Virus record (IMG/VR): IMGVR_UViG_3300035698_003823
Coordinates: 1-56,167 of that record
Direction: 5' to 3' (one strand)
DNA from: a virus
DNA: 56,167 nt
In this document: positions 1-56,167 of the stretch, piece by piece
Position numbering within the stretch: the stretch's first letter is position 1
Layout of the letters: every line of letters begins with the position of its first letter
Notes under the pieces: generated by a model
Seen by the model: the letters and a program-made list of their open reading frames with translations, nothing else
Told to the model about the DNA's origin: nothing
Databases searched by the model: none
Translations under genes and position numbers: made by a program

Positions 1-57
1 AGAAGTCCGGAAGTTCAGAAGTTCAGAAGTCCGGAAGTGTAGAAGTTCCGAAGGTCG
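1..57. repeat. Short direct-repeat array AGAAGT(T/C)C
   Basis: The octamer AGAAGTTC or AGAAGTCC recurs about five times, interleaved with GGAAGT. It contains TCCGGAAGT, a motif scattered through the whole window. The array is cut by the window edge, so its full length is unknown and no function can be assigned. Confidence 0.6.
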
Positions 58-239
58 TTACAATAGTACCTTACCCCTATACACCCCTTAACCCCCTACC
101 CTTAGTTGTTAAATTATATACGCACGAATTACACTCTCGGAATCCATATAAGTTTTTATTTAATATTTCTCATTATTATATGATTTATTCTAACGACAAA
201 CACTATCTACTTATAGACTATTTTATTAAAGGAGATCCA

Positions 240-848
240 ATGTATAAGTTACTCTCTAAGAAGTATACCATAACTGAGGAACAATGTCAACCTATTATTT
301 CCGATTATCTTTCCGGAATGCCAGTAAAGTCTATCTACGAGAAACATAATATTCATGGTCCAATTCTTTATTATATTCTGGAAGTTAAAGATATACCTAC
401 AAGAAATAAGATTGCACTAGGTAAAGTTAAGGATCATAAAAAATGTAAAACGTGTAAAGCAACTAAACCTCTAAATGAATTCAAGAAACATACACAAAAT
501 AAAGATGGATATGGTTGTCATTGTCTCGACTGTTACAGAATAAAAGATAATAGTACTTCTAAAAGAAACAGACGGAAGACTAGATTCGGAATTAATCATG
601 ATCAGTATACTCAAATGGTGAAAGATCAAAATAATAAATGTGAAATCTGTGGTAATGAAGAGCATGTTATGTGTAATGGAAGAAACTTTGAATCTAGATT
701 AAAAGACTTAAGTTTGGATCATGATCATACTTCTGGAAAGGTCCGAGGTTTATTATGTCATCATTGTAACGTTGCATTAGGATCTTTTCAAGATAATCCG
801 GAACGTTTAATGAGTGCTATTAAGTACTTAGAAAAATACCGAGAGTAA
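240..848 (+). CDS. Endonuclease VII-like HNH (His-Me finger) nuclease, probably homing
   Basis: A 202-residue protein. Its C-terminal half has the zinc-binding and catalytic signature of the recombination endonuclease VII family: CEICG, then LDHDHTSGKVRG, LLCHHCN and a closing helix. An earlier CKTCK...CHCLDC zinc knuckle suits DNA binding. ATG at 240 is preferred over the upstream in-frame ATG at 180 because AAAGGAG lies just before it. Stand-alone genes of this type are usually mobile homing endonucleases in large phages. The true T4 gp49 resolvase is shorter, so a homing role is more likely than a packaging role. Confidence 0.75.
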   Translation: MYKLLSKKYTITEEQCQPIISDYLSGMPVKSIYEKHNIHGPILYYILEVKDIPTRNKIALGKVKDHKKCKTCKATKPLNEFKKHTQNKDGYGCHCLDCYRIKDNSTSKRNRRKTRFGINHDQYTQMVKDQNNKCEICGNEEHVMCNGRNFESRLKDLSLDHDHTSGKVRGLLCHHCNVALGSFQDNPERLMSAIKYLEKYRE

Positions 849-897
849 TTTGCGCTTTTTACACATCCGGAACTCACCAAGTGATTATCCGGAATCC

Positions 898-1113
898 TTA
901 GTCTATATCATGTTCATACTTATGGCAATTATCACATAATACAATTATATCTTTTTGGTTATGAAATAGATATTCTCTTCCTATTATATCATATCTTTTA
1001 TGATGACATTGAACTATTCTGGATTTCTTATTACATTCTTCACAAGTATAATTTCTAATGTGTCTTATGTACTTACTAACGATTTTCCAATACTTAGTTC
1101 TTCCATTGTGAAT
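898..1113 (-). pseudogene. 5'-truncated HNH endonuclease relic
   Basis: The minus strand encodes about 70 residues ending in an HNH-type pattern: CEEC, then QCHHKRYD, then CDNCHKYEH. An in-frame stop lies just upstream and there is no ATG, GTG or TTG before the conserved part. Only the catalytic end of a homing endonuclease therefore remains. It sits beside the intact endonuclease at 240-848, which suggests repeated homing-element traffic here. Confidence 0.55.
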
Positions 1114-1180
1114 TTATCATCTACCATCACATCAATCATCTTTTTGGAGTGACTTTGTATTAGTTCCATTCCTACTCTAC

Positions 1181-1378
1181 TCATGACTTATCTCTATTCC
1201 AATAACCTTTCCTGAGTTTAACACCTTCTACATTGAGATCTAGACTTGCTCTTTTAACTGATGCCCAAGATCTATTCTCGTACTCTCCAATATTAGGTAC
1301 TGCTTCATCAATAGATTTTATGAGTCTTACTGCTTCTATCCGTAAATTTTCTAGTGTTTCTTTCTTCCATTTATTCAT
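1181..1378 (-). CDS. Small hypothetical protein
   Basis: A 65-residue charged protein starting MNKWKKETLENL. A GGAG ribosome site about ten bases upstream favours this ATG over an in-frame ATG 15 bases earlier. The N-terminal half looks helical, and no family is recognised. It is the last gene of the leftward early block. Confidence 0.6.
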   Translation of the reverse strand: MNKWKKETLENLRIEAVRLIKSIDEAVPNIGEYENRSWASVKRASLDLNVEGVKLRKGYWNRDKS

Positions 1379-1396
1379 AACTTTATTCTCCATTGG

Positions 1397-1669
1397 TTAT
1401 GTATTAAAATTATAACCTAAAAACCCGCCATGTTCCCATTCTGATGTAGTTTCATTATATCTTACATGAATGGGTCCAGGAGGTCCACCCCATCCTCCAT
1501 CAATCAACCATGTTCCGTTTTGATTCTCTTTAATGTCTAGGAACTCTCCAACTGTTCCCATCCATTTAATAGTCTCATCTGAACCTTCCCGCCATAAAAG
1601 AACAAATCCAAATTCTCCCCCGTCTTCCTTGAATAGATTTTCTCCTATTTGTTTCTTAATATTATCCAT
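1397..1669 (-). CDS. Hypothetical protein, Gly/Trp-rich C-terminal half
   Basis: A 90-residue protein. The start at MDNIKKQIG is chosen because AAAGGAG lies just upstream; a longer in-frame start has no such site. The middle has the pattern GGWGGPPGPIHVRYN and the end is EHGGFLGYNF, which suggests a small beta-rich domain. No function is recognised. Confidence 0.6.
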   Translation of the reverse strand: MDNIKKQIGENLFKEDGGEFGFVLLWREGSDETIKWMGTVGEFLDIKENQNGTWLIDGGWGGPPGPIHVRYNETTSEWEHGGFLGYNFNT

Positions 1670-1753
1670 AACTTCTCCTTTAGGGTCGTTTCTCTTGAAA
1701 TATTCGCAATTCAAGAATACCGAATATCTGGATATAAATTTTTGAGTATTTTT

Positions 1754-1969
1754 TTACGTTTCAAATCCGGTAAGTATGTCTTGTGCAACGAGATAAGGAC
1801 AGTTTGGTTTATGCTTGATGTCCATAAAACTGAAGTCATCGAATATACGTTCACCACAATACATGCATTCCCAATGATCTCTTTCATAATCTGAAGAGTT
1901 AAATTGGAAAGCAGTCTCCCATTCTTGTACTGTCTTCGCTAAGAGTATAACATCTTCTGTTTTAAACAT
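1754..1969 (-). CDS. Small zinc-finger-like protein
   Basis: A 71-residue protein with CMYCGERI followed by HKPNCPYL, a CxxC...HxxxC arrangement expected to bind one zinc ion. The N-terminal 30 residues look helical. Its start overlaps the end of the upstream gene by eight bases, indicating translational coupling. The role is unknown. Confidence 0.6.
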   Translation of the reverse strand: MFKTEDVILLAKTVQEWETAFQFNSSDYERDHWECMYCGERIFDDFSFMDIKHKPNCPYLVAQDILTGFET

Positions 1970-2165
1970 CCGGAAGTTCCCTGTCTGAATTCATCCACTT
2001 CCTACAAATAGTTTCATCACTCCACTGAAAGTCACAAGGGAAGGATGCATACCTAGTTTTGTCTTCCGGCATATTAGATATGTTTACTTTATCTTCTTTA
2101 CTCATTATAAACATAATGGGTCCTTCATGACTACTATAAAATTTGTCTCCTACCTTAACCATCAT
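1962..2165 (-). CDS. Small hypothetical protein
   Basis: A 67-residue protein starting MMVKVGDKFYSS, preceded by AAAGGGATAA. The opening 'VGDKFY' resembles small SH3-like beta barrels, but this is only suggestive. It overlaps the following zinc-finger gene. Confidence 0.6.
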   Translation of the reverse strand: MMVKVGDKFYSSHEGPIMFIMSKEDKVNISNMPEDKTRYASFPCDFQWSDETICRKWMNSDRELPDV

Positions 2166-2277
2166 AATTATCCCTTTCTAAAATATCCTGAGTATTCCAT
2201 TTTTTGGTTTAAATATTGTTTTTCCTAATATCTATAAGTCTAGTCTTTAATTTGTTTACTTCGTCTATTGCATTTGA

Positions 2278-2421
2278 TTACCCATCAAATATCCGATATA
2301 ACTGGAAGGATAGGTCATGAGAGTGATCTGCCCCTGCATGAACTCTCATCTCATCATCTACTAATACAGACATGTGAATCTTTACGTCTTCGTAGAACTT
2401 CTTATAATCCTGACACTTCAT
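2278..2421 (-). CDS. Small hypothetical protein (47 aa)
   Basis: A 47-residue reading frame starting MKCQDYKKFYED, with AGGAG seven bases upstream and no internal stop. Codon use matches its neighbours. No family is recognised. Confidence 0.55.
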   Translation of the reverse strand: MKCQDYKKFYEDVKIHMSVLVDDEMRVHAGADHSHDLSFQLYRIFDG

Positions 2422-2473
2422 AATTTCTCCTACATTATATTGAGTTACTATATTACTTCACTTTCTTCCATCG

Positions 2474-2590
2474 TCACAATATATCTGATTGTTCATATCC
2501 GAGTTTTGCCATTTCAATTTCATGTTTTCTTTCTCTTTCACCATTATAAATGTAATATGCTATAATTAAAAACACTATTATTATTCCCAT
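2474..2590 (-). CDS. Tiny single-pass membrane protein (38 aa)
   Basis: A 38-residue frame starting MGIIIVFLIIAYYI with a strong AAGGAGG site. One N-terminal membrane segment is followed by a charged tail ending in AKLGYEQSDIL. A similar 'MAKxGYxQ' stretch occurs in the membrane protein at 3378-3605, so the two may be paralogues. The role is unknown. Confidence 0.6.
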   Translation of the reverse strand: MGIIIVFLIIAYYIYNGERERKHEIEMAKLGYEQSDIL

Positions 2591-2703
2591 GTTATTGATC
2601 CTCCTTAATTTCTATAGCAAATACATAAGTACAATTATCACTTATTTGATGGATAGTACCACAAAACATATATAGTTTTCCATCTCATTTACTCCAGGTC
2701 TAA

Positions 2704-3006
2704 TTATTTTTCCAATGATTTATTAAATCTTTTTATTTTATCTTCCATCCCCTCCTTGACACCTTCGTACTCTTCTGGAACTTCTGGACATTCCATCCAG
2801 TGAGTAGGAGGATGCTTTTCGAAAGAAGCAATGGAATCCCAACGGCAAGTATTTCCACTTAATGATATATGATTAAAACATATAGTTCCATTAAGTACAT
2901 ACCTAAGATTATTATCTATCATTGAAATATTAATATAGGGTGGCCAGTATACTAATACTTTCAATCCTTTAGGAGGCAATTCATCCTTAACACTGATCCA
3001 CTTCAT
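2704..3006 (-). CDS. DUF551-like protein
   Basis: A 100-residue protein with the layout of the phage DUF551 family: an N-terminal WISVKDELPP, a central V.LVYWPP strand and a late THWMECPEVP. DUF551 proteins are common in phages and have no established activity. The start ATG is five bases before the end of the upstream gene's region, consistent with an operon. Confidence 0.7.
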   Translation of the reverse strand: MKWISVKDELPPKGLKVLVYWPPYINISMIDNNLRYVLNGTICFNHISLSGNTCRWDSIASFEKHPPTHWMECPEVPEEYEGVKEGMEDKIKRFNKSLEK

Positions 3007-3008
3007 AC

Positions 3009-3194
3009 TTAATCTTTCTCCAGAACTATACTAAAGTATCCTATATCACTCCTAATACACGATGAAGATCCACTCGATATATTCTGCCAATGTGCAATAT
3101 GAGTATTAGGAACTACCTTCCACTCTTCTTCTAAAAAAGAATTAACTTCATTTTGAAAATCCGAAGGATAAGACCTTATAATTATTTTCTGCAT
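3009..3194 (-). CDS. Small hypothetical protein, DUF1737-like pattern
   Basis: A 61-residue protein with the pattern FLEEEWKVVPNT...YFSIVLEK. This resembles the short DUF1737 fold (helix, 'GW.vv', then a strand), but the match is by eye only. It lies two bases upstream of the DUF551-like gene in the same direction. Confidence 0.55.
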   Translation of the reverse strand: MQKIIIRSYPSDFQNEVNSFLEEEWKVVPNTHIAHWQNISSGSSSCIRSDIGYFSIVLEKD

Positions 3195-3216
3195 TAGATA
3201 CTCCTTGTTATAAAAT

Positions 3217-3366
3217 TTATATTAAAAAAACACCATGGGTAAGGAAGTCATCAAAGAGCAATAAACCAGAATAAAAACTCTTCTCATCCCAACCCATTAA
3301 CGGGCGTGTCAACCGGACAATAGATGCTGTCAACATAACAATTCTGTATAAGTTACCATACTTCAC
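3217..3366 (-). CDS. Possible small protein with uncertain start
   Basis: An open frame on the minus strand ends in GLLLFDDFLTHGVFLI. It can start at GTG 3366 or ATG 3336; neither has a clear ribosome site. The composition looks protein-like, and it fills an otherwise empty gap. Treat as tentative. Confidence 0.35.
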   Translation of the reverse strand: MKYGNLYRIVMLTASIVRLTRPLMGWDEKSFYSGLLLFDDFLTHGVFLI

Positions 3367-3377
3367 TTCGTAGTTTG

Positions 3378-3605
3378 TCAGTCTACTATTCCGTAACCAA
3401 CGGACAGGGACTCTTTATTCTTGACCCAAATAATTACAGCGTCACCACCATCTGCTTTAACCAACTTTTGTGAATACCCATGTTTTGCCATATCTATTTT
3501 TGTCTTCTTTTTTATAGAATAACATACAACAACACTAAAACTTAAAAGAACGAAAACAGTAATTAAAAATCCATAAAGTTTATCAGTTTCATTAAACACA
3601 CACAT
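3378..3605 (-). CDS. Small membrane protein
   Basis: A 75-residue protein with one strong hydrophobic segment (residues about 11-31), a KKKTK stop-transfer stretch and a soluble C-terminus containing MAKHGYSQ. It is likely anchored in the inner membrane with its tail in the cytoplasm. The role is unknown. Confidence 0.6.
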   Translation of the reverse strand: MCVFNETDKLYGFLITVFVLLSFSVVVCYSIKKKTKIDMAKHGYSQKLVKADGGDAVIIWVKNKESLSVGYGIVD

Positions 3606-3606
3606 A

Positions 3607-4131
3607 TCAATCTTCTCCCGATATTACTTTGTTCTCAATTTGAAATAGATCTGCGCAACTCCCTACAATCCACCTGAATTCTTCTTTAGAGATATCATTC
3701 TTATTTTCTACACCAATTGAACCATTCAAAATGTTACCGCGCCCGGAACCGGAATAGATGATCATACTAACAAACACAGTATTACGTAATTTACTTGTCT
3801 CAGATAACATATACTTATGGTGTTCCTGATCACCTCTAATACTATAGATGTTTCCAACAGAATGATCATTTTCTAAAAACAAAAATTTATATTCATTTTT
3901 ACTAAACCACTTATTGATTTCTCCAGTTAATCCAGAATTATTACGTCCTAATACAATATCTTCTATTGTACTTTTAAAATTATAGTTATTATGACATGAT
4001 ATATTTATAAAGTTTCGAATAGAATCTATTATCATATTATCTTCTATAAGTACATATATAAAATCTGAGATACTACACTCTTTAGAAAAATTTCTAATGT
4101 TTGAATCTGTACTTTTTTTAGAATCACACAT
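3607..4131 (-). CDS. Hypothetical protein (174 aa)
   Basis: A 174-residue soluble protein with no recognised motif. Its end lies one base before the next gene's start, so it belongs to the same leftward operon. Alternating hydrophobic stretches suggest a mixed alpha/beta domain. Confidence 0.6.
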   Translation of the reverse strand: MCDSKKSTDSNIRNFSKECSISDFIYVLIEDNMIIDSIRNFINISCHNNYNFKSTIEDIVLGRNNSGLTGEINKWFSKNEYKFLFLENDHSVGNIYSIRGDQEHHKYMLSETSKLRNTVFVSMIIYSGSGRGNILNGSIGVENKNDISKEEFRWIVGSCADLFQIENKVISGED

Positions 4132-4145
4132 TCATTTACCTTTAC

Positions 4146-4349
4146 TTAACAACTAATTATTCCAATATAAATATCACAAGAAAACCAAACTAGAACAGCA
4201 ACGATAACTGACATAACAAAGTATTCAAGAATATAATTTTCTTCATCACTACAAACTTCCACATCTATACTTCCTTTGCCAGAAATCAAGATTGCAATCC
4301 GAATAAAAAACACTCCAATGTTCACAAGTACAGTACAGACGCTTCTCAT
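4146..4349 (-). CDS. Small two-segment membrane protein
   Basis: A 67-residue protein with two hydrophobic segments (about residues 4-22 and 43-64) separated by an acidic loop. The topology resembles a helical hairpin. The function is unknown. Confidence 0.6.
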   Translation of the reverse strand: MRSVCTVLVNIGVFFIRIAILISGKGSIDVEVCSDEENYILEYFVMSVIVAVLVWFSCDIYIGIISC

Positions 4350-4412
4350 CTTTTAGATTCCTTTATAATAAACAAGAATCCCTAAAGATATTTCCCTCAG
4401 TTCCCCAACTGA

Positions 4413-4643
4413 TTATACTTTTAGATTAAGAATTTCATCCCATGCATTATCATTCTGCCCCAGACCAATTTTAACATAACGCTCTCTGAATTCTATAATC
4501 TCTTTATGTATAAGTTTTTTAGATATCAATCCAAGTTCATCCCAATTAGAAATTAGACAATCACAGACATCTCTAACAGCATAAGTCTTTCGTCCTAGAG
4601 CATAACGAAAAGCGTAGATCATAATGTATCCTGGAAGTTTCAT
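4413..4643 (-). CDS. Conserved-looking phage hypothetical protein
   Basis: A 76-residue protein starting MKLPGYIMIYAFRYALGRKTYAV, followed by WDELG...HKEI. This recalls a small family seen in many phage early regions, usually of unknown function. The assignment is from memory of the pattern. The start is supported by its position in the operon. Confidence 0.65.
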   Translation of the reverse strand: MKLPGYIMIYAFRYALGRKTYAVRDVCDCLISNWDELGLISKKLIHKEIIEFRERYVKIGLGQNDNAWDEILNLKV

Positions 4644-4647
4644 AGAT

Positions 4648-4815
4648 CTAACCCTTCTTAATCACAATGTAAGTGTTAGTAAGATCAGTCTTTTGGTTCA
4701 CGTTCCTAACATCAGCGATGTGAACTGCCATTTCTTTATCGAAGTCTCCACCAATAACAACATTAGAAATAGAATCGTTATTGATAATTTGCTGAACTAC
4801 ATTATATTTCTTCAT
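4648..4815 (-). CDS. Small hypothetical protein (55 aa)
   Basis: A 55-residue frame starting MKKYNVVQQIIN, preceded by TTGGAGAATAAA. It has the look of a small beta-rich domain (NVVIGG, TYIVIKKG). It fills the gap between two clear genes in the same direction and overlaps neither. Confidence 0.55.
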   Translation of the reverse strand: MKKYNVVQQIINNDSISNVVIGGDFDKEMAVHIADVRNVNQKTDLTNTYIVIKKG

Positions 4816-4834
4816 TTTATTCTCCAAATAAGTT

Positions 4835-5017
4835 TTATTTTACTGAGGCAAGGATCACAAGCATTTGACTTTCTTCAACAATCACTTCTTCATCTTCACC
4901 ATCTTCAGACCTGTTAATTTCTTTCTGGATAAAGTTAAGTGCATTTTCACCGAAGCACTTTGCAATTTTCTTGTAAGTTCCAAGAGTCGAAGGTTCACCT
5001 GTAGAAATGTAATTCAT
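4835..5017 (-). CDS. Small acidic protein
   Basis: A 60-residue protein with an N-terminal helix containing FGENALNFIQKEI and an acidic middle (EDGEDEEV). No family is recognised. It begins two bases after the upstream gene ends. Confidence 0.55.
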   Translation of the reverse strand: MNYISTGEPSTLGTYKKIAKCFGENALNFIQKEINRSEDGEDEEVIVEESQMLVILASVK

Positions 5018-5019
5018 AA

Positions 5020-5253
5020 TTAACCCTCCATCCCATCAACAGGACCATCGTAAATAACCGTATCTGTTCCCCTACCTTGCCACTTACCCAGACAAACCCG
5101 CGCCATGTCCTTACCAGATTCTTTATCATGGTATAGAGTAGTATTGACACAACCATTCCAAGAAGCGCAAGTGGAAGTAAGTCCGGAATTCTTGCTACCA
5201 CAACGAGTTGTTTCCCCCCGGTTCCCTTGTGTTACTGCGTAAAAATGCGCCAT
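5020..5253 (-). CDS. Conserved phage hypothetical protein (MAHFYAV family)
   Basis: A 77-residue protein starting MAHFYAVTQGNRGETTRCG, with ASWNGCVNTTLYH and VIYDGPVDG. This matches a small beta-rich protein I recognise from many unrelated tailed phages, with no assigned function. AGGAGAAATG precedes the start. Confidence 0.7.
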   Translation of the reverse strand: MAHFYAVTQGNRGETTRCGSKNSGLTSTCASWNGCVNTTLYHDKESGKDMARVCLGKWQGRGTDTVIYDGPVDGMEG

Positions 5254-5293
5254 TTCATTTCTCCTAAAATAATTTTCAAAATGTTACAAAGAT

Positions 5294-5572
5294 TTATTTA
5301 CGGTCAGACAACCACTCTCTTACTTTTTCCTCAGTTCTCCAAGAGTTCATCGGGATGTTGTTGTAGATGAACTTAACGATCTCAGGGATTGCTCTAAGAT
5401 TTTGCTCATCTGCTTTGGAAATAGCATCAACAAGATCATTGCAGAGTACAGCATTAAGGAAACTACCAGTAGGGATACGATCATTGATATACCTTTCTAA
5501 AGCACCAACTGTATGTTCAGGAACTCCCATTTGAATTGCCTTGTCAATCTTTTCTTGATCCATCAACTTCAT
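5294..5572 (-). CDS. Conserved phage hypothetical protein
   Basis: A 92-residue protein. ATG at 5572 is chosen because GAGG lies upstream; a TTG-initiated extension of five residues is less likely. The pattern GVPEHTVGALERYINDRIP...NDLVDAISKAD...VREWL recalls a helical phage protein family usually annotated as hypothetical. The role is unknown. Confidence 0.65.
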   Translation of the reverse strand: MKLMDQEKIDKAIQMGVPEHTVGALERYINDRIPTGSFLNAVLCNDLVDAISKADEQNLRAIPEIVKFIYNNIPMNSWRTEEKVREWLSDRK

Positions 5573-5587
5573 TTTATTAATCCTCAA

Positions 5588-5782
5588 TTATGCCCTAGTG
5601 TATGCGAAAGGAATATCAAACCAAAGATTCCCAGTAATGTGACAGATAAAAGTTGTGACATTGCACCTATACTTATAATCATGTAGAATATTTTCAGTTA
5701 TCTCGTTGACAGGAACATATAGGTCGGATTCATAATTATCATATTCCACACCTGCTTTTAAAAACTTTTGAAAGATACTCAT
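5588..5782 (-). CDS. Small hypothetical protein
   Basis: A 64-residue protein starting MSIFQKFLKAGVEYD, with AGGAGAAG before the ATG. The composition is aromatic-rich. No family is recognised. Confidence 0.55.
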   Translation of the reverse strand: MSIFQKFLKAGVEYDNYESDLYVPVNEITENILHDYKYRCNVTTFICHITGNLWFDIPFAYTRA

Positions 5783-5792
5783 CAAACTTCTC

Positions 5793-6005
5793 CTAGTTAA
5801 GTTCTGAATTTAAATAAGTAAGTCTTAGTGAAAGGTTATTCATCTCTTCACGTTCATCAACACTCAATATATCATCACCATAAGAACTTACAGCATCAGT
5901 ATAATCTCCTAAACGATTCCAAACATTTTTACGATCATCTTCCATACGAATACGATCAATCTGTTCCTTAGTCTTCTGAAGCGGGATATACTCAATCTTT
6001 GCCAT
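5793..6005 (-). CDS. Small helical hypothetical protein
   Basis: A 70-residue charged protein starting MAKIEYIPLQKTK, with AGGAGTAAGAA upstream. It is the first gene after the sigma70-like promoter at 6051-6079, so it heads an early transcript. Confidence 0.65.
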   Translation of the reverse strand: MAKIEYIPLQKTKEQIDRIRMEDDRKNVWNRLGDYTDAVSSYGDDILSVDEREEMNNLSLRLTYLNSELN

Positions 6006-6050
6006 TTCTTACTCCTGTCTTCAAGTCTCTGTCTCAATCTTTATATACAT

Positions 6051-6079
6051 ATTATACCATAAAACAGGGCGGGAGTCAA
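6051..6079 (-). promoter_or_regulatory. Sigma70-like early promoter
   Basis: On the minus strand TTGACT and TATAAT are 17 bases apart. The early transcript then reads ATATAAAGATTGAGACAGAG, shared with the promoters at 13164, 32767 and 51529. AATAAGAATT lies just upstream of the -35 box. It should drive the leftward genes from 6005. Confidence 0.85.
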
Positions 6080-6126
6080 TAGAGAAAATAAGAATTCTTT
6101 AAAGAAAGTTAAATATATTTATTGTT

Positions 6127-6169
6127 ATAACTAGTTATATTGTATGGGTTTACAACTAATAGTTGTAAA
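6127..6169. promoter_or_regulatory. Pair of palindromes, possible operator
   Basis: ATAACTAGTTAT (6127-6138) is a perfect palindrome. TTTACAACT and AGTTGTAAA (6149-6169) form an inverted repeat around AAT. They lie 50-90 bases upstream of the early promoter and downstream of the winged-helix gene, so they could be its binding sites. No T-run follows, so a terminator is unlikely. Confidence 0.4.
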
Positions 6170-6193
6170 TCAAGGTGGGGAAGTAACTTGTGA

Positions 6194-6652
6194 CTATTTA
6201 TTAAATAAAGTATCCAGGGTATCTCTTTTTATTAATACACTTCCATCCAGGACCTTATGCAGTGTTTTAACGTCTATAACGACCTGTAGTGGACTCTCTG
6301 CATTTATAATATAGTCACTGGTAGATGTATCTATGTTCAAACCTCTAAGCATTTTAATAGTATCATATGATTGTTTTTTCTTATTTTGAACATCTATCTG
6401 ATTTTCAATTTCGAAATTTTTCTGTTCTTCTGTTATGATTGAAAATGTATGCGGTTCACGAAAGGATCTATTAGTTGATTTTTGAATGTACTTCATTATA
6501 TGTAACTTATTAACTGAGTAATAAGCAGATGATCGTGAAATTCCAATAGATGTATTCAGAGATTCAACTATTTCAGGTATACTTACATTAGAGACATTAT
6601 TCTCTCTAAACCAATCTAAAATAATATTATCATTCTTTGTTAGTTTATTCAT
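6194..6652 (-). CDS. Winged-helix-like putative regulator
   Basis: A 152-residue protein whose first 70 residues read as a winged helix: ILDWFRENNVSNVSIPEI, then SRSSAYYSVNKLHIMKYI and a FSIITEE wing. The C-terminal half contains a coiled, Lys-rich linker. It may bind the palindromes just downstream; this is inference. It could also be a phage DNA-replication accessory factor. Confidence 0.55.
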   Translation of the reverse strand: MNKLTKNDNIILDWFRENNVSNVSIPEIVESLNTSIGISRSSAYYSVNKLHIMKYIQKSTNRSFREPHTFSIITEEQKNFEIENQIDVQNKKKQSYDTIKMLRGLNIDTSTSDYIINAESPLQVVIDVKTLHKVLDGSVLIKRDTLDTLFNK

Positions 6653-6854
6653 TTATATATCTCATTGTATTTATTGCTGTAAGAATGAATGATTCAGCAT
6701 GATCCAACTTTTCAAATTCATGTCCATTCATGTGTCTGTACTCTTCAGATGATTTAGATGTACAAACAATAACATATTTTTCCACAGATTCTTTTTGAAA
6801 AACTGGAAAAACGTATATACCTTTTGGATAATTATCACTTCTGTATTTTTTCAT
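6645..6854 (-). CDS. Small hypothetical protein
   Basis: A 69-residue protein starting MKKYRSDNYPKGIYVFP, with AAAGGGA upstream; a longer in-frame start lacks a site. The alternating strand pattern suggests a small alpha/beta fold. It overlaps the winged-helix gene by eight bases. Confidence 0.55.
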   Translation of the reverse strand: MKKYRSDNYPKGIYVFPVFQKESVEKYVIVCTSKSSEEYRHMNGHEFEKLDHAESFILTAINTMRYINE

Positions 6855-6864
6855 CTGATTCCCT

Positions 6865-6942
6865 TTAGAGAAGAGGGAATAGAATACTACACCCACTTAG
6901 AAATATAACTGAAAGTAAAAGAACAAAAACAACATACCTCAT
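6865..6942 (-). CDS. Tiny lipoprotein (25 aa)
   Basis: A 25-residue frame with AAGGAG upstream. It consists of a signal peptide, a lipobox-like FLSGC (Cys at residue 18) and seven further residues. After lipid modification almost nothing but the anchor would remain, as in lysis-type or immunity peptides. The length makes it tentative, but site and motif agree. Confidence 0.55.
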   Translation of the reverse strand: MRYVVFVLLLSVIFLSGCSILFPLL

Positions 6943-6953
6943 ATGACTCTCCT

Positions 6954-7181
6954 TTATTTAGTTACATGACTACTATTATATCCCATTTTATATGCACTTA
7001 GTATCATTTCCATAATTGTTTGTTTGTCAGGAACTTTATACTCTTCTTCAACCTTAACAAGGTCCCGGCATTCTGAATTTCTTTTTATCATACGTCCACA
7101 AACAAAACAAGTACTTCTTATACCAATACCAACTAACAAATTATGATTAAACTTTTTACAACCGCAATTAGAACATTCCAT
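6954..7181 (-). CDS. Zinc-ribbon protein
   Basis: A 75-residue protein opening with CSNCGCKKF and then CFVCGRMIK, a two-knuckle zinc ribbon. A helical tail follows. Such proteins bind nucleic acid or host proteins; the partner is unknown. Confidence 0.6.
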   Translation of the reverse strand: MECSNCGCKKFNHNLLVGIGIRSTCFVCGRMIKRNSECRDLVKVEEEYKVPDKQTIMEMILSAYKMGYNSSHVTK

Positions 7182-7202
7182 ATAATTCTCACTGTATAAG
7201 AT

Positions 7203-7442
7203 TTACAATGCCTCTACTTCAACCATCAGTGCCAGGACTTCCTTTGGAGACATCCAACCTCTAACCATTTCATCCTCATCTTTAATACTAACACATTCAT
7301 CATTTTTAAATACACAACACTCAGCAGATCTTTCATCACTGTAATTCATTTCTGCAAACTGTACAGAGACTCTAAACCCATTGTTGAATAGCATCGAAAA
7401 TCCAGTATTCATATCATCATCAAACGCTTCAAATGTTTTCAT
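7203..7442 (-). CDS. Conserved-looking phage hypothetical protein
   Basis: A 79-residue protein starting MKTFEAFDDDMNTGFSMLF, with TGGGAGA upstream. 'NGFRVSVQF' and 'RGWMSPKEVLALM' give a compact alpha/beta profile resembling a small phage protein family of unknown role. A start seven codons earlier has no ribosome site. Confidence 0.6.
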   Translation of the reverse strand: MKTFEAFDDDMNTGFSMLFNNGFRVSVQFAEMNYSDERSAECCVFKNDECVSIKDEDEMVRGWMSPKEVLALMVEVEAL

Positions 7443-7678
7443 TTTCCATTTCTCCCAACCCACATATTACCAGGAATACATTCATTATAATTTTCATCTT
7501 GTTTGATATTTTTCATATCAGATTCTATTGAGTTTACCCTACACTTCAACACTTCGGTATATTTAATAAGTTCTATCATACTGTCAGTATATTCTTTGAT
7601 ATTTTTTTGCATAAGAGTTATATCATTTTCATTATTCATGATTTGAAGTTTGGACATCTTACACATATGAATACTCAT
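7439..7678 (-). CDS. Coiled-coil hypothetical protein
   Basis: A 79-residue, largely helical protein with heptad-like spacing of Leu, Ile and Met. The ATG overlaps the stop of the SWIM gene (TAATG), indicating coupling. Starts at residues 5, 8 or 14 are also possible. Confidence 0.5.
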   Translation of the reverse strand: MSIHMCKMSKLQIMNNENDITLMQKNIKEYTDSMIELIKYTEVLKCRVNSIESDMKNIKQDENYNECIPGNMWVGRNGK

Positions 7679-8025
7679 TATTTATCCTTCAATTGATCAA
7701 TATGTTTACAAGATTTCCGAAACATAAAACCTTTGCAAGTACAAGAAAAATCACCACTCGCGTCTCTAGTTACAGTGTAAAATGATTTAGTATTAGAAGA
7801 CTCAACCTTCCAAGACTTGGCATTTTGGTTAGTCTTCTTGTTGTATGCACTATCTTTTAGTCGTTCATCCCAGACTTTCCTGAACTCTTCCCAAAGACTG
7901 TACGGTGCTTGTGGAAGAACACCACATATCTTTCTAACACCATCTTTGTTAACACAAGAACAGAATGGATTATAAGCACTTGTTACATTTACACGGTATG
8001 AATTTCCGGATACTGTAATATTCAT
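7678..8025 (-). CDS. SWIM zinc-finger protein
   Basis: A 115-residue protein ending in CTCKGFMFRKSCKHI, the CxC...CxH signature of SWIM zinc fingers. In cells and viruses SWIM domains are found in recombination partners (for example Shu-type complexes) and in DNA-binding proteins. It overlaps the RadA-like gene by four bases, which makes a recombination partnership plausible but unproven. Confidence 0.7.
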   Translation of the reverse strand: MNITVSGNSYRVNVTSAYNPFCSCVNKDGVRKICGVLPQAPYSLWEEFRKVWDERLKDSAYNKKTNQNAKSWKVESSNTKSFYTVTRDASGDFSCTCKGFMFRKSCKHIDQLKDK

Positions 8026-8993
8026 TTCTGCTTCTTTCCCATTTTATAACGAGCGTCTTGACCACGACCAATTTTCTTAATGCTACCAACCTTAACAAGT
8101 GAATTCAAGTGACGGTTAAATCGTTCACAGATTTTCATATCTCCAGAAATTTCAGAAATATTCTGGAGGTTGAATTTCCCCCTCTTTGCTTTGATTGCTT
8201 CGATCAGAATATCAAGTTCAATTTGCTTACGATCTGAACGAGTCTCAGACTTGGACTTGTCACGGTCAATGTCTTCTTTGATAGGATCAGTAAAGTCCCA
8301 ACCCTTCTTAGTCATCCGGAAAACGGAATCCTTAGTTTGACCGAAACGATTCTTGTCAACACAAAATGCCTTGCAGTTAAGTTCACCATATTCTTCAGAG
8401 TCAACATTGAAGATCTTGATACATGTATCAGCAGAATGATCGATGCTAGATGCACCAGAAGAGTTTCCTGACTTTGTTTGATGTAATACAAAAATAACCA
8501 CACAATCATTATTCTTTGCGTTCTTTCCAATAGTATTCATTGCATATGATTCAATAGCAAGTCGAGATTGCTTACCTTCAGAAGTTAGACTATTCATAGA
8601 ATCCATAACAATGATATCATAGTCTTTTGTAAGTTTGCTAATTTCATCAACATCAGTGATATTATCTGCCATAACATTAGGAGTATTGATACGCTTTGCA
8701 GTAAAGGCAAGTTGTTCGACTGCTTCCTCTCCAGAAAGATAAAGGCAAGACTTTTCACTATCAGAATTTTCAACAACACCATTAAGAATTTGAAGAAGTG
8801 CTGTTGTTTTCCCTGCACCTCTCATTGCAGATATTGTTATAATTTGACCTTTTATAAAACCACCACCTGACCCAAACATGTTATCAATTGAAGGTATACC
8901 AGTTCCAAACCGTTGAAAATACTTATCAGGAATATCAACTGAACCTAATGAAACTGCACCCTTACTTTTAATACCAAGACTCATCCCGATCAT
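8022..8993 (-). CDS. RadA-like RecA-fold ATPase
   Basis: A 323-residue protein. Walker A AMRGAGKTT is at residues 56-64, Walker B DIIVMDS at 126-132, and KNRFG at 214-218. KNRFG is the hallmark of RadA/Sms branch-migration ATPases. It lacks RadA's N-terminal zinc finger and C-terminal Lon-like domain and instead ends in a winged-helix-like segment (residues about 255-320). It probably acts in recombination or replication restart. A DnaB-type helicase is the alternative, but KNRFG argues against it. Confidence 0.75.
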   Translation of the reverse strand: MIGMSLGIKSKGAVSLGSVDIPDKYFQRFGTGIPSIDNMFGSGGGFIKGQIITISAMRGAGKTTALLQILNGVVENSDSEKSCLYLSGEEAVEQLAFTAKRINTPNVMADNITDVDEISKLTKDYDIIVMDSMNSLTSEGKQSRLAIESYAMNTIGKNAKNNDCVVIFVLHQTKSGNSSGASSIDHSADTCIKIFNVDSEEYGELNCKAFCVDKNRFGQTKDSVFRMTKKGWDFTDPIKEDIDRDKSKSETRSDRKQIELDILIEAIKAKRGKFNLQNISEISGDMKICERFNRHLNSLVKVGSIKKIGRGQDARYKMGKKQK

Positions 8994-9050
8994 TGATTTT
9001 CTCCATAAACAAGTAAAGTTCTCAACCGCTTCCTTAATCTTTATAACCCT

Positions 9051-9078
9051 ATTATATCAGAATATGGAAATAATGCAA
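9051..9078 (-). promoter_or_regulatory. Sigma70-like early promoter
   Basis: On the minus strand TTGCAT and TATAAT are 16 bases apart, with AATAAGAATT just upstream and ATAAAGATT downstream. It should drive the RadA-like gene at 8993 leftward. Confidence 0.75.
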
Positions 9079-9125
9079 GAATAAAAATAAGAATTAATAT
9101 GAATTATTATACTTTTTTATATTAA

Positions 9126-9173
9126 TAGTCATAAGTATAATTAAAACAACTCCTTACAACGATTAGTCATAAG
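9126..9173. repeat. TAGTCATAAG motif, two copies
   Basis: TAGTCATAAGT at 9126-9136 and TAGTCATAAG at 9164-9173 lie upstream of the promoter at 9051. The same decamer recurs near other early promoters (13228, 33087, 51476). Confidence 0.5.
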
Positions 9174-9213
9174 GTGTTATAAAATATAGAGTTATGTATA
9201 TCTTTAAAAAACT

Positions 9214-9387
9214 TTATTTTTTGGTTGGTGGAACGAATAATTTATAGCAGTCCGGACATAATGCGATAATAATTGTAAACATACTGCACTCGTATTCTTT
9301 TGTTTTATTTAAAGTTTCAATTGATCCCATGAAAGAATCATTTGATAGGTAAAATTCTTTATTGCATTTATCGCATTGTTCTTTCAT
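9214..9387 (-). CDS. Small zinc-ribbon protein (57 aa)
   Basis: A 57-residue frame starting MKEQCDKCNKEFYL, with CPDC later, forming a CxxC...CxxC zinc ribbon. GGAGATCC precedes the ATG. It lies between the promoter at 9051 and the next leftward gene, so it needs transcription from further upstream. Confidence 0.6.
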   Translation of the reverse strand: MKEQCDKCNKEFYLSNDSFMGSIETLNKTKEYECSMFTIIIALCPDCYKLFVPPTKK

Positions 9388-9409
9388 CCAGGATCTCCAT
9401 AAACTTTAT

Positions 9410-9625
9410 TTAAAATAAAATGGTTTTTGTTTTGTCTTGGATCATTTCATCCTTTATTTCTTTCTTAATTTCATCAACAGATGGGACAACCCTTGTATTT
9501 TCTAGAAGAATATTCCGGTTCTCTATAATATATTCTAATATAGTTATCATGGTACCGATCTTGAATGTTGCTTCTTTATTGTGATCTTGTTTCTTCATAG
9601 CAGACAACAGTGTTTTAATTTCCAT
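9410..9625 (-). CDS. Small helical hypothetical protein
   Basis: A 71-residue charged protein starting MEIKTLLSAMKKQD. The predicted structure by eye is mostly helical. No family is recognised. Confidence 0.55.
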   Translation of the reverse strand: MEIKTLLSAMKKQDHNKEATFKIGTMITILEYIIENRNILLENTRVVPSVDEIKKEIKDEMIQDKTKTILF

Positions 9626-9634
9626 ATATTTTCC

Positions 9635-9943
9635 TTATAAAAATTTCTTTTGGATTTTGTCAACTGTATCACCCGGCGACTTTACTTTGATACTTGGGAC
9701 TATGATAACACACCCTTTAGGTAAAGTTAGTTCTACTAAATCTCCATTACAATAAGCAAGTACCATGATCTTAGAACATATTTCAAACTTACTAGTATGT
9801 ATGCCACTTTCTAAATCTGGCAATTCATTTGGTACATTGTCTGCCCCCGCTATATCAGGATGTACATCTGCTTTCTTATTCGTATTATCATCAGCACAAC
9901 CTATAAGCATAAGTAAAAATACAATTGTTATTAAAAATTTCAT
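9635..9943 (-). CDS. Small lipoprotein
   Basis: A 102-residue protein with a signal peptide and the lipobox LIGC (Cys at residue 16), followed by a polar linker. It should be exported and lipid-anchored in the host envelope. Phage lipoproteins are often superinfection-exclusion or lysis factors; which applies here cannot be told. Confidence 0.7.
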   Translation of the reverse strand: MKFLITIVFLLMLIGCADDNTNKKADVHPDIAGADNVPNELPDLESGIHTSKFEICSKIMVLAYCNGDLVELTLPKGCVIIVPSIKVKSPGDTVDKIQKKFL

Positions 9944-9948
9944 TCTGT

Positions 9949-10335
9949 TTACTCCTTAATATTTTCTTTACGTACAATCTTATAATCATATACAAACTTA
10001 TCATTAAAAATTAAAAAACAATCTGGTTGAGAAAATCTTTTTTCGAAAACGAGATCACCTTCTCTGATAACACAACTTAGTTTTTGATTGAGATTAATGA
10101 TTCTATTCTCTCCAACTTTTAAAAATTGAAAACCTACATCTTTTGAGTTATAATAAGTAACTTTATTAAAATTCTCCTCCCTAGAGTTATCAGCATATAA
10201 ACAATATATTGAAGATATACAAAAGACTAAACACCCCACTAAAAATATATATCTATTGTCAGTTTCAGATGAAATAATAATAAACAATCCTGGAATAATA
10301 AAAATAAATAATAAAATAAAAATAGTAATACTCAT
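9949..10335 (-). CDS. Membrane protein
   Basis: A 128-residue protein with two N-terminal membrane segments (about residues 2-22 and 28-48) and a soluble C-terminal domain of about 75 residues. The start at MSITIF is chosen because GGAGATG lies upstream. It sits between the lipoprotein and metallopeptidase genes, hinting at an envelope-directed group. Confidence 0.6.
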   Translation of the reverse strand: MSITIFILLFIFIIPGLFIIISSETDNRYIFLVGCLVFCISSIYCLYADNSREENFNKVTYYNSKDVGFQFLKVGENRIINLNQKLSCVIREGDLVFEKRFSQPDCFLIFNDKFVYDYKIVRKENIKE

Positions 10336-10336
10336 A

Positions 10337-10957
10337 TCACATCTCCACACAATACTCTAAAATAAGTTCCCTATATCCATCAGGGAGTACACTATAGTCA
10401 TTAATCCATGTCTTCGGCATAAGATCCATAATCTCTTGCATCATGTATGGTGGGTTTCCAGGTGCATACCATTCTTGAGTTTCAGGTATAAGAGTATAGA
10501 AAAATATATAAGAATTTGCTTTCTGTTTATATTCTTCAATATCTATATCTATATCCCACTTCTGAATCATCTTTACACTTCGCCGTTCGCAATCCTCTTC
10601 CAAATCTCTTATCTCACTACTTATTCTCTTTGCTCTTTTGAATGACATTTTCTTTTTCTTATCTAACCACTCCCAGAAATCATTTTCATCCCTCGTTTTT
10701 AAACCTGTCCATATTTTTGATTTATTTTTCCATTGCAAAAAATGACAATACTCATGGACGAATACAGATTCATATTGTTCACCACCGACGGCAACACAAA
10801 ATTCACAATCTTCTTGATCATCACTACCACTAAAATACCCAGAACAAAGATTTTCATTATCACCAAATTTAATATTGTTTGAATTTTTTAGAATGATAGA
10901 TACCTTCCTATCTATCATTTCATTAATTGCATGATTGAAAAAATCATTGAACCCCAT
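10337..10957 (-). CDS. HExxH-motif putative metallopeptidase
   Basis: A 206-residue protein containing VFVHEYCHFLQW at residues about 65-76, an HExxH zinc-binding and catalytic motif in the usual hydrophobic context. A third ligand is not evident; Glu residues in the following helical part could serve. The fold is probably a compact zincin. The substrate is unknown. Confidence 0.6.
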   Translation of the reverse strand: MGFNDFFNHAINEMIDRKVSIILKNSNNIKFGDNENLCSGYFSGSDDQEDCEFCVAVGGEQYESVFVHEYCHFLQWKNKSKIWTGLKTRDENDFWEWLDKKKKMSFKRAKRISSEIRDLEEDCERRSVKMIQKWDIDIDIEEYKQKANSYIFFYTLIPETQEWYAPGNPPYMMQEIMDLMPKTWINDYSVLPDGYRELILEYCVEM

Positions 10958-10958
10958 A

Positions 10959-11315
10959 TTATTCTCCGTAGTCTGGATAGAACCCTAATTCTTCTGGAAG
11001 TACATCTCGTTTAATCATTTCCTCATTATGTAACATAAACATAACATTACATGCAAGCGCGGCAAGGTGATCTTCATCCTTCTTACCAATACGATAAGCA
11101 TTAAGATGTCGCATGAGAGATGCTAAACAACGTTCATTAGGAATTCCTTTCTCCCAGTTCCTTCGGGCGTATCTTTGGGCACCCTTTGTCAACCAATTTC
11201 CTAAACGATTCTCAAAAAAAGGAGATATCAGTTCCAATGAATTCTTATCTTCTCCTTTATCTCTAACCGCCCCCGTTGCAAAAGATTCTTCTTTACCACT
11301 ACTTTTAATTTCCAT
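10959..11315 (-). CDS. dATP/dGTP diphosphohydrolase-like protein
   Basis: A 118-residue protein with the layout of the phage dATP/dGTP diphosphohydrolase N-terminal family: FATGAVRD, then a KGAQRYARRNWEKG helix, SLMRHLNAY, and DEDHLAALACNVMFMLHNEEM. The His/Asp/Glu residues suit a metal-dependent nucleotide-cleaving helical bundle. It would act on the deoxynucleotide pool during phage DNA synthesis. Confidence 0.75.
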   Translation of the reverse strand: MEIKSSGKEESFATGAVRDKGEDKNSLELISPFFENRLGNWLTKGAQRYARRNWEKGIPNERCLASLMRHLNAYRIGKKDEDHLAALACNVMFMLHNEEMIKRDVLPEELGFYPDYGE

Positions 11316-11324
11316 AATATTCTC

Positions 11325-11450
11325 CTATTGATTCACCTTGAGTTCTTGCTTCAACCGCTTATAATTCTTCAACTTTTTTACTTCAAAGTTATCTTCATAC
11401 TGATTCTTATTCTTCTTCTTCTTATTATTCTTCTGAATTTTATGCGACAC
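11325..11450 (-). CDS. Tiny Lys/Asn-rich basic protein (41 aa)
   Basis: A 41-residue frame starting at GTG 11450 with AAGGGAG upstream. It is extremely basic, with a KKKKNKN run, and probably binds nucleic acid or ribosomes. It is short but well placed between two genes in the same direction. Confidence 0.5.
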   Translation of the reverse strand: MSHKIQKNNKKKKNKNQYEDNFEVKKLKNYKRLKQELKVNQ

Positions 11451-11480
11451 AATGCGCTCCCTTAAGACAAATGAGTTAAT

Positions 11481-12104
11481 CTACTTTGCAGATCCATATA
11501 CATTTCGTTTTTCAAGTGTTACAATCTTTTTGTCCCGGTTCAAGATGAAGAGAGTAGAATAGAGGTTTCGACGTTGATCATCCACAGACTTAACCTTATC
11601 CATCTCAACCAACTTCTTACTGTATACAGAATAAATGTCATCAATATTAGCAGTGCCTCTCTTATTAATAAAGTCTAGAACAACCTTACCGACACTTGCC
11701 TTACGTCCTCGCTTACCTGGAACCTTAATCTTATTTTTACCAATCATAGGTGTACCTTTCTTAGTTAGATTTTTCTTTTTATTTTTCTTAGATACCTTCT
11801 TATGTTTCTTCTTAGATTTCTTATCTTCTTTTTCTTTTGCCCTCTTCGCTTTTTCTTCATCACTCAACCTTGGACGTCCCCGCTTCTTGGGTTTATTATC
11901 TTCTTCTTTCTTACGTTCTGCCTCTTTATAGATTAGTTCCTCCAATTGTGCTTGGGACCTTACTGGGGTCGTACCTGTAGCACAATAACAACAAGTAACA
12001 CTGATAACATTATCATCTCTTACTTCCACTGGTTCACCACAAGCACACCTCATCATCCTGTAGTTAATCTCACTCAATTTTATAGGTTTTGCCTTGCGTC
12101 CCAT
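11481..12104 (-). CDS. AT-hook DNA-binding protein with zinc knuckle and winged-helix-like end
   Basis: A 207-residue protein with an N-terminal CACGEPVE...CCYC zinc knuckle. Two AT-hook cores follow, KKRGRPRL (about residues 73-80) and PGKRGRKA, separated by a very Lys-rich stretch. The last 70 residues read as a winged helix (ANIDDIYSVYSKKL...). It probably binds AT-rich phage DNA as a nucleoid or transcription factor. Confidence 0.65.
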   Translation of the reverse strand: MGRKAKPIKLSEINYRMMRCACGEPVEVRDDNVISVTCCYCATGTTPVRSQAQLEELIYKEAERKKEEDNKPKKRGRPRLSDEEKAKRAKEKEDKKSKKKHKKVSKKNKKKNLTKKGTPMIGKNKIKVPGKRGRKASVGKVVLDFINKRGTANIDDIYSVYSKKLVEMDKVKSVDDQRRNLYSTLFILNRDKKIVTLEKRNVYGSAK

Positions 12105-12163
12105 CTTGTACTCCTAATAATATTACAAATCAGTTAATTGTTATATATTCTATTGGTGACTAT

Positions 12164-12736
12164 TTAATCCTTAGGATTGATAGGTGAAATAACATAAGTA
12201 AAGTTTTCACCTTCGAATCTTACTGGATCTTCACAATGATTTTCCTTTAGTTTGCCAACTATTTGTGTTTCTTCCATGAGTTCCTGGATTGCATCAAGGA
12301 ACTTAAGATTGTAAAAACCTTCGTGTGTATTCACACCATAGGAACTAAATTCGATTGCTTTCTTTTCACAATTGTCTGGAAGAATGTTTTCCCACTTCGG
12401 GTACTTACCTTCAACATTAAACCGTTCATCGTCCAGAAGATTAATAAGATCAATCTGTGCTTCCCGGATATTAGTACCCTTATCTACAACCCTGTTCATG
12501 AATTCTCGGTGAGTCAATACTACTTCGAAATCTGGACCTTCACTTTCGATTCTAACTATTGTAATTTGAAATGTATCTGTAGTGGTTAGAGTAACTACGT
12601 CATTTACTCGCTTGATCTGGATACCTGCAAGAGTATATCGTCCTGTTTCTTGTGACCTTGAAGACAAAAGAACTTTAAGTAAATTCTTACTCAGTTTAAC
12701 GTATCCAACACTACCAATAACTTTAACAGTACTCAT
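12164..12736 (-). CDS. Sliding-clamp-like protein (DNA polymerase III beta domain type)
   Basis: A 190-residue protein with the rhythm of a beta-clamp: YTLAGIQIKRVNDVVTLTTTDTF followed by VLTHREF, then the inter-domain signature VEGKYPKWENILP (compare EG.FP....LP). It is about half the length of bacterial beta, so it would hold one or two clamp domains. It lies in the same operon as the diphosphohydrolase and RadA-like genes, supporting a replication role. Confidence 0.6.
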   Translation of the reverse strand: MSTVKVIGSVGYVKLSKNLLKVLLSSRSQETGRYTLAGIQIKRVNDVVTLTTTDTFQITIVRIESEGPDFEVVLTHREFMNRVVDKGTNIREAQIDLINLLDDERFNVEGKYPKWENILPDNCEKKAIEFSSYGVNTHEGFYNLKFLDAIQELMEETQIVGKLKENHCEDPVRFEGENFTYVISPINPKD

Positions 12737-12745
12737 TTCTACTCC

Positions 12746-12913
12746 TTAATCTTCAGATACACCTGATTCAATTGCCCAGTTATAAAGACCCTCATCGTTC
12801 ATGACCCACATTTCAATTTCATCTTCATCAATATCTCTATATGATACTCCTGCAGAATGTACAATTTCAGTCAACTCATCGTGATTCTCTTTGATGAAAT
12901 CTTCAATAGTCAT
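12746..12913 (-). CDS. Small acidic protein (55 aa)
   Basis: A 55-residue frame starting MTIEDFIKENHDEL, preceded by AAAGGGATTAAG. It is acidic and helical. No family is recognised. Confidence 0.55.
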   Translation of the reverse strand: MTIEDFIKENHDELTEIVHSAGVSYRDIDEDEIEMWVMNDEGLYNWAIESGVSED

Positions 12914-12960
12914 AACTTAATCCCTTTCCTTGAAAGTTTCAATCTTTTTCATCCTGGTAT

Positions 12961-13113
12961 TCATACTAGTTCACCCTTTCTAACCTTCATTTCATAAAAA
13001 CGCTTCATGATTTCCCGTCGGACAATATCTTGTTCTGCCATAGTTTTGATATTCTCATGAATGTCTCTCAACTCTTCAATCGAATACATATTAACGTTTT
13101 CCTTAGTGATCAT
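12961..13113 (-). CDS. Small helical protein (50 aa)
   Basis: A 50-residue frame starting MITKENVNMYSIEEL, with TTGGAGAAAC upstream. It is the first gene after the early promoter at 13164-13192, so it heads the large leftward early operon. Confidence 0.6.
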   Translation of the reverse strand: MITKENVNMYSIEELRDIHENIKTMAEQDIVRREIMKRFYEMKVRKGELV

Positions 13114-13163
13114 CTTTGTTTCTCCAAGTGTTCTCAAGTCTCTGTCTCAATCTTTATATACAT

Positions 13164-13192
13164 ATTATAGCATAAACTGGGGCGGTAGTCAA
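13164..13192 (-). promoter_or_regulatory. Sigma70-like early promoter
   Basis: On the minus strand TTGACT and TATAAT are 17 bases apart with a GC-rich spacer. The shared initial transcribed sequence ATATAAAGATTGAGACAGAG follows. It drives the leftward operon from 13113. Confidence 0.85.
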
Positions 13193-13227
13193 TAAGAATT
13201 CCAATAAAAACAAAAATAAAAGCAAGA

Positions 13228-13238
13228 TAGTCATAAGT
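13228..13238. repeat. TAGTCATAAGT motif
   Basis: The 11-mer lies 36 bases upstream of the -35 box of the promoter at 13164-13192. Copies occur near other early promoters. Confidence 0.5.
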
Positions 13239-13298
13239 CCAATGGGATATAGAACTTACGAATTAAAAAAAAACTTTCGGAAGTATTGTAAGATTGAT

Positions 13299-13306
13299 CA
13301 TAAATA
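13299..13306 (+). promoter_or_regulatory. T4-late-like promoter CATAAATA
   Basis: CATAAATA lies 51 bases before the ATG of the 426-residue gene and closely matches the T4 late -10 element TATAAATA. It marks the divergence point between the early leftward and late rightward blocks. Confidence 0.65.
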
Positions 13307-13357
13307 CATTATAGGTAACACAATAAGAGAGAATTATAATAATAGGAGATTTTAGAT

Positions 13358-14638
13358 ATGTTAAATGTACCAAATCAAACAGGTTTTAATAAAAACAACG
13401 ATAAAGATATTGGGTTATTATTTGAAGAGTTTAAAGGTGAACCTACAAATATGAATCATCTCGTCGAAGCAGAGGGTGGTAGAAGTCGAGGTGAGGTAAT
13501 GGAAATTGGTATCGTAGATGCATGGAATAATAAAGGTACTACTACTAAGAAAGTTGCAGAATTACTAGCATCACAAAGTCCTCCAATCCCGGCGGATGCC
13601 CCCACAAAGATTGTGAAATCTATAAAGAAGATATTCAAGTCAGGAAATGCAGATGTATTGGGTGCTGAACAAATAGATGTAAGTAAAGAGTGGAAGAAGT
13701 TTTGGCCTGGTGGGAAAGTTCCATCTTCAACAAAGACTCCGAAGACTGATATAAAAATAGGTAAGTCCAGAATATCATTGAAGAGTGGTAAATCTGCTCA
13801 GTTGATGTCCGGAGGTAAGAATGAATCAAGAGCAACTTTCTACACAGCGGCAGATAAAGTTAATGGTTTGAAGAAGAAAACATTTAACAAAGTAAAGAAA
13901 ACGATAGATAATCTATCAGAAGCAAGTCTTACAAAAGGTACACTATCACAAGCAATAAAATCTGGACAAGATGAAATTGTTAATGTTGCTAATAATACTC
14001 ATAAAGAATTAATGAAAGAAATGAATCTTCTTTTTAATCAGAGTCGTGAATTCAAACAAGAGTTTGCATATGAAGCAATGACAGGTCTTGTTAAGTTTGA
14101 TAATAATGATGGTACTTGTGATTATTTTCTATGTGTAGATTGGGAAGGAGACAAGATAAAACTAAAAATCTGTACTGATCGAGAATATGTTAATCATGTT
14201 GCTGAAGAAATGAAGGTAAGTGTCAGGTTCAAATCATCATCTCAAAAGAAAGTAATAGATGGTAAGAAACAAAAGACAGGAAATTATAAATATTGGTCTG
14301 TTATTGGACTTATTATAGATAAATTGAATGAGGATTTCGTAGATGCACCTACAGATATTCAGTGTCTAATGAACGAAGATATTGAAATGATGTGTGAGAT
14401 GGATGTAGGAAAGATTCAAACTTTCATTAAAGATCTTTGGGATAAGGCAATCAAAGAAGTTAAATCATATATGGATAAAGCATGGGGGTGGATAGAAGAA
14501 TCCCTAAGAAGATTATTCATATTCTTAGGGATCATTCCAGAAGTAGAAGGGTGGAGTGATGAAATAGAAGCAACCGAACTTAGTAAACAAATAGATTTTC
14601 TTGGTGGTGGTGGTGATGTAGTCTCACTAGAGATTTAA
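13358..14638 (+). CDS. Putative late virion-associated protein
   Basis: A 426-residue protein. Residues about 128-165 contain DIKIGKSRISLKSGKSAQLMSGG, with the spacing of a PD-(D/E)xK-like nuclease strand; this is suggestive only. The C-terminal 90 residues are helical and Trp-rich. A late promoter precedes it and a hairpin terminator follows it. Virion association is inferred from late expression and its neighbours. Confidence 0.5.
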   Translation: MLNVPNQTGFNKNNDKDIGLLFEEFKGEPTNMNHLVEAEGGRSRGEVMEIGIVDAWNNKGTTTKKVAELLASQSPPIPADAPTKIVKSIKKIFKSGNADVLGAEQIDVSKEWKKFWPGGKVPSSTKTPKTDIKIGKSRISLKSGKSAQLMSGGKNESRATFYTAADKVNGLKKKTFNKVKKTIDNLSEASLTKGTLSQAIKSGQDEIVNVANNTHKELMKEMNLLFNQSREFKQEFAYEAMTGLVKFDNNDGTCDYFLCVDWEGDKIKLKICTDREYVNHVAEEMKVSVRFKSSSQKKVIDGKKQKTGNYKYWSVIGLIIDKLNEDFVDAPTDIQCLMNEDIEMMCEMDVGKIQTFIKDLWDKAIKEVKSYMDKAWGWIEESLRRLFIFLGIIPEVEGWSDEIEATELSKQIDFLGGGGDVVSLEI

Positions 14639-15495
14639 CTCTCAATAACATCAGGAATATCATCCGAAAGGACAAGGACTTCTTTACCTTGTCCTTTTTT
14701 GGTACCATATTCTTCCTTAGTTATCCGCATAGTATAGGACCACTGAGGGTAAAGGAATCTATAACCCTTGTAAAGTTCATGAACTTCCGGTACATTATTA
14801 TACGATAGAACCCAATTCTTCTCTGTTACCAGAAGATCCCGAAGTCCTACATGGTCGAATCCCTTATGTGTATCACCATTCTTACCATAAAGATACACAT
14901 CTCCAAGTACATATGGAGGATCTAGATAGAAGAACTTTCCAGTATTTCTGGGTATACTCTTAGAAAATGGTTCATGATCTACCTTAAGATTCTTAACTTT
15001 AAACTCTTCAGTGACATAATCAATAATAGATTGTCTAAACCTCGGATGCCCTTTAGAGAATCCTGCAAACGAGATGCCTGAGAATGCGACACGGTTCATC
15101 ACATAGAACTCTACAGCGTCCTTAAAACCACTCTCTAGTGCCTTGCCTTTAATTATATAATAGTCATCCCTACTTATGGGGTAGTAATCATTTAATTCAC
15201 AACCCAACCCCTTATTATTCTTAATCAAGTGCTTCCAACAATTTACAAGAGGTTTGAATACATCATACCCATGAACCTTCACACCAAGAGATGCTAATGC
15301 TAATTCGACCGAACCACCACCAACAAATGGACTTATGACTTCTTTCACACTATCAGGTATAAGTGAGAGTATAAAATGTAATGCTCTTGCCTTACCTCCT
15401 GCGTATCTAAATGGCGTTCTAAGGTATTCACTACCAAAATTAGTTTCCAACATGTTATCTTTTATACCGAACGGTGATTTCTTATTCAATATCAT
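14635..15495 (-). CDS. D12-class DNA adenine-N6 methyltransferase (Dam-like)
   Basis: A 286-residue protein with FRYAGGKARAL near the N-terminus (SAM-binding), SPFVGGGSVELALA, and catalytic DPPY within FFYLDPPYVLG. These are motifs X, I and IV of the D12/Dam family. The start with CAAGGAGAA upstream is chosen over a longer frame. It should methylate adenine in phage DNA, often to evade restriction. It lies on the opposite strand to the late genes around it. Confidence 0.85.
   Translation of the reverse strand: MILNKKSPFGIKDNMLETNFGSEYLRTPFRYAGGKARALHFILSLIPDSVKEVISPFVGGGSVELALASLGVKVHGYDVFKPLVNCWKHLIKNNKGLGCELNDYYPISRDDYYIIKGKALESGFKDAVEFYVMNRVAFSGISFAGFSKGHPRFRQSIIDYVTEEFKVKNLKVDHEPFSKSIPRNTGKFFYLDPPYVLGDVYLYGKNGDTHKGFDHVGLRDLLVTEKNWVLSYNNVPEVHELYKGYRFLYPQWSYTMRITKEEYGTKKGQGKEVLVLSDDIPDVIES
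14667..14700 (+). terminator. Rho-independent terminator
   Basis: AAAGGACAAGG pairs with CCTTGTCCTTT across an eight-base loop and is followed by six T. It ends the transcript of the 13358-14638 gene and doubles as coding sequence for the end of the methylase on the other strand. Confidence 0.75.
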
Positions 15496-15569
15496 ATATT
15501 CTCCTTGGTTTAAGATTATGTAATTATATAACAAAATCATTATTATGTCAAGAAAAAAATGATATTAGT

Positions 15570-15577
15570 TGATAAAT
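15570..15577 (+). promoter_or_regulatory. T4-late-like promoter GATAAATA
   Basis: GATAAATA lies 33 bases before the ATG at 15610, the usual distance of late promoters in this window. Confidence 0.55.
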
Positions 15578-15609
15578 AATAGGAAGAAAGAATTTTAATA
15601 GGAGAATAT

Positions 15610-15996
15610 ATGGCAAAGATTTCAGGATCAGATTATCTTTGGGGTGAGAGTCTAGACGCAATATTTTTTACCGCTATGATGAAAAGGTTAACAACACCTA
15701 CAAAACTACTTCCTGCATATAAGATGGGTCTTATAGATGCTCAAGGTAAGGTACTGAGAGAACCAGGAGATAAGGATGAGCGTAGAGCGTTAACTAGTAT
15801 GGATAGAATTGCTCTCATGATGAAAAGATATATGGGTGGTAACGTGAGACTAATGTACAATGAATACAGAAAAAGAAGACTACAACCTGCTTTTATAAAA
15901 GCGGCAGCTAGAGCAGGAGCATTAAGGTATGGGAAATATTATGATATGAATAACCCATTCTACGACCCAAACACTAATTCATTAACAGGTAAATAA
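15610..15996 (+). CDS. Putative virion protein, T4-like family
   Basis: A 128-residue protein with the pattern LDAIFFTAMMKRLTTP, then AYKMGLIDAQGKVLREPG and LTSMDRIALMMKRYMGG. I recall similar short proteins in T4-like cyano- and pelagiphages next to structural genes, with no assigned function. AGGAGAATAT precedes the ATG. Confidence 0.5.
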   Translation: MAKISGSDYLWGESLDAIFFTAMMKRLTTPTKLLPAYKMGLIDAQGKVLREPGDKDERRALTSMDRIALMMKRYMGGNVRLMYNEYRKRRLQPAFIKAAARAGALRYGKYYDMNNPFYDPNTNSLTGK

Positions 15997-16007
15997 AGGA
16001 ATAATAA

Positions 16008-19000
16008 ATGGAAAACATAAATGAAGGTGGACACGCTGTAAAGAATGTAACTAGAATTAATCAAGAGAATGTAGAAGGTACTCTAAAGGGTATTCAATCT
16101 GATATCCTTGATGAACTAGGTGTTAATTTTCCGGATAGTGCGAAGACTCTTGGATCTACTGGAAAGCGTAAACCTGGAGATAGTTCCGGAGATATTGATG
16201 TTGCTGTATCTATCGAGGATATACAGGACACTAATAATTTAGAAGACGAACTTGCTGTAGGTGAATTTATAAAAGATCTATCACTAAAGGTTACTCCTGA
16301 TGTTACTTATAATAAAGGTACTGGTATTGTTAGTATTTCTTATCCAATTAAGAATGTTGATAAGAAGCAAAAGAACTCTTCAGTACAGGTAGACTTCATG
16401 TTAACTCCAAGAGAGACTATGGATCTTGTAAGTTTTGGTCTTCACAGTCCTCATCAAAATGATTCTAAGTACAAGGGTGCGTATAGAAGTATTGCGTTAA
16501 TGGCGATTGCTTCTGAATATAAATACAAAACATTGAAGAAGATCAAGACAGAAGCAGGTAAGGACAAAGATGTTACATGGGAAAGAGGAATCTTCGACCC
16601 TAAACGTGGTTTGTTTAAGGGAACTCAAACATATCTTTCACCTAAAACTGGTAAGGTTTCAAAGACTAAGAAGACTCTGAAGCGTGAAATTATTACTAGT
16701 GATATAGAAAAGATAATTGAACTTCTACTTGGTAAGAATGCCACCGAAGCAGATGCAGACTCTTTCGAATCTCTTGTAGATTACATTAACAATAGTGATT
16801 TTGTTAATAGCAAAAACAAGGATAAGATCTTAGGTAAGATTGCATTTAACATTAAGAAGCAATTTGGTGAAGTTCCTGAAGAGTTAAAAGATGTTAAGTT
16901 AGAAGGTATGTATACTGAAGCAGGAAAGACTCACGCTCTCCAAGGTGTTACTCATCTTGAATTCCTTGAGGACCTTGTATTCAATCAAGGTTCAGCAGGA
17001 CTTGAAACTGCTATTGATACTATCGATAAGTTTGTAGATGACCTTGAACAAGAAGGTAGTATTGATACTCAGACATTTACTTCAAGCAAAATAGATGGTG
17101 CTCCTTCACTATATTATGGTACAGATTCGGATGGTAAATTCTTTGTTTCTACTAAAGCAATTTTCAACAAAGGTGAGAATCAAAGATTAGGATACGGACA
17201 AAGAGATATCCAAACTAAGTGGGATGGTGAGATTGCTAAAATTCTTTCTGCCTCATATAATATTCTTAAAAGTACTGTAAAGAAAAAGGGTGTTGTTATG
17301 AATGGTGACCTGTTATTCTCATCATTCGACCAAAAGAAAAAACTTACTGTTGATGGTCAAAAGGTTATTGGACTACAACCTAACACTATTCTCTATGCTA
17401 TTCCAGTAGATAAGAAGTCAGAAATATATAATAGAGTATCTAAAGCAAGTCTTGGTATTGCTATTCATGGTGCATTTAGATCTTCATTTGATGAAAATGG
17501 TAGATTAGTTATTGATAGACTACCGACTGAAACTATTATTTCTGAAGTGGAAGCAATAAAGAATCCACAAGTATTTGCTATTCATCCATTCATTCCTAGA
17601 ATAGATCTAAAAGAATCTATAAGTGATAATATAGAAGAAATAAATATGATCATTGAAGAGACTAAAGATGCTCTTGATCAAATAGATCCTGAGTTCGATC
17701 AAGCATGGCAGGATGGGTCTAATCCAATTCTCAAGAATATAAAGTCTAGAATGCAAAGTTTCTCTAAGAGTGAAGCATTGAAGTCTGATAGTAAAACAAT
17801 ATACAACGAGAATCAGATTGATAAATTTACAGAAACTTTCAAGGATAATCTTATAGAATATCTAGAGACTACACTATCTAAAGAATCTGAGAAGTTAAAA
17901 ACTAATGTTGGTAAAGAGAAGAAGTTACGATTCTTGGATAGTATGAAAGATTGGATCAATGATTTTTCAGATACATTTGAACCATTCATTCATTCTTATT
18001 TTTACATGCTCAACATTAAGAATCTACTAATTGAATCGTTTGGTAGTATAGAATCAGAACTAGGTAAAGAGTTCTTGATTGACAAGTCAAGTGATGAAGA
18101 CAAATTTATCGCAACTAAACCCGAAGGATATGTTCTTCTCAATGGTGGTAACATGATTAAGATTGTCGATAGAGTAGAGTTTAGTAAGAATAATGTTCTA
18201 TACAGTCCTTTCCATGAAGGTAATGGTATGGGACCGGAGAGTATTGGTAATGGTAAGATAATTAAAGTTAAGAAATTTACTGACACTGTCTCTGAGGAAA
18301 TATTGGATGCAATGGAAGCATCTGAACTCACCCTAGACTCTGGATTTTCAAGTGAGGAAATGGTAGAGACAGCACAGAAACTTAAGGAACAGAGCGCGAT
18401 CTTTGTTGGACGTTTTCAACCTCCAACAATTGCTCACGTTAAAAACATTGTTGGATTATCTAAGCAATTCAAGAATGTATATGTTCTTGCATCAGAAGCA
18501 AAGAACAAAACACCCAAGTATCTTAAGAAGAATCCTCTACAGTCTGCAGATAGAATCGTAGCACTTAAGAGTGACCCTAATATTAGTTCTCTTGATAATG
18601 TTAAATTCGCAGGTGGATCTACTAGTATGATCTTTGGTATTGCAAAAGACGAAGAAGAACAAAAAGCAAGAGATATGTTTGACGTTCCTGAAGGTGATAA
18701 ACTTGTAGTTGCCATTGGTAAAGAAGATGATCGTTATGGTATCATGGACAAGCGTGGAGAGTTATTCAATGTTAATAAAAATGAATCACCAAGTAAAGAA
18801 AAGAATGTAGGGTTATATGGTATTGATCTTATCCCTAGTAAAGGTGGTGAAGGTAAGGTAAGTGCTTCAACTATCCGTGATGCTATTTCAGCAGACAAAC
18901 CTAGAGTTGCAAAGAAAATGATGGCAGGTTCAGATAAGATTAAGGATATCACTATCAAGAAACTTAAGAATGCTCTGAGTAGGTATGATGAAGCAGAGAG

Positions 19001-19097
19001 AATGAATATAGATCCAACTATAGTAGAAGATATAGAAAAAGAAAAGGGTGTATGTCAAGAAGAAGCATTCGATATAATTCTAGGATTTCTAAACTAA
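16008..19097 (+). CDS. Giant multidomain protein: NTase, KxDG ligase-like and HxGH nucleotidyltransferase domains
   Basis: A 1029-residue protein. Residues 49-64 hold GST...GDIDV with a third Asp at 129 (VQVDF), the DNA polymerase beta-type nucleotidyltransferase layout. KIDG at 361-364 lies in a context resembling the adenylation motif of polynucleotide ligases, followed by strands and MNGDLLFS. From residue 797, AIFVGRFQPPTIAHVKN is the signature of cytidylyl/NMN adenylyltransferases (HxGH superfamily). Three nucleotidyl-transfer chemistries in one late protein are unusual. The substrate is unknown; virion delivery is inferred from late context. Confidence 0.7.
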   Translation: MENINEGGHAVKNVTRINQENVEGTLKGIQSDILDELGVNFPDSAKTLGSTGKRKPGDSSGDIDVAVSIEDIQDTNNLEDELAVGEFIKDLSLKVTPDVTYNKGTGIVSISYPIKNVDKKQKNSSVQVDFMLTPRETMDLVSFGLHSPHQNDSKYKGAYRSIALMAIASEYKYKTLKKIKTEAGKDKDVTWERGIFDPKRGLFKGTQTYLSPKTGKVSKTKKTLKREIITSDIEKIIELLLGKNATEADADSFESLVDYINNSDFVNSKNKDKILGKIAFNIKKQFGEVPEELKDVKLEGMYTEAGKTHALQGVTHLEFLEDLVFNQGSAGLETAIDTIDKFVDDLEQEGSIDTQTFTSSKIDGAPSLYYGTDSDGKFFVSTKAIFNKGENQRLGYGQRDIQTKWDGEIAKILSASYNILKSTVKKKGVVMNGDLLFSSFDQKKKLTVDGQKVIGLQPNTILYAIPVDKKSEIYNRVSKASLGIAIHGAFRSSFDENGRLVIDRLPTETIISEVEAIKNPQVFAIHPFIPRIDLKESISDNIEEINMIIEETKDALDQIDPEFDQAWQDGSNPILKNIKSRMQSFSKSEALKSDSKTIYNENQIDKFTETFKDNLIEYLETTLSKESEKLKTNVGKEKKLRFLDSMKDWINDFSDTFEPFIHSYFYMLNIKNLLIESFGSIESELGKEFLIDKSSDEDKFIATKPEGYVLLNGGNMIKIVDRVEFSKNNVLYSPFHEGNGMGPESIGNGKIIKVKKFTDTVSEEILDAMEASELTLDSGFSSEEMVETAQKLKEQSAIFVGRFQPPTIAHVKNIVGLSKQFKNVYVLASEAKNKTPKYLKKNPLQSADRIVALKSDPNISSLDNVKFAGGSTSMIFGIAKDEEEQKARDMFDVPEGDKLVVAIGKEDDRYGIMDKRGELFNVNKNESPSKEKNVGLYGIDLIPSKGGEGKVSASTIRDAISADKPRVAKKMMAGSDKIKDITIKKLKNALSRYDEAERMNIDPTIVEDIEKEKGVCQEEAFDIILGFLN

Positions 19098-19107
19098 AGG
19101 ATAAAAA

Positions 19108-20391
19108 ATGAGTGTAAAAGAATTAGATAAGTTCTTAATGTTCGTAGAAGGTACAGAGATAAATGAATCTATCCTTGATGAACCTAGAGATGAATTAAAT
19201 ACGGACATCTGGGACGTATCTAGTGGTACTCCTGAGATACGTAGTGATGTAGAGAAGCAAGTATTAAACGGACTGAGTGATCTATCAGGTAGTCTCCCAC
19301 TAGAAGAAGTATTTATAGTTGGAAGTATTACAGGTTATAGATACAACGATGAAGCAGATCTAGATGTAACTGTAGTACTGGGTGATGTAGAAGAAGGTAC
19401 TTTGGATACTGTTAGGGCAAAGTCTCCTGAAGTTAATGGTAGATTCGTCGAAGGTACTACTCACCCTATTAATTACTTTGTCCTTGGTGAGACACCCCCA
19501 ATGGAAAGATTTGATTCTGCATATGATATGAAGAATCATAAATGGTTAAAACCTCCGAAGGATTATGGTGTTGACGTTTCTAATGTATATGATGATTTTA
19601 AAAAAACAGTTACAGATATTGATATTGATTCTGAAGAAGCATTAAGAAGTCTAATAGATATAGATCTTCTCACCACTGCTATAAAGAAGGGTGGTAATCC
19701 AGAGACTATTATGTTTAAGATTATGTCGAGACTTGAAGATCTTGACACTAATATTAAAAACATATCAGCAACTTATGATGAAATACACACTGCAAGAATA
19801 GAAGCATTTAGTAATTATGAAGATTCTCCAGAACCAAAACAACTTCCATCTGCTAATCTTTTACCAGAGAATGTAAGATATAAATTATTGGAACGTTATC
19901 ATTATCTTGATATGATGCATAAACTTTCTGGATTAGTAAAAGAAACTGGTAAGATAGATACACCTAAAGATATTGAAGATGTTGAAGATATATTAAAAGA
20001 TAAAGATTTAAATGAAGATCGATCAGAAGAAGGTGTTTGGATTGATGATAAGGGTAAGATTATTTATCTTGATATGGGTATGGAACATAATGCATATGCT
20101 AAGAAAGTAGGAAAAAAGACTATTGCTAATGCTCTTAAGTGTGGGTGGGTCCGTGGTATTGTTGATAATGGAGAAGCGTCTTTTGAATTCAACGATAAAA
20201 AAGTTTCATCCTTTGCTATTCTTTCCGCTATGAAACTTCTTAAAGGTATCAATAGAGTAATTATAGATACGACCTCTGGACTGTCAGATGATTATAGTGT
20301 TAGAGAAGCAAAAAAAGAACTATCAAAATACATGGAAGACACAAATATAGAATCATTCTGTCAAAAGATTAATAGTTTATATAATATATAA
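19108..20391 (+). CDS. Nucleotidyltransferase-like late protein with capsid-targeting-like N-terminus
   Basis: A 427-residue protein. Residues about 72-89 read VGSITGYRYNDEADLDVTV, a GS...DxD nucleotidyltransferase core resembling that of the preceding gene. The N-terminus (MSVKELDKFLMFVEG) matches those of the genes at 27817, 28108 and 55405 and recalls T4 capsid-targeting sequences. The start is ten bases after the previous stop, in one operon. It may be an internal head protein. Confidence 0.6.
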   Translation: MSVKELDKFLMFVEGTEINESILDEPRDELNTDIWDVSSGTPEIRSDVEKQVLNGLSDLSGSLPLEEVFIVGSITGYRYNDEADLDVTVVLGDVEEGTLDTVRAKSPEVNGRFVEGTTHPINYFVLGETPPMERFDSAYDMKNHKWLKPPKDYGVDVSNVYDDFKKTVTDIDIDSEEALRSLIDIDLLTTAIKKGGNPETIMFKIMSRLEDLDTNIKNISATYDEIHTARIEAFSNYEDSPEPKQLPSANLLPENVRYKLLERYHYLDMMHKLSGLVKETGKIDTPKDIEDVEDILKDKDLNEDRSEEGVWIDDKGKIIYLDMGMEHNAYAKKVGKKTIANALKCGWVRGIVDNGEASFEFNDKKVSSFAILSAMKLLKGINRVIIDTTSGLSDDYSVREAKKELSKYMEDTNIESFCQKINSLYNI

Positions 20392-20423
20392 AAAGTTTTC
20401 TTATTATACTGTTTATTAAACTA

Positions 20424-20431
20424 CATAAATA
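20424..20431 (+). promoter_or_regulatory. T4-late-like promoter CATAAATA
   Basis: CATAAATA lies 34 bases before the ATG of the 1321-residue gene. Confidence 0.65.
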
Positions 20432-20465
20432 TAGAATAAGACATCATTTTATATGAGGAAAAATA

Positions 20466-23400
20466 ATGCATAAAGAAGATTTAAATAAAATAGAAGAAGA
20501 TCTTAATATATTCTCAACAAAAATATTCAATAAATTAGACTCTAAACAATATCTTGAAGCATTGAGTTCTATTGATAAGTACAAGATTCCAAAGGATAAA
20601 GAACAGACTATGTATGATTTTTACATGTCTACTCTTTTAATACCAGGCGCTACTGAAGCAGGTCTTGAAGATGAGAATCTTGATTCTGCAGTAACATATG
20701 TTAAAGATGTTCTATACCCTTCTCTACAGAAGTCTCTTATTGATGCTGTATTCTTTGCTATATGTGCAGAAGCAAGGCACGTATTGGACTCTGTTAATGT
20801 ATCTATAGGTTCTGTTATAGATAAAGTTACAAGTAAGTTCGGTAAAAGAATAGGTAATATGTATAATGAATATATTATCAATATTAGTTCCTTTGAATCC
20901 TATGGTTCTAAACTTCTTGAACCTATTAAGATTAGACCGAGATTAGAAAATAATAGAGGATCATATGTATCTTCTTATAAGTCTGCTCTTAAATCGTTTA
21001 AGAAAGATAGAGAATCTTTTATACAAGTACAAGAGTTTGTATTCAATCCTAATAATGTTGAATGGAAATCATCTTATGGTGGTGAACCTTGGAGAATGAT
21101 ATGTACAGGTTGGTTGAATCTTTTTGAAATAAACCCTAAAGATACTCTAAGACTATCAGTATGGATCGACCACATCTACGATCTCCAACACAATACAGAT
21201 ACAGTATTCAATAAAATGACTTCATACCAGAAGGATAGTTCTTATTCTTGGATCGGTAGAGCATTAGAATTTAAAAAACACATCAAGACTCCTTTCGAAC
21301 TTCTAGGTAAAGTCTCTCCTGATATGGAAAGACTTTCAAGATTCTATTTCAACAAGTACCAGAAAAAGAATTTCGAAGATTGGGCGAAGGGTAATACAAA
21401 AGCGATTGAAGAAACTCTTATTAGAAACAGTGCAGGTGAGGTAGATAACAAACCAGTAACTTTCGGATCTCATGATAAGAATATAAAAAGATTGAAAAAG
21501 AAGTTTGGTTTTGCTCCTTTAGATCTTGTAACAATAGATCAACGTGAATATGATAAATTATCAGGAGATGTTATGTCTTATGATGATAAAATAGAAACCG
21601 TTGGTAATACCCATAAAGTTATTTCTATTAATAAGTTAAATAATCCTATAAATGGAAACACTCATAATACAAATTTATTATCTGTTGGGAAAGGTATAAA
21701 TCATAGTCTTTTCCCTAAGTTACTTAAGAAGTATTCTATTAAGGATGTAAAAGATCCGAAGAAATCTTTCAAGCAAGATTACGGATATGGTGTTGGTGAT
21801 ATTATTGAATTAGATAAAGAACACATTTTAGATGAGTTTGGAAAAGATAATCCCACTATAGATAAACTTTTAAATACATATAAAGATACATATAAAATTG
21901 TTGATATTTTATCTGGTAGTGAAAGTGATCCATATAGTATAGTATTTGATATTGAAGGTGTTGAAGGTGCCACTAGACCAACGAAACAACTTGCTTCTCA
22001 GTATGTTAAGGAAGTTGATCCTTCTCGGATTTTAAATTTGGATTCGAATGAAAAAGAAGATATAAATGTTGGTGATGAAGTAGAACTTACTAAATCTCTG
22101 GATGATGATTATGATAATGTAAAGGGAGATGTTGGCAAAGTTCTGAATATAAAGTATCTATCAAGTGGAAATATTTATGACGTTGAATTTATTCAATGGA
22201 ATCCTTCAACCTTTATCCCAGAAGATGGACTGAAGTTATATAAAAAACATAATTACAAGAAAGATCTTGTAGAAGACATTGCTGTAAAGATGATGAATGA
22301 AATATCCGGAACTTATGATTATGGTATTCCTAAAGATAAAGAAGAACTTCTATATGACTTCTATGCATCTACATTCTTACGCAATAATACCAACGATGAT
22401 GACATTAACCATGCTGTTGATGAATTTAAAAATACTCTATATCCTTATCTGAAGAAACATCTTCTTAAGTATGTTGAGTTTTCTTTGTCTGCTGAAATTC
22501 GTCATATCTTTGATTCTACTAAACGAAATCCAAAGTATATATATGAGAATGCTAAAAAAGATAACCCTGCTATTGCTAAGATGTTAAAAAAATACATGAC
22601 AGATGTAACTCTCAGAGACAGATTCGGTGCTGAATTTATAGATAGAGAATCAGATGAGAAGATAAACAGAAGACTTCAAGATAACAGAGAAAGTTATGTT
22701 ACAGCATTTAAAGCATTAAAGAAAGCAACAAGAGGTGATCCTGAAGGTATTGCTAAACTAGGATCTTATTTGTTTGATCCAGAGAATGTTGAATGGGAAT
22801 CTTCTTATGGTGGTAAACCTTGGAAGATGATTTCTGATGCATGGTTAAAACTAAATGATATTCCAGTAAGAGATAAAGATATGTTAACTGTATGGATTGA
22901 CCATGTATACGATCTTCAACATAATACAGATACAGTATTCAATAAGGTTAAATCGTATGCTAAAGATGGTGGATATAAATGGATTAAAAAAGCTCTGGAC
23001 CACAAAGCGGGTATCCGGAATCCTTATGAGATCTTCGATAAACTCTCAGCGAGTGCTCAAGAGGTTATGGCATCGTTCTTCAAGCATACTGAGAACAAGA
23101 CTTGGGAAGCGTTTGCAAGAGAGAATAATAAAATTACAGATATTGGTAAGGATGGTGAACGTATAGAAACTAATTCTGAAGATAATAAAGAACCCATGTA
23201 TAAAAAAGGTGACATATATAAAGCAGATGAAGAAAAGTATAAATCTTCTGGTGCAGGATTCGTATATAAAAAACTGGTAAAGAACTTCGAAGGTAATGAA
23301 TTTGAAATCATTGGTTTTGAAAGTAGCACTGCTGTACCTAAAGATATTGCAGATATCTTAGTCTTTAAGTCTTTAGGTAATGGTAAAGAAACTACAAAAC

Positions 23401-24431
23401 AACTTATGAAGGATGGTAAAGTTCCAGGTTGGACTAAGGTAAAGAAATTCAATACAGGTCCGGATATGAAGGGCGATAAAATCTTTGATAAAGATTCCGG
23501 AAGTAACGATAAGGTTAAAGTTGGTGATACAATAGTTCTCACTCATCCACTTAGTTCTTTTAAAGGTGAGAAAGTTAAAGTATTGAAAGTTAAAGATAAA
23601 AGTGTTGTATATGAATCACCAGACGGCGAACATTATTTAGTAAAAAATAAAAGCTTCAAGAAAGTTCCGGAAGATCCGAAGGATAAAATGAAGAAGTTAA
23701 TTAAAGAGAATCAAGTTAAAGTAAGTGATATTGTAAAGAATACAATTAAGTCTAGTGATTTCTTTGATAGAGATGGTATCGTAATTGATATGAGAGGTTC
23801 TACTTTACATGTTTTCTATAAATTTCTACAGAGTGATAGTGTATATAAATTATCTCAAGGTGATTATGAAATGTATGATATGAACCCAATTGAGAAGAAA
23901 AGTTATGAAGAAATGTTTTTTAAGATTAAAAATGAAATAACAGACAAAGAATTTATAATACCTTCCAAATTTCTAAAGGTTGTCGGTACAAAAGATAGTC
24001 CTCAAGAAGGTGATCTTGTTACAGTAGAAGATATAGATAATAATTTCTATGTTATAAAGGTTTATCAAGGTGCAAAAAATACCAACGATAAATGGAGAGT
24101 ATTGCCTCTATTTGATGAGACACAAGTAGAAGATACCGAACATCCTCTAGAAGATTTCCTTTCTATGAGTGAAGGTATAATTAAAAGTAAAATCGAATTC
24201 ACTGACGGCAAGATGAAAAAGCAAAAAGTTACAGATAAGGGTGACGGTATGAGAGTCGATAGAGGTAGCAAAGGTTCATTAAATAAGAGAAGAATGAGTG
24301 TCAGAGAACAGATCAATAGAAAAAAAGGTGCTGTTAAAAGTAACCTCAAGACTAAAGCAAGAGGTAAGTTAGCGGGTGCCAATATTAAAAAGAAGATAGG
24401 TCAGAGATTAAATCCTAATTCTAACTCATAA
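20466..24431 (+). CDS. Giant late protein with internal duplication and SH3/KOW-like segments
   Basis: A 1321-residue protein. A unit of about 290 residues occurs twice: around residues 27-320 and 600-890. Both copies contain IPKDKE, NVEW.SSYGG.PW and VWIDH.YDLQHNTDTVFNK. Between and after them are small beta segments such as VGDEVELTKS and VGDTIVLTHP that resemble SH3/KOW barrels. The C-terminus is very basic (about the last 70 residues). It is not recognised in T4. Its position just before the protease, scaffold and capsid genes suggests a head component. Confidence 0.6.
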   Translation: MHKEDLNKIEEDLNIFSTKIFNKLDSKQYLEALSSIDKYKIPKDKEQTMYDFYMSTLLIPGATEAGLEDENLDSAVTYVKDVLYPSLQKSLIDAVFFAICAEARHVLDSVNVSIGSVIDKVTSKFGKRIGNMYNEYIINISSFESYGSKLLEPIKIRPRLENNRGSYVSSYKSALKSFKKDRESFIQVQEFVFNPNNVEWKSSYGGEPWRMICTGWLNLFEINPKDTLRLSVWIDHIYDLQHNTDTVFNKMTSYQKDSSYSWIGRALEFKKHIKTPFELLGKVSPDMERLSRFYFNKYQKKNFEDWAKGNTKAIEETLIRNSAGEVDNKPVTFGSHDKNIKRLKKKFGFAPLDLVTIDQREYDKLSGDVMSYDDKIETVGNTHKVISINKLNNPINGNTHNTNLLSVGKGINHSLFPKLLKKYSIKDVKDPKKSFKQDYGYGVGDIIELDKEHILDEFGKDNPTIDKLLNTYKDTYKIVDILSGSESDPYSIVFDIEGVEGATRPTKQLASQYVKEVDPSRILNLDSNEKEDINVGDEVELTKSLDDDYDNVKGDVGKVLNIKYLSSGNIYDVEFIQWNPSTFIPEDGLKLYKKHNYKKDLVEDIAVKMMNEISGTYDYGIPKDKEELLYDFYASTFLRNNTNDDDINHAVDEFKNTLYPYLKKHLLKYVEFSLSAEIRHIFDSTKRNPKYIYENAKKDNPAIAKMLKKYMTDVTLRDRFGAEFIDRESDEKINRRLQDNRESYVTAFKALKKATRGDPEGIAKLGSYLFDPENVEWESSYGGKPWKMISDAWLKLNDIPVRDKDMLTVWIDHVYDLQHNTDTVFNKVKSYAKDGGYKWIKKALDHKAGIRNPYEIFDKLSASAQEVMASFFKHTENKTWEAFARENNKITDIGKDGERIETNSEDNKEPMYKKGDIYKADEEKYKSSGAGFVYKKLVKNFEGNEFEIIGFESSTAVPKDIADILVFKSLGNGKETTKQLMKDGKVPGWTKVKKFNTGPDMKGDKIFDKDSGSNDKVKVGDTIVLTHPLSSFKGEKVKVLKVKDKSVVYESPDGEHYLVKNKSFKKVPEDPKDKMKKLIKENQVKVSDIVKNTIKSSDFFDRDGIVIDMRGSTLHVFYKFLQSDSVYKLSQGDYEMYDMNPIEKKSYEEMFFKIKNEITDKEFIIPSKFLKVVGTKDSPQEGDLVTVEDIDNNFYVIKVYQGAKNTNDKWRVLPLFDETQVEDTEHPLEDFLSMSEGIIKSKIEFTDGKMKKQKVTDKGDGMRVDRGSKGSLNKRRMSVREQINRKKGAVKSNLKTKARGKLAGANIKKKIGQRLNPNSNS

Positions 24432-24446
24432 ATTATAATATATTTA

Positions 24447-24475
24447 CATAAATAGTCGTATATAACTCATAAATA
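24447..24475 (+). promoter_or_regulatory. Two T4-late-like promoters
   Basis: CATAAATA occurs at 24447-24454 and again at 24468-24475. The second is 33 bases before the ATG of the prohead protease. Doubling is consistent with strong late expression of the head cassette. Confidence 0.65.
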
Positions 24476-24508
24476 GAATTAGACTATTAAATTATTAAGG
24501 AGAAATTA

Positions 24509-25219
24509 ATGCCTAACGGTGTAACAGTCGGACGTTTCATGAATGAATTTATTTGTGAAGATCAAATATTGTCCGAAGAATCAAAAGAAACAGGTGATTG
24601 GTACATCGAGGGTATCTTCCTTCAGGGTGATAAACTCAATAGTAACAAACGTGTTTACCCTATTAGTGTTCTTGATAAGTCAGTTGAGCAATTTAACGAT
24701 CAAAGGATAAAGAAAAATATTGCCTGGGGTGAACTTGGACATCCAGATTCACCAAAGATTAATCTCGATAAGACTGCTGTATTGGTTACTAATCTTGTCA
24801 AGCGTGGTACTGACTATGTAGGTAAAGCAAAGGTATGCCACGAAGACTGTCCTATGGGTAAGATCCTACGTGGTCTACTTAAAACAGGTGGTAAGGTCGG
24901 AGTATCTTCCAGAGGACTCGGTTCTGCTGATCCTAAAGAGTGGGATAACGGAGAAGAATGCAATCTAGTTAATAAGTTCATAATGAGAGCGATTGATGTT
25001 GTTGCTGACCCTTCTGCTCCGGACGCTATGGTTGAATCTATCCAAGAAGAAAAAGAATATATTTTAGATGGTTGTAGTGGTAAGATCTACGATATGAACG
25101 AAGAAAACTATAAGATGTTCGAAAGTAGACTGAAGACTCTTCCAATTAAGAAAGAACAAAGTCAAGAGCAAGTTTTTGAAGCAATCAAGTCATTTCTTGG
25201 AAGTTTGAAGGGAGAGTAG
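24509..25219 (+). CDS. Prohead core protease (T4 gp21-like)
   Basis: A 236-residue serine protease of the herpesvirus/T4 prohead type. WGELGHP carries the catalytic His (residue 78), KVGVSSRGLGS the Ser (about 133-134), and DVVADPSAPDA is the conserved strand that follows. It would cleave scaffold, capsid and internal proteins at (L/I)xE sites during head maturation. It is followed at once by scaffold and capsid genes, as in T4. Confidence 0.9.
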   Translation: MPNGVTVGRFMNEFICEDQILSEESKETGDWYIEGIFLQGDKLNSNKRVYPISVLDKSVEQFNDQRIKKNIAWGELGHPDSPKINLDKTAVLVTNLVKRGTDYVGKAKVCHEDCPMGKILRGLLKTGGKVGVSSRGLGSADPKEWDNGEECNLVNKFIMRAIDVVADPSAPDAMVESIQEEKEYILDGCSGKIYDMNEENYKMFESRLKTLPIKKEQSQEQVFEAIKSFLGSLKGE

Positions 25220-25220
25220 T

Positions 25221-25406
25221 ATGTCAAAAGAACTAACAAAACAATTAACTAAGATTGTTAATAGTTCTAGTATCTTAAACGAGAGTTTGATAGATGAGGA
25301 TACAGAGTTGTTTTTCATCGACAAACATTTGGAAGGACATGTAGAAAATGTCTATAATGATATATTTAAACCTATTTTTAATAAAAATAATTCAAGGGGA
25401 TTATAA
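25221..25406 (+). CDS. Small prohead-core-like protein
   Basis: A 61-residue protein starting one base after the protease stop and overlapping the scaffold start (TAATG). T4 has small core proteins (gp67/gp68) in this neighbourhood, so an internal prohead role is likely by position. There is no sequence signature. Confidence 0.5.
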   Translation: MSKELTKQLTKIVNSSSILNESLIDEDTELFFIDKHLEGHVENVYNDIFKPIFNKNNSRGL

Positions 25407-26236
25407 TGGCAAGACGTAAGAAAAAGAAAAGTCTATTAGAGAATGATATTCTTTCTGCTGTACAAAAGACTGAATTAACAAGTATTATCGATGTATTAGT
25501 AGAGGAACGTATAAAAGAACGTCAGTCTCAATTTGTTGACAAGTATACTTCTTTTATCGTTGAAAGTGCTACAACTAAACTAACAGGAAAGATCAAAGAA
25601 AAACTCTCAGAAGATATGTCTTCTAAAATTAATGAAGCGAACGATAAGGCACAGCGCCTTTGTCGTAGTGTTATTCTTGAAGCATCTAATAAGATTTCTG
25701 ATTATAAAAAGAACCAGGAAAGTTTAGTAGAAGAATTTAAGTCTTCCGCTCCTAAACTTATTGAAAAACTTGCTGAAGAAAAAGCATTGGAGATCCAAGC
25801 AGAAGCGGTTGAAACTATTGATAAGTATAAAAAGAATGTACAGATTGTAGAATCAATGAAGGACACTCTTGCTCAGGTAGGGTTTATCATCAATGAAGAT
25901 ATAGATGATGTTGTTAAAACTAAGAACAATGAAGTTATGGATCTTAGAACTAAACTCAATCGCGCTGAAAGAGATCTAAAGGTATCTGATCTTACTGAAG
26001 GTATGCTTCCAACTCAAAAGGAAAAGATGACTACACTCCTTGAAGAGTATGCTACATCTAAAGATGTTGAGAATCATTTCAAATCAGTGAAAGAAAAGAT
26101 TCTTGTAGAAAACACTGTAGTTCTAAATGAAGAAACAATTGATAATGTACCAAATGAATTGTCTATGAAAATGAATGAAGAAAAAGACTTTAGTAGTTTT
26201 CTTTCAAGTTCTACAAAATTTATGAAGAAAAATTAA
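25406..26236 (+). CDS. Prohead scaffold protein (T4 gp22-like)
   Basis: A 276-residue, highly charged, almost entirely helical protein with a basic start (MARRKKKKSLLEND). Many candidate (L/I)xE cleavage sites lie along it. Size, composition and place between protease and capsid match T4 gp22. It would form the prohead core and be degraded by the protease. Confidence 0.8.
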   Translation: MARRKKKKSLLENDILSAVQKTELTSIIDVLVEERIKERQSQFVDKYTSFIVESATTKLTGKIKEKLSEDMSSKINEANDKAQRLCRSVILEASNKISDYKKNQESLVEEFKSSAPKLIEKLAEEKALEIQAEAVETIDKYKKNVQIVESMKDTLAQVGFIINEDIDDVVKTKNNEVMDLRTKLNRAERDLKVSDLTEGMLPTQKEKMTTLLEEYATSKDVENHFKSVKEKILVENTVVLNEETIDNVPNELSMKMNEEKDFSSFLSSSTKFMKKN

Positions 26237-26265
26237 TTTTTTTAATGAAAAACGTAAGTCAAAGG

Positions 26266-26273
26266 TATAAATA
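26266..26273 (+). promoter_or_regulatory. T4-late-like promoter TATAAATA
   Basis: A perfect TATAAATA, 67 bases before the capsid ATG. It gives the major capsid gene its own late transcript. Confidence 0.75.
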
Positions 26274-26340
26274 GAATTAGACAATAAAGTTAATGGAATA
26301 CTTTATTTATATATTAGTTATTATTATGGAGGTTAACCCT

Positions 26341-27690
26341 ATGGGTAATCTAAACTTCGACTCCCTTATTGCAGATCCAAGGGCAGAAGTAATTGCAAGA
26401 TGGGACCGCGAAGGTTTCCTGGAAGGTATCGATGAGGGTAGTAAGAAAGCAACTACCGCTATGATCCTCGAAAACCAGTTCTCTTATCTTACTGAGAATG
26501 GTGGTACTTCTATTGCAGATGTATCTGTTATGAAGAAACTTACTATCCCTATGGTTCGTAGGGTATTCCCTGGTCTTATTGCACATGATCTCGTTGCAGT
26601 TCAACCTATGAATGGTCCTGTAGGACTTGCATATGCACTTCGCCGTCACCGTATTTCCGCTAATGGTGGTGTTGAAATTAATGGTGTTAGTTCAGATCCC
26701 GCCGATTCTAACTACCAAGCACCTGCATCTCGTTACTCAAACATCGAGGGTGATGTTGACAAGGCACAACCTAATGGTACTTGGACCGGACCTACATCTG
26801 GATACGCAGGTGAACGTGTTGGTGATGATTCTCGTCTGTTCAACAGTATTGAAAATGGTGGTGGTCCGACTACTTCCGATGCTCAAGAAGTTGGTATCAG
26901 TATCATCTCTAAGGAAATTCGCGCTTGGACTCGTAAACTACGTGCTCGTTTCCCAATCGAAGTACAACAAGATCTTAACGCAATGCACAATGTAGACATC
27001 CGTAGAGAACTTACTGATGTTATGAGTTACGAAATTACTGCTGAAATTGACCAAGAAGTTCTTAGTGCAATCAAGCATCGTGCTCAAGCAGGTGGTGGTT
27101 TCACTTGGACCTACAATAGTACTGCAGATGGTCGTTGGCAGATTGAAAAGTACCGTACTCTCATGACTGCTGTGAACATGGCTGCAAATGAGATTGCTGT
27201 TGCTAACCGTATTGGTGCAGGTAACTTCCTTATTGCATCTCCAAGAGTATGTGCTGTTCTTGAAGCACTTCCTGAGTTTACTATCTGGGAACAGAAAGCA
27301 AGTCTCAATACTTTCGGAACTGCCGCTCCTAACGCTTACATTGGTACTATCGGTCGTTTTAAGGTATACCGTGACATCTTTGCAACTACTGACTACATTG
27401 TAGTAGGATACAAGGGTACTAGTACTAATGATGCAGGTATCGTTTATGCTCCATACGTTCCTGTTATGTTTGACGAAGCGAAGGGTCCTGAATCCTTCCA
27501 CACCCACCTTGGTGTTATGACTCGTTATGCTATTATCTCTAACCTCTTTGGTTCTGAAAACTACTACCGCTACATCACTGTTAACTTCACAGGTGATATC
27601 GCAGATAGTACTGCCGGAAGTCCAGCAGGTGATCCGTTCAGTGACTATGAAACTACTCCACAGAGCGACGGTGCTGAAACTCAGGTGTAA
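26341..27690 (+). CDS. Major capsid protein (T4 gp23-like)
   Basis: A 449-residue HK97-fold capsid protein in the T4 gp23 class. The N-terminal region ends in YLTENG; cleavage after Glu52 would fit the (L/I)xE rule and gp23 maturation. MVRRVFPGLIAHDLVAVQPM and the late FGSENYYRY are typical. ATG 26341, with GGAGG upstream, is preferred to the longer frame from 26293. Codon use is noticeably more GC-rich than in neighbouring genes, as expected for very high expression. Confidence 0.92.
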   Translation: MGNLNFDSLIADPRAEVIARWDREGFLEGIDEGSKKATTAMILENQFSYLTENGGTSIADVSVMKKLTIPMVRRVFPGLIAHDLVAVQPMNGPVGLAYALRRHRISANGGVEINGVSSDPADSNYQAPASRYSNIEGDVDKAQPNGTWTGPTSGYAGERVGDDSRLFNSIENGGGPTTSDAQEVGISIISKEIRAWTRKLRARFPIEVQQDLNAMHNVDIRRELTDVMSYEITAEIDQEVLSAIKHRAQAGGGFTWTYNSTADGRWQIEKYRTLMTAVNMAANEIAVANRIGAGNFLIASPRVCAVLEALPEFTIWEQKASLNTFGTAAPNAYIGTIGRFKVYRDIFATTDYIVVGYKGTSTNDAGIVYAPYVPVMFDEAKGPESFHTHLGVMTRYAIISNLFGSENYYRYITVNFTGDIADSTAGSPAGDPFSDYETTPQSDGAETQV

Positions 27691-27714
27691 CATTAACCTG
27701 AACCACGTAATATC

Positions 27715-27750
27715 AAAGGAGGGAAGATTTATTCTTCTCTCCTTTTTTTT
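27715..27750 (+). terminator. Terminator after major capsid gene
   Basis: AAAGGAGGGAAGA pairs with TCTTCTCTCCTTT across a five-base loop, followed by a run of T. It isolates the capsid transcript from the next genes. Confidence 0.8.
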
Positions 27751-27783
27751 TATATAAATATATCTTATTTTATAGAGTTACAT

Positions 27784-27791
27784 CATAAATA
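27784..27791 (+). promoter_or_regulatory. T4-late-like promoter CATAAATA
   Basis: CATAAATA lies 25 bases before the ATG at 27817, right after the capsid terminator. Confidence 0.65.
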
Positions 27792-27816
27792 TAAATGAAG
27801 ATTTTAGGAGTAAACT

Positions 27817-28083
27817 ATGTCATTAAAACACTTAGAAGCATTCTTGGAAGATGTAGAGAATGATAAAATACCTGGAGGCAAATCAGATAAGGTTTCTATT
27901 AAAGATATTGCTGACAAACATAGTGTCAATATAGAAGTTATTGAAAAACAAATTAAGATGGGTTTGAAAGTAGAAATGGAACACACCACAGATAAAGATA
28001 TTGCAAGAGAAATAACGATGGACCACCTTATGGAGAGTCCATCTTACTATACAGATTTAGAAAAAATGGAAAAAGATTACTAA
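27817..28083 (+). CDS. DUF5661-like late protein with capsid-targeting-like N-terminus
   Basis: An 88-residue protein. Residues 27-85 match the DUF5661 layout: VSIKDIADKHSVNIEVIEKQ, then a MGLKVEMEHT core and HLMESPSYYTDLEKME. The first 15 residues (MSLKHLEAFLEDVEN) match the shared N-terminal signal and contain a possible LxE cleavage site. It is probably packaged in the head. Confidence 0.65.
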   Translation: MSLKHLEAFLEDVENDKIPGGKSDKVSIKDIADKHSVNIEVIEKQIKMGLKVEMEHTTDKDIAREITMDHLMESPSYYTDLEKMEKDY

Positions 28084-28107
28084 TATTTTTTATTTAGGAG
28101 AACTATA

Positions 28108-28701
28108 ATGCGTAAACAAAAAAAGAAGTTGGATACTTTTCTTGAAAGTATGGAAGTTGATTACTACGGAGAAGAAATTAACCCTGCAAAAGAAGCAGTA
28201 TCAAAAGCATTGAAAGATAAAGATGACCTGACAGATGAAGAGTGGGATAAACTTGGAAAACAATACGGTGATACAGTTGTTGGTGATGCTTATGTAGAAC
28301 TCAAAAAAGAAGGTGAATATGAGGGTACTGATGATGTCGATGAAGAAGATGGTGAAGAACCTCTCGACGTAGATGATTCAGAAGAAGAAATTACAGATGA
28401 ACCAGAAGAAGATGACGATGGCGAAGAAGAAAGTATTATCGAAATGGACGAAGCAAAAAGAGCAGTTCAATTCGAAAGAAGACATTATGACTATCTAGTT
28501 GGTCTTCTATCTAAGATCCTTTCTGTCCCTGTTCTTAAATTAACCGAAGGTAAGAAACTTGATGAAGTTGTTAATGTTATCCTTCAAGAACTCGCACCTA
28601 CCAATCCAGGATTTAAGAGAGAAGTATTTGAAACTAAACTAAAGAAAGCATTTAGAGAAACCCTTTCTGCTGTTTCTAGTGCAAAAGAAGATATTAAATA
28701 G
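28108..28701 (+). CDS. Acidic late protein with capsid-targeting-like N-terminus
   Basis: A 197-residue protein with an N-terminal KLDTFLESMEVD, a very acidic middle (about residues 85-115) and a helical C-terminal domain of about 80 residues. Acidic proteins with such leaders behave like prohead core or internal proteins. No named family is recognised. Confidence 0.55.
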   Translation: MRKQKKKLDTFLESMEVDYYGEEINPAKEAVSKALKDKDDLTDEEWDKLGKQYGDTVVGDAYVELKKEGEYEGTDDVDEEDGEEPLDVDDSEEEITDEPEEDDDGEEESIIEMDEAKRAVQFERRHYDYLVGLLSKILSVPVLKLTEGKKLDEVVNVILQELAPTNPGFKREVFETKLKKAFRETLSAVSSAKEDIK

Positions 28702-28713
28702 GAGGAGAATAAA

Positions 28714-29004
28714 ATGTTATCTTTTAACATAACACTTGGTTCCACTGCTTTATCTATTTCTAGTCTAATATATTCTGATTTACCGGAATATCTTTTAACT
28801 ATGGTAGACCAAGAGATTTTTAGAATGAATATTAGTATTTATACTCCAAGTGATAATACAGATGGTGTATCTATAGGCAGTTCTTCCGATCAATCTTTCC
28901 TTATAAATAAAGGCACTTCTGAGTCATTCGATAGAATAAATCTTAATACAGCATATATTCTAGGAACAAATGCAGATTCAATTATTATTATTATAAATGA
29001 TTAA
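28714..29004 (+). CDS. Beta-rich late protein
   Basis: A 96-residue protein rich in Ser, Thr and Ile with alternating hydrophobic strands, typical of small jelly-roll or Ig-like decoration proteins. AGGAGGAGAA precedes the ATG. A terminator follows directly. A capsid or tail decoration role is inferred. Confidence 0.5.
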   Translation: MLSFNITLGSTALSISSLIYSDLPEYLLTMVDQEIFRMNISIYTPSDNTDGVSIGSSSDQSFLINKGTSESFDRINLNTAYILGTNADSIIIIIND

Positions 29005-29040
29005 CTAAAAAAACCCCCTTTAATTAGGGGGTTTTCTTTT
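29005..29040. terminator. Bidirectional terminator
   Basis: AAAACCCCC and GGGGGTTTT form a GC-rich hairpin flanked by A-run and T-run, so it works on both strands. It separates the late rightward block from the leftward GIY-YIG gene. Confidence 0.85.
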
Positions 29041-29056
29041 AGAAGTCTTGTATTTT

Positions 29057-29695
29057 TTATCTAATACTTTGTATTTCCCATCCGATAAGATTTAATCTTC
29101 CTTGTTTATGGTTTCTTGATTTTGATGATATCTTTGGTATTTTTCCTTTATTGATATAACTAAACAATGAAGAGAAACTTAATTCTTTTTCTTGTGCAAA
29201 TCTTTTAAGTTTCCCATGTATATTATATACATTACCTATTGGATCAATAATTTTAAATTCCCTTGCGTGGGTATTATTCTTACCCGAATGTGCTTTTTTC
29301 ATAGATTTTTTATGTCTCACTATCTGATCCTCAGAAAAAAACTCACTCATACACTTACCTTTTCTTTTTGAAGATGGATTATCATCTCCATAATAAACTG
29401 GAAATTTACCACCACCTTCAGTCATATTATATCCATTGTCTATAGAATCGAACATTTCAATAAATTTTTGTTCCATCGTTAAAAGAGTATAATATTTATC
29501 TTCAGATTCAAATAATATCTCCTTTGTAAAATTATTCCATCCATATTTTCTAATAGAATTATATAACTTATAATTATCTTTACCAGATAATGAGTTTGAT
29601 TTATGTGTACTCATTCTACTTTTAAAATTATTAGTAAATCCAATATAACATTTATTATTTATATTATTTGTAATCTTATAGATATAGAATTTCAT
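29057..29695 (-). CDS. GIY-YIG homing endonuclease
   Basis: A 212-residue protein. FYIYKITN and CYIGFT are the GIY and YIG strands, with a catalytic Arg in SRMSTHK and Glu in MEQKFIEMF. The middle and C-terminal parts (HSGKNN.., FAQEKELSFSSLFSYI) look like NUMOD-type DNA-binding modules of phage homing enzymes. It would cut intron- or gene-less alleles in co-infecting phages. Confidence 0.85.
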   Translation of the reverse strand: MKFYIYKITNNINNKCYIGFTNNFKSRMSTHKSNSLSGKDNYKLYNSIRKYGWNNFTKEILFESEDKYYTLLTMEQKFIEMFDSIDNGYNMTEGGGKFPVYYGDDNPSSKRKGKCMSEFFSEDQIVRHKKSMKKAHSGKNNTHAREFKIIDPIGNVYNIHGKLKRFAQEKELSFSSLFSYINKGKIPKISSKSRNHKQGRLNLIGWEIQSIR

Positions 29696-29772
29696 AATTA
29701 CTCCTTTGTAAAAAGTCTTTGTAATTATTTATGCAAACTAAATCCAACAAGAATGATTTTTTTATAAATTAT

Positions 29773-30627
29773 TTAAAAATCTTTAATTTTATCTATAAGA
29801 TTATTCAATTCATTTTCTTTTAAATAATCTAAAATATTATCTCTGTTCTTATTATGTTGTTTTCTACAATTATAAATTATATCATTCTTTAATATTTCTG
29901 GAGTTAGAGAAAGATCAATAAGAGTTCTATTCCTATTAAATTTTTCTCGATGTTCTTCTGGTATTCCATTCTCAAACCATTTACGAACCTTTGTTTTTCT
30001 GATAGGTTTTTGACGTTTCCCATCAGTAACAAAAACATCATCATCTGAAAGTATATTTGGGATACCATCTCCACTATCTCCTGTTACAATCTTCTCAAAA
30101 AGAGCATATTCTGGTTCTTTTTCTTCTAAGAATTCTTTTTTAACAGGTGAGTATAATTTAACATTAGGATATTTAAGTAGATTCTTAAAATCAGAATCTC
30201 CACTAAGAATAAAAATCTTATCTATCTTAGTGTTAAACTCATGCACAATCGTCCCTATAATGTCATCTGCTTCTGCTCCTGGGACTTCAATAAATCGATA
30301 GGGGAAGATTGTCTCTAATTCTCCTTTAATAATATTAAACATTCCGAAAATCTTATCCCAATCGGTACTACTGGATTCTCTCTTGATCTTACGTCTTTCC
30401 TTATAATGACTAAACTCTCTGTCTCTCCAATTATCCTTTGAGTCAACACAAACAACAATCTCTCCCCACTCTTCCAGAAGTTTACTACGGTAACTCCTGA
30501 TAGAATTTAGAATCATATGCCTGATAATATTTTCAAATTCTTTATCAGACTGATCTTTAAAATCAGGTTTAGATAAAGCAACATGTAAGTTACTAAAAAA
30601 TATCTGAGATAGGTCCATCAATATCAT
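29773..30627 (-). CDS. T4 RNase H-like 5'-3' nuclease (FEN family)
   Basis: A 284-residue protein with acidic metal-binding motifs: LMDLSQ at the start, VCVDSKDNWR, GAEADDIIG, LSGDSDF and GDSGDGIPN (helix-hairpin-helix entry). This is the FEN/RNase H set of T4. It would remove RNA primers from Okazaki fragments. It overlaps the next gene by four bases. Confidence 0.85.
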   Translation of the reverse strand: MILMDLSQIFFSNLHVALSKPDFKDQSDKEFENIIRHMILNSIRSYRSKLLEEWGEIVVCVDSKDNWRDREFSHYKERRKIKRESSSTDWDKIFGMFNIIKGELETIFPYRFIEVPGAEADDIIGTIVHEFNTKIDKIFILSGDSDFKNLLKYPNVKLYSPVKKEFLEEKEPEYALFEKIVTGDSGDGIPNILSDDDVFVTDGKRQKPIRKTKVRKWFENGIPEEHREKFNRNRTLIDLSLTPEILKNDIIYNCRKQHNKNRDNILDYLKENELNNLIDKIKDF

Positions 30628-30845
30628 AGTTGACTCCGATTAAATAATTTTCTATTGACAAGTTTTTCTATAATTTCACAAGCATTAATACTTAAATATT
30701 CTGGTCTTATCTTATACATAACTTCTTGTTTTCTGACTTCATTTACAAATTGCTCAATAGCATCCCATATTGTATCTGCTTCTATGAGTTTAGTAAATAT
30801 AATAGGTTCTGGATCAGTAACGTCAATGTCTACTTTAAATCTCAT
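30624..30845 (-). CDS. Small hypothetical protein
   Basis: A 73-residue protein with an N-terminal beta strand (MRFKVDIDVTDPE) and a helix IWDAIEQFVNEV, a pattern common in small phage alpha/beta proteins. It overlaps both neighbours, indicating coupled translation with RNase H. Confidence 0.55.
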   Translation of the reverse strand: MRFKVDIDVTDPEPIIFTKLIEADTIWDAIEQFVNEVRKQEVMYKIRPEYLSINACEIIEKLVNRKLFNRSQL

Positions 30846-30990
30846 TTTTTACCCTCAACATCTTATTTTGTTCCATGATCTGATCTACCAAACCTGAGTA
30901 ATACTTATACCTCTCATCTGAAGATTCAGGAGCATTCTCATAGACAACACATAGAACTTCTTTTGGTGGTAAGTATATAATTTTATTCAT
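30835..30990 (-). CDS. Small hypothetical protein (51 aa)
   Basis: A 51-residue frame starting MNKIIYLPPKEVLCVV and overlapping the following start by 11 bases. It fills the space between two clear leftward genes. No family is recognised. Confidence 0.5.
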   Translation of the reverse strand: MNKIIYLPPKEVLCVVYENAPESSDERYKYYSGLVDQIMEQNKMLRVKNEI

Positions 30991-31198
30991 AATCATTCTC
31001 TTTTATATAACTTGGTTTTTTATAATCAGTCTTGAATGTAATATTACACTCATTACATATATTTCTATTATAACTTTTACCTTCACGTTTTACAATTAAA
31101 TTATGGTTATTCTTTTTACATTTTTTTATAATGTCTGGAAATTCCATATACTTATTTATATATCCAAGATCTTTTAATTTAATCTTCATCATCTTCAT
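30983..31198 (-). CDS. Small protein with Cys pair
   Basis: A 71-residue basic protein with C...H near residues 27-32 and NICNEC near 47-52, possibly one zinc site. It overlaps both neighbours. The role is unknown. Confidence 0.5.
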   Translation of the reverse strand: MKMMKIKLKDLGYINKYMEFPDIIKKCKKNNHNLIVKREGKSYNRNICNECNITFKTDYKKPSYIKENDYE

Positions 31199-31436
31199 CC
31201 ATTAGATCATTGATAATTTCGTTAAGTTCCCCATCACTAAGATAGTCTATTTCTGATTCAATTGATTCTTCTTCAAACGATTCGAAGTCTTCAAAGGTTA
31301 GAAGTTTCTCGCCACGGATTTTTGTCATTCTTGCTTCAAGTAATTCAACAGGAATATTAAACAACATTGATAACAATCCAAGTGATTCTTCTTCAGTTGA
31401 TTCATCTACAAACTCTTCAAATTCTTTATCATTCAT
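31179..31436 (-). CDS. Very acidic small protein
   Basis: An 85-residue protein rich in Glu and Asp, ending DLMDEDDED. Highly acidic phage early proteins often mimic DNA or bind host proteins; nothing more specific can be said. Confidence 0.5.
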   Translation of the reverse strand: MNDKEFEEFVDESTEEESLGLLSMLFNIPVELLEARMTKIRGEKLLTFEDFESFEEESIESEIDYLSDGELNEIINDLMDEDDED

Positions 31437-31444
31437 AATTTCTC

Positions 31445-31987
31445 CTATGCCACTTTTTCAGACTGAAGACAAACTGCTGAAGAAATCGCTTCTTCTCTAC
31501 AATTTTCAAGTCCATAAAATCCCCAACAAGAATCCTCAATATCACCTTCTGAAGATTCAACAATGTATCCAAAAACACTCCCATTCAAATACTTAGAAAA
31601 AGTATCAACTTCACAAATTAGATTATCTTCAACTCTCTTAAGGAGTTTCTTAGAAATACGCTTAACACCCCATTCTTTTCTAATATCTTCCCTACTTACA
31701 TAAATGATACTAGACTGACCAGAATCAAACCGACAACTAAACCCAGTAGTATTCATAGAGATTCCAGAATGATCATACATGTAAACTGGTAGACAAATAT
31801 AATCTGGATCATTAAAGATTGCTTCCATCTCTTCTGTATCCATTCCCTCATCTCCACATTCTTGTCGAGAATGTGATGCGTATGTGATAGTTCCAAGGTT
31901 ATCCATTTCCCGTGGAGAAGATGGAGCGAAATCATATTGCAACTTTATTATTAATTCACCAACGTTAAGAATTTCAATACTATCCAT
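31445..31987 (-). CDS. Hypothetical early protein (180 aa)
   Basis: A 180-residue protein with ...CLPVYMYDHSGISMNT and DSCWGFYGLENC, patterns I recall from hypothetical proteins of unrelated large phages. There are no catalytic residues I can place. Confidence 0.6.
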   Translation of the reverse strand: MDSIEILNVGELIIKLQYDFAPSSPREMDNLGTITYASHSRQECGDEGMDTEEMEAIFNDPDYICLPVYMYDHSGISMNTTGFSCRFDSGQSSIIYVSREDIRKEWGVKRISKKLLKRVEDNLICEVDTFSKYLNGSVFGYIVESSEGDIEDSCWGFYGLENCREEAISSAVCLQSEKVA

Positions 31988-32003
31988 TTTTGCTTATCCT
32001 TAT

Positions 32004-32174
32004 TTAAATTAAATCAAAGATTTTTGAAAACTCAGACACACATTTTACACTACAACAGAAATCACTGGTTGCCCCGACTGAACTATGATGTTTAACTTTT
32101 ATTTCGAAAGCACCCACCTTAGTATAGTTTTCAATGGTAGGAATCTTATCTACCAATAATATTCCGGCATTCAT
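32004..32174 (-). CDS. Small hypothetical protein (56 aa)
   Basis: A 56-residue frame starting MNAGILLVDKIP, whose ATG overlaps the end of the next upstream gene. It has three Cys near the C-terminus. It was called by open frame and position; there is no clear ribosome site, so coupling is assumed. Confidence 0.4.
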   Translation of the reverse strand: MNAGILLVDKIPTIENYTKVGAFEIKVKHHSSVGATSDFCCSVKCVSEFSKIFDLI

Positions 32175-32322
32175 ACAAAATATCTTTTAAAATTCTGGAT
32201 GTTACTTTTATTCTTTCCTGATCCTTTTCCACCATTGAAATAATACATAAACATTGGGCATGAGTAGGTTTACCTTCTAATGTCTTAATGTATAACTCAA
32301 TATCTTTAACTATACTATGCAT
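32146..32322 (-). CDS. Small hypothetical protein
   Basis: A 58-residue helical protein starting MHSIVKDIELYI. AGGAAGG upstream supports this ATG over a TTG-initiated longer frame. Confidence 0.5.
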   Translation of the reverse strand: MHSIVKDIELYIKTLEGKPTHAQCLCIISMVEKDQERIKVTSRILKDILYECRNIIGR

Positions 32323-32323
32323 A

Positions 32324-32452
32324 TTATTGTACCTTCCTGAAAACAACTCTTAACGTGTACCTTGAAATTTCACACATCCAGAAACCCCAACCCTTATATT
32401 CTGGAAATTCAATTAGTGTTTCGTCTATTTCACCATCAGTAAAATCATTCAT
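32324..32452 (-). CDS. Small hypothetical protein (42 aa)
   Basis: A 42-residue frame starting MNDFTDGEIDETLIEF. The middle has YKGWGFWMCEI. It fits exactly between two leftward genes. Confidence 0.45.
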   Translation of the reverse strand: MNDFTDGEIDETLIEFPEYKGWGFWMCEISRYTLRVVFRKVQ

Positions 32453-32460
32453 TTTATTAT

Positions 32461-32721
32461 TCATTTAATGTAATAATGAACTCTGGATTGGTCTGGGAAT
32501 ACATTACCTTCATCATTTTTCCCATAGATAATTCCAGGTTCTACACCTTCCGGAAGTTCATTAGAACAAAGGTATCGAAAACCTGCATAGTTGTCTGTTG
32601 AATGTAAAACAGACTCTAGAAGACTATTAGCACCTCTACGGGTTCCCTTGTCTCCACCAAAAAACTTATTCCTACCGTTCACAATTTCAACAAGATCAGC
32701 AACCTTAAACGTCTTCTTCAT
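32461..32721 (-). CDS. Conserved-looking early protein
   Basis: An 86-residue protein starting MKKTFKVADLVEIVNGRN, with AGGAGTAAGAAAG upstream. The FKVADLVEIVN opening followed by RRGANSLLESVL resembles small phage early proteins of unknown role. It is first after the early promoter at 32767. Confidence 0.6.
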   Translation of the reverse strand: MKKTFKVADLVEIVNGRNKFFGGDKGTRRGANSLLESVLHSTDNYAGFRYLCSNELPEGVEPGIIYGKNDEGNVFPDQSRVHYYIK

Positions 32722-32766
32722 CTTTCTTACTCCTGTCTTAGTCTCTGTCTCAATCTTTATATACAT

Positions 32767-32795
32767 ATTATAACATAGATCGGGCGGGAAGTCAA
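32767..32795 (-). promoter_or_regulatory. Sigma70-like early promoter
   Basis: On the minus strand TTGACT and TATAAT are 17 bases apart. The shared ATATAAAGATTGAGACAGAG leader follows, and AATAAGAATT lies upstream. Confidence 0.85.
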
Positions 32796-32810
32796 CAATA
32801 AAAATAAGAA

Positions 32811-32990
32811 TTAATCTTCTTTCTTTTTAGTAAACCTTTTTAATTCACTAGCAAAACAAGTAGGACAATATCCATGAGTATGAATAAAGTAATGATCTAT
32901 ATTGTCAAAGTAATCTGAAGGTACTTCTTTATATTCTCCTTCAATCAGGACCTTCTTACAGTAACAACATTCTTTAATTGTTTCTACCAT
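32811..32990 (-). CDS. Zinc-ribbon protein (59 aa)
   Basis: A 59-residue frame starting MVETIKECCYCKKVL and containing HGYCPTCF, a two-knuckle zinc ribbon with the YCP.C ending seen in many signalling zinc ribbons. The promoter at 33023 lies just upstream. Confidence 0.6.
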   Translation of the reverse strand: MVETIKECCYCKKVLIEGEYKEVPSDYFDNIDHYFIHTHGYCPTCFASELKRFTKKKED

Positions 32991-33022
32991 TTCCTGTTCC
33001 TTTCCTCATTTCTCATACCTTA

Positions 33023-33051
33023 AGTATAACAGAAAACAGGGGATTAGTCAA
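33023..33051 (-). promoter_or_regulatory. Sigma70-like early promoter
   Basis: On the minus strand TTGACT and TATACT are 17 bases apart, with AGATAAGAATT upstream. It drives the zinc-ribbon gene at 32990. Confidence 0.8.
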
Positions 33052-33086
33052 CAATAAAGATAAGAATTCCTTATCTTTTTCACAAA

Positions 33087-33097
33087 TAGTCATAAGT
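33087..33097. repeat. TAGTCATAAGT motif
   Basis: The 11-mer lies 36 bases upstream of the -35 box at 33051, the same spacing as at 13228. Confidence 0.5.
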
Positions 33098-33206
33098 TAT
33101 TATTGGTATTGTGTTTATATAATAAAATAAAACTTCTTCAAGATTGCTTACTTTATACCTTTATGTAAGGGATGAAAATTATTTTCATTTATTTTCAAGA
33201 AAGTTG

Positions 33207-33234
33207 TTGATTTTCCGGAAAGTTCTGCTATACT
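33207..33234 (+). promoter_or_regulatory. Sigma70-like promoter
   Basis: TTGATT and TATACT are 16 bases apart, with a TTCCGGAA palindrome in the spacer. It drives the PQ-loop gene and probably the tmRNA region. Confidence 0.65.
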
Positions 33235-33264
33235 ATATTACAGTCAACTTAAACGGAGATCAAA

Positions 33265-33540
33265 ATGTTAGAGATTATGGGTTGGGTAGGTTCAATACTT
33301 TTTGCCTCTTGTGCTATACCTCAATGTTGGAAGACTTGGAAAACAAAGAGAGCAGATGATATATCTTCAATGTTCCTTGGCATGTGGTTTTTTGGTGAGA
33401 TATTTACATTCTTTTATGTTCTGTTGAAAAATATTGAGGTTAATGTATTCCAATATCCTCTTTTAGGAAATTATATTTTTAATTTTATATTGTTGTGCTT
33501 TCTTATTTATGCTAAATTGTCTTACAAGGAGAAGATATGA
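33265..33540 (+). CDS. PQ-loop / SemiSWEET-like membrane transporter
   Basis: A 91-residue protein with three membrane segments (about residues 5-20, 38-56 and 67-84). CAIPQCWKTWKTKRADDIS is a PQ-loop signature, and the single three-helix unit matches bacterial SemiSWEETs, which dimerise to move small sugars. It would sit in the host inner membrane. Start: AACGGAGATCAAAATG. Confidence 0.75.
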   Translation: MLEIMGWVGSILFASCAIPQCWKTWKTKRADDISSMFLGMWFFGEIFTFFYVLLKNIEVNVFQYPLLGNYIFNFILLCFLIYAKLSYKEKI

Positions 33541-33818
33541 ATATTAATAGAGATAAACTTTTGGATAGTGTACATGAGGCAGATTTTGGTGCTGTAGAAG
33601 TTATTATGCTTTTTAAGAATTTTAATGATTTGAAGTGGTCTTTTTCTTATATGTGTTCTATTGCTAGGGACATGGAGTATGAAAATATTATTATTAATGG
33701 GTTCACCACCCTAAATATTAATGGAACAATTTATAATTTCTTTACTACTGAGTCTGAAAGTTATAAAAATGGGTTTGCAGGATTCGTTGATCCTATAATG
33801 TATGAATTTATAGAATAA
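33537..33818 (+). CDS. Hypothetical protein (93 aa)
   Basis: A 93-residue protein whose ATG overlaps the transporter stop by four bases, so the two are co-translated. It has a mixed alpha/beta profile and no recognised family. Confidence 0.6.
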   Translation: MNINRDKLLDSVHEADFGAVEVIMLFKNFNDLKWSFSYMCSIARDMEYENIIINGFTTLNINGTIYNFFTTESESYKNGFAGFVDPIMYEFIE

Positions 33819-33921
33819 AAATAGATTTATTATTTTATGGTGTATGGTTACCTATTTATTATTAAAGTTCACTGAGAGCGAAGGAACCTGTCTAATTTAA
33901 GAGATTTATAGAGAGTCGTAG

Positions 33922-34281
33922 ATGTATACACTAGACAAAGACATAGGTAAGATACTTTATATTATAGACAATATAGATACAGGAAAATTTGGTATTTATA
34001 TTCCTAAGAATCCAGATACATTAGATAACGTTATAAATGTTGATTATGATATAACTCTGTTATCTCTTCAGATGTTTACAGATGGATTATTAAATAAACC
34101 TATACGTAAAATATGTAACTTATCAGCAATGTTACTTGAAAGTTACGATAGTGAAGATTACAGAATAGAATATAACTCATTTTTGTTGGAACGTGTATTC
34201 AGAAACAAGAACAAACTGACAGAAGATTTTTTAAATATTTTTATTGATTTGTTATATAAAGAAATTTATGGGGGTGAATAG
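33922..34281 (+). CDS. Hypothetical protein overlapping tmRNA 5' end
   Basis: A 119-residue protein. Its last four codons, including the TAG stop, are the first 12 bases of the tmRNA. It is helical in its second half. No family is recognised; the start has only a weak ribosome site. Confidence 0.55.
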   Translation: MYTLDKDIGKILYIIDNIDTGKFGIYIPKNPDTLDNVINVDYDITLLSLQMFTDGLLNKPIRKICNLSAMLLESYDSEDYRIEYNSFLLERVFRNKNKLTEDFLNIFIDLLYKEIYGGE

Positions 34282-34627
34282 GTATCGACTAGATGATGAA
34301 GAATAGAACTGCATGGAGAGGTTGATCGTAGGGACTCTTTAAAATACGATTAGAACAACAATTGCAAATACATACGCAATAGCGGCGTAGAAGTCGCACT
34401 GAAATTGACAAGGTAATAGCGTAGTCAAGATTAGGTTCATTACTCTATTTGACAAACCTGCAAAGACGGGTTGACTCTCAGGAAAGTGACTGAGCGTTTG
34501 GGGAATATCGAATAAAACCCAGAGGTAAGTCGGAACTACCAAGATCCAGAAATTTCCGGACAACCATGTAGATGTTTTATTTAGACTTATTTTAGGACTG
34601 GACTTTCGAATGTCCACACCTCCACCA
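34270..34627 (+). ncRNA. ssrA: Transfer-messenger RNA (tmRNA)
   Basis: A 358-base tmRNA. The 5' end GGGGGTG pairs with CACCTCC before A-CCA, with a G3-U70 wobble, the alanine identity element. The 5' segment GGTATCGACT matches the tmRNA consensus. At 34364-34390 the tag frame GCA AAT ACA TAC GCA ATA GCG GCG TAG encodes ANTYAIAA, close to the usual ...YALAA degron. It would rescue host ribosomes stalled on phage mRNA and tag products for ClpXP-type proteases. Confidence 0.93.
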
Positions 34628-34641
34628 TTTTAGGAGAGAAC

Positions 34642-34950
34642 ATGGCGTATAGTAGATGGTCTTGTTCTATTTGGTATACCTTCTGGGCAGTAACCCCAAA
34701 AGTGTGTATACCTCTTGAAGGTCCAGATCCACAAGAGGAACAATTTTGTGTAGATTGTGAATTATATTTTTCTTATAAAAATATCAAGAAAGATATGATG
34801 AACTGCATAAATAATGTTAGATACCATTATGAGTTCAAGTTAGATGTTGATAATGAAAATCGACCTTCTGATGAAGACTATAATGAACTTGAAGGTTACA
34901 TGCAGGAATTCGTTCTTGATGTAGAGAAAGAGTTCCCAGAAATAAAATAA
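34642..34950 (+). CDS. Conserved-looking phage hypothetical (MAYSRW family)
   Basis: A 102-residue protein starting MAYSRWSCSIWYTFW, an opening I recall from hypothetical proteins of several large phages. It has a Cys pair CVDC in the middle and an acidic helical C-terminus. AGGAGAGAAC precedes the ATG. Confidence 0.6.
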   Translation: MAYSRWSCSIWYTFWAVTPKVCIPLEGPDPQEEQFCVDCELYFSYKNIKKDMMNCINNVRYHYEFKLDVDNENRPSDEDYNELEGYMQEFVLDVEKEFPEIK

Positions 34951-34956
34951 TTTTAT

Positions 34957-35078
34957 TCTGGAGTAGTTTAACTGGAAAAACACTTAGAGCAGAGGTGCGG
35001 TTGGAATAAACCCCAACTCCTGTAGACACCCTTAGAACCTGTTAATTGGTGATGTTGGTTCGAATCCAACCTTCGGAA
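34957..35078 (+). tRNA. tRNA-like gene with an extra ~49 bases
   Basis: TCTGGAG pairs fully with CTTCGGA, a D-arm GTTT...AAAC and a normal T-arm (GTTGG TTCGAAT CCAAC) are present, and the discriminator is A. The total is 122 bases instead of about 73. The middle contains a separate hairpin (GTTGG/CCAAC) and an imperfect repeat of ACACxxTTAGA. No anticodon stem can be placed with confidence. It may be an interrupted tRNA or a decayed one. Confidence 0.45.
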
Positions 35079-35165
35079 TAATTTTTTTTAAAAAAGTTTA
35101 GAAAAATAAAAAGTAATATACTATATAAGATTAGAAGAAAATTTAACTTTAAGGAATACAAATAA

Positions 35166-35279
35166 ATGCAACATAAAGATTGGCGACCACAAATTAATAT
35201 TATACTTCAGGGGAATTTTATATATCCCTCGGTGATTAATTGTGCGACGTTAGAACAAGATACAGGTAAAAATATTTAA
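35166..35279 (+). CDS. Possible tiny protein (37 aa)
   Basis: A 37-residue frame starting MQHKDWRPQINI, with AAGGAATA upstream. It lies alone between RNA genes. The composition is protein-like, but it is short. Confidence 0.4.
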   Translation: MQHKDWRPQINIILQGNFIYPSVINCATLEQDTGKNI

Positions 35280-35370
35280 AACACCCCAAGAAATATTCTC
35301 TTGGGAACCCCTGAGAGAAACCTTCCGAAACATCACGAAGAAAAATCTCAGGAAACTTAAAAAAAGTTCC

Positions 35371-35398
35371 TTGACAACCGAAATATATGTAGTATAAT
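35371..35398 (+). promoter_or_regulatory. Sigma70 consensus promoter
   Basis: Perfect TTGACA and TATAAT with a 16-base spacer. It would transcribe the HNH-tail relic, tRNA-Gln and the genes beyond. Confidence 0.85.
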
Positions 35399-35406
35399 TA
35401 TGTCAT

Positions 35407-35562
35407 GTTAAGAGAGTAAGAAAATTTGATCCAACTAAAGAAGAATTTGAAAATAAAATAAAAGAATTAAAAAGAAATATGTGTGCTGTTGGAAGATTCT
35501 ATAATGTTTCTGATAACACTATAAGAAAAAGAATTAATATATTAAACTGTGGATTGATGTAA
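35407..35562 (+). pseudogene. Orphan C-terminal tail of an HNH endonuclease
   Basis: About 50 codons encode RKFDP...NKIKELK..MCAVGRFY and VSDN.IRKRI, the helix-turn-helix tail shared by the HNH proteins at 36799, 37770 and 40626. The HNH core and any good start codon are missing. Its last five codons lie inside tRNA-Gln, as in the intact copies. It is likely the remains of a homing gene whose body was lost. Confidence 0.7.
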
Positions 35563-35621
35563 TAGTAGCCTATCTCTCTTTGAAAGAGAATGCAGTGGAG
35601 CGTAACCACTATCCACAACCA
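35548..35621 (+). tRNA. tRNA-Gln (TTG), non-canonical elbow
   Basis: Acceptor TGTGGAT/ATCCACA, anticodon arm TCTCT-CTTTGAA-AGAGA, CCA encoded. The T-loop is AGCGTAA instead of TTCxAxx, and the D-loop has AG in place of GG. The D-stem is weak. The 5' end overlaps the HNH-tail relic by 15 bases. Confidence 0.75.
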
Positions 35622-35814
35622 AATATTCTACGGTGAGAAGATCCCTGGATTGTTCCTATAGGTTGTCAACCTTATAGATCTCACCAAGTAACACACTACC
35701 CAAGCGGAAACTTGTTAGACGCTCAAATGGTGGTAGTTTTTAACGGTAAGTTCCTTTTTCAAAAGGTGGGATGTTCTTAGATTCGGTGGGGTTTCTAAAG
35801 TTTTAGGAGGTATT
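35622..35814 (+). other. Structured intergenic region
   Basis: 35632-35685 forms GGTGAGA/TCTCACC closing an inner hairpin CTATAGGTT/AACCTTATAG, followed by A; it resembles an armless tRNA. 35694-35737 has CACTACC...GGTAGT around GCG-GAAACTTGTTAGA-CGC, like a leucine-type D-arm without the rest. Both may be decayed tRNAs; no full cloverleaf could be drawn. Confidence 0.35.
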
Positions 35815-36030
35815 ATGACGGATAAAGATATTGCTTATGCTGTTGAACTTAATAGACTTTCCAGTAAGGTTTATAAACTTGGACTGCAAATGATGGATGA
35901 TGAGGATGGAATGTATGATCTATTCTATCCGGATCTTATCGATATGTCTTTAAGTTTAGAAATAAAAAGTAAATGGATTTTTGAATGTATAGAAGAACTG
36001 GTGGAAGAGGGAGAATTTAATGTCAAATGA
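35815..36030 (+). CDS. Small hypothetical protein
   Basis: A 71-residue acidic helical protein starting MTDKDIAYAVELNRL, with TAGGAGGTATT upstream. Its end overlaps the next gene by 11 bases. Confidence 0.6.
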   Translation: MTDKDIAYAVELNRLSSKVYKLGLQMMDDEDGMYDLFYPDLIDMSLSLEIKSKWIFECIEELVEEGEFNVK

Positions 36031-36622
36031 TTGTGTTGATATTTTTGAAGCAGGAGATTATACTTTTGAAGAAGCAGTTTCGGAATCTATTAATTCTAAA
36101 AGTGAACGGTTTATTTATAATAACGTTGTTTATAGTCTAGAAGTTAAAACAGAAGTAATTGGTGGTTTGTATATAAATGAAGATCCTAATGTCGATGAAG
36201 AAACAATTGAAGATATTATGAAAACCCTTACACAAAAAGAAGTAGAAACATCTGAAGATCCTGATGGAGATGATTTTAAAGATAAAGAAATAGATCTGGA
36301 TACTTATATAATAGAAAAGAGTGTTCTAGATGAGATTAATTTTGATACATGTTTTAAGTATAGAATTTTACCCTTAGAAAGTAGTTCGATTGGTACCCAT
36401 TGGTGTTTAACAATTGCAGTAGACAAAGATCTTGGTGATGACCACTGGGTATTAGATGAAATTAAAACAAAAATAGGAGTTAAAGAACTTAAAATTAAAA
36501 TTTGTAGTAGTGAATCTTTGGAAAGAAATATTCGGAGATATTATGGATATGAAAGAAATGTAAAGACAACCTATAATGATACTGGAATTAAAAACACTTC
36601 CGGAGAAATTGTGGATATGTAA
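36020..36622 (+). CDS. Hypothetical protein (200 aa)
   Basis: A 200-residue acidic protein with GAGGGAGAATTT before the ATG. It contains SSIGTHWCLTIAVDKDLGDDHWVL, a strand-rich middle. No family is recognised. It lies between tRNA-Gln and tRNA-Phe. Confidence 0.6.
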   Translation: MSNDCVDIFEAGDYTFEEAVSESINSKSERFIYNNVVYSLEVKTEVIGGLYINEDPNVDEETIEDIMKTLTQKEVETSEDPDGDDFKDKEIDLDTYIIEKSVLDEINFDTCFKYRILPLESSSIGTHWCLTIAVDKDLGDDHWVLDEIKTKIGVKELKIKICSSESLERNIRRYYGYERNVKTTYNDTGIKNTSGEIVDM

Positions 36623-36634
36623 ATTAAAAATTAT

Positions 36635-36710
36635 GGAGAGTGAGCAGGTTAAGTAATTGCGTTCCCCTGAAAAGGGAAAGAATCCGGAGCGTTACCGGAA
36701 CTCTCCACCA
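36635..36710 (+). tRNA. tRNA-Phe (GAA), non-canonical elbow
   Basis: Acceptor GGAGAGT/ACTCTCC, D-stem GCAG/TTGC, anticodon arm TTCCC-CTGAAAA-GGGAA, CCA encoded. The T-loop is AGCGTTA and the D-loop carries AAGTAA with no GG, the same alternative elbow as Gln, Lys(TTT) and Ile(GAT). Confidence 0.88.
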
Positions 36711-36771
36711 AATTATTTTCCGAATGGTAAAGATTTAATATACATCATCATTGCATGTATCCTAAATAAGT

Positions 36772-36778
36772 ATAGTCT
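36772..36778 (+). promoter_or_regulatory. Late-like promoter CTAAATA
   Basis: CTAAATA lies 20 bases before the HNH start. The same box precedes the HNH genes at 37770, 40626 and 43362. Confidence 0.5.
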
Positions 36779-36798
36779 ATATTTATAAGGAGAAAACA

Positions 36799-37524
36799 AT
36801 GGCAATAGGTAAAAGAAAATCAAAGTATACAAGAGAGATACTTGAACCTTTGGTGCAAAATAATCTTTCTATGGTGTGTGTAATAAGAGATTTAGGTTTA
36901 AAACCTTCTGGTGGGAATCATTCAAATATATCGAGAATAATAAAAGAACTAAAAATAGATACTTCTCACTTTACAGGACAAGGACACCTAAAAGGTAAGA
37001 CTCATAACTGGACAAAATCAATTCCTTTAGAAGAAATACTTGTTGAAGATTCAAATTATAGTAGACATAATTTAAAGAAAAGATTATTAGAATTAGGTTT
37101 ATTACAAAATAAATGTTCAGAATGTGGAATATCAGAATGGAATGGAAAACACATTTCAATTCAAATAGATCATAAAAATGGTATTCATAACGATAACAGA
37201 ATAGAAAACTTGAGGATGCTCTGTCCAAATTGCCATTCTCAAACAGATACATTTTCAGGAAAATCAAACAAGCGAGAGAAAAATAAAAGGACAGTAAAAA
37301 TAAAAAAGATAATATGTCCAAGATGTTTAAAAAATTACAAAAATGAGAGATCAAAAGTTTGTATAGAATGTTACAAAAAATCTATTAAAAGAAAATTTGA
37401 TCCACCAATAAAAGAATTTAAAAATAAAATTGAAGAATTAAAAGGAAATATGTCTGCTGTTGGGAGATTCTATAAAGTTTCTGATAACGCAATAAGAAAG
37501 AGAATTCAAAAATATAATAATTAA
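36799..37524 (+). CDS. HNH homing endonuclease
   Basis: A 241-residue protein. The HNH core is CSECG...IDHKNGIHNDNRIENL..LCPNCH (residues about 108-150). An N-terminal helix-turn-helix-like region, a zinc knuckle CPRC...CIEC and the tail AVGRFYKVSDNAIRKRI follow the pattern of the three relatives here. The stop lies two bases before tRNA-Leu. Confidence 0.85.
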   Translation: MAIGKRKSKYTREILEPLVQNNLSMVCVIRDLGLKPSGGNHSNISRIIKELKIDTSHFTGQGHLKGKTHNWTKSIPLEEILVEDSNYSRHNLKKRLLELGLLQNKCSECGISEWNGKHISIQIDHKNGIHNDNRIENLRMLCPNCHSQTDTFSGKSNKREKNKRTVKIKKIICPRCLKNYKNERSKVCIECYKKSIKRKFDPPIKEFKNKIEELKGNMSAVGRFYKVSDNAIRKRIQKYNN

Positions 37525-37526
37525 AT

Positions 37527-37602
37527 GCGAGTGTGATGGAAAGGATTACATAATTGATTTAGAATCAATTTTTTGCAGGTTCGAATCCTGTCGCTCGTAC
37601 CA
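37527..37602 (+). tRNA. tRNA-Leu (TAG), short variable loop
   Basis: Acceptor GCGAGTG/CGCTCGT, D-stem ATG/CAT, anticodon arm ATTGA-TTTAGAA-TCAAT, T-loop TTCGAAT, discriminator A, CCA encoded. TAG reads CUA leucine codons. The variable loop has five bases, whereas leucine tRNAs are normally class II with a long arm (as at 49579). Confidence 0.8.
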
Positions 37603-37610
37603 AATTAAAT

Positions 37611-37683
37611 ATCGGGTAGTCTCTCATGGTGGGGGAACTGATTGCAAACCAGTTAAATTAAGGTTCGATTCCTTTACCCGATT
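37611..37683 (+). tRNA. tRNA-Cys (GCA)
   Basis: Acceptor ATCGGGT/ACCCGAT, discriminator T as expected for Cys, anticodon loop TTGCAAA in a stem with one A-C mismatch, T-loop TTCGATT. CCA is not encoded. Confidence 0.8.
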
Positions 37684-37728
37684 ATCTTTAAAAAAACTAT
37701 TATTGCACCCTTAATTTCATACTACCAT

Positions 37729-37736
37729 ACTAAATA
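37729..37736 (+). promoter_or_regulatory. Late-like promoter ACTAAATA
   Basis: ACTAAATA lies 33 bases before the HNH start at 37770. Confidence 0.5.
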
Positions 37737-37769
37737 CTAATGTATAGTTAAAAAGTATAGGAGATTAAT

Positions 37770-38498
37770 ATGGGTAATAAAAGTGTTTTCGAAAGTTACA
37801 CAAAAGAAGAAGTCCAGGATATGTTGAATGATTCTTCTTCATTTAAAAAAGTTTTAGAAAAGGTAGGACTTTCAACTAATGGAGGTGAATGTACCAGAAC
37901 ACTAAAAATGTATATATCTAAAAATAATTTAGATTTAACTGAATTAGAAATTAATAGAACTAGAGAAAGAAAAAGTTTATTAGTATATTGTTCAAGAGGT
38001 AAGAAAAGAAAAGATGAAGATGTTTTTGTTAAAGACTCAGATTACGCAAGAAAGCATATTAAGAATAGAATTATAAAACAGAAATTAATTCCATATGAAT
38101 GTAGTAATTGTGATATAAAAGACAAATGGAATAGTAAAGATTTAGTTCTTATATTAGATCATATTAATGGAATCAACAATGATAACAGAATAGAGAATCT
38201 TAGATTCGTTTGTCCTAATTGTAATAGTCAACTTGAAACTCATTGTGGTAAAAATAAAGCAATAAGAAAACATTGTAAAGATTGTGGAAAAATAATAACT
38301 AAAATGTCAGAAAGATGTAAAAAATGTAGTTGTGTTTTCCATGGTGTTAAACAAAGAAAATTTAATCCAAAATCAGAAGATCTTGAAAATAAAATTAAAG
38401 AATTAAATGGAAATATATGTGCTGTTGGAAGGTTCTATGAAGTTTCCGATAATGCAATAAGAAAGAGAATTAAAAAATTAAATATACCTATAGTGTAA
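37770..38498 (+). CDS. HNH homing endonuclease overlapping tRNA-Trp
   Basis: A 242-residue protein. HNH core CSNCD...LILDHINGINNDNRIENL..VCPNCN (residues about 111-150), zinc knuckle CKDCG...CKKCS, and tail AVGRFYEVSDNAIRKRI. The last five residues (NIPIV) and the stop are encoded by the 5' end of tRNA-Trp, an overlap of 15 bases. AGGAGATTAAT precedes the ATG. Confidence 0.88.
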   Translation: MGNKSVFESYTKEEVQDMLNDSSSFKKVLEKVGLSTNGGECTRTLKMYISKNNLDLTELEINRTRERKSLLVYCSRGKKRKDEDVFVKDSDYARKHIKNRIIKQKLIPYECSNCDIKDKWNSKDLVLILDHINGINNDNRIENLRFVCPNCNSQLETHCGKNKAIRKHCKDCGKIITKMSERCKKCSCVFHGVKQRKFNPKSEDLENKIKELNGNICAVGRFYEVSDNAIRKRIKKLNIPIV

Positions 38499-38557
38499 CG
38501 GTAACACGTTTCTCTCCAAAAGAAAAAATCAGGGTTCAAATCCTTGTGGGTGTGCCA
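38484..38557 (+). tRNA. tRNA-Trp (CCA)
   Basis: Acceptor ATACCTA/TGGGTGT (three wobbles), D-stem GTGT/ACAC, anticodon arm TTTCT-CTCCAAA-AGAAA, T-loop TTCAAAT, discriminator G, CCA encoded. Its first 15 bases are coding sequence for the HNH protein. Confidence 0.9.
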
Positions 38558-38566
38558 AAATTAAAT

Positions 38567-38638
38567 GGGGTGATAGTGACAACGGTAACACATTGCTTTT
38601 GCACGGCAAAGATTGGGGTTCGATTCCCCATCACTCCA
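38567..38638 (+). tRNA. tRNA-Ala (TGC)
   Basis: Acceptor GGGGTGA/TCACTCC with the G3-U70 alanine identity pair, anticodon arm TTGCT-TTTGCAC-GGCAA, T-loop TTCGATT. CCA is not encoded. Confidence 0.9.
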
Positions 38639-38720
38639 CATTTTTTAAAGTCATAACATCCGTAACTTCAACAACTTACGAAAAAGAATAAAAAAAGATT
38701 GATTAATTCTTATTTTTAAC

Positions 38721-38749
38721 TTGCAAAACTTTCTGGATTCTGTTATACT
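38721..38749 (+). promoter_or_regulatory. Sigma70-like promoter of the tRNA region (copy A)
   Basis: TTGCAA and TATACT are 17 bases apart, with AATTCTTATTTTTA directly upstream of the -35 box. A boxA lies 20 bases downstream of the -10. Confidence 0.85.
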
Positions 38750-38768
38750 TTAGATATAAAGATTAAGT

Positions 38769-38785
38769 TGCTCTTTGACAATTTA
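38769..38785 (+). promoter_or_regulatory. boxA-like antitermination element 1
   Basis: TGCTCTTTGACAATTTA differs at one base from the E. coli rRNA leader boxA region TGCTCTTTAACAATTTA. It follows a promoter, as in rRNA operons. Confidence 0.75.
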
Positions 38786-38857
38786 GAAGAAACAAGAATA
38801 AAAAAAGATTAATTATTTCTTATTTTTATCTTGCAAAACTTTCTGGATTCTGTTATA
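38772..38857. repeat. 86-base direct repeat, copy 1
   Basis: Identical to 39031-39116. It runs from boxA through the next promoter, so promoter-boxA units have been duplicated as blocks. Confidence 0.85.
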
Positions 38858-38859
38858 AT
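38831..38859 (+). promoter_or_regulatory. Sigma70-like promoter of the tRNA region (copy B)
   Basis: TTGCAA-17-TATAAT, same upstream element as copy A. It precedes a structured leader (38895-38953). Confidence 0.85.
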
Positions 38860-38894
38860 TAGAAGTATAAGAAACAGCGACAAACAAAAATTTA

Positions 38895-38953
38895 GTGAGT
38901 GAATCGGGACAGGTTATTGTACTAGATGCAATCAGCGACCCTTAGTAACTCAC
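38895..38953 (+). ncRNA. Putative structured leader RNA element
   Basis: GTGAGT and ACTCAC close a 59-base segment with an inner stem (ATTGT/GCAAT). A related segment at 41363-41426 shares GTGAGTGAA at the start and TTAGTAACTCA at the end. No known RNA family is recognised. Confidence 0.35.
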
Positions 38954-39017
38954 GCTCATTATCCGGAAGTTATCTGTACGCTTGGGTAACGCTTTGCGAC
39001 CTTGGCAAGATACTTTT

Positions 39018-39031
39018 AACTTCCGGAAGTT
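39018..39031. repeat. 14-base perfect palindrome AACTTCCGGAAGTT
   Basis: This is the longest instance seen of the dispersed TTCCGGAA motif. It abuts boxA element 2. Confidence 0.7.
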
Positions 39032-39044
39032 CTTTGACAATTTA
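39029..39044 (+). promoter_or_regulatory. boxA-like element 2
   Basis: GTTCTTTGACAATTTA, preceded by the palindrome AACTTCCGGAAGTT. A stem-loop just upstream of boxA recalls the boxB-boxA order of rRNA leaders. Confidence 0.7.
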
Positions 39045-39116
39045 GAAGAAACAAGAATAAAAAAAGATTAATTATTTCTTATTTTTATCTTGCAAAACTT
39101 TCTGGATTCTGTTATA
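39031..39116. repeat. 86-base direct repeat, copy 2
   Basis: Identical to 38772-38857. Confidence 0.85.
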
Positions 39117-39118
39117 CT
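39090..39118 (+). promoter_or_regulatory. Sigma70-like promoter of the tRNA region (copy C)
   Basis: TTGCAA-17-TATACT, followed after 20 bases by boxA element 3. Confidence 0.85.
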
Positions 39119-39137
39119 TTAGATATAAAGATTAAGT

Positions 39138-39154
39138 TGCTCTTTGACAATTTA
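39138..39154 (+). promoter_or_regulatory. boxA-like element 3
   Basis: TGCTCTTTGACAATTTA, identical to element 1. Confidence 0.75.
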
Positions 39155-39481
39155 TATGTTGGGTATAACATGGTTGGTTCAATTCCAACTACTCTCAAAC
39201 TTTTTATTGATTAATGACCTGCAATAGAATAATCGAAACTCAGGTATTGAACGAGTCTACTTAACGGTAGTGTTAAATAAGGTACTCACATTAATTAATG
39301 TTTTTAGCGAGAGATGAGGGTTCAAATCCCTTAGTGGTTTTGGGAATGCTTCTGTTCAAGCAATAATTCCCGTCTTATTTTTCTGGTAATTGAACAGATC
39401 AGAAATTAGAGATAAAATACCATCTGGTGTAACTTGGTTAGCACACTTGCGATATTTATTTAAAAAAGTTCCAAAAAGTTC

Positions 39482-39509
39482 TTGACTTAAAAAAAGTTCC
39501 TGATATAAT
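39482..39509 (+). promoter_or_regulatory. Sigma70-like promoter before tRNA-Ile(TAT)
   Basis: TTGACT-16-TATAAT. It is followed by a leader with TTTAGTTG/CAACTAAA pairing (about 39532-39616) and then a boxA-like sequence. Confidence 0.8.
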
Positions 39510-39531
39510 TAGAAGTATGAAAGTTAAGGAT

Positions 39532-39616
39532 GTGTTTAGTTGCTAAAATAATTCTAGAGCGTAGAAGCGATGAGATAAATTTACAAAGAGACTCATAACG
39601 TTTGTAACAACTAAAT
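39532..39616 (+). ncRNA. Putative structured leader
   Basis: TTTAGTTG near 39532 pairs with CAACTAAA near 39609, enclosing ATGAG/CTCAT. A similar AGTTG...CAACT closure occurs at 41829-41983. It sits between promoter and boxA-like element 4. Confidence 0.4.
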
Positions 39617-39622
39617 ACAATT

Positions 39623-39640
39623 TTGTTCTTTAAAGATTAA
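39623..39640 (+). promoter_or_regulatory. boxA-like element 4 (degenerate)
   Basis: TTGTTCTTTAAAGATTAA keeps the GTTCTTT core but diverges at the 3' side. Confidence 0.5.
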
Positions 39641-39646
39641 ATATCT

Positions 39647-39725
39647 GGACCGGAAAGTTTGGTTAACTCGACGAATCTTATAAGTTTGTGTCTGCATGAG
39701 GGTTCAATTCCCTATCGGTCTACCA
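39647..39725 (+). tRNA. tRNA-Ile (TAT)
   Basis: Acceptor GGACCGG/TCGGTCT, anticodon arm CGAAT-CTTATAA-GTTTG, T-loop TTCAATT, CCA encoded. TAT would read AUA codons, which AT-rich phage genes use heavily. The variable loop is longer than usual (about nine bases). Confidence 0.75.
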
Positions 39726-39734
39726 ATATTAAAA

Positions 39735-39752
39735 TTGTTCTTTGAAAATCTA
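39735..39752 (+). promoter_or_regulatory. boxA-like element 5
   Basis: TTGTTCTTTGAAAATCTA, three bases before tRNA-Lys. Confidence 0.65.
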
Positions 39753-39755
39753 TAT

Positions 39756-39831
39756 ACTTCTTAAGCATTAATTAGTGATGCATCAGACTTTTAATCTGAA
39801 GAAGACGGGGCAGTACCGTCAAGAAGTACCA
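39756..39831 (+). tRNA. tRNA-Lys (TTT), non-canonical elbow
   Basis: Acceptor ACTTCTT/AAGAAGT, D-stem GCAT/ATGC, anticodon arm TCAGA-CTTTTAA-TCTGA, T-stem GACGG/CCGTC, CCA encoded. The T-loop is GGCAGTA and the D-loop has TTAGTG with no GG. Confidence 0.88.
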
Positions 39832-39840
39832 AAATTAAAT

Positions 39841-39933
39841 GTATGTGAGACTACTATTGGTTGTGTAGTGAAGGATTGTAAATCCTTTCCCTTTGTGGTA
39901 ACATTGTTGGTTCGATTCCATCCACATACACCA
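39841..39933 (+). tRNA. tRNA-Tyr (GTA)
   Basis: Class II tRNA: acceptor GTATGTG/CACATAC, anticodon arm AAGGA-TTGTAAA-TCCTT, long variable arm, T-loop TTCGATT, CCA encoded. Confidence 0.9.
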
Positions 39934-40159
39934 AATTGAGTACAGAGAAACAGGTTGGATTCCTGTATATGTTAATCGCATATTCGTCCATTGTTAAGAC
40001 ACTGTACGTTATATTTAATCCGGAAGATATATTGCTTGAATGTCCGAGAATAACGAAGTCTTGGTATGCCCAAATCGCTTCAATATTCCATAAGAGTAAA
40101 GCAATAATGTGGTTCACAGGATAGTGGACGTTGAAGACAGATCCTTCTTGTCTTCCGGA
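39934..40159 (+). other. Intergenic RNA-like stretch in tRNA array
   Basis: No protein gene. It contains ACAGG-TTGGATT-CCTGT (a T-arm-like hairpin at about 39951-39967) and ATATG/CATAT, but no complete tRNA could be drawn. Confidence 0.4.
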
Positions 40160-40177
40160 TTGTTCTTTGAAAATTTA
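40160..40177 (+). promoter_or_regulatory. boxA-like element 6
   Basis: TTGTTCTTTGAAAATTTA, seven bases before the next tRNA. Confidence 0.7.
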
Positions 40178-40183
40178 GCAACT

Positions 40184-40257
40184 ACCTTGGTCGTATAAAT
40201 GGTAGAGTATAACCGGCTTGTGGTCGGTGGGCGGTGGTTCGATCCCACTCTGGGGAA
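40184..40257 (+). tRNA. tRNA-Thr (TGT) or, with a one-base shift, tRNA-His
   Basis: Acceptor ACCTTGG/CTGGGGA with an A-A mismatch at position 1; anticodon arm ACCGG-CTTGTGG-TCGGT reads TGT by position, though GTG is one base later. T-loop TTCGATC; no CCA. Seven more bases on each side (AGCAACT/AGTTGCT) could extend the helix. Confidence 0.6.
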
Positions 40258-40264
40258 GTTGCTT

Positions 40265-40282
40265 TTGTTCTTTGAAAATTTA
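40265..40282 (+). promoter_or_regulatory. boxA-like element 7
   Basis: TTGTTCTTTGAAAATTTA, identical to element 6, just before tRNA-Lys(CTT). Confidence 0.7.
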
Positions 40283-40285
40283 TAT

Positions 40286-40359
40286 GCATCCTTAATTCAA
40301 TGGTAGAATAATTGATTCTTACTCAATTAATGAAGGTCCGATTCCTTCAGGATGTACCA
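40286..40359 (+). tRNA. tRNA-Lys (CTT)
   Basis: Acceptor GCATCCT/AGGATGT, D-stem ATTC/GAAT, anticodon arm ATTGA-TTCTTAC-TCAAT, T-loop TCCGATT, CCA encoded. It reads AAG and complements tRNA-Lys(TTT). Confidence 0.85.
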
Positions 40360-40369
40360 AAGTTTATAT

Positions 40370-40446
40370 GCGGTTGTAGCATAATCGAATAATGCAACAG
40401 ATTTCTACTCTGTAGATTGCAGGTTTGAGTCCTGTCAACCGTACCA
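40370..40446 (+). tRNA. tRNA-Arg (TCT), A19-U56 elbow
   Basis: Acceptor GCGGTTG/CAACCGT, anticodon arm ACAGA-TTTCTAC-TCTGT, CCA encoded. The D-loop has GA instead of GG and the T-loop is TTTGAGT, so pair 19-56 is A-U rather than G-C. It reads AGA/AGG. Confidence 0.88.
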
Positions 40447-40455
40447 AATTAACAT

Positions 40456-40530
40456 TGGGGATTAGTATAGAAGTGAGTACGTCATACTGATAATGTGAAG
40501 AGACAGGAGCGTTACCTGTATCCCCTACCA
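40456..40530 (+). tRNA. tRNA-Ile (GAT), non-canonical elbow
   Basis: Acceptor TGGGGAT/ATCCCCT with a T-T mismatch at position 1, anticodon arm TCATA-CTGATAA-TGTGA, CCA encoded. The T-loop is AGCGTTA and the D-loop contains AAGTGA with no GG. Confidence 0.85.
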
Positions 40531-40594
40531 ATTTATTAAAAGTTGAACTTGTGAAATTCTTTTTACTTTTTTTGATAACTTTCTTATCTAAGGT

Positions 40595-40602
40595 ACTAAA
40601 TA
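40595..40602 (+). promoter_or_regulatory. Late-like promoter ACTAAATA
   Basis: ACTAAATA lies 23 bases before the HNH start at 40626. Confidence 0.5.
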
Positions 40603-40625
40603 CTTATATAAGAAAGGGGAAAGAA

Positions 40626-41186
40626 ATGAGTTATGAAGAAATTAAAAAGTTTAGAAGAAAGAGAAAAAAAGTTATTGTAGAATCTTTTGGAGGTAAGTGT
40701 GGTGTTTGTGGGTATGATAGTTTTTTCAATGCCTTAGATTTACACCATTTAGATTCATCTAAAAAAGAATTTAGTTTATCTTCAAATATTCAATCGTGGG
40801 AAAAGATTTGCAAAGAATTAAAAAAATGTGTAATGTTATGTGCTAATTGTCATAGAGAATTTCATGGAGGATTTATTGAGATTCCAAAAGATATAAGAAG
40901 ATTTGATGAAAGTTTTATTAGTTATTACACTAAAGAAGAAAGATTTTGTCCAGTTTGTAATAAAGATATAACAGATAAATCAATTAAACAATTAACATGT
41001 TCTCAGAAGTGTGCTGATGTTTATTTTCCGAACCGTTGTGTAAGGAAATTTGACCCTACTGAAGAAGAACTTATAAATAAAATAAAAGAATTAAAAGGAA
41101 ATATGTGTGCTGTTGGAAGGTTCTATAAGGTTTCTGACAATGCTATAAGAAAAAGAATTAAAGTTTTAAATGTCTCTGTAGTATAG
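40626..41186 (+). CDS. HNH homing endonuclease overlapping tRNA-Glu
   Basis: A 186-residue protein. The HNH core is CGVCG...LDLHHLD...VMLCANCHREFH. A zinc knuckle CPVC...CSQKC and the tail AVGRFYKVSDNAIRKRI follow. ATG 40626 (AAAGGGGAAAG upstream, after the late box) is preferred to GTG 40551. Its last codons and stop form the first 15 bases of tRNA-Glu. Confidence 0.88.
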   Translation: MSYEEIKKFRRKRKKVIVESFGGKCGVCGYDSFFNALDLHHLDSSKKEFSLSSNIQSWEKICKELKKCVMLCANCHREFHGGFIEIPKDIRRFDESFISYYTKEERFCPVCNKDITDKSIKQLTCSQKCADVYFPNRCVRKFDPTEEELINKIKELKGNMCAVGRFYKVSDNAIRKRIKVLNVSVV

Positions 41187-41248
41187 TGGTCAAATACGCT
41201 TGATTTTCAGTCAAGAGATCGCCCGTTCAAATCGGGTCAGGGATACCA
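41172..41248 (+). tRNA. tRNA-Glu (TTC)
   Basis: Acceptor GTCTCTG/CAGGGAT, D-stem GTAT/ATAC, anticodon arm CTTGA-TTTTCAG-TCAAG, T-loop TTCAAAT, CCA encoded. It overlaps the HNH 3' end by 15 bases. Confidence 0.9.
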
Positions 41249-41251
41249 AAT

Positions 41252-41318
41252 TACATAGCGAGTGTCCGGAATCTCATGAGTTCCGAAAGTAGGTTTGAAT
41301 CCTACCCTCGAAACCAAT
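41252..41318 (+). tRNA. Degenerate tRNA-Met-like gene lacking a D-arm
   Basis: Anticodon arm GGAAT-CTCATGA-GTTCC (CAT), T-arm GTAGG TTTGAAT CCTAC and a terminal A-CCA are intact. Only about 19 bases precede the anticodon arm, too few for acceptor plus D-arm, and the acceptor pairs at only four positions. It is likely a decayed gene. Confidence 0.5.
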
Positions 41319-41322
41319 TAGG

Positions 41323-41362
41323 AAGATATACATATTTCTAGTCAATTGATTGTCTATCTTCC
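41323..41362 (+). other. Hairpin GGAAGATA/TATCTTCC
   Basis: An eight-base inverted repeat with a 24-base spacer, directly before the second GTGAGTG element. It could be a processing or transcription signal; no T-run follows. Confidence 0.4.
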
Positions 41363-41426
41363 GTGAGTGAAAAAAGTTTCGATGAAATTCCTTGACCGGA
41401 AATACTCTGGAACTTTTAGTAACTCA
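41363..41426 (+). ncRNA. Putative structured RNA element, second copy
   Basis: Shares GTGAGTGAA at its start and TTAGTAACTCA at its end with the element at 38895-38953. Inside, AAAAGTT pairs with AACTTTT. The family is unknown. Confidence 0.35.
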
Positions 41427-41432
41427 AAATAT

Positions 41433-41508
41433 TGCGGGGAGGCTGTTGGTTTGCCCATAGTGCCTCATAAGCACTACTACGTGTGTTCGATTCACACCTC
41501 CGCTACCA
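41433..41508 (+). tRNA. tRNA-Met (CAT), initiator-like
   Basis: Acceptor TGCGGGG/CTCCGCT with T1-T72 unpaired, the hallmark feature of bacterial initiator tRNA (C1-A72 in E. coli). Anticodon arm AGTGC-CTCATAA-GCACT, T-loop TTCGATT, CCA encoded. The three consecutive G-C pairs of the classic initiator anticodon stem are only partly kept, so elongator Met is possible. Confidence 0.8.
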
Positions 41509-41516
41509 ATTTAAAT

Positions 41517-41592
41517 GCATCCGTGGTGCAACTGAATAGCACAAGACTCTACGAAAGTCTAGATGAGGGTTTGATTCCTTCCGGATGTACCA
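41517..41592 (+). tRNA. tRNA-Arg (ACG), A19-U56 elbow
   Basis: Acceptor GCATCCG/CGGATGT, D-stem GTGC/GCAC, anticodon arm AGACT-CTACGAA-AGTCT, CCA encoded. D-loop GA with T-loop TTTGATT gives an A19-U56 pair. A34 in ACG is normally edited to inosine by TadA. Confidence 0.88.
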
Positions 41593-41594
41593 TT

Positions 41595-41612
41595 TTGTTC
41601 TTTGACAATTTA
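41595..41612 (+). promoter_or_regulatory. boxA-like element 8
   Basis: TTGTTCTTTGACAATTTA, immediately after tRNA-Arg(ACG). Confidence 0.7.
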
Positions 41613-41623
41613 CATGAAGAGGT

Positions 41624-41668
41624 TACAATAATAATTTTTTACACTGGTTTGTTTTTTCTTATTATTGT
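41624..41668 (+). other. Long hairpin ACAATAATAA/TTATTATTGT
   Basis: A ten-base perfect inverted repeat with a U-rich loop lies between boxA 8 and the next RNA genes. Downstream, 41676-41739 has GGTGA...TCACC resembling a serine-type acceptor, but no complete tRNA could be folded by eye. Confidence 0.45.
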
Positions 41669-41749
41669 GGCAGTTAGATGGTGACGTTCCTGCGAACAGA
41701 ACCAAATCATGCTTGGGGGGAAACTCCTTTGCCTCTCACCATATTAAAT

Positions 41750-41825
41750 GCGTCCTTGGTGTTTAACGATAGCATGAAAGATTTCCAATCTTTTGGTAGC
41801 GGTTTGAATCCGCTAGGACGCTCCA
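41750..41825 (+). tRNA. tRNA-Gly (TCC), A19-U56 elbow
   Basis: Acceptor GCGTCCT/AGGACGC, discriminator T as expected for Gly, anticodon arm AAAGA-TTTCCAA-TCTTT, CCA encoded. D-loop GA with T-loop TTTGAAT. Confidence 0.9.
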
Positions 41826-41828
41826 TAT

Positions 41829-41983
41829 TACTAGTTGAACGGGAAGACAGAAACGTACAGGTGCTTCTTATCACAAGACTGTGACGGCAGAATAATCTTG
41901 GGAAGAATAAGTTGCATACACGGATTCCTTTACTATCCTCGATGTTGACGAAAATCGAGTCTATGGTATAAATCTGCCAACTA
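41829..41983 (+). ncRNA. Putative large structured RNA
   Basis: Nested inverted repeats close on each other: ACTAGTTG/CAACTAGT (outer), GGCAGA/TCTGCC, and CTCGAT/ATCGAG (inner hairpin). The 155-base segment has no reading frame worth calling and lies between two tRNA-Gly genes. It does not match RNase P, 6S or a hammerhead by eye. Confidence 0.45.
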
Positions 41984-41993
41984 GTTTATTTAT

Positions 41994-42067
41994 GCGGATA
42001 TAGTTCAATGGTAGAACTTATGTTTACCAAGCATAGAATGAGAGTTCGATTCTCTCTATCCGCTCCA
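41994..42067 (+). tRNA. tRNA-Gly (ACC)
   Basis: Acceptor GCGGATA/TATCCGC, discriminator T, D-stem GTTC/GAAC, anticodon arm TATGT-TTACCAA-GCATA, T-loop TTCGATT, CCA encoded. Anticodon ACC reads GGU. A34 in a bacterial-type glycine tRNA is rare. Confidence 0.85.
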
Positions 42068-42088
42068 TAACTTTACGAGGAACTTTAT

Positions 42089-42256
42089 ATGAAATCAGTA
42101 CAAGATCTACTTTGTAAGTTAGGTAAACATGATTGGGAAGAAATTAAACTTGTCAGTGAAGTTACTTATGATAAATCAAAAGTAAGAATCTGTAAGAATT
42201 GTATGACTTCTAATAAGTGTAAAGAGAAGAGAGAAGAATATACAGATTGGGAGTAA
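42089..42256 (+). CDS. Small Cys-containing protein (55 aa)
   Basis: A 55-residue frame starting MKSVQDLLCKLGKHDW, with ACGAGGAAC upstream. CKNC...NKCK could form a small zinc site. The stop is immediately followed by the next ATG. Confidence 0.6.
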   Translation: MKSVQDLLCKLGKHDWEEIKLVSEVTYDKSKVRICKNCMTSNKCKEKREEYTDWE

Positions 42257-42433
42257 ATGTGTATTGTAAAAGTTCCGATGACTGATCTTACTGATCTTAC
42301 TGATGGAGGAGAATTAAAAAGAATTTACGATTTATTTAAAAAAGAGATTGTATTTAAAAAAGAATATGATATAATAAGAAGTAAGAAAAGTTTGTTCAGT
42401 ATATTTAAAAGAAAAAGATATGGGAATGTATGA
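42257..42433 (+). CDS. Small basic protein (58 aa)
   Basis: A 58-residue frame starting MCIVKVPMTDLTD, directly after the previous stop and overlapping the next gene by 14 bases. The C-terminus is basic (IFKRKRYG). Confidence 0.5.
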   Translation: MCIVKVPMTDLTDLTDGGELKRIYDLFKKEIVFKKEYDIIRSKKSLFSIFKRKRYGNV

Positions 42434-42761
42434 TTCAGTAGTTTTTAAATGTACAGATCCAGAATGTCCTGAAGGTTGTGTAGAGTTTCAATCTAAAGTA
42501 GGTCCATGTACTTTAAATGAATATGATATAAGTGAAGTTCCTGCGTGTATTGCAGATGATATTTTTGAAACTTTCGGGTTTTGTTCAGAATGTGGAAAAA
42601 CTTATATGATCCACCATGAAGTAGAAATAGATCCTACTGTTAGAATGAAAGTTACTGAAGTTTTAGAAGAACCTTATAAGTGTATTAATTGTAACCGTAA
42701 TATGTATATGACAGGAAACGGTTGTTACAAGTGTGCATTTTGTGAAAGTTACAATGGATGA
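42420..42761 (+). CDS. Zinc-ribbon protein (113 aa)
   Basis: A 113-residue protein starting MGMYDSVVFKCTDPECPEG, with CSECG, CINCN and CYKCAFC further on: three Cys pairs, likely two zinc ribbons. The MGMYDSV opening recurs in small phage proteins of unknown function. Confidence 0.65.
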   Translation: MGMYDSVVFKCTDPECPEGCVEFQSKVGPCTLNEYDISEVPACIADDIFETFGFCSECGKTYMIHHEVEIDPTVRMKVTEVLEEPYKCINCNRNMYMTGNGCYKCAFCESYNG

Positions 42762-42790
42762 AAGTTCCGGAAGATTTTGGAGGAGAAACA

Positions 42791-43006
42791 ATGAAAGAAT
42801 TTGAAATGACTCAAGAGCAATTTGATGAAATTATTGATGCTTGTAAAACAGTCCCTATGATTATGATACAGCGTGGGAATACAAGAACCAAACAAGAAAA
42901 TGCTAATGATGCTTGGGAAAGACTTGGGAAAGTTATGGGGTTTAATCACATGTCTGTGAAACCTTCCGGAAGTGACCTAAAGAAATTCTTTGCAGACGAA
43001 GTTTAA
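42791..43006 (+). CDS. Conserved-looking small phage protein
   Basis: A 71-residue protein starting MKEFEMTQEQFDEIIDACK, with TTTGGAGGAGAAAC upstream. WERLGKVMGFNHMSVKP resembles a small phage protein family of unknown role. An upstream in-frame ATG at 42758 lacks a ribosome site. Confidence 0.65.
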   Translation: MKEFEMTQEQFDEIIDACKTVPMIMIQRGNTRTKQENANDAWERLGKVMGFNHMSVKPSGSDLKKFFADEV

Positions 43007-43015
43007 AAATTAAAT

Positions 43016-43090
43016 ACCGCTTTAGTTCAACGGTTAGAACAAATCATTGTCGATGATTAGATAAGGTTTCGATTACCTTAAGCGGTGCCA
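43016..43090 (+). tRNA. tRNA-Asp (GTC)
   Basis: Acceptor ACCGCTT/AAGCGGT, D-stem GTTC/GAAC, anticodon arm AATCA-TTGTCGA-TGATT, T-loop TTCGATT, discriminator G, CCA encoded. Confidence 0.92.
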
Positions 43091-43115
43091 ATATTAAAGA
43101 AGTATAAGAATTAAA

Positions 43116-43190
43116 CAGAATGTAGTCTAGTGGTAAGACGCAAAATTTGGGTTTTTGAGATCGTGGGTTCGAGTCCCTCCATTCTGACCA
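43116..43190 (+). tRNA. tRNA-Pro (TGG)
   Basis: Acceptor CAGAATG/CATTCTG, anticodon arm CAAAA-TTTGGGT-TTTTG, T-loop TTCGAGT, CCA encoded. Confidence 0.9.
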
Positions 43191-43212
43191 TATTAGTAGT
43201 AAAGGATTACAT

Positions 43213-43283
43213 TCCAGTTTAGTATAATGGTATTATAAAATTCTGTTAAAATTAAGATCGAGGTTCGATTCCTTGAACTGGAG
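43213..43283 (+). tRNA. tRNA-Asn (GTT), copy 1
   Basis: Acceptor TCCAGTT/AACTGGA, discriminator G, anticodon loop CTGTTAA in an AT-only stem with one mismatch, T-loop TTCGATT. CCA is not encoded. Confidence 0.8.
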
Positions 43284-43301
43284 AAATTTTAAAAAATGTT
43301 C

Positions 43302-43348
43302 CTAAAAGTTCGAATCTATCCCCTAAATACAATTAGATAGATTCGAAC
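43302..43348. repeat. 16-base inverted repeat around a late-like promoter
   Basis: AAAGTTCGAATCTATC and GATAGATTCGAACTTT flank a 15-base loop containing CTAAATA. The HNH ribosome site AGGAG lies just after. It could end tRNA transcripts and hide the HNH ribosome site until late transcription starts inside the loop. Confidence 0.7.
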
Positions 43349-43361
43349 TTTAGGAGACATA

Positions 43362-44072
43362 ATGAAGTATACTAAATTAGAACATGGATATATATTAATA
43401 TGGGCAAAGAAAATAGCATATTTAAATAGTAAAAATTGGAAATGTGAAAAGTGTAATAAGAGTGTTATTATAAGTGATTTTGATGTTCATCATTTAAGAG
43501 ATAAAGAGATTGAAATAAAACAAGTCTGGGGATTATCTTCTGATGAAGCGAAGAAAGAATTGGATAAATGCATATTAGTATGTTCAAAATGTCATAGAAA
43601 AATACATTATATAAAACAAGGTGTTAGTAAAAAAAGAGAAAAAGCAAGAGAAATACTTTTTAAGTATAAAGGTAATAATAAATGTGAAGGGTGTAAAGTA
43701 AAGTTTGATTTTATAGATCTTTGTTTTCACCACACTAAACCAGAAAATAAAAAATATAATATATCAAGAGAAATAAATTATAATAGATATCAATCTATCG
43801 AGAAAGTTCAGGAAGATTTACTAGAAGAATTAGACGATTGTGATGTTTTATGTTTTACTTGTCATAGAAAAATACATTTTGATTTTGAAAGATTTGAAAA
43901 TTATAAAGAAGAAATTTATAGAAGAATTAAGTCTTATAAACCTCAAAAGAAATTAAATCATAAGGAAGTTAAAAAATTATTTGATGGAGGTTTAAGACAA
44001 ATTGATATAGCAAGAAAATTAGATGTTAATAAATCTACTATATCAACTATATTAAAGAATTATAAAAAATAA
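43362..44072 (+). CDS. Tandem-HNH endonuclease
   Basis: A 236-residue protein with two HNH units: CEKCN...DVHHLRD...CSKCHRKIHY (about residues 27-86) and CEGCK...CFHHTKPENK...CFTCHRKIHF (about 108-175). The C-terminus LRQIDIARKLDVNKSTISTIL is a resolvase-type helix-turn-helix, unlike the AVGRFY tail of the other HNH genes. The stop is two bases before tRNA-Asn. Confidence 0.85.
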   Translation: MKYTKLEHGYILIWAKKIAYLNSKNWKCEKCNKSVIISDFDVHHLRDKEIEIKQVWGLSSDEAKKELDKCILVCSKCHRKIHYIKQGVSKKREKAREILFKYKGNNKCEGCKVKFDFIDLCFHHTKPENKKYNISREINYNRYQSIEKVQEDLLEELDDCDVLCFTCHRKIHFDFERFENYKEEIYRRIKSYKPQKKLNHKEVKKLFDGGLRQIDIARKLDVNKSTISTILKNYKK

Positions 44073-44074
44073 AT

Positions 44075-44150
44075 ACCATTGTGCGAGACTCGATAATCGT
44101 GCGTCCTGTTAAGACGTTATATCTAGGTTTGAATCCTAGCAATGGTGCCA
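44075..44150 (+). tRNA. tRNA-Asn (GTT), copy 2, A19-U56 elbow
   Basis: Acceptor ACCATTG/CAATGGT, D-stem CGA/TCG, anticodon arm GCGTC-CTGTTAA-GACGT, CCA encoded. D-loop GA with T-loop TTTGAAT. It differs strongly from copy 1. Confidence 0.88.
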
Positions 44151-44153
44151 ATT

Positions 44154-44227
44154 TCTGGAATATTAGTGTAATGGTCGCACAGGCAGGGGTATCTCAGCAA
44201 AGAACGGTTCGATTCCGTATTCCAGAC
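44154..44227 (+). tRNA. tRNA-like gene without a recognisable anticodon stem
   Basis: An eight-base acceptor TCTGGAAT/ATTCCAGA, a D-arm GTGT/GCAC and a T-arm ACGG TTCGATT CCGT are present. The 17 bases where the anticodon arm should be (GGCAGGGGTATCTCAGC) do not pair. It may be a decayed or interrupted tRNA. Confidence 0.45.
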
Positions 44228-44237
44228 CTAGTTACAT

Positions 44238-44308
44238 GCCGGATTATTTCAATGATAGAATGATTGTTTCGTAATCAATAGACAGGGGTTCGATACCTCT
44301 ATCCGGAT
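44238..44308 (+). tRNA. tRNA, anticodon TTC by position (Glu?)
   Basis: Acceptor GCCGGAT/ATCCGGA (mismatch at position 1), anticodon arm TGATT-GTTTCGT-AATCA, T-arm AGGGG TTCGATA CCTCT, no CCA. The loop reads TTC; TCG (Arg) is possible with a one-base shift. The D-loop is GA but the T-loop keeps C56, so the elbow pair is broken. Confidence 0.6.
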
Positions 44309-44356
44309 TATCTTTAATAATGTTTGTTATAATATCCAATTTAAATAAATTAAATT

Positions 44357-44426
44357 CTCCGTGAAGCATAATGTTTGATGCACTACTCTTGTAAAGTAGA
44401 GAAGCAGTTAGATTCTGACACGGAGA
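44357..44426 (+). tRNA. tRNA-Thr (TGT), U19-A56 elbow
   Basis: Acceptor CTCCGTG/CACGGAG, D-stem GCAT/ATGC, anticodon arm CTACT-CTTGTAA-AGTAG. D-loop GT with T-loop TTAGATT gives U19-A56. The T-stem pairs at only three positions; CCA is not encoded. Confidence 0.78.
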
Positions 44427-44537
44427 TCCATTTTCAATCCGGAATCTTACGGTATTTATTAAAGTTTTTGAGTTAATGTACTTTGATAAGTTTCCACCGA
44501 AGGACTGTAAGATTCCGGATATTTACTAGGAAATATT

Positions 44538-44927
44538 ATGAATGATACAAATCTTGAAGTGTTTGTAATTGAAAACAGTAAAGGTGAATATTTTTCTAAA
44601 GAAAGATATAGTAGAATTAATTGGGAAGAAAATATTAAACGAGCAAAGATATATCAATTGCTTGGTTCTGCCAGAGGTAAGGTAACTTCTATAACGAATA
44701 GAAATCCGGAAGATAAGGCATCTTGTATTATTAAACTCACTGTAACATCAACAGAAAGACTTGATGAGACTGAACGTTTAAAGAAAGTTAAGATTAAAAA
44801 GAAATTAGAAATAGCAAAACGATTGGAACGAAAAAAGAAGTTTCAATTAGAGGAAGCAGAAAGAGAACTAAAAGATGCTCAGAGAGTACTTAATGAATTG
44901 AGTAGTGGAGAAATGAATATAACATGA
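44538..44927 (+). CDS. Coiled-coil hypothetical protein
   Basis: A 129-residue protein with an N-terminal beta-rich part and a long charged helix from about residue 75 (RLKKVKIKKKLEIAKRLERK). TAGGAAATATT precedes the ATG. The stop overlaps the next start by four bases. Confidence 0.6.
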   Translation: MNDTNLEVFVIENSKGEYFSKERYSRINWEENIKRAKIYQLLGSARGKVTSITNRNPEDKASCIIKLTVTSTERLDETERLKKVKIKKKLEIAKRLERKKKFQLEEAERELKDAQRVLNELSSGEMNIT

Positions 44928-45112
44928 AACCTAGAATGATTTTAGATGCTGATAAAGATCTGGATGGTTATTCAATGATCAGAAGGGCAGGAAGTATCCT
45001 GAGTGCTCATGGATTCAAAAAAGAGTCTAGAGAGATTCATAAGAAAGCAAAGATGGAAGACTATGATATTTATGTTGCATACATTCTCTTGAAGGAATAC
45101 ATGGACATATGA
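44924..45112 (+). CDS. Small hypothetical protein
   Basis: A 62-residue protein starting MKPRMILDADKDLDGYS, translationally coupled to the gene before (ATGA overlap). Mostly helical. No family is recognised. Confidence 0.55.
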   Translation: MKPRMILDADKDLDGYSMIRRAGSILSAHGFKKESREIHKKAKMEDYDIYVAYILLKEYMDI

Positions 45113-45190
45113 GTATTAATTATAAACAATCTTGGTTGGCAGTAGAAGATCAAATATGAAACTTGATGATATGAATGAGTATGACAAATA

Positions 45191-45385
45191 ATGAAAAAAG
45201 TAAAATGTCCATATTGTGATAATGAAATGCAAACTGATGATCTTTTTGTTTGGTATTGTCTACATTGCTTGGAAAAACATAGATGTCCAGAGTGTGATGG
45301 TACAGGTGATGGTGGACCTGTAATGGGATGTATGTGTAAGAAGTGTCATGGAAGTGGTATGATTAAACCAAAGGAGGGAGAATGA
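45191..45385 (+). CDS. DnaJ-type zinc-finger protein
   Basis: A 64-residue protein with CPYCDNEM, CLHC, then CPECDGTGDGG and CKKCHGSGMI. The CxxCxGxG repeats match the zinc centre of DnaJ chaperones without the J-domain. It may bind unfolded protein or nucleic acid. Two very small overlapping frames (45109-45192) precede it and are not called. Confidence 0.7.
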   Translation: MKKVKCPYCDNEMQTDDLFVWYCLHCLEKHRCPECDGTGDGGPVMGCMCKKCHGSGMIKPKEGE

Positions 45386-45840
45386 TTAGGATACATAAGT
45401 CAGAAACAGCAGATACAAGATCATGTGACTGTACTAAGGTTACTCTAAAAGAACTAAAGCGTTCGTCTAGTAGTCATATTATAGATGTTTATAATGGTTT
45501 GAGGTTCTTTAGAAATATGCTTGAAGGTGCTTCTTTATTGCATGATGTAGATAAAATGACTGATTTGGATTCTTTCCATTCGGACTTTCTAACAGGGTTT
45601 AAGAAGCATGAATGGTGGGATAATCACCGGAAGATTAACAGGCACCACTTGACTAAAGAAGATGGTATTCCTGAAGATGTAAACTTGGTAGACGTTCTGG
45701 AATATATTACTGATTGTACTATGGCAGGAATGGCGCGAACAGGTGAGGTATACGATCTGGGTCTTCCTGATGAGTTGCTACAGAGAGCATTTAAGAACAC
45801 ATGTAAACTACTGAAGGATAATGTGGAGGTAGAAGAATGA
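45382..45840 (+). CDS. HD-like conserved phage protein
   Basis: A 152-residue protein starting MIRIHKSETADTRSCD. SHIIDVYNGLRFF, LLHDVDKM, WWDNHRKINRHHL and VLEYITDC place His/Asp residues as in HD-type metal-binding phage proteins (DUF5662-like). Probably a metal-dependent phosphohydrolase, but inactive variants exist. It overlaps both neighbours. Confidence 0.65.
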   Translation: MIRIHKSETADTRSCDCTKVTLKELKRSSSSHIIDVYNGLRFFRNMLEGASLLHDVDKMTDLDSFHSDFLTGFKKHEWWDNHRKINRHHLTKEDGIPEDVNLVDVLEYITDCTMAGMARTGEVYDLGLPDELLQRAFKNTCKLLKDNVEVEE

Positions 45841-46013
45841 ATAAAATAGAAGAAGATGTTATTAAATATTTTAAAGAAAACAAATGGAAAGATATTATAG
45901 ATGTTTGTGAAGATCTTGATATAAGATTAGAAGAAGCACATACTATTGTTAAGAAACTAGTTTCGAATGATGTTTTGGTTGGGCGTGAAGATGTTGTAAA
46001 GAGTAATGTATAA
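45837..46013 (+). CDS. Small winged-helix-like protein (58 aa)
   Basis: A 58-residue frame starting MNKIEEDVIKYFKENKWKD, overlapping the previous stop (ATGA). The pattern helix-helix-'LVSNDVLVGRED' resembles a minimal winged helix. Its TAA stop is followed in frame by a further 48 codons. Confidence 0.55.
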   Translation: MNKIEEDVIKYFKENKWKDIIDVCEDLDIRLEEAHTIVKKLVSNDVLVGREDVVKSNV

Positions 46014-46160
46014 AAGAGATTAGAAAAACTGTTGTATTGTTGTGATGGTATGCATGATGATTATATCAACAAAAACTATGGATCTGAAAACGATTGGGTA
46101 AGTCATGTTGCTGAAGCATATGGTAATTACGAGAATGTACTTGATGAGGATGAAAAATGA
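46014..46160 (+). pseudogene. Protein-like frame without a start, in frame after a TAA
   Basis: Forty-eight codons follow directly after the TAA at 46011 in the same frame, with LLYCCDGMHDDYINKNYG and a VSHVAEAYGNYENVLDE end. The content looks like a genuine phage protein. No ATG with a ribosome site precedes the conserved part. Readthrough, a TTG start near 46035, or a lost start are all possible. Confidence 0.45.
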
Positions 46161-46381
46161 AGTCAGAAATTAAAGTAGAAGATGATTCGGAATGTGAAAT
46201 TAAATTTCCGTGTCTAATGCGCGGAACTAAAGAAGATATAGTTGTTTTTATGACTGATCAAAGTAGGGGTTATGTTGTATGGGAAGCAAGTGATAAAGAA
46301 TATGGTATTGGATACCACTCAATAAGTTGGACTATGGGATTTTTTGAAATGTTTAAAGATGAAATAATTCTATCTAATTAA
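46157..46381 (+). CDS. Small hypothetical protein
   Basis: A 74-residue protein starting MKSEIKVEDDSECEIKFP and overlapping the frame before it (ATGA). It contains YVVWEASDKEYGIGYHSISW, a strand-rich stretch. The role is unknown. Confidence 0.6.
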   Translation: MKSEIKVEDDSECEIKFPCLMRGTKEDIVVFMTDQSRGYVVWEASDKEYGIGYHSISWTMGFFEMFKDEIILSN

Positions 46382-46393
46382 TGGAGAAATAAT

Positions 46394-46621
46394 ATGCCAG
46401 ATTTAGAAAACTTCCGGAATCTTATGCGTACTCTATTTGAATACTACGCAGATCAAAAGGGTTGGAAACTTTCGGATAATGCGGATAAAGTTATTGAGAA
46501 TATTATTTTAAAGAATGGTAACTGTCCATGTAGGTTTGATAAAGTCCAATGTTTGACTTGTGGTGTTGAAGACGATGTTGAAGAAAAAGGTCGTTGTCAT
46601 TGTAACTTGTTTATAAGATAA
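46394..46621 (+). CDS. Ferredoxin-thioredoxin-reductase catalytic-chain-like cysteine protein
   Basis: A 75-residue protein. NCPCRF, CLTC and GRCHCNLF occur in the order and context of the CPC...CPC...CHC catalytic core of ferredoxin:thioredoxin reductase, which binds a 4Fe-4S cluster beside a redox disulphide. The middle motif is CxxC rather than CPC and spacing is shorter, so it may be a divergent redox or Fe-S/zinc protein. Confidence 0.6.
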   Translation: MPDLENFRNLMRTLFEYYADQKGWKLSDNADKVIENIILKNGNCPCRFDKVQCLTCGVEDDVEEKGRCHCNLFIR

Positions 46622-46683
46622 AATTACTTGGACGTACTGAAAAATCAATTAGAGTTAGATTATGTAGGTTAAATAAATCTTAA
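46622..46683 (+). pseudogene. Homing-endonuclease tail relic
   Basis: A short frame encodes KLLGRTEKSIRVRLCRLN before a stop. GRT..SI..R is typical of the DNA-binding tail of several homing endonucleases. No start or catalytic part is present. Confidence 0.35.
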
Positions 46684-46704
46684 AATATTAATTGGGAGAG
46701 AGAA

Positions 46705-47862
46705 ATGAAAGTATTTTATGAAGATGGAATGAAGGTTCCTATTAAAATGTGGTTAGATGATTTAGAAGATAGTGCTTTACAACAAGCAATAAACCTATCA
46801 AAATTACCATTTGTTTTTAAGCATGTTGCTATATTGCCTGATTCTCATTGCGGATACGGTATGCCAATAGGAGGTGTTGTCGCTACTAAAGGTATCATAT
46901 CTCCTTTTTTTGTGGGTGTGGATATTGGGTGTGGTATGATTGCTATAAAAACAAATATAAAAAATACTAATATAAATTATATAAAAAAGTTAATAGAAGA
47001 AATTAAAAATAGAATACCAGTAGGTTTTAAAAAACAAAACCATAAAAAAATATCAATAGAATTTGATTCAGTTAAACATCTTAATGTTGTAAGTAAAGAA
47101 ATTGATAATGCTGAAAGATCTGCTTGTACTCTTGGATCGGGCAATCATTTCTGTGAATTACAAGTAGATGGAAATGGATATATTTGGTTTATGGTTCATA
47201 GTGGGAGTAGAAATCTTGGAAAGAAGGTTGCAGACCACTATTGTAATATTTCTAAAGAATTAAATAAAAAATGGTATTCTGATATTTCTGATAAGGATCT
47301 TGGATTTCTTCCTTTGGATAGTAAAGAAGGTTCTGATTATTTCAACGAAATGAAATTCTGTGTTGATTATGCATTAATTAATAGAAATCTTATGATTAAT
47401 GAAATAAAAGAAGTTATGGTTAATTATAATAGAAATATTGAGTTTGATAATCCTATTAATATTGCTCATAACTATGCAAGGTTAGAAAATCATTTCGGAA
47501 AGAATGTAATGGTTCATCGGAAGGGTGCGACATCTGCAAAGTTAGGAGAGTTAGGAATTATCCCAGGTTCACAAAGAACTAAATCATACATTGTCGAAGG
47601 TCTTGGTAATCCAGAAAGTTTTTGTTCGTGTTCACATGGAGCAGGAAGAAAAATGAGTAGAACCAGAGCAAAGAAAGAACTTGTTTTGGAAGATGAGATC
47701 AAAAAGATGAATGATCTTGGTATAGTTCACGGAATTAAATCAGTAGATGATCTGGACGAAGCATCCGGAGCATACAAAGATATCGATACAGTTATGGAAA
47801 ACCAGAAAGATCTTGTTAAAATCAAGGTAGAATTATCTCCTCTAGGAGTCATAAAGGGTTAA
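46705..47862 (+). CDS. rtcB: RtcB RNA ligase
   Basis: A 385-residue protein with the RtcB set: LPDSHCGYGMPIGGV, GVDIGCGM, LGSGNHFCEL, VHSGSRNLG, HRKGATSAK and the guanylated His in CSHGAGRKMS. RtcB joins 2',3'-cyclic phosphate (or 3'-phosphate) to 5'-OH RNA ends with GTP and Mn. Near a tRNA array, the natural role is repair of tRNAs cut by host defence nucleases. TGGGAGAGAG precedes the ATG. Confidence 0.92.
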   Translation: MKVFYEDGMKVPIKMWLDDLEDSALQQAINLSKLPFVFKHVAILPDSHCGYGMPIGGVVATKGIISPFFVGVDIGCGMIAIKTNIKNTNINYIKKLIEEIKNRIPVGFKKQNHKKISIEFDSVKHLNVVSKEIDNAERSACTLGSGNHFCELQVDGNGYIWFMVHSGSRNLGKKVADHYCNISKELNKKWYSDISDKDLGFLPLDSKEGSDYFNEMKFCVDYALINRNLMINEIKEVMVNYNRNIEFDNPINIAHNYARLENHFGKNVMVHRKGATSAKLGELGIIPGSQRTKSYIVEGLGNPESFCSCSHGAGRKMSRTRAKKELVLEDEIKKMNDLGIVHGIKSVDDLDEASGAYKDIDTVMENQKDLVKIKVELSPLGVIKG

Positions 47863-47885
47863 TTCATAATCCTTTATGACTTTTA
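47848..47885 (+). terminator. Terminator after rtcB
   Basis: GTCATAAAGG and CCTTTATGAC form a perfect ten-base stem with a 13-base loop, followed by TTTT. The stem overlaps the rtcB stop. Confidence 0.8.
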
Positions 47886-47915
47886 AACTTTTCTCCATTA
47901 TTTTTATTTTTATTG

Positions 47916-47944
47916 TTGACTCTTTGGTCAAAATCGGTTATACT
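47916..47944 (+). promoter_or_regulatory. Sigma70-like early promoter
   Basis: TTGACT-17-TATACT, followed by ATGTATATAAAGATTAGGAGAGAG, a variant of the shared early leader. It drives the rightward early genes from 47995. Confidence 0.85.
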
Positions 47945-47994
47945 ATGTATATAAAGATTAGGAGAGAGACAGGACAAAGATAGGAGAAGTAAAG

Positions 47995-48165
47995 ATGGTT
48001 TATAATTCACTGGAAGAAGCAAAGATCGCTCATCAGGAGTTTATCGTGAGGTTGGACGAACTTGAAAATGAATTTGATGTTAATATAGTTAATGAATATG
48101 ATGTAACATCTTATTATGAAGTATCGTATCGTGATGAGAATGGTAAAATTAAGAATTTTTATTAG
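47995..48165 (+). CDS. Small acidic protein (56 aa)
   Basis: A 56-residue frame starting MVYNSLEEAKIAHQEF, with AGGAGAAGTAAAG upstream. Helix then strands (TSYYEVSYRDENGK). It is first in the early transcript. Confidence 0.65.
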   Translation: MVYNSLEEAKIAHQEFIVRLDELENEFDVNIVNEYDVTSYYEVSYRDENGKIKNFY

Positions 48166-48176
48166 GGGAAGTAAAG

Positions 48177-48398
48177 ATGAATATACCCGAATATAATATT
48201 GATCCTGATAAGTTTAGTCTTGATTTTGTAGAAGCAACTAAGGGTATGACTGCATCTGAAGTTGCTAACGTTGCTTGGCAAGTTGAGAATGAAGGATATA
48301 AAAAAGGTCTTGCTGAAGGACATGATCGAGGACGAGAATCCGGATATGATGATGGTTTTGAGGCAGGAATATGTGAAGGACAAGGAGATTGTTTGTGA
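48177..48398 (+). CDS. Small protein with G-rich charged tail
   Basis: A 73-residue protein. The C-terminal half (YKKGLAEGHDRGRESGYDDGFEAG) follows a G(x3)G-type repeat resembling flagellar FliH-like or tail-export helices. The function is unknown. Confidence 0.6.
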   Translation: MNIPEYNIDPDKFSLDFVEATKGMTASEVANVAWQVENEGYKKGLAEGHDRGRESGYDDGFEAGICEGQGDCL

Positions 48399-48484
48399 GT
48401 ATTTACGTCTATTCAGGAAATAAAATGTATTGTTTTTGTGATGGTGAACTAATGTGGATGCAGACTTTGAATACTATTGGATAG
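48395..48484 (+). CDS. Tiny protein (29 aa)
   Basis: A 29-residue frame from GTG 48395, overlapping the previous stop by four bases (GTGA). MSIYVYSGNKMYCFCDGE. Tentative because of its size. Confidence 0.4.
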   Translation: MSIYVYSGNKMYCFCDGELMWMQTLNTIG

Positions 48485-48493
48485 GAGAAAATG

Positions 48494-48856
48494 ATGAAGG
48501 CAATTTTGATTGATGTAGAGAATAAGGAAATTCGGGAAGTAGATTATTCTGGAGATTATCGGGATATTTCCAAGATGATCGGATGTGAATATTTTACCAT
48601 CGTAGGTATTACTTGTGAAAATGTTATCTATGTAGACGATGAGGGTTTACTTAAGGATAATAAGAATTTCTTCAAAGTTGATAGTTGTTCTGATCAACTT
48701 GCAGGTAATGGTTTGATTCTTGGGGTTGATTCTACAGGGGATACTATTTCTACTATTTTGAAAGTTTCTGATGTTGAAGAGATGGTAGGGTTTATCGACT
48801 ATGATAATCACGAAGATGCACCTCAAGCGAACCTTCATGTTGTAACTTTTGGGTAG
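48494..48856 (+). CDS. DUF3846-like protein
   Basis: A 120-residue protein with the DUF3846 layout: a YFTIVGI strand, NVIYVDDEGLLKD, and QLAGNGLILGVDSTGD. DUF3846 is common in phages and plasmids, with unknown function. AGGAGAAA precedes two adjacent ATGs; the second fits spacing better. Confidence 0.7.
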   Translation: MKAILIDVENKEIREVDYSGDYRDISKMIGCEYFTIVGITCENVIYVDDEGLLKDNKNFFKVDSCSDQLAGNGLILGVDSTGDTISTILKVSDVEEMVGFIDYDNHEDAPQANLHVVTFG

Positions 48857-48864
48857 GAGAGATT

Positions 48865-49050
48865 ATGAACATCACACTTGATAAGAGAGAGACTAATTTG
48901 CTTCTTGCTTGTGTTGACTTTGTACATGAACAGAATGCAGAATATAATGTCGGGAAGAATTTTAATAAAGAACTTGATGGGTACAATAAAGAACTTATGA
49001 ATATTCTTTGTAAACTTACTGATTTTAAGGGGTTACTTGATGAGGATTGA
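48865..49050 (+). CDS. Small helical protein
   Basis: A 61-residue protein starting MNITLDKRETNLLLACVDF, with TAGGAGAGATT upstream. It overlaps the next gene by 11 bases. Confidence 0.6.
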   Translation: MNITLDKRETNLLLACVDFVHEQNAEYNVGKNFNKELDGYNKELMNILCKLTDFKGLLDED

Positions 49051-49279
49051 ACTTGCTAGGAAGATTGCGGAAGTTTGCGAATGTGAACTTCGGGAAGATT
49101 ATTCTGGTCGTGGGATGGGTGGTAAAGAAACAGCAGGTGTAATTGGTGATCTTACTGTGGTTCTAGCACTTGTTATTGAAAATGCAGATGAATTTGTAGA
49201 CCATTCAGGAGATGCTTTGTTTGAATATATGGATGTTCTCCGGACTGATTCTATGGATGTGGGTACTATTATTTACTAG
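49040..49279 (+). CDS. Small hypothetical protein
   Basis: A 79-residue protein starting MRIELARKIAEVCEC, with RGMGGKETAGVIGDL in the middle. Mostly helical. AAGGGG upstream supports ATG 49040. Confidence 0.55.
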   Translation: MRIELARKIAEVCECELREDYSGRGMGGKETAGVIGDLTVVLALVIENADEFVDHSGDALFEYMDVLRTDSMDVGTIIY

Positions 49280-49287
49280 GGAAAGTT

Positions 49288-49494
49288 CTGGATGATACAT
49301 TTGATGTTATAGGTACTATTTTACTTTTTATTACAGGTCTTCTTTTTATCTTTGCTATTGGTTTTGCTACTGGTGGTGGATACGAACAAGAATGGGGCAG
49401 AGAGAAAGCAATAGAAGCAGGTTGTTCTTTAGGTGGTCTTCATTATTGTTTAAATAATTTGTGTTCCGGAATCCCCTCTCCCATTGTTCTATAA
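49288..49494 (+). CDS. Possible membrane protein with unusual start
   Basis: A 68-codon open frame with one clear membrane segment (GTILLFITGLLFIFAIGFA) and a Cys-containing tail. No ATG, GTG or TTG precedes the segment in frame; CTG 49288, five bases after AGGGAA, is the best candidate. It could be a genuine CTG start or a damaged gene. Confidence 0.4.
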   Translation: MDDTFDVIGTILLFITGLLFIFAIGFATGGGYEQEWGREKAIEAGCSLGGLHYCLNNLCSGIPSPIVL

Positions 49495-49535
49495 AGACAG
49501 TGGTGATATGGGTCCGGAATCTTTTTAAAAAAGTA

Positions 49536-49564
49536 TTGACAAGTTCCGAAAATTATGGTATAAT
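49536..49564 (+). promoter_or_regulatory. Consensus sigma70 promoter of tRNA-Leu
   Basis: TTGACA-17-TATAAT, 14 bases before the tRNA. Transcription would begin almost at the mature 5' end. Confidence 0.88.
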
Positions 49565-49578
49565 AATAAAAATTAAAC

Positions 49579-49670
49579 GCAGGTGTGGCGAAATTGGCGA
49601 AACGCCACGGTCTTAAGAACCGTGACCCAAGTGGTAAACATTGTGGGTTCGAATCCCACCACCTGTACCA
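49579..49670 (+). tRNA. tRNA-Leu (TAA)
   Basis: Class II: acceptor GCAGGTG/CACCTGT, anticodon arm ACGGT-CTTAAGA-ACCGT, long variable arm, T-loop TTCGAAT, discriminator A, CCA encoded. A normal leucine tRNA, in contrast to the one at 37527. Confidence 0.93.
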
Positions 49671-49702
49671 TTTTCATCCGGAACTTTATAGAGGAACAAG
49701 AT

Positions 49703-50245
49703 ATGAAGAAGGTATTACTATTAAACAGGGATGAAACCTTACTTAGTGTAATCCCTTGGCAAGAAGCGGTTAAGTTGCACTTCCAAGGTAAAGTTGAAAC
49801 ACCATACAACTTTGATAATTTTTATGATATTAAAGTAAAGAATGGTATATACAAGTTACCTACAGCAGTCGTACTTAATGAATATGCACATGTTCCTTAT
49901 ACTACTGCACCAATTAGTAAACGCAATGTACTAAAGAGAGATAACTATACTTGTGGTTATTGTGGATGTAAACTTTCAGATTCTCAAGGTACAATAGATC
50001 ATATTATACCTCAATCGAGATGGACTAAATTTAAGGCGCAAGGTAAAGCGCAAGGAAAACATGCTAACAACTGGAAGAATGTTGTTGCATCTTGTAAAAA
50101 ATGTAATTGTATAAAAGCAGATAGAACACCAGAAGAGGCAGGAATGATATTAAATGTTATTCCTTACGTACCTTCTAGAATGTTTATTAGTTGTTCTTTT
50201 TATAAGGAGAATGAAGATTGGCAACGTTGGGTTAAGTCTGCATAA
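49703..50245 (+). CDS. HNH endonuclease
   Basis: A 180-residue protein. HNH core: CGYCGCKL, TIDHIIPQSRW, NWKNVVASCKKCN and K.DRTPEEAG. The N-terminal 80 residues (LLLNRDETLL..IPWQEAVKLHFQGK) form the domain that precedes HNH in this widespread phage and bacterial family. GAGGAACAAG precedes the ATG. It lies between two tRNA genes. Confidence 0.85.
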   Translation: MKKVLLLNRDETLLSVIPWQEAVKLHFQGKVETPYNFDNFYDIKVKNGIYKLPTAVVLNEYAHVPYTTAPISKRNVLKRDNYTCGYCGCKLSDSQGTIDHIIPQSRWTKFKAQGKAQGKHANNWKNVVASCKKCNCIKADRTPEEAGMILNVIPYVPSRMFISCSFYKENEDWQRWVKSA

Positions 50246-50251
50246 TTTAAT

Positions 50252-50327
50252 GCCGAAGTGGTGTAATGGTCAACACGCTTCTTTCATACGGAAGAGATTT
50301 ATGGTTCAATCCCATTCTTCGGCACCA
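50252..50327 (+). tRNA. tRNA-Met (CAT), elongator-like
   Basis: Fully paired acceptor GCCGAAG/CTTCGGC, anticodon arm CTTCT-TTCATAC-GGAAG, T-loop TTCAATC, CCA encoded. CAT could also be a lysidine-modified tRNA-Ile2. Confidence 0.88.
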
Positions 50328-50341
50328 TTTTAGGAGAGATT

Positions 50342-50560
50342 ATGAATAATTTTGAAGATTTGTTTATGTTGAAAAAGAAATATTTTGATAAGTTCGGACA
50401 TAAATTAGAAGTTGATATTTGTTCTGATGTTGGAGATTGGAAAGTAAGTTTCGGGATGGAAGGTTGGTCATGTTTGCTTGTTGCAGTTACTAAAGATTGT
50501 TTGAAAACTGCATATATATTAGCAGTAATGGAACTAACTAAAGATTGGATTGAAGATTAA
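50342..50560 (+). CDS. Small hypothetical protein
   Basis: A 72-residue protein with TAGGAGAGATT upstream. 'DVGDWKVSFGMEGWSCLLVA' suggests strands, then a helix. No family is recognised. Confidence 0.55.
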   Translation: MNNFEDLFMLKKKYFDKFGHKLEVDICSDVGDWKVSFGMEGWSCLLVAVTKDCLKTAYILAVMELTKDWIED

Positions 50561-50574
50561 ATTAAGGAAACATT

Positions 50575-51222
50575 ATGAAGATTGTTTGTATTTCAGATAC
50601 ACATGGTAAACATTCTAGAATTCAATTACCAGAAGGTGATATATTATTACATTCTGGAGACTTTTCAAATCAAGGTAGTCTAAAAGAAGTTATGGATTTT
50701 ATCAAGTGGATAGATGGGACAAACTTTAAACATAAAGTTTTTATTTCTGGAAACCATGATAGAATAATGGAGGATAAAACCAGAAATAGATTTATTATTC
50801 AAGAAATTAATAAACTTAATAACGTTCACTATCTGGAAGATTCTGAAATTGTTATTGAAGGAGTTAAGTTCTATGGTACTCCTTGGCAACCAGAATTTTG
50901 TAACTGGGCATTCAATCTTCCGAGAGGTCCGGAACTTTTAGAGAAGTGGAAAATGATTCCGGAAGATACTGATGTTCTTCTAACTCATGGACCGCCTATT
51001 GGAATTCTGGATACTATCAAAGGAAGACATCCGGAAGATTATCTTGGTTGTCTCGATCTTCAACAAGAAGTTATTAACAGAATTAAACCAAAGGTACATG
51101 TATTTGGACATATTCATTCAGGAAATGGTTGTATTGTAAAGAATGATATTGAGTTTGTAAATGCTTCTGTTCTTGATGAGGATTATAAGATTGCATATTG
51201 TCCACAAGTAGTAAAAATTTAA
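50575..51222 (+). CDS. Calcineurin-like metallophosphoesterase
   Basis: A 215-residue protein with the five metal motifs in order: SDTHG (about residues 7-11), SGDF, GNHD, LTHGPP and FGHIHSG. The layout matches the MPPED2/UPF0046-type phosphoesterases, which act on phosphodiesters. With RtcB and tRNAs nearby, an RNA-end processing role is attractive but unproven. The stop is one base before tRNA-Val. Confidence 0.85.
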   Translation: MKIVCISDTHGKHSRIQLPEGDILLHSGDFSNQGSLKEVMDFIKWIDGTNFKHKVFISGNHDRIMEDKTRNRFIIQEINKLNNVHYLEDSEIVIEGVKFYGTPWQPEFCNWAFNLPRGPELLEKWKMIPEDTDVLLTHGPPIGILDTIKGRHPEDYLGCLDLQQEVINRIKPKVHVFGHIHSGNGCIVKNDIEFVNASVLDEDYKIAYCPQVVKI

Positions 51223-51223
51223 T

Positions 51224-51300
51224 ACTCGGTTAGCATAGTTGGTTAATGCGCTTGATTTACATTCAAGAAACCAAAGGTTCAAATCCTTTACCGAGTACCA
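51224..51300 (+). tRNA. tRNA-Val (TAC)
   Basis: Acceptor ACTCGGT/ACCGAGT, anticodon arm CTTGA-TTTACAT-TCAAG, T-loop TTCAAAT, discriminator A, CCA encoded. Confidence 0.92.
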
Positions 51301-51382
51301 TTATTCGTTATAGTGAATATTAGGACTTTTTAAAAGTCGTATTGTTGTGAAATAATACTAAATATTCATTATATTACACATT

Positions 51383-51414
51383 AAGATACCTGTTTATTCG
51401 GGTATCTTTTTTTA
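51383..51414 (+). terminator. Terminator after tRNA-Val
   Basis: AAGATACC pairs with GGTATCTT over a ten-base loop, followed by seven T. Confidence 0.8.
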
Positions 51415-51416
51415 TT

Positions 51417-51475
51417 TAAGTCGTAATATATTGCGAATTATCCGGATATATGCCATTAAGTCGTCATATATTGAG
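51417..51475. repeat. Direct repeat TTAAGTCGTxATATATTG
   Basis: Two near-identical 17-mers about 38 bases apart lie between the terminator and the next early promoter, possibly operator sites. Confidence 0.45.
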
Positions 51476-51486
51476 ACTTATGACTA
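51476..51486. repeat. TAGTCATAAGT motif, inverted
   Basis: ACTTATGACTA is the reverse complement of the 11-mer found upstream of leftward early promoters. Here it precedes a rightward promoter, so its orientation relative to the promoter is conserved. Confidence 0.55.
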
Positions 51487-51528
51487 TTAAAAAAAGTATA
51501 AAAATAGATACGATTTTTGTTTTTATTA

Positions 51529-51557
51529 TTGACAAATCCCTCAAATTCAGTTATAAT
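51529..51557 (+). promoter_or_regulatory. Sigma70-like early promoter
   Basis: TTGACA-17-TATAAT, then ATGTATATAAAGATTGAGAC and CAGAG, the shared early leader in its longest form. Confidence 0.9.
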
Positions 51558-51600
51558 ATGTATATAAAGATTGAGACAGAGACTTAAAGGAGAAGTAAAA

Positions 51601-51822
51601 ATGAAGATTGTTAAGAAGAGTGAAGCAATGAAGATTCTCAAATCTAATACTGGTTCAAAGATTGTGAAGTTTTGCACTGGAAAGTATAAATGGGAAGGTT
51701 CACAAAAAACACATATTGGTAGAGAAGTTGTTGATAATCAAGATGTGTTAGCAGTATATGTTGAACGTAGGCAAGATTCAGATGGTCCTTATGCTCAGAT
51801 GCAATGTGTTTCAGCAGTTTAA
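51601..51822 (+). CDS. Small early protein
   Basis: A 73-residue basic protein starting MKIVKKSEAMKILKS, with AAAGGAGAAGTAAAA upstream. Strand-rich C-terminal half. It is first gene of the early transcript, so probably made very soon after infection. Confidence 0.65.
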   Translation: MKIVKKSEAMKILKSNTGSKIVKFCTGKYKWEGSQKTHIGREVVDNQDVLAVYVERRQDSDGPYAQMQCVSAV

Positions 51823-51839
51823 TTTAAAAGGATATAAAA

Positions 51840-52064
51840 ATGACTAAGAAAGAACAGTTCATCCGGAAGTTCAAGAATTTGTTGGAAGAGTTTGAGGTTG
51901 AAATACAAATTGAAGTTGAAACTTCAGGATACCAAGAATCTTACACTATAGAGATTGATAACTACTCTAGAAAATCTCCGTGGGTTAAGGAAGATAGTTT
52001 TTGTATTGATATGGGTAATTATATTAATTCTGATTGCATAATTCATAACGAAAAGAAGATTTAA
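51840..52064 (+). CDS. Small early protein
   Basis: A 74-residue acidic alpha/beta protein starting MTKKEQFIRKFKNLL. 'ESYTIEIDNYSR' gives a strand. The role is unknown. Confidence 0.6.
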   Translation: MTKKEQFIRKFKNLLEEFEVEIQIEVETSGYQESYTIEIDNYSRKSPWVKEDSFCIDMGNYINSDCIIHNEKKI

Positions 52065-52066
52065 AT

Positions 52067-52249
52067 ATGTTTACATCAAATGCTAAGTGGGGAAGTGAAG
52101 TTTTACTTTATAACAATGAAGATACCACGATTGAACAACATAATACGAAAAAAGAAGCAGAATCAGTTTGTAAAATGCTTGATCGAAATGGTTTTGGTGG
52201 AATGTGTATGTCTTATCCTTTAAAAACATGGGTGGAGGAAATAGAATAA
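52067..52249 (+). CDS. Small early protein
   Basis: A 60-residue protein starting MFTSNAKWGSEVLLYNN and containing TKKEAESVCKMLDRNGF, the layout of small proteins that capture translated sequence fragments. It overlaps the next gene by one base. Confidence 0.55.
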   Translation: MFTSNAKWGSEVLLYNNEDTTIEQHNTKKEAESVCKMLDRNGFGGMCMSYPLKTWVEEIE

Positions 52250-52491
52250 TGGTTAAACGTGGAGAGTATTATCCAGTGGCACGTTCAGATCTAAATGATA
52301 AAGATAAAAAGAAGTATGGGGTTACAGAAACTAGTAGGAATGATCTTGTTGCAGAATGGACAGGAAAAAAGAGATCACCAAAAAAAGGTGAATGGTATCT
52401 TTCAGGTTCAAAGGTTATGGCATACAAAGCGTTTAATGATTTATCTCCGGAATATTTGATTGCAAGATTATTTTCTAAAGAGAGTATTTAA
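52249..52491 (+). CDS. Small basic early protein
   Basis: An 80-residue basic protein starting MVKRGEYYPVARSDLND, with GGAGGAAA upstream. TGKKRSPKKGEWYLSG is a basic turn that could contact nucleic acid. The start at the previous stop (TAATG) is preferred to an earlier one. Confidence 0.6.
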   Translation: MVKRGEYYPVARSDLNDKDKKKYGVTETSRNDLVAEWTGKKRSPKKGEWYLSGSKVMAYKAFNDLSPEYLIARLFSKESI

Positions 52492-52531
52492 TGTTAAGTC
52501 TATGTTATTTTAATTTATAATGGAGTGTAGT

Positions 52532-52771
52532 ATGAAGATTTTGTTAGCGTTGATTTTGATCATCGGTGGTGTTTTTTTTGGTCTTTATGTAGGAGTCTTC
52601 TGGATGTTTATCGGTGGTATCATCCAAATTGTCACTACCTGTAAGGCAGTTGAAATCTCTGCCATTGGTATTGCTTACGGTCTTGCGAAGATTATGTTTG
52701 CGGTCCCTGTAGGGTGGATATGTGGGGTTATTCCTTTATGTTTTGGTATTGCATCTCTTAAGGATTCTTGA
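52532..52771 (+). CDS. Two-segment membrane protein
   Basis: A 79-residue protein with hydrophobic segments at about residues 3-34 and 48-74. ATGGAGTGTAGT precedes the ATG. It is an inner-membrane protein of unknown role; holin-like size, but it lies among early genes. Confidence 0.6.
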   Translation: MKILLALILIIGGVFFGLYVGVFWMFIGGIIQIVTTCKAVEISAIGIAYGLAKIMFAVPVGWICGVIPLCFGIASLKDS

Positions 52772-52772
52772 T

Positions 52773-52955
52773 ATGAGAAATGATATACAAAGAGTATTTG
52801 ATTTATCGTTGTCAGAAACTTTCGATAGGGTTTATGAAGATGATGATCTTATAACAGAAGAGGTTCGAATGATTGCGAGAGAAATGTTTATTGCAGGAAT
52901 ATTCGCAGTGATTGAAAATAAGACTGATGGTATGTTAGAATTCTTAAGGAAATAA
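52773..52955 (+). CDS. Small acidic protein
   Basis: A 60-residue helical protein starting MRNDIQRVFDLSLSE, one base after the previous stop. No family is recognised. Confidence 0.55.
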   Translation: MRNDIQRVFDLSLSETFDRVYEDDDLITEEVRMIAREMFIAGIFAVIENKTDGMLEFLRK

Positions 52956-52958
52956 AAA

Positions 52959-53042
52959 ATGAAAGATTTTTCTAAAAATAGTTTTTATTTCAAAGTAAAT
53001 CATTTGATGTTACTTAATCCGGAACTTGTGAAAGGAAAATAA
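52959..53042 (+). CDS. Tiny protein (27 aa)
   Basis: A 27-residue frame starting MKDFSKNSFYFKVNH, three bases after the previous stop; AAGGAAATAAAAA lies upstream. Tentative. Confidence 0.4.
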   Translation: MKDFSKNSFYFKVNHLMLLNPELVKGK

Positions 53043-53044
53043 TT

Positions 53045-53311
53045 ATGGATTAGTTAGAAGAATTAGACGAAGCAGTAGCAAATATCAATGAAGATATATT
53101 TATTTCTACAGAAGAAGATTATTATATTTATCTGGAAATACAAGTAAACTTTATTACTTCAGTAGATTTTTGTGGTTTGAATATCTGGAATGATCAGGAA
53201 AATGAAAGACTTTATGATGACGAAACAGATGAATATATGGAATCTATGGAGGAATGTCTAAGGAGACTTCTAAATCTTAAGTTGGATAAACTAAGTCAAA
53301 TTGTTGTATAG
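53045..53311 (+). pseudogene. Acidic protein gene with an in-frame TAG at codon 3
   Basis: ATG 53045 has a good site (AAAGGAAA) and the frame runs 88 codons to TAG 53309, but codon 3 (53051-53053) is TAG. The rest looks genuine: LEELDEAVANIN, then DYYIYLEIQVNF and a helical C-terminus. No alternative start with a ribosome site exists nearby. Either a nonsense-mutated gene or a recoded stop. Confidence 0.6.
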
Positions 53312-53320
53312 GGAGAGAGT

Positions 53321-53776
53321 ATGGAACTAGAATTTAAGAAACTTCATGATGATTCAATAATTCCTAATAAACCAAAGCAGGGGGATGTTGGATATGATCT
53401 TTATGTACACCACGTAGAAGAAAATTATTGCGGGGAAATGAAAGAAATAGATGAAAATAAAATCTATAAGGATAGTCATTATGTAATTCATACAGGGGTT
53501 GCATGTTCTTTACCTGAAGGATTTTGGGGATTGATTAAACCCCGAAGTGGAATGAGTTTTAAATATGGTCTTGATACTCTTGCAGGAGTTATAGATAATA
53601 ACTACCGTGGAGAAATCTGCGTCATTGTTAATTCTTCATATAATTTTGTTATTGATAAGGGTGATAGAGTAGCACAGATGGTTCTTATACCAGAAAATGT
53701 TTTTGATGTTAAAGAAGTCTCAGAGTTGAGTGAAACTAATCGTGGTGATAAAAAATTCGGAAGTTCAGGGAGATAG
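53321..53776 (+). CDS. dut: dUTPase (trimeric)
   Basis: A 151-residue protein with all five motifs of trimeric dUTPases in order: GDVGYDLY, PRSGMS, GVIDNNYRGEI, GDRVAQMVL and RGDKKFGSSG. It hydrolyses dUTP to dUMP and pyrophosphate with Mg, supplying dTMP synthesis and keeping uracil out of phage DNA. GGGAGAGAGT precedes the ATG. Confidence 0.93.
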   Translation: MELEFKKLHDDSIIPNKPKQGDVGYDLYVHHVEENYCGEMKEIDENKIYKDSHYVIHTGVACSLPEGFWGLIKPRSGMSFKYGLDTLAGVIDNNYRGEICVIVNSSYNFVIDKGDRVAQMVLIPENVFDVKEVSELSETNRGDKKFGSSGR

Positions 53777-53779
53777 ACT

Positions 53780-53989
53780 ATGGGTTGGAGTGGTGGTTCA
53801 GAAGTAATGAGTGGAGTTATTAGTAGTATAAAACCAAGAATTAAAGATCTGGAAGATAGGAAACAAATTTACCGGGAAATTCTAGATGTTTTAGAGGGAC
53901 TAGATTGGGATTGTTTTTATGAATGTATAGGTGAAGACGAAGCATACGATCAACTATATAGAGAATCTTATCCAGATGAAGAATATTAG
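53780..53989 (+). CDS. Conserved phage hypothetical protein (MGWSGGS family)
   Basis: A 69-residue protein starting MGWSGGSEVMSGVI, an opening I recognise from many phage early regions. It ends in an acidic, Tyr-rich tail. The function is unknown. Confidence 0.7.
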   Translation: MGWSGGSEVMSGVISSIKPRIKDLEDRKQIYREILDVLEGLDWDCFYECIGEDEAYDQLYRESYPDEEY

Positions 53990-54036
53990 AGTAACATTTT
54001 AATTCATATACGTTTAAAAAATATAAGGAGAATATT

Positions 54037-54234
54037 ATGAAGTGTAGTCGTTGTGGTAGAGAAGTTCGTGGACTATCTATGAGTTATTTTAATACCCAGG
54101 ATATTTGTGATAAATGTACAACTAAAGAGGAATCACACCCTAAATATAAAGAGGCAAGAACAGCAGAATCCGCCGCTATCCAAAGTGGTATTTATAACTT
54201 CAATGGAATTGGTTTACCTTCTGAATTAAGGTAA
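54037..54234 (+). CDS. Zinc-ribbon phage protein
   Basis: A 65-residue protein with MKCSRCGREV and ICDKCTTKE forming one zinc ribbon, then HPKYKEAR and YNFNGIGLPSELR. This compact family is common in phages; the role is unknown. AAGGAGAATATT precedes the ATG. Confidence 0.7.
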   Translation: MKCSRCGREVRGLSMSYFNTQDICDKCTTKEESHPKYKEARTAESAAIQSGIYNFNGIGLPSELR

Positions 54235-54476
54235 ATAAAGTTTACAATAGTAGAGTTTTAGTAAAGAATAATTTACATTGTCTGGAACAACTTGGTGATC
54301 AGAAACATATGATACGGTACTTAAGAAATCCAAGATCCCTGCTTAAGTACTTAGAATTCTCACACTGGTTCTGTACGTTCATATGCTTTACCCCTTAATC
54401 AATATAGTAGATAACTTAGATTATCTATAATAAGTTAAGGAAATCAGGATTCCAGACTTTTTATTAAGGAGATGTT
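54235..54476 (+). other. Intergenic stretch with hairpins
   Basis: No gene is called. GTACTTAAG/CTTAAGTAC (about 54317-54350) forms a nine-base hairpin, and AGATAA...TTATCT lies near 54410-54429. No T-run follows either, so these are not clear terminators. Confidence 0.45.
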
Positions 54477-54983
54477 ATGGACATTGGGAAAATTAGAGAA
54501 GAAATAGATTTTTTTATTTATAGTTTCTGGTGTGATGTTAAAAACATTAGGAGTTTCATTGAAAATTATATTGATTGTGATCATAACCTTCGTACTGGTA
54601 TCAAGAGAGGACACTACTCTGATAAAACATATAAAATTGAAGCGGCGCTGTTTCTTGTCGTAGAAGATTATATAGCAAAAGACAAAGAAGATGCTTTTAG
54701 TAGAGTGTGTTTTGATTGGGATGAATATCATTCTAAAGCAAAAGAAGATATAATCGATATTCTACATTTTTATAGAATTGAACTTCCAGAACTTCAAAAG
54801 AAAGAAGGATGTCTTTTATCTAAACTTTACTCTAAAAAAGATATTCAAGAAATTATTGATAATAAAGATAAAGAATTTGAAAAGGATTTTAAAGAATTAA
54901 CAAATATTGAAAATATAATCTATGCAAAAACCCAGAAAATGTTACATAAGGTAGTAGATGTCCGAAATGTCTTATGGACTTAG
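54477..54983 (+). CDS. Hypothetical protein (168 aa)
   Basis: A 168-residue, mainly helical, charged protein with AAGGAGATGTT upstream. No family is recognised. The C-terminal half has long amphipathic helices. Confidence 0.6.
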   Translation: MDIGKIREEIDFFIYSFWCDVKNIRSFIENYIDCDHNLRTGIKRGHYSDKTYKIEAALFLVVEDYIAKDKEDAFSRVCFDWDEYHSKAKEDIIDILHFYRIELPELQKKEGCLLSKLYSKKDIQEIIDNKDKEFEKDFKELTNIENIIYAKTQKMLHKVVDVRNVLWT

Positions 54984-54995
54984 ATTGGAATAACC

Positions 54996-55376
54996 ATGAA
55001 AGATTATAAAGTACTTAGAGAAAAATATTCAGATATCCTTATAGGTTTTTGGGGATTCGAATGTGATATTGGTTGGTATGATCTTCTTGATGATCTTTTA
55101 CATAATATTAAAAGTATGGATAAATCTGGTGAGGTTAAAGTTATTCAAATCAAAGAAAAGTTCGGAACACTAAGATTTTATGTTGGGGTTGCTAATGATG
55201 AGATTTTTGATTTAATTAATACTGCTGAAAAAAGAAGTGAACATATTTGTGAAAGATGTGGAAAAGAAGATGATACAGTAAAATTAAGAGGTGAATATTG
55301 GATTTATACTTCTTGTGAAAGATGCGAAAAAGAAAGAGAAGAAGAACGAATAAATAAAATTAAGGATACTAAATAA
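54996..55376 (+). CDS. Conserved-looking phage protein with zinc ribbon
   Basis: A 126-residue protein containing IKEKFGTLRFYVG, then TAEKRSEHICERCGKEDD and SCERCEKE. The combination 'KEKFGtLRFY...ICe.CG' recurs in hypothetical proteins of many phages and bacteria. It probably binds one zinc ion. Confidence 0.7.
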   Translation: MKDYKVLREKYSDILIGFWGFECDIGWYDLLDDLLHNIKSMDKSGEVKVIQIKEKFGTLRFYVGVANDEIFDLINTAEKRSEHICERCGKEDDTVKLRGEYWIYTSCERCEKEREEERINKIKDTK

Positions 55377-55404
55377 TAATAGTATTTAATCAGAAAGGTA
55401 TAAG

Positions 55405-55650
55405 ATGAGCATGAAAGATTTAGAAACGTTCCTAGAGGGGTTAGAGAGCGATATAGACCGTGAAATACGTAAGATGCGGGTTAAACCTAAGAAAGATCCT
55501 AAAGATGGACTGTATAACTTTGGTGTGATTAATGGATACGACAATAATGATATAGAAATTGTTAATAACGTCAGGAAGATGTGTAGAGATTCAGGTGAGA
55601 AGTCCGAATCTGTTAAGAAAGATTCAAAGACAAACGAGTATATTTATTAA
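55405..55650 (+). CDS. Small protein with capsid-targeting-like N-terminus
   Basis: An 81-residue basic protein starting MSMKDLETFLEGLESD, which matches the leaders of the late genes at 19108, 27817 and 28108. The remainder is Lys-rich. Possibly a packaged internal head protein encoded away from the head cluster. Confidence 0.55.
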   Translation: MSMKDLETFLEGLESDIDREIRKMRVKPKKDPKDGLYNFGVINGYDNNDIEIVNNVRKMCRDSGEKSESVKKDSKTNEYIY

Positions 55651-55749
55651 GGATTGTGGAATTAAATTTAGTATATATTCATAAACATATACCATATCGT
55701 AATGATTGTAAGAGTATAATATTTTCAGATTATCGTTGAATAATCTTCA

Positions 55750-55790
55750 AAGGTACAATAAATTAATTTTTATTGTACCTTTTTTAATTA
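55750..55790 (+). terminator. Rho-independent terminator
   Basis: AAGGTACAATA pairs perfectly with TATTGTACCTT over a ten-base loop, followed by TTTTT. Confidence 0.85.
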
Positions 55791-55806
55791 TATACAAGTT
55801 AATAGG

Positions 55807-55814
55807 TATAAATA
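55807..55814 (+). promoter_or_regulatory. T4-late-like promoter TATAAATA
   Basis: A perfect TATAAATA between the terminator and the genes at the right edge. The distance to the next ATG is long (over 200 bases), so the first gene may be further right. Confidence 0.55.
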
Positions 55815-56025
55815 CTATTGATTATAAAATAAAGAAAGTTGTAAATTATAAATATCAAAGTTAGAAAAAAATAATTATAGAACAAAGGAATAACTACAAG
55901 AGTCTAAGAGATATACATATAGAATAGTCAAGATTTTTGATAGATGTTAGATAATTATTGATATTAATATATTTTTAGAGGTAGAATCTAAAGTCTTCTA
56001 CAAGAAATATCCGAGAGGTGAATAG

Positions 56026-56097
56026 ATGACCATTGAACGTAAAGCACTTTACCGAGTATCAGACGTATGGGTTTTTAATCTCTCCATGCAATTGTGA
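56026..56097 (+). CDS. Possible tiny protein (23 aa)
   Basis: A 23-residue frame starting MTIERKALYRVSDVW, with CGAGAGGTGAAT upstream. Could be a leader peptide for the gene beginning at the window edge. Confidence 0.35.
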   Translation: MTIERKALYRVSDVWVFNLSMQL

Positions 56098-56160
56098 GAT
56101 ATTAACAGAGAACGAGCTTGGTCTAAACATACCTTTGCCATTCCGCAACATTAAGGAGTA

Positions 56161-56167
56161 ATGATGC
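56161..56167 (+). CDS. Start of a gene cut by the window edge
   Basis: TAAGGAG lies just before ATG 56161 (or ATG 56164). Only the first codons are visible. Confidence 0.45.

Follow-up and report, generated by a model that had tools for sequence, protein, structure and literature searches.

In bacteria, tmRNA releases ribosomes that have stalled and marks the incomplete proteins they carry with a tag for destruction. The bacterial one-piece form (ssrA, Rfam RF00023) has tRNA-like ends with a G3-U70 pair, a pseudoknot before the tag, a tag ending in AA, and CCA at its 3' end. Among phages, tmRNA has been reported in 402 of 18,146 genomes (PMC9004378). Mycobacteriophage Bxz1 and its relatives and Bacillus phage G are large phages with a complete tmRNA (PMC4131195), the T4-like methylophage Melnitz (an OM43 phage) has a two-piece tmRNA (PMC9004378), and for the tag-less tmRNA of mycobacteriophage DS6A an inhibitory effect on E. 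coli tmRNA has been reported (PMC4131195, PMC11915505).

A test of seven T4-like isolates found permuted tmRNA in Stenotrophomonas phage Moby (MN095772) and Synechococcus phage S-CAM1 (KU686194), in both cases among tRNA genes. A weaker permuted tmRNA (RF04321, 76.6 bits), which ARAGORN also calls, was found in Xanthomonas phage X1 (OQ427096). No tmRNA is annotated in the stretches viewed of the public records of Moby and S-CAM1. Phage tmRNA is already established, T4-like phages included, and the gene described here adds one.

The DNA analysed (the window) is a 56,167-base IMG/VR virus record that is probably a genome fragment. Its tmRNA gene shares each of the above features of the bacterial one-piece form, from which it differs in being phage-borne and in having an 8-residue tag ending in AIAA and an 8-nt T loop. 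Like Bxz1 and phage G, the window phage carries a complete tmRNA, but it belongs to another, T4-like lineage. Melnitz, Moby, X1 and S-CAM1 resemble it in combining T4-like head genes with a tmRNA; however, their tmRNAs are permuted (RF04321, RF01850, RF01851), whereas that of the window has the standard order. In contrast to the DS6A RNA, it retains the tag and, before it, a pseudoknot.

Identification of the tmRNA gene

The window contains a complete phage-borne one-piece tmRNA gene of 358 nt, with CCA encoded, at positions 34270–34627 of the plus strand. RF00023 matches it over its full length (91.9 bits, E = 1.6e-34, all 374 model positions, 1–374), well over the gathering cut-off of 47 bits. 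The initial annotation, made from the sequence alone, had placed a complete phage tmRNA at exactly these coordinates and had named a covariance-model search as a check; the match confirms it. The order of the gene is unpermuted, and the permuted models RF04321, RF01850 and RF01851 have no match anywhere in the window. A minus-strand open reading frame (ORF) across the gene (34339–34617) matches no family, and a search for its relatives found none.

The acceptor stem is formed by GGGGGUG (34270–34276, plus strand), which includes G3 of G3-U70, and CACCUCC, which is followed by the discriminator A73 and CCA (together 34617–34627, plus strand). All 7 of its pairs are formed, and the G3-U70 alanine signal and the encoded CCA noted at the outset are both present. 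The T loop, UUUCGAAU (approximately 34604–34611), has 8 nt in place of the usual 7. ARAGORN called no tmRNA at 34270–34627; the T loop was considered as the cause of this and the idea dropped, because ARAGORN also misses the gene of a related phage, G003, in which the T loop is normal.

Pseudoknots and tag reading frame

Pseudoknots were located with a custom H-type pseudoknot scan and compared with dinucleotide shuffles. Pseudoknot 1 (34316–34351, plus strand; RNA nt 47–82, placed by the scan at nt 45–84) lies 5' of the tag and consists of S1 GAGAG/CUCUU and S2 GAUCGU/ACGAUU. None of 200 dinucleotide shuffles was as stable; the pseudoknot-rich fold whose absence would have spoken against the initial annotation is therefore not absent. 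In the four full-length RNAs (the window and its relatives G003, G012 and G013, described below) it occupies the same place with 44 of 44 pairs formed, while 10 of its 11 pair positions vary. That every pair forms despite this variation indicates that the structure is under selection. A probable pseudoknot 2 (UUGAC/GUCAA and GGUAAU/AUUACU; 34405–34444, plus strand; RNA nt 136–175) has counterparts in G003 and G013, which differ in sequence but have matching RNA coordinates; in the window the best score of this region is not above its shuffles. By eye, a hairpin H5, GCGGC-GUAGAA-GUCGC (approximately 34382–34397, plus strand), holds the stop codon in its loop, as do equivalent hairpins, also found by eye, in G003 and G013.

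The tag frame, ANTYAIAA followed by a UAG stop, starts at RNA nt 95 (34364–34390, plus strand) and was read as first annotated; its DNA is GCA AAT ACA TAC GCA ATA GCG GCG TAG, i.e. 8 codons and a stop. Each of the four full-length RNAs has an A at position -4 relative to the resume codon. The corresponding base of E. coli tmRNA, A86, is the main determinant of the frame (PMC2481249). The likeness to, but not identity with, YALAA tags that had been pointed out earlier is real: a single residue separates the tag from the ANTYALAA of genuine bacterial tmRNAs.

DNA encoding ANTYAxAA-type tags was sought in 84,980 genomes and matched nine times, eight of the matches lying inside ARAGORN tmRNAs. ANTYALAA or longer forms occur in tmRNAs of Bacteroidota, Prevotellaceae among them, and WOR-3, and ANTYAFAA in that of one Elusimicrobia MAG. 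ANTYAMAA was observed in tmRNAs of two MAGs labelled Methanobrevibacter (contigs L035, 3516–3866, and L042, 3023–3373, both minus strand); these are perhaps misbinned bacterial contigs, since tmRNA in archaeal MAGs may reflect misbinning (PMC11915505). A search of IMG/VR for the exact DNA of the window tag gave no match. Strong Shine-Dalgarno sequences are a mild argument against a Bacteroidota host.

Genomic context

The window encodes a T4-type major head protein (phrog_138; 26293–27690, plus strand) and an S77 prohead protease, also a T4-type head gene (24509–25219). The best matches of the head protein in public phages are only about 35% identical, and the lineage therefore has no earlier member among the isolates. 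Neither the tmRNA nor a 24-kb stretch matched any public phage in DNA searches. Near the head genes a 1029-residue protein (16008–19097) combines DUF6267 with a cytidylyltransferase-like domain.

Upstream of the tmRNA, an ORF of 119 residues (33922–34281, plus strand) overlaps the RNA gene by 12 bases. The initial annotation took these bases to be the end of a protein gene; the overlap stands, but no relative of the ORF was found in IMG/VR, and it may not encode a genuine protein. Downstream, an ORF of 102 residues (34642–34950, plus strand) is preceded by a Shine-Dalgarno sequence, AGGAGA, a few bases past the CCA. Searches for relatives of this ORF and of an RNase H-like exonuclease found none. 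A promoter-like TATAAAGA 7 nt 5' of the tmRNA was set aside, as TATAAATA-type sites are common in the AT-rich window.

Further 3' lies a cluster of at least 21 tRNAs called by ARAGORN (36635–51300, plus strand), to which Rfam adds candidates at 40456–40527 and 44238–44308. The cluster is interrupted by HNH endonuclease genes (36799–37524, 37770–38498, 40551–41186, 43362–44072 and 49583–50245) and contains a gene for an RtcB-type RNA ligase (46705–47862), which perhaps repairs cleaved tRNAs.

Conservation in related phages

The head protein, used to find relatives, is 77–82% identical in 15 IMG/VR contigs, and a second, alignment-based scan gave the same 15 loci. A homologous RNA lies 6.4–7.6 kb downstream of the head gene in four of these relatives. 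In three it is a full-length RF00023 gene: G003 (112.7 bits), G012 (86 bits) and G013 (74.9 bits, in a record of 191.8 kb), at 6.7, 7.6 and 7.1 kb from the head gene respectively, compared with 6.6 kb in the window. That three related phages have full-length homologues in the corresponding position upholds the claim that the tmRNA is phage-encoded. A further match to the tmRNA 5' pattern (L033) was rejected, as it is without an RF00023 match and resembles protein-coding sequence.

The four full-length copies are roughly 62–71% identical overall. G3-U70 is kept in all five RNAs, and the other acceptor pairs change with compensation. The tags of the relatives are NATLALAA (G003), GEELAQAA (G012) and GETLALAA (G013), each of 8 codons with two terminal alanines. 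ARAGORN misses the tmRNAs of the window, G003 and G013 and gives G012 a wrong tag, VPNVQVAAL, which was rejected because GEELAQAA occupies the homologous position.

The proteins flanking the tmRNA show no convincing relationship between relatives; the RNA has therefore been retained while its neighbourhood changes. An upstream ORF enters the RNA gene by 10–33 bases in three of the five phages, and in the window, G003 and G006 an AGGAG resembling a Shine-Dalgarno sequence stands no more than a few bases past the CCA. This placement suggests that the RNA may be co-transcribed with its neighbours and then processed. No tmRNA was found in G004 and G008, which reach 7.0–7.8 kb past the head gene, and the gene is therefore not essential to the group.

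In the fourth relative, G006 (IMGVR_UViG_3300009149_004092), the RNA is only 140 nt long (1594–1733, minus strand), 6.4 kb after the head gene; as numbered in L010 this locus is 10388–10527 (plus strand), and in L023 1501–1640 (minus strand). Identity to the window tmRNA is 92% over the first 24 bases and 80% over the last 45, and the RNA has both tRNA-like ends, G3-U70 and CCA, with an unusual T loop (AUCAUUC). It is too short to accommodate the pseudoknots, lacks a tag frame that ends in AA, and scores 38.7 bits on RF00023 (E = 1.8e-12), below the cut-off. It thus resembles the DS6A tmRNA in having tRNA-like ends without a tag. The G006 RNA is based on one contig, and some metagenome assemblies are known to contain large internal deletions as artefacts (PMC11915505).

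Discussion

The gene is best explained, with a probability of about 0.77, as a functional one-piece phage tmRNA that is charged by the host, rescues ribosomes and tags proteins. It would be transcribed together with its neighbours, adjoining the phage tRNA cluster, and its ends then trimmed. Host AlaRS would charge it with alanine via G3-U70, and SmpB and EF-Tu of the host would bind the charged RNA. A search for SmpB (PF01668) was negative for the window, the 191.8-kb relative and three further relatives, records that may be incomplete, and positive for 10 of 14 control genomes, all bacteria among them; the phage tmRNA would therefore use the SmpB of the host. It would enter ribosomes stalled on broken mRNA in infection, where alanine and ANTYAIAA would be added to the incomplete protein before termination at UAG. 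Ribosomes would thereby be kept recycling for the benefit of the phage, and the incomplete proteins would be marked for host proteases, probably ClpXP. The extra T-loop base, the rejection by ARAGORN and the absence of the gene from G004 and G008 are points against this explanation.

Such recycling and competition with the host tmRNA were the two roles offered by the initial annotation; both are inferences, and the sequence is compatible with either. As competitor, the phage tmRNA would load SmpB, and through its different tag would alter what becomes of tagged proteins or how much of them there is, instead of only increasing the capacity for rescue. The window tag does differ from its nearest bacterial counterparts (ANTYALAA), the tags vary strongly among relatives, one of them ending in AQAA, and a tag-less version stands at the same place in G006. 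Yet the tags retain an xAA ending, and neither the pseudoknot nor the frame-setting base has been lost, as would be expected for ordinary tagging, and we regard competition as unlikely to be the main role.

Less likely again is a passenger or decaying copy from a bacterium, without present function. The 8-nt T loop, the occurrence in only some relatives and the loss of the tag in G006 are what decay might leave, but four diverged copies, with frame and stop intact, show covariation in pseudoknot 1 and in the acceptor stem, and the tmRNA stays while its neighbours turn over. Although tmRNA genes are often integration sites of genomic islands (PMC11915505), it is most improbable that an integrating phage carries the gene as part of an attachment site from host ssrA: the gene is full length, it is internal to a T4-like genome and next to a tRNA cluster, and relatives have inherited it about as far from the head gene.

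Alongside the preferred reading of the window gene as a functional tmRNA, it is conceivable, if rather doubtful, that one locus alternates between a full tmRNA (the window, G003, G012 and G013) and a tag-less RNA (G006) that would occupy SmpB and block host trans-translation. If this were true, related phages would boost or suppress ribosome rescue from one site. Together with DS6A, the G006 RNA makes two phage cases in which inhibition of trans-translation by phages can be tested.

The present analysis describes a further phage lineage, uncultured and T4-like, in which a one-piece tmRNA is conserved. Given the genes missed by ARAGORN and those left unannotated in Moby and S-CAM1, tmRNA in T4-like phages has probably been under-counted.

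Follow-up and report, generated by a model that had tools for sequence, protein, structure and literature searches.

Compensated exchange of elbow contacts in the tRNAs of a phage and of many other viruses

Textbooks treat G18, G19, U54, U55, and C56 as invariant in tRNA, and natural and artificial departures from them are of several kinds. In DT-armed suppressor tRNAs, a Watson–Crick helix of several pairs joins the D- and T-loops. The staphylococcal cell-wall tRNA-Gly lacks G18-G19 and carries UU at 18-19, a change that weakens its use in translation. Laboratory-selected suppressor tRNAs from libraries in which both loops were randomised (Steinberg group) are said to show that other elbow combinations can work in E. 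coli. Reviews describe the elbow contacts as universal or highly conserved (PMC4810234; PMC7912444). Type II mitochondrial tRNAs have no D-/T-loop contact, and their G18, G19, and TpsiC are unconserved (PMC7609411). Outside tRNA, the T-loops of the T-box apex have the consensus UGxRA and AGAGA, with G as the second base (PMC7583486).

The variant tRNAs described here share the cloverleaf, the loop sizes, and the places of contact with the canonical elongator elbow (G18-psi55, G19-C56, U54-A58), and score 36 to 65 bits against Rfam RF00005, but exchange the letters of the three contacts in compensated combinations. Whereas the Steinberg suppressors come from artificial libraries, the viral combinations are natural, widespread, and evolving by paired change. 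Unlike the staphylococcal tRNA-Gly, variants in the locus studied have GA, GU, or AG rather than UU, and the partner bases change to fit. As in type II mitochondrial tRNAs the letters are not conserved, but the contact is kept, the loops being complementary in 526 of 538 noncanonical viral tRNAs. The T-box T-loops, although not part of a tRNA, offer a structural precedent in their second-base G, a feature they share with the A18-G55 class. A literature search found no paper naming A18-G55, A19-U56, or U19-A56. Separately, one paper on a ribosome structure names a C19-G56 pair in an A-site tRNA, where G19-C56 was apparently meant.

The window, that is, the whole stretch of phage DNA analysed (56,167 nucleotides), is all that the IMG/VR record contains. 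Five of its tRNAs have an exchanged 19-56 pair (D-loop, positions 14-21; T-loop, positions 54-60):

40370..40446, + strand: tRNA-Arg(TCT), G18 A19 with U55 U56, giving A19-U56; D-loop AATCGAATA, T-loop TTTGAGT; ARAGORN, Rfam RF00005 (64.7 bits), structure-only scanner.
41517..41592, + strand: tRNA-Arg(ACG), A19-U56; D-loop AACTGAATA, T-loop TTTGATT; ARAGORN, Rfam RF00005 (53.5 bits), structure-only scanner.
41750..41825, + strand: tRNA-Gly(TCC), A19-U56; D-loop TTAACGATA, T-loop TTTGAAT; ARAGORN, Rfam RF00005 (36.5 bits), structure-only scanner.
44075..44150, + strand: tRNA-Asn(GTT) copy 2, A19-U56; D-loop ACTCGATA, T-loop TTTGAAT; ARAGORN, Rfam RF00005 (46.3 bits), structure-only scanner.
44356..44430, + strand: tRNA-Thr(TGT) copy 2 (Thr 44357), U19-A56; D-loop AATGTTTG, T-loop TTAGATT; ARAGORN, Rfam RF00005 (43.1 bits).

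The initial annotation had assigned these same pairs to the five tRNAs, and ARAGORN, Rfam, and our structure-only scanner agree on where the tRNAs lie. All five exceed the RF00005 gathering score of 29 bits (36.5 to 64.7 bits). The Rfam columns for GG hold GA or GU and column 56 holds U or A, so the alternative alignment with GG restored, which would have refuted the annotation, does not arise. Thr 44357 is weak (43 bits), with a T-stem of 4 bp that includes a mismatch and a CCA that requires a one-base shift of the acceptor. That list of variants was incomplete, lacking the four A18-G55 tRNAs and the C55 tRNA-Lys(CTT) that head the following features:

36635..36710, + strand: tRNA-Phe(GAA), T-loop AGCGTTA, D-loop GTTAAGTAA; A18-G55, A54-U58, G19-C56; ARAGORN, structure-only scanner.
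35548..35621, + strand: tRNA-Gln(TTG), T-loop AGCGTAA, D-loop AATAGTA; A18-G55, A54-U58; ARAGORN, Rfam (44.5 bits), scanner.
40456..40530, + strand: tRNA-Ile(GAT), T-loop AGCGTTA, D-loop AGAAGTGA; A18-G55, A54-U58; Rfam (43.6 bits), scanner.
39756..39831, + strand: tRNA-Lys(TTT), T-loop GGCAGTA, D-loop TAATTAGTG; A18-G55, G54-G58; Rfam (40.2 bits), scanner.
40286..40359, + strand: tRNA-Lys(CTT), T-loop TCCGATT, D-loop GG, so that C55 faces G18; ARAGORN, Rfam, scanner.
44238..44307, + strand: tRNA-like gene, D-loop GA with a canonical TTCGA T-loop, no CCA; scanner, Rfam (44.2 bits).
34957..51300, + strand: tRNA cluster, in which the remaining 18 tRNAs read have GG with U55 C56 (about 17 in the initial annotation); ARAGORN, Rfam, scanner.

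Ten window tRNAs thus depart from the canonical elbow (G18-U55, G19-C56, U54-A58) at one contact or more, and a 3' NCCA is encoded by four A19-U56 and four A18-G55 tRNAs (structure-only scanner). The D-loop dinucleotide is the one predicted by the T-loop in 28 of the 29 window tRNAs read (p = 5e-6; 200,000 shuffles, mean 14.4 fitting, maximum 24). The sole misfit is 44238-44307, which is probably a decaying gene. Variants score lower in both Rfam and ARAGORN, several of those in the window falling below the ARAGORN default, so that viral tRNAs are probably undercounted. A search for relatives with the 1029-aa protein (16008-19097) as query found none. In four relatives picked without regard to their tRNAs, 30 of 69 tRNAs have noncanonical T-loops, and the earlier statement that the 19-56 pair rarely varies within one genome fails for phages.

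Covariation was then assessed in 2474 unique CCA-ended viral tRNAs from 319 loci, collected with our own structure-only scanner, which ignores loop letters and returned 0 CCA-ended matches on reversed sequence vs. 1612. This set was deliberately enriched for variants, and its frequencies are not prevalences. T-loop scans left the D-loop unspecified; in the genome scan many matches were chance or unsupported, and structure-supported variant tRNAs occurred in just 27 of 118 loci. The D-loop register is ambiguous without GG, and positions 18 and 19 were therefore tested as a dinucleotide; 18-55 and 19-56 were the only D-/T-loop contacts considered. Across the set, the letters at 55-56 and the D-loop dinucleotide agree closely (UC-GG 99%, UU-GA 99%, UA-GU 99%, UG-GC 93%, GC-AG 99%). 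Only 12 noncanonical tRNAs lack the predicted dinucleotide, and GG is missing from 18 of 1911 tRNAs with U55-C56. Within loci, 414 of 463 tRNAs fit, against 129 ± 7.3 expected by permutation (maximum 151 in 1000). When 18-19 were placed without sight of the T-loop, a noisy procedure, the 19-56 pair was A-U in 95, U-A in 44, C-G in 30, and G-C in 2126 tRNAs (Cramer V 0.63). Permutation does not remove the kinship of tRNAs, which matched pairs and the hundreds of contigs mitigate. A lack of covariation in relatives would likewise have refuted the initial annotation; the same covariation is seen in relatives and also in viral contigs unrelated to them, of which there are hundreds.

The contacts are also seen to be modular. 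All eight combinations of G18-U55 or A18-G55 with G-C, A-U, U-A, or C-G at 19-56 were found, including the doubly changed AC with G55-G56, AA with G55-U56, and AU with G55-A56. The 54-58 pair varies as well (U-A, A-U, G-G, and C-A, with A54-A58 also seen). Variants occur on every amino acid among phage tRNAs, and keep strong stems and CCA.

Class has switched repeatedly within one anticodon among near-identical tRNAs. The Pro(TGG) genes of phages L162 and L511 differ solely by G19A and C56U, and both sides fit in 70 of 78 disjoint same-anticodon pairs of different class (body identity at least 80%). Together with the four Watson–Crick pairs at 19-56 and the within-locus permutation, these exact compensating differences support the original proposal of selection for the pair rather than for its identity. 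That proposal was too narrow, in that 18-55 and 54-58 covary too and that exchanged elbows reach bacterial chromosomes and phage T5.

The T5 tRNA-Ile1 is A19-U56 (65.5 bits, RF00005), and the GenBank record of T5 states that this tRNA with a swapped anticodon is an amber suppressor. In Saccharibacteria UBA6664, the single tRNA-Gly(GCC) found is U19-A56 and the single tRNA-Cys found is A18-G55; GU with UUAGA recurs in 15/15 Gly(GCC) loci of its order. Function of the exchanged elbows is supported by the T5 statement and by these single-copy tRNAs, with only indirect evidence for charging and ribosome use. In a Gammaproteobacteria control (185 genomes), the canonical-or-TTTGA pattern gave 181/185 and TTTGA 6; a single match was a tRNA by structure, and it lacked the predicted GA.

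We consider it very likely that these are real tRNAs with an elbow of exchanged, compensated contacts, in which the shape of the contact is constrained and the letters are not, although the T5 record is the only information beyond sequence, there being no structure, expression, or modification data. The three-dimensional geometry is inferred. On this reading, 19-56 tolerates any Watson–Crick pair, 18-55 either G-U or A-G, and 54-58 U-A, A-U, G-G, or C-A, each contact changing almost independently of the others. Stacking on the elbow has been described as not sequence-specific (PMC4919913), and the ribosomal L1 stalk and RNase P, which stack on the flat outer pair, should accept any Watson–Crick 19-56, as inferred from the reviews cited; that the ribosome and the processing enzymes accept such tRNAs is only inferred beyond the T5 case. 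Compensatory drift under relaxed letter-specific constraint is inferred as the usual driver. The exchange could be driven either by such drift or by escape from host factors; drift is favoured, not proven.

Such escape, or evasion, would be an adaptive re-coding, in which a changed elbow puts phage tRNAs out of reach of host enzymes and defence nucleases reading G18-G19, U54, U55, or C56, while the shape-reading ribosome is unaffected. We regard this as possible but unlikely. Conversion is near-total in some phages: noncanonical T-loops occur in 19/19 tRNAs found in phage L145 (18 of A18-G55 type), 10/11 in L169, and 13/16 in L793. Phage tRNAs escape tRNA-targeting defences via anticodon-loop changes (PMC10264068). 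The window phage encodes RtcB, and neither m5U54 nor pseudouridine-55 is possible on variants with A54 or G55. However, most window variants retain U54-U55 or sit beside canonical tRNAs, variant and canonical tRNAs occur together in most phages, and essential bacterial tRNAs carry the same exchange. An elbow-reading defence was not found, and we know of none. More speculative still is that the whole tRNA set of some phages (L145, 18/19) rests on a second elbow (A18-G55, without U55), accepted by the ribosome and unread by host U54/U55/G18 enzymes or nucleases; if so, the translation set of such phages would be in part distinct from the host's.

It is improbable that the variants were acquired from a cellular lineage already having them, such as Patescibacteria, and so mirror what is normal in a host. 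Variant elbows do occur in the Saccharibacteria Cys and Gly tRNAs, candidate-phyla His, and Pelagibacteraceae Val, but UBA6664, the only cell of this kind whose tRNAs were all surveyed, has just two variant ones, against phage variants on every amino acid, and single-step switches are seen between phage tRNAs; T5 in Escherichia coli, with one variant, is a partial counter-case. Decay, by which weakly constrained phage tRNAs accumulate A+T-ward mutations in dying genes, is suggested by window tRNAs without CCA or with weak stems (Thr 44357, 44238), but we reject it: the single-sided mismatches it predicts are too scarce, drift towards A+T does not yield C19-G56, A18-G55, or G54-G58, and variants have strong stems and CCA, some being single-copy essential tRNAs. 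The flexible D-loop register and the relatedness of tRNAs might suggest that the association merely reflects how the loops were aligned or common descent. This is rejected with similar firmness by matched pairs with repeated class switching, concurring Rfam alignments, and the dinucleotide test and blind placement, which make no use of the T-loop.

The best reading is that the fit of the elbow pair, and not its letters, is conserved, as seen in numerous viral tRNAs and in a very small bacterium, where two essential tRNAs are affected. Natural in-step changes give covariation evidence that invariance formerly barred, and the variant sets define the allowed contact geometries. The variant tRNAs are also ready-made probes of which partners of tRNA read letters and which read shape.

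The variant tRNAs of the window are normal tRNAs whose elbow contacts (canonically G18-U55, G19-C56, and U54-A58) are exchanged with compensation. The five tRNAs for which the initial annotation had claimed covariation at 19-56 are present where it placed them: D-loop GA and T-loop UUUGA are read in Arg-TCT (40370), Arg-ACG (41517), Gly-TCC (41750), and Asn-GTT (44075), and D-loop GU with T-loop UUAGA in Thr-TGT (44357). The GA or GU sits in the GG columns of Rfam alignments, which were made independently of our reading. That account holds for these five but was incomplete, having missed the A18-G55 tRNAs and a Lys(CTT) that has C55 together with GG. In Phe (36635), Gln (35548), and Ile(GAT) (40456), the T-loop is AGCGUUA or AGCGUAA, and in Lys(TTT) (39756) it is GGCAGUA; AG replaces GG in the D-loop of all four, with A18 facing G55 and G19-C56 kept. 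U54-A58 is replaced by A54-U58 in the first three and by G54-G58 in Lys(TTT). The D- and T-loops fit each other in 28 of the 29 window tRNAs read (permuted mean 14.4; p = 5e-6), the sole misfit (44238-44307) being without CCA.

Besides a tmRNA and about 29 tRNA genes (+ strand, 34.9-51.3 kb), the 56,167-base record, probably a piece of a larger phage, carries genes for RtcB, a head maturation protease, and a major head protein of T4 type. The RtcB RNA ligase (46705-47862) adjoins the tRNA cluster and has homologues 45-63% identical in other viral contigs. Four HNH-type ORFs finish only a few bases from the following tRNA gene (Leu, Trp, Glu, or Asn) or run into its 5' end, an arrangement that looks like insertion at the 5' boundaries of tRNA genes:

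36799-37524, HNH-type endonuclease ORF, ending near or overlapping a tRNA 5' end
37770-38498, HNH-type endonuclease ORF, ending near or overlapping a tRNA 5' end
40551-41186, HNH-type endonuclease ORF by resemblance to its neighbours only (no HNH match in Pfam), ending near or overlapping a tRNA 5' end
43362-44072, HNH-type endonuclease ORF, ending near or overlapping a tRNA 5' end

Several of these share an AVGRFY...SDNAIRKRIK-like tail. The cluster spacers hold seven near-identical + strand copies of GTTCTTTGA(A/C)AATTTA (38770-41612), which resemble the boxA antitermination element of rRNA operons; a 105-nt direct repeat occurs three times (38681-39154; copies 73-96% identical to the first), two copies having the boxA-like motif at the end. 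Of two short tRNA-like remnants (35635-35690 and 41258-41316), one has acceptor and anticodon-like arms and no recognisable T-arm, and the other a TTTGAAT T-arm and no D-arm.

Covariation was assessed in viral contigs chosen, among the matches listed, by T-loop pattern scans alone, a sampling design that raises variant frequencies. Our structure-only scanner takes account of stems, CCA, and two anticodon-loop positions (33 and 37), but of no D- or T-loop letter; among the matches listed, it recovered 2474 unique tRNAs with a CCA end, spread over 319 loci, and in an earlier run a reversed-sequence control gave 0 CCA-ended tRNAs vs. 1612 on real sequence. Among the matches listed, bases 55-56 UC were paired with D-loop GG in 99% of 1911 tRNAs, GC with AG in 99% of 279, UU with GA in 99% of 135, UA with GU in 99% of 71, and UG with GC in 93% of 41, and one-sided changes were scarce (18/1911). 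Twelve tRNAs among the matches listed were changed at both contacts, mostly with AC, AA, or AU, matching prediction; in others, U-G or G-U pairs are possible. Again among the matches listed, agreement was 414/463, against 129 ± 7 (maximum 151) after D-loop shuffling inside each locus. Without GG, placement of positions 18-19 is ambiguous; with these positions placed blind to the T-loop, the 19-56 counts were G-C 2126, A-U 95, U-A 44, and C-G 30 (among the matches listed). At 54-58 the counts were U-A 2143, A-U 191, G-G 58, A-A 40, and C-A 24 (also among the matches listed). The tRNAs of this set share ancestry. Of disjoint tRNA pairs matched for anticodon and 80% or more identical once the loops are excluded, 78 differ in elbow class (among the matches listed), and 70 of these fit on both sides. 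The clearest switches are tRNA-Pro(TGG) of loci L162 and L511, differing solely by G19A and C56U, and tRNA-Val of L103 and L157, differing by G18A with U55G plus one acceptor-stem pair.

The window's head protein is common to 15 contigs at 77-82% identity, four of which bear tRNA clusters. In these four relatives, picked without regard to tRNAs, 30/69 tRNAs have noncanonical T-loops, and C19-G56 appears (L090 Ser, L094 Gly); a second set, picked by RtcB, has 6/36. Scanned tRNAs of cultured phages gave noncanonical T-loops in 0 of 25 (XacN1), 0 of 4 (Muenster), and 1 of 18 (T5). In L145 (IMGVR_UViG_3300032397_000008), a phage segment, all 19 tRNAs found have noncanonical T-loops, 18 being A18-G55. 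Elbow variants are far commoner in phages than in Gammaproteobacteria. T5 tRNA-Ile1(GAU), which is A19-U56 by scanner and by Rfam (65.5 bits), is stated in the T5 GenBank record to be an amber suppressor once its anticodon is replaced.

Cellular tRNAs were examined in Saccharibacteria UBA6664, where the scan covered all 37 Rfam tRNA matches, one of them cut short by the end of a contig. In this metagenome assembly of unknown completeness, a single tRNA-Cys was found, which is A18-G55 with A54-U58, and a single tRNA-Gly(GCC), which is U19-A56; the remaining well-scoring tRNAs have GG with UUC. The UUAGA pattern occurs in 15/61 genomes of the order, in all 15 as tRNA-Gly(GCC) with GU, and the AGCGUUA matches recovered by the scanner are all tRNA-Cys with AG; two more tRNA-Cys keep A18-G55 but have U54-A58. 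Elbows of AAAAGTA or AATAGCA / AGCGTTA were also seen in candidate-phyla tRNA-His and Pelagibacteraceae tRNA-Val(GAC) (loci L597, L612, L646, L606, and L673).

The literature searched, from which subscription papers were largely absent, treats these elbow contacts as conserved, and no report of their natural covariation was found in it. Tolerance of other elbow combinations is reported from the Steinberg group's laboratory selections. Pair 19-56 offers its outer face as a stacking surface to the L1 stalk, RNase P, and T-boxes (PMC4810234), and stacking on the elbow is described as sequence-nonspecific (PMC4919913). By inference, any Watson-Crick pair at this position should serve. In other RNAs the second T-loop base is G (UGxRA; PMC7583486), and for this reason A18-G55 may convert the tRNA T-loop to that general form, although the geometry is inferred, with no structure or modification data for these phages. 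Our preferred reading is that most elbow exchange in phages is compensatory drift under relaxed dependence on letter-reading enzymes; the near-complete conversion in L145 suggests that selection is at work in some lineages.
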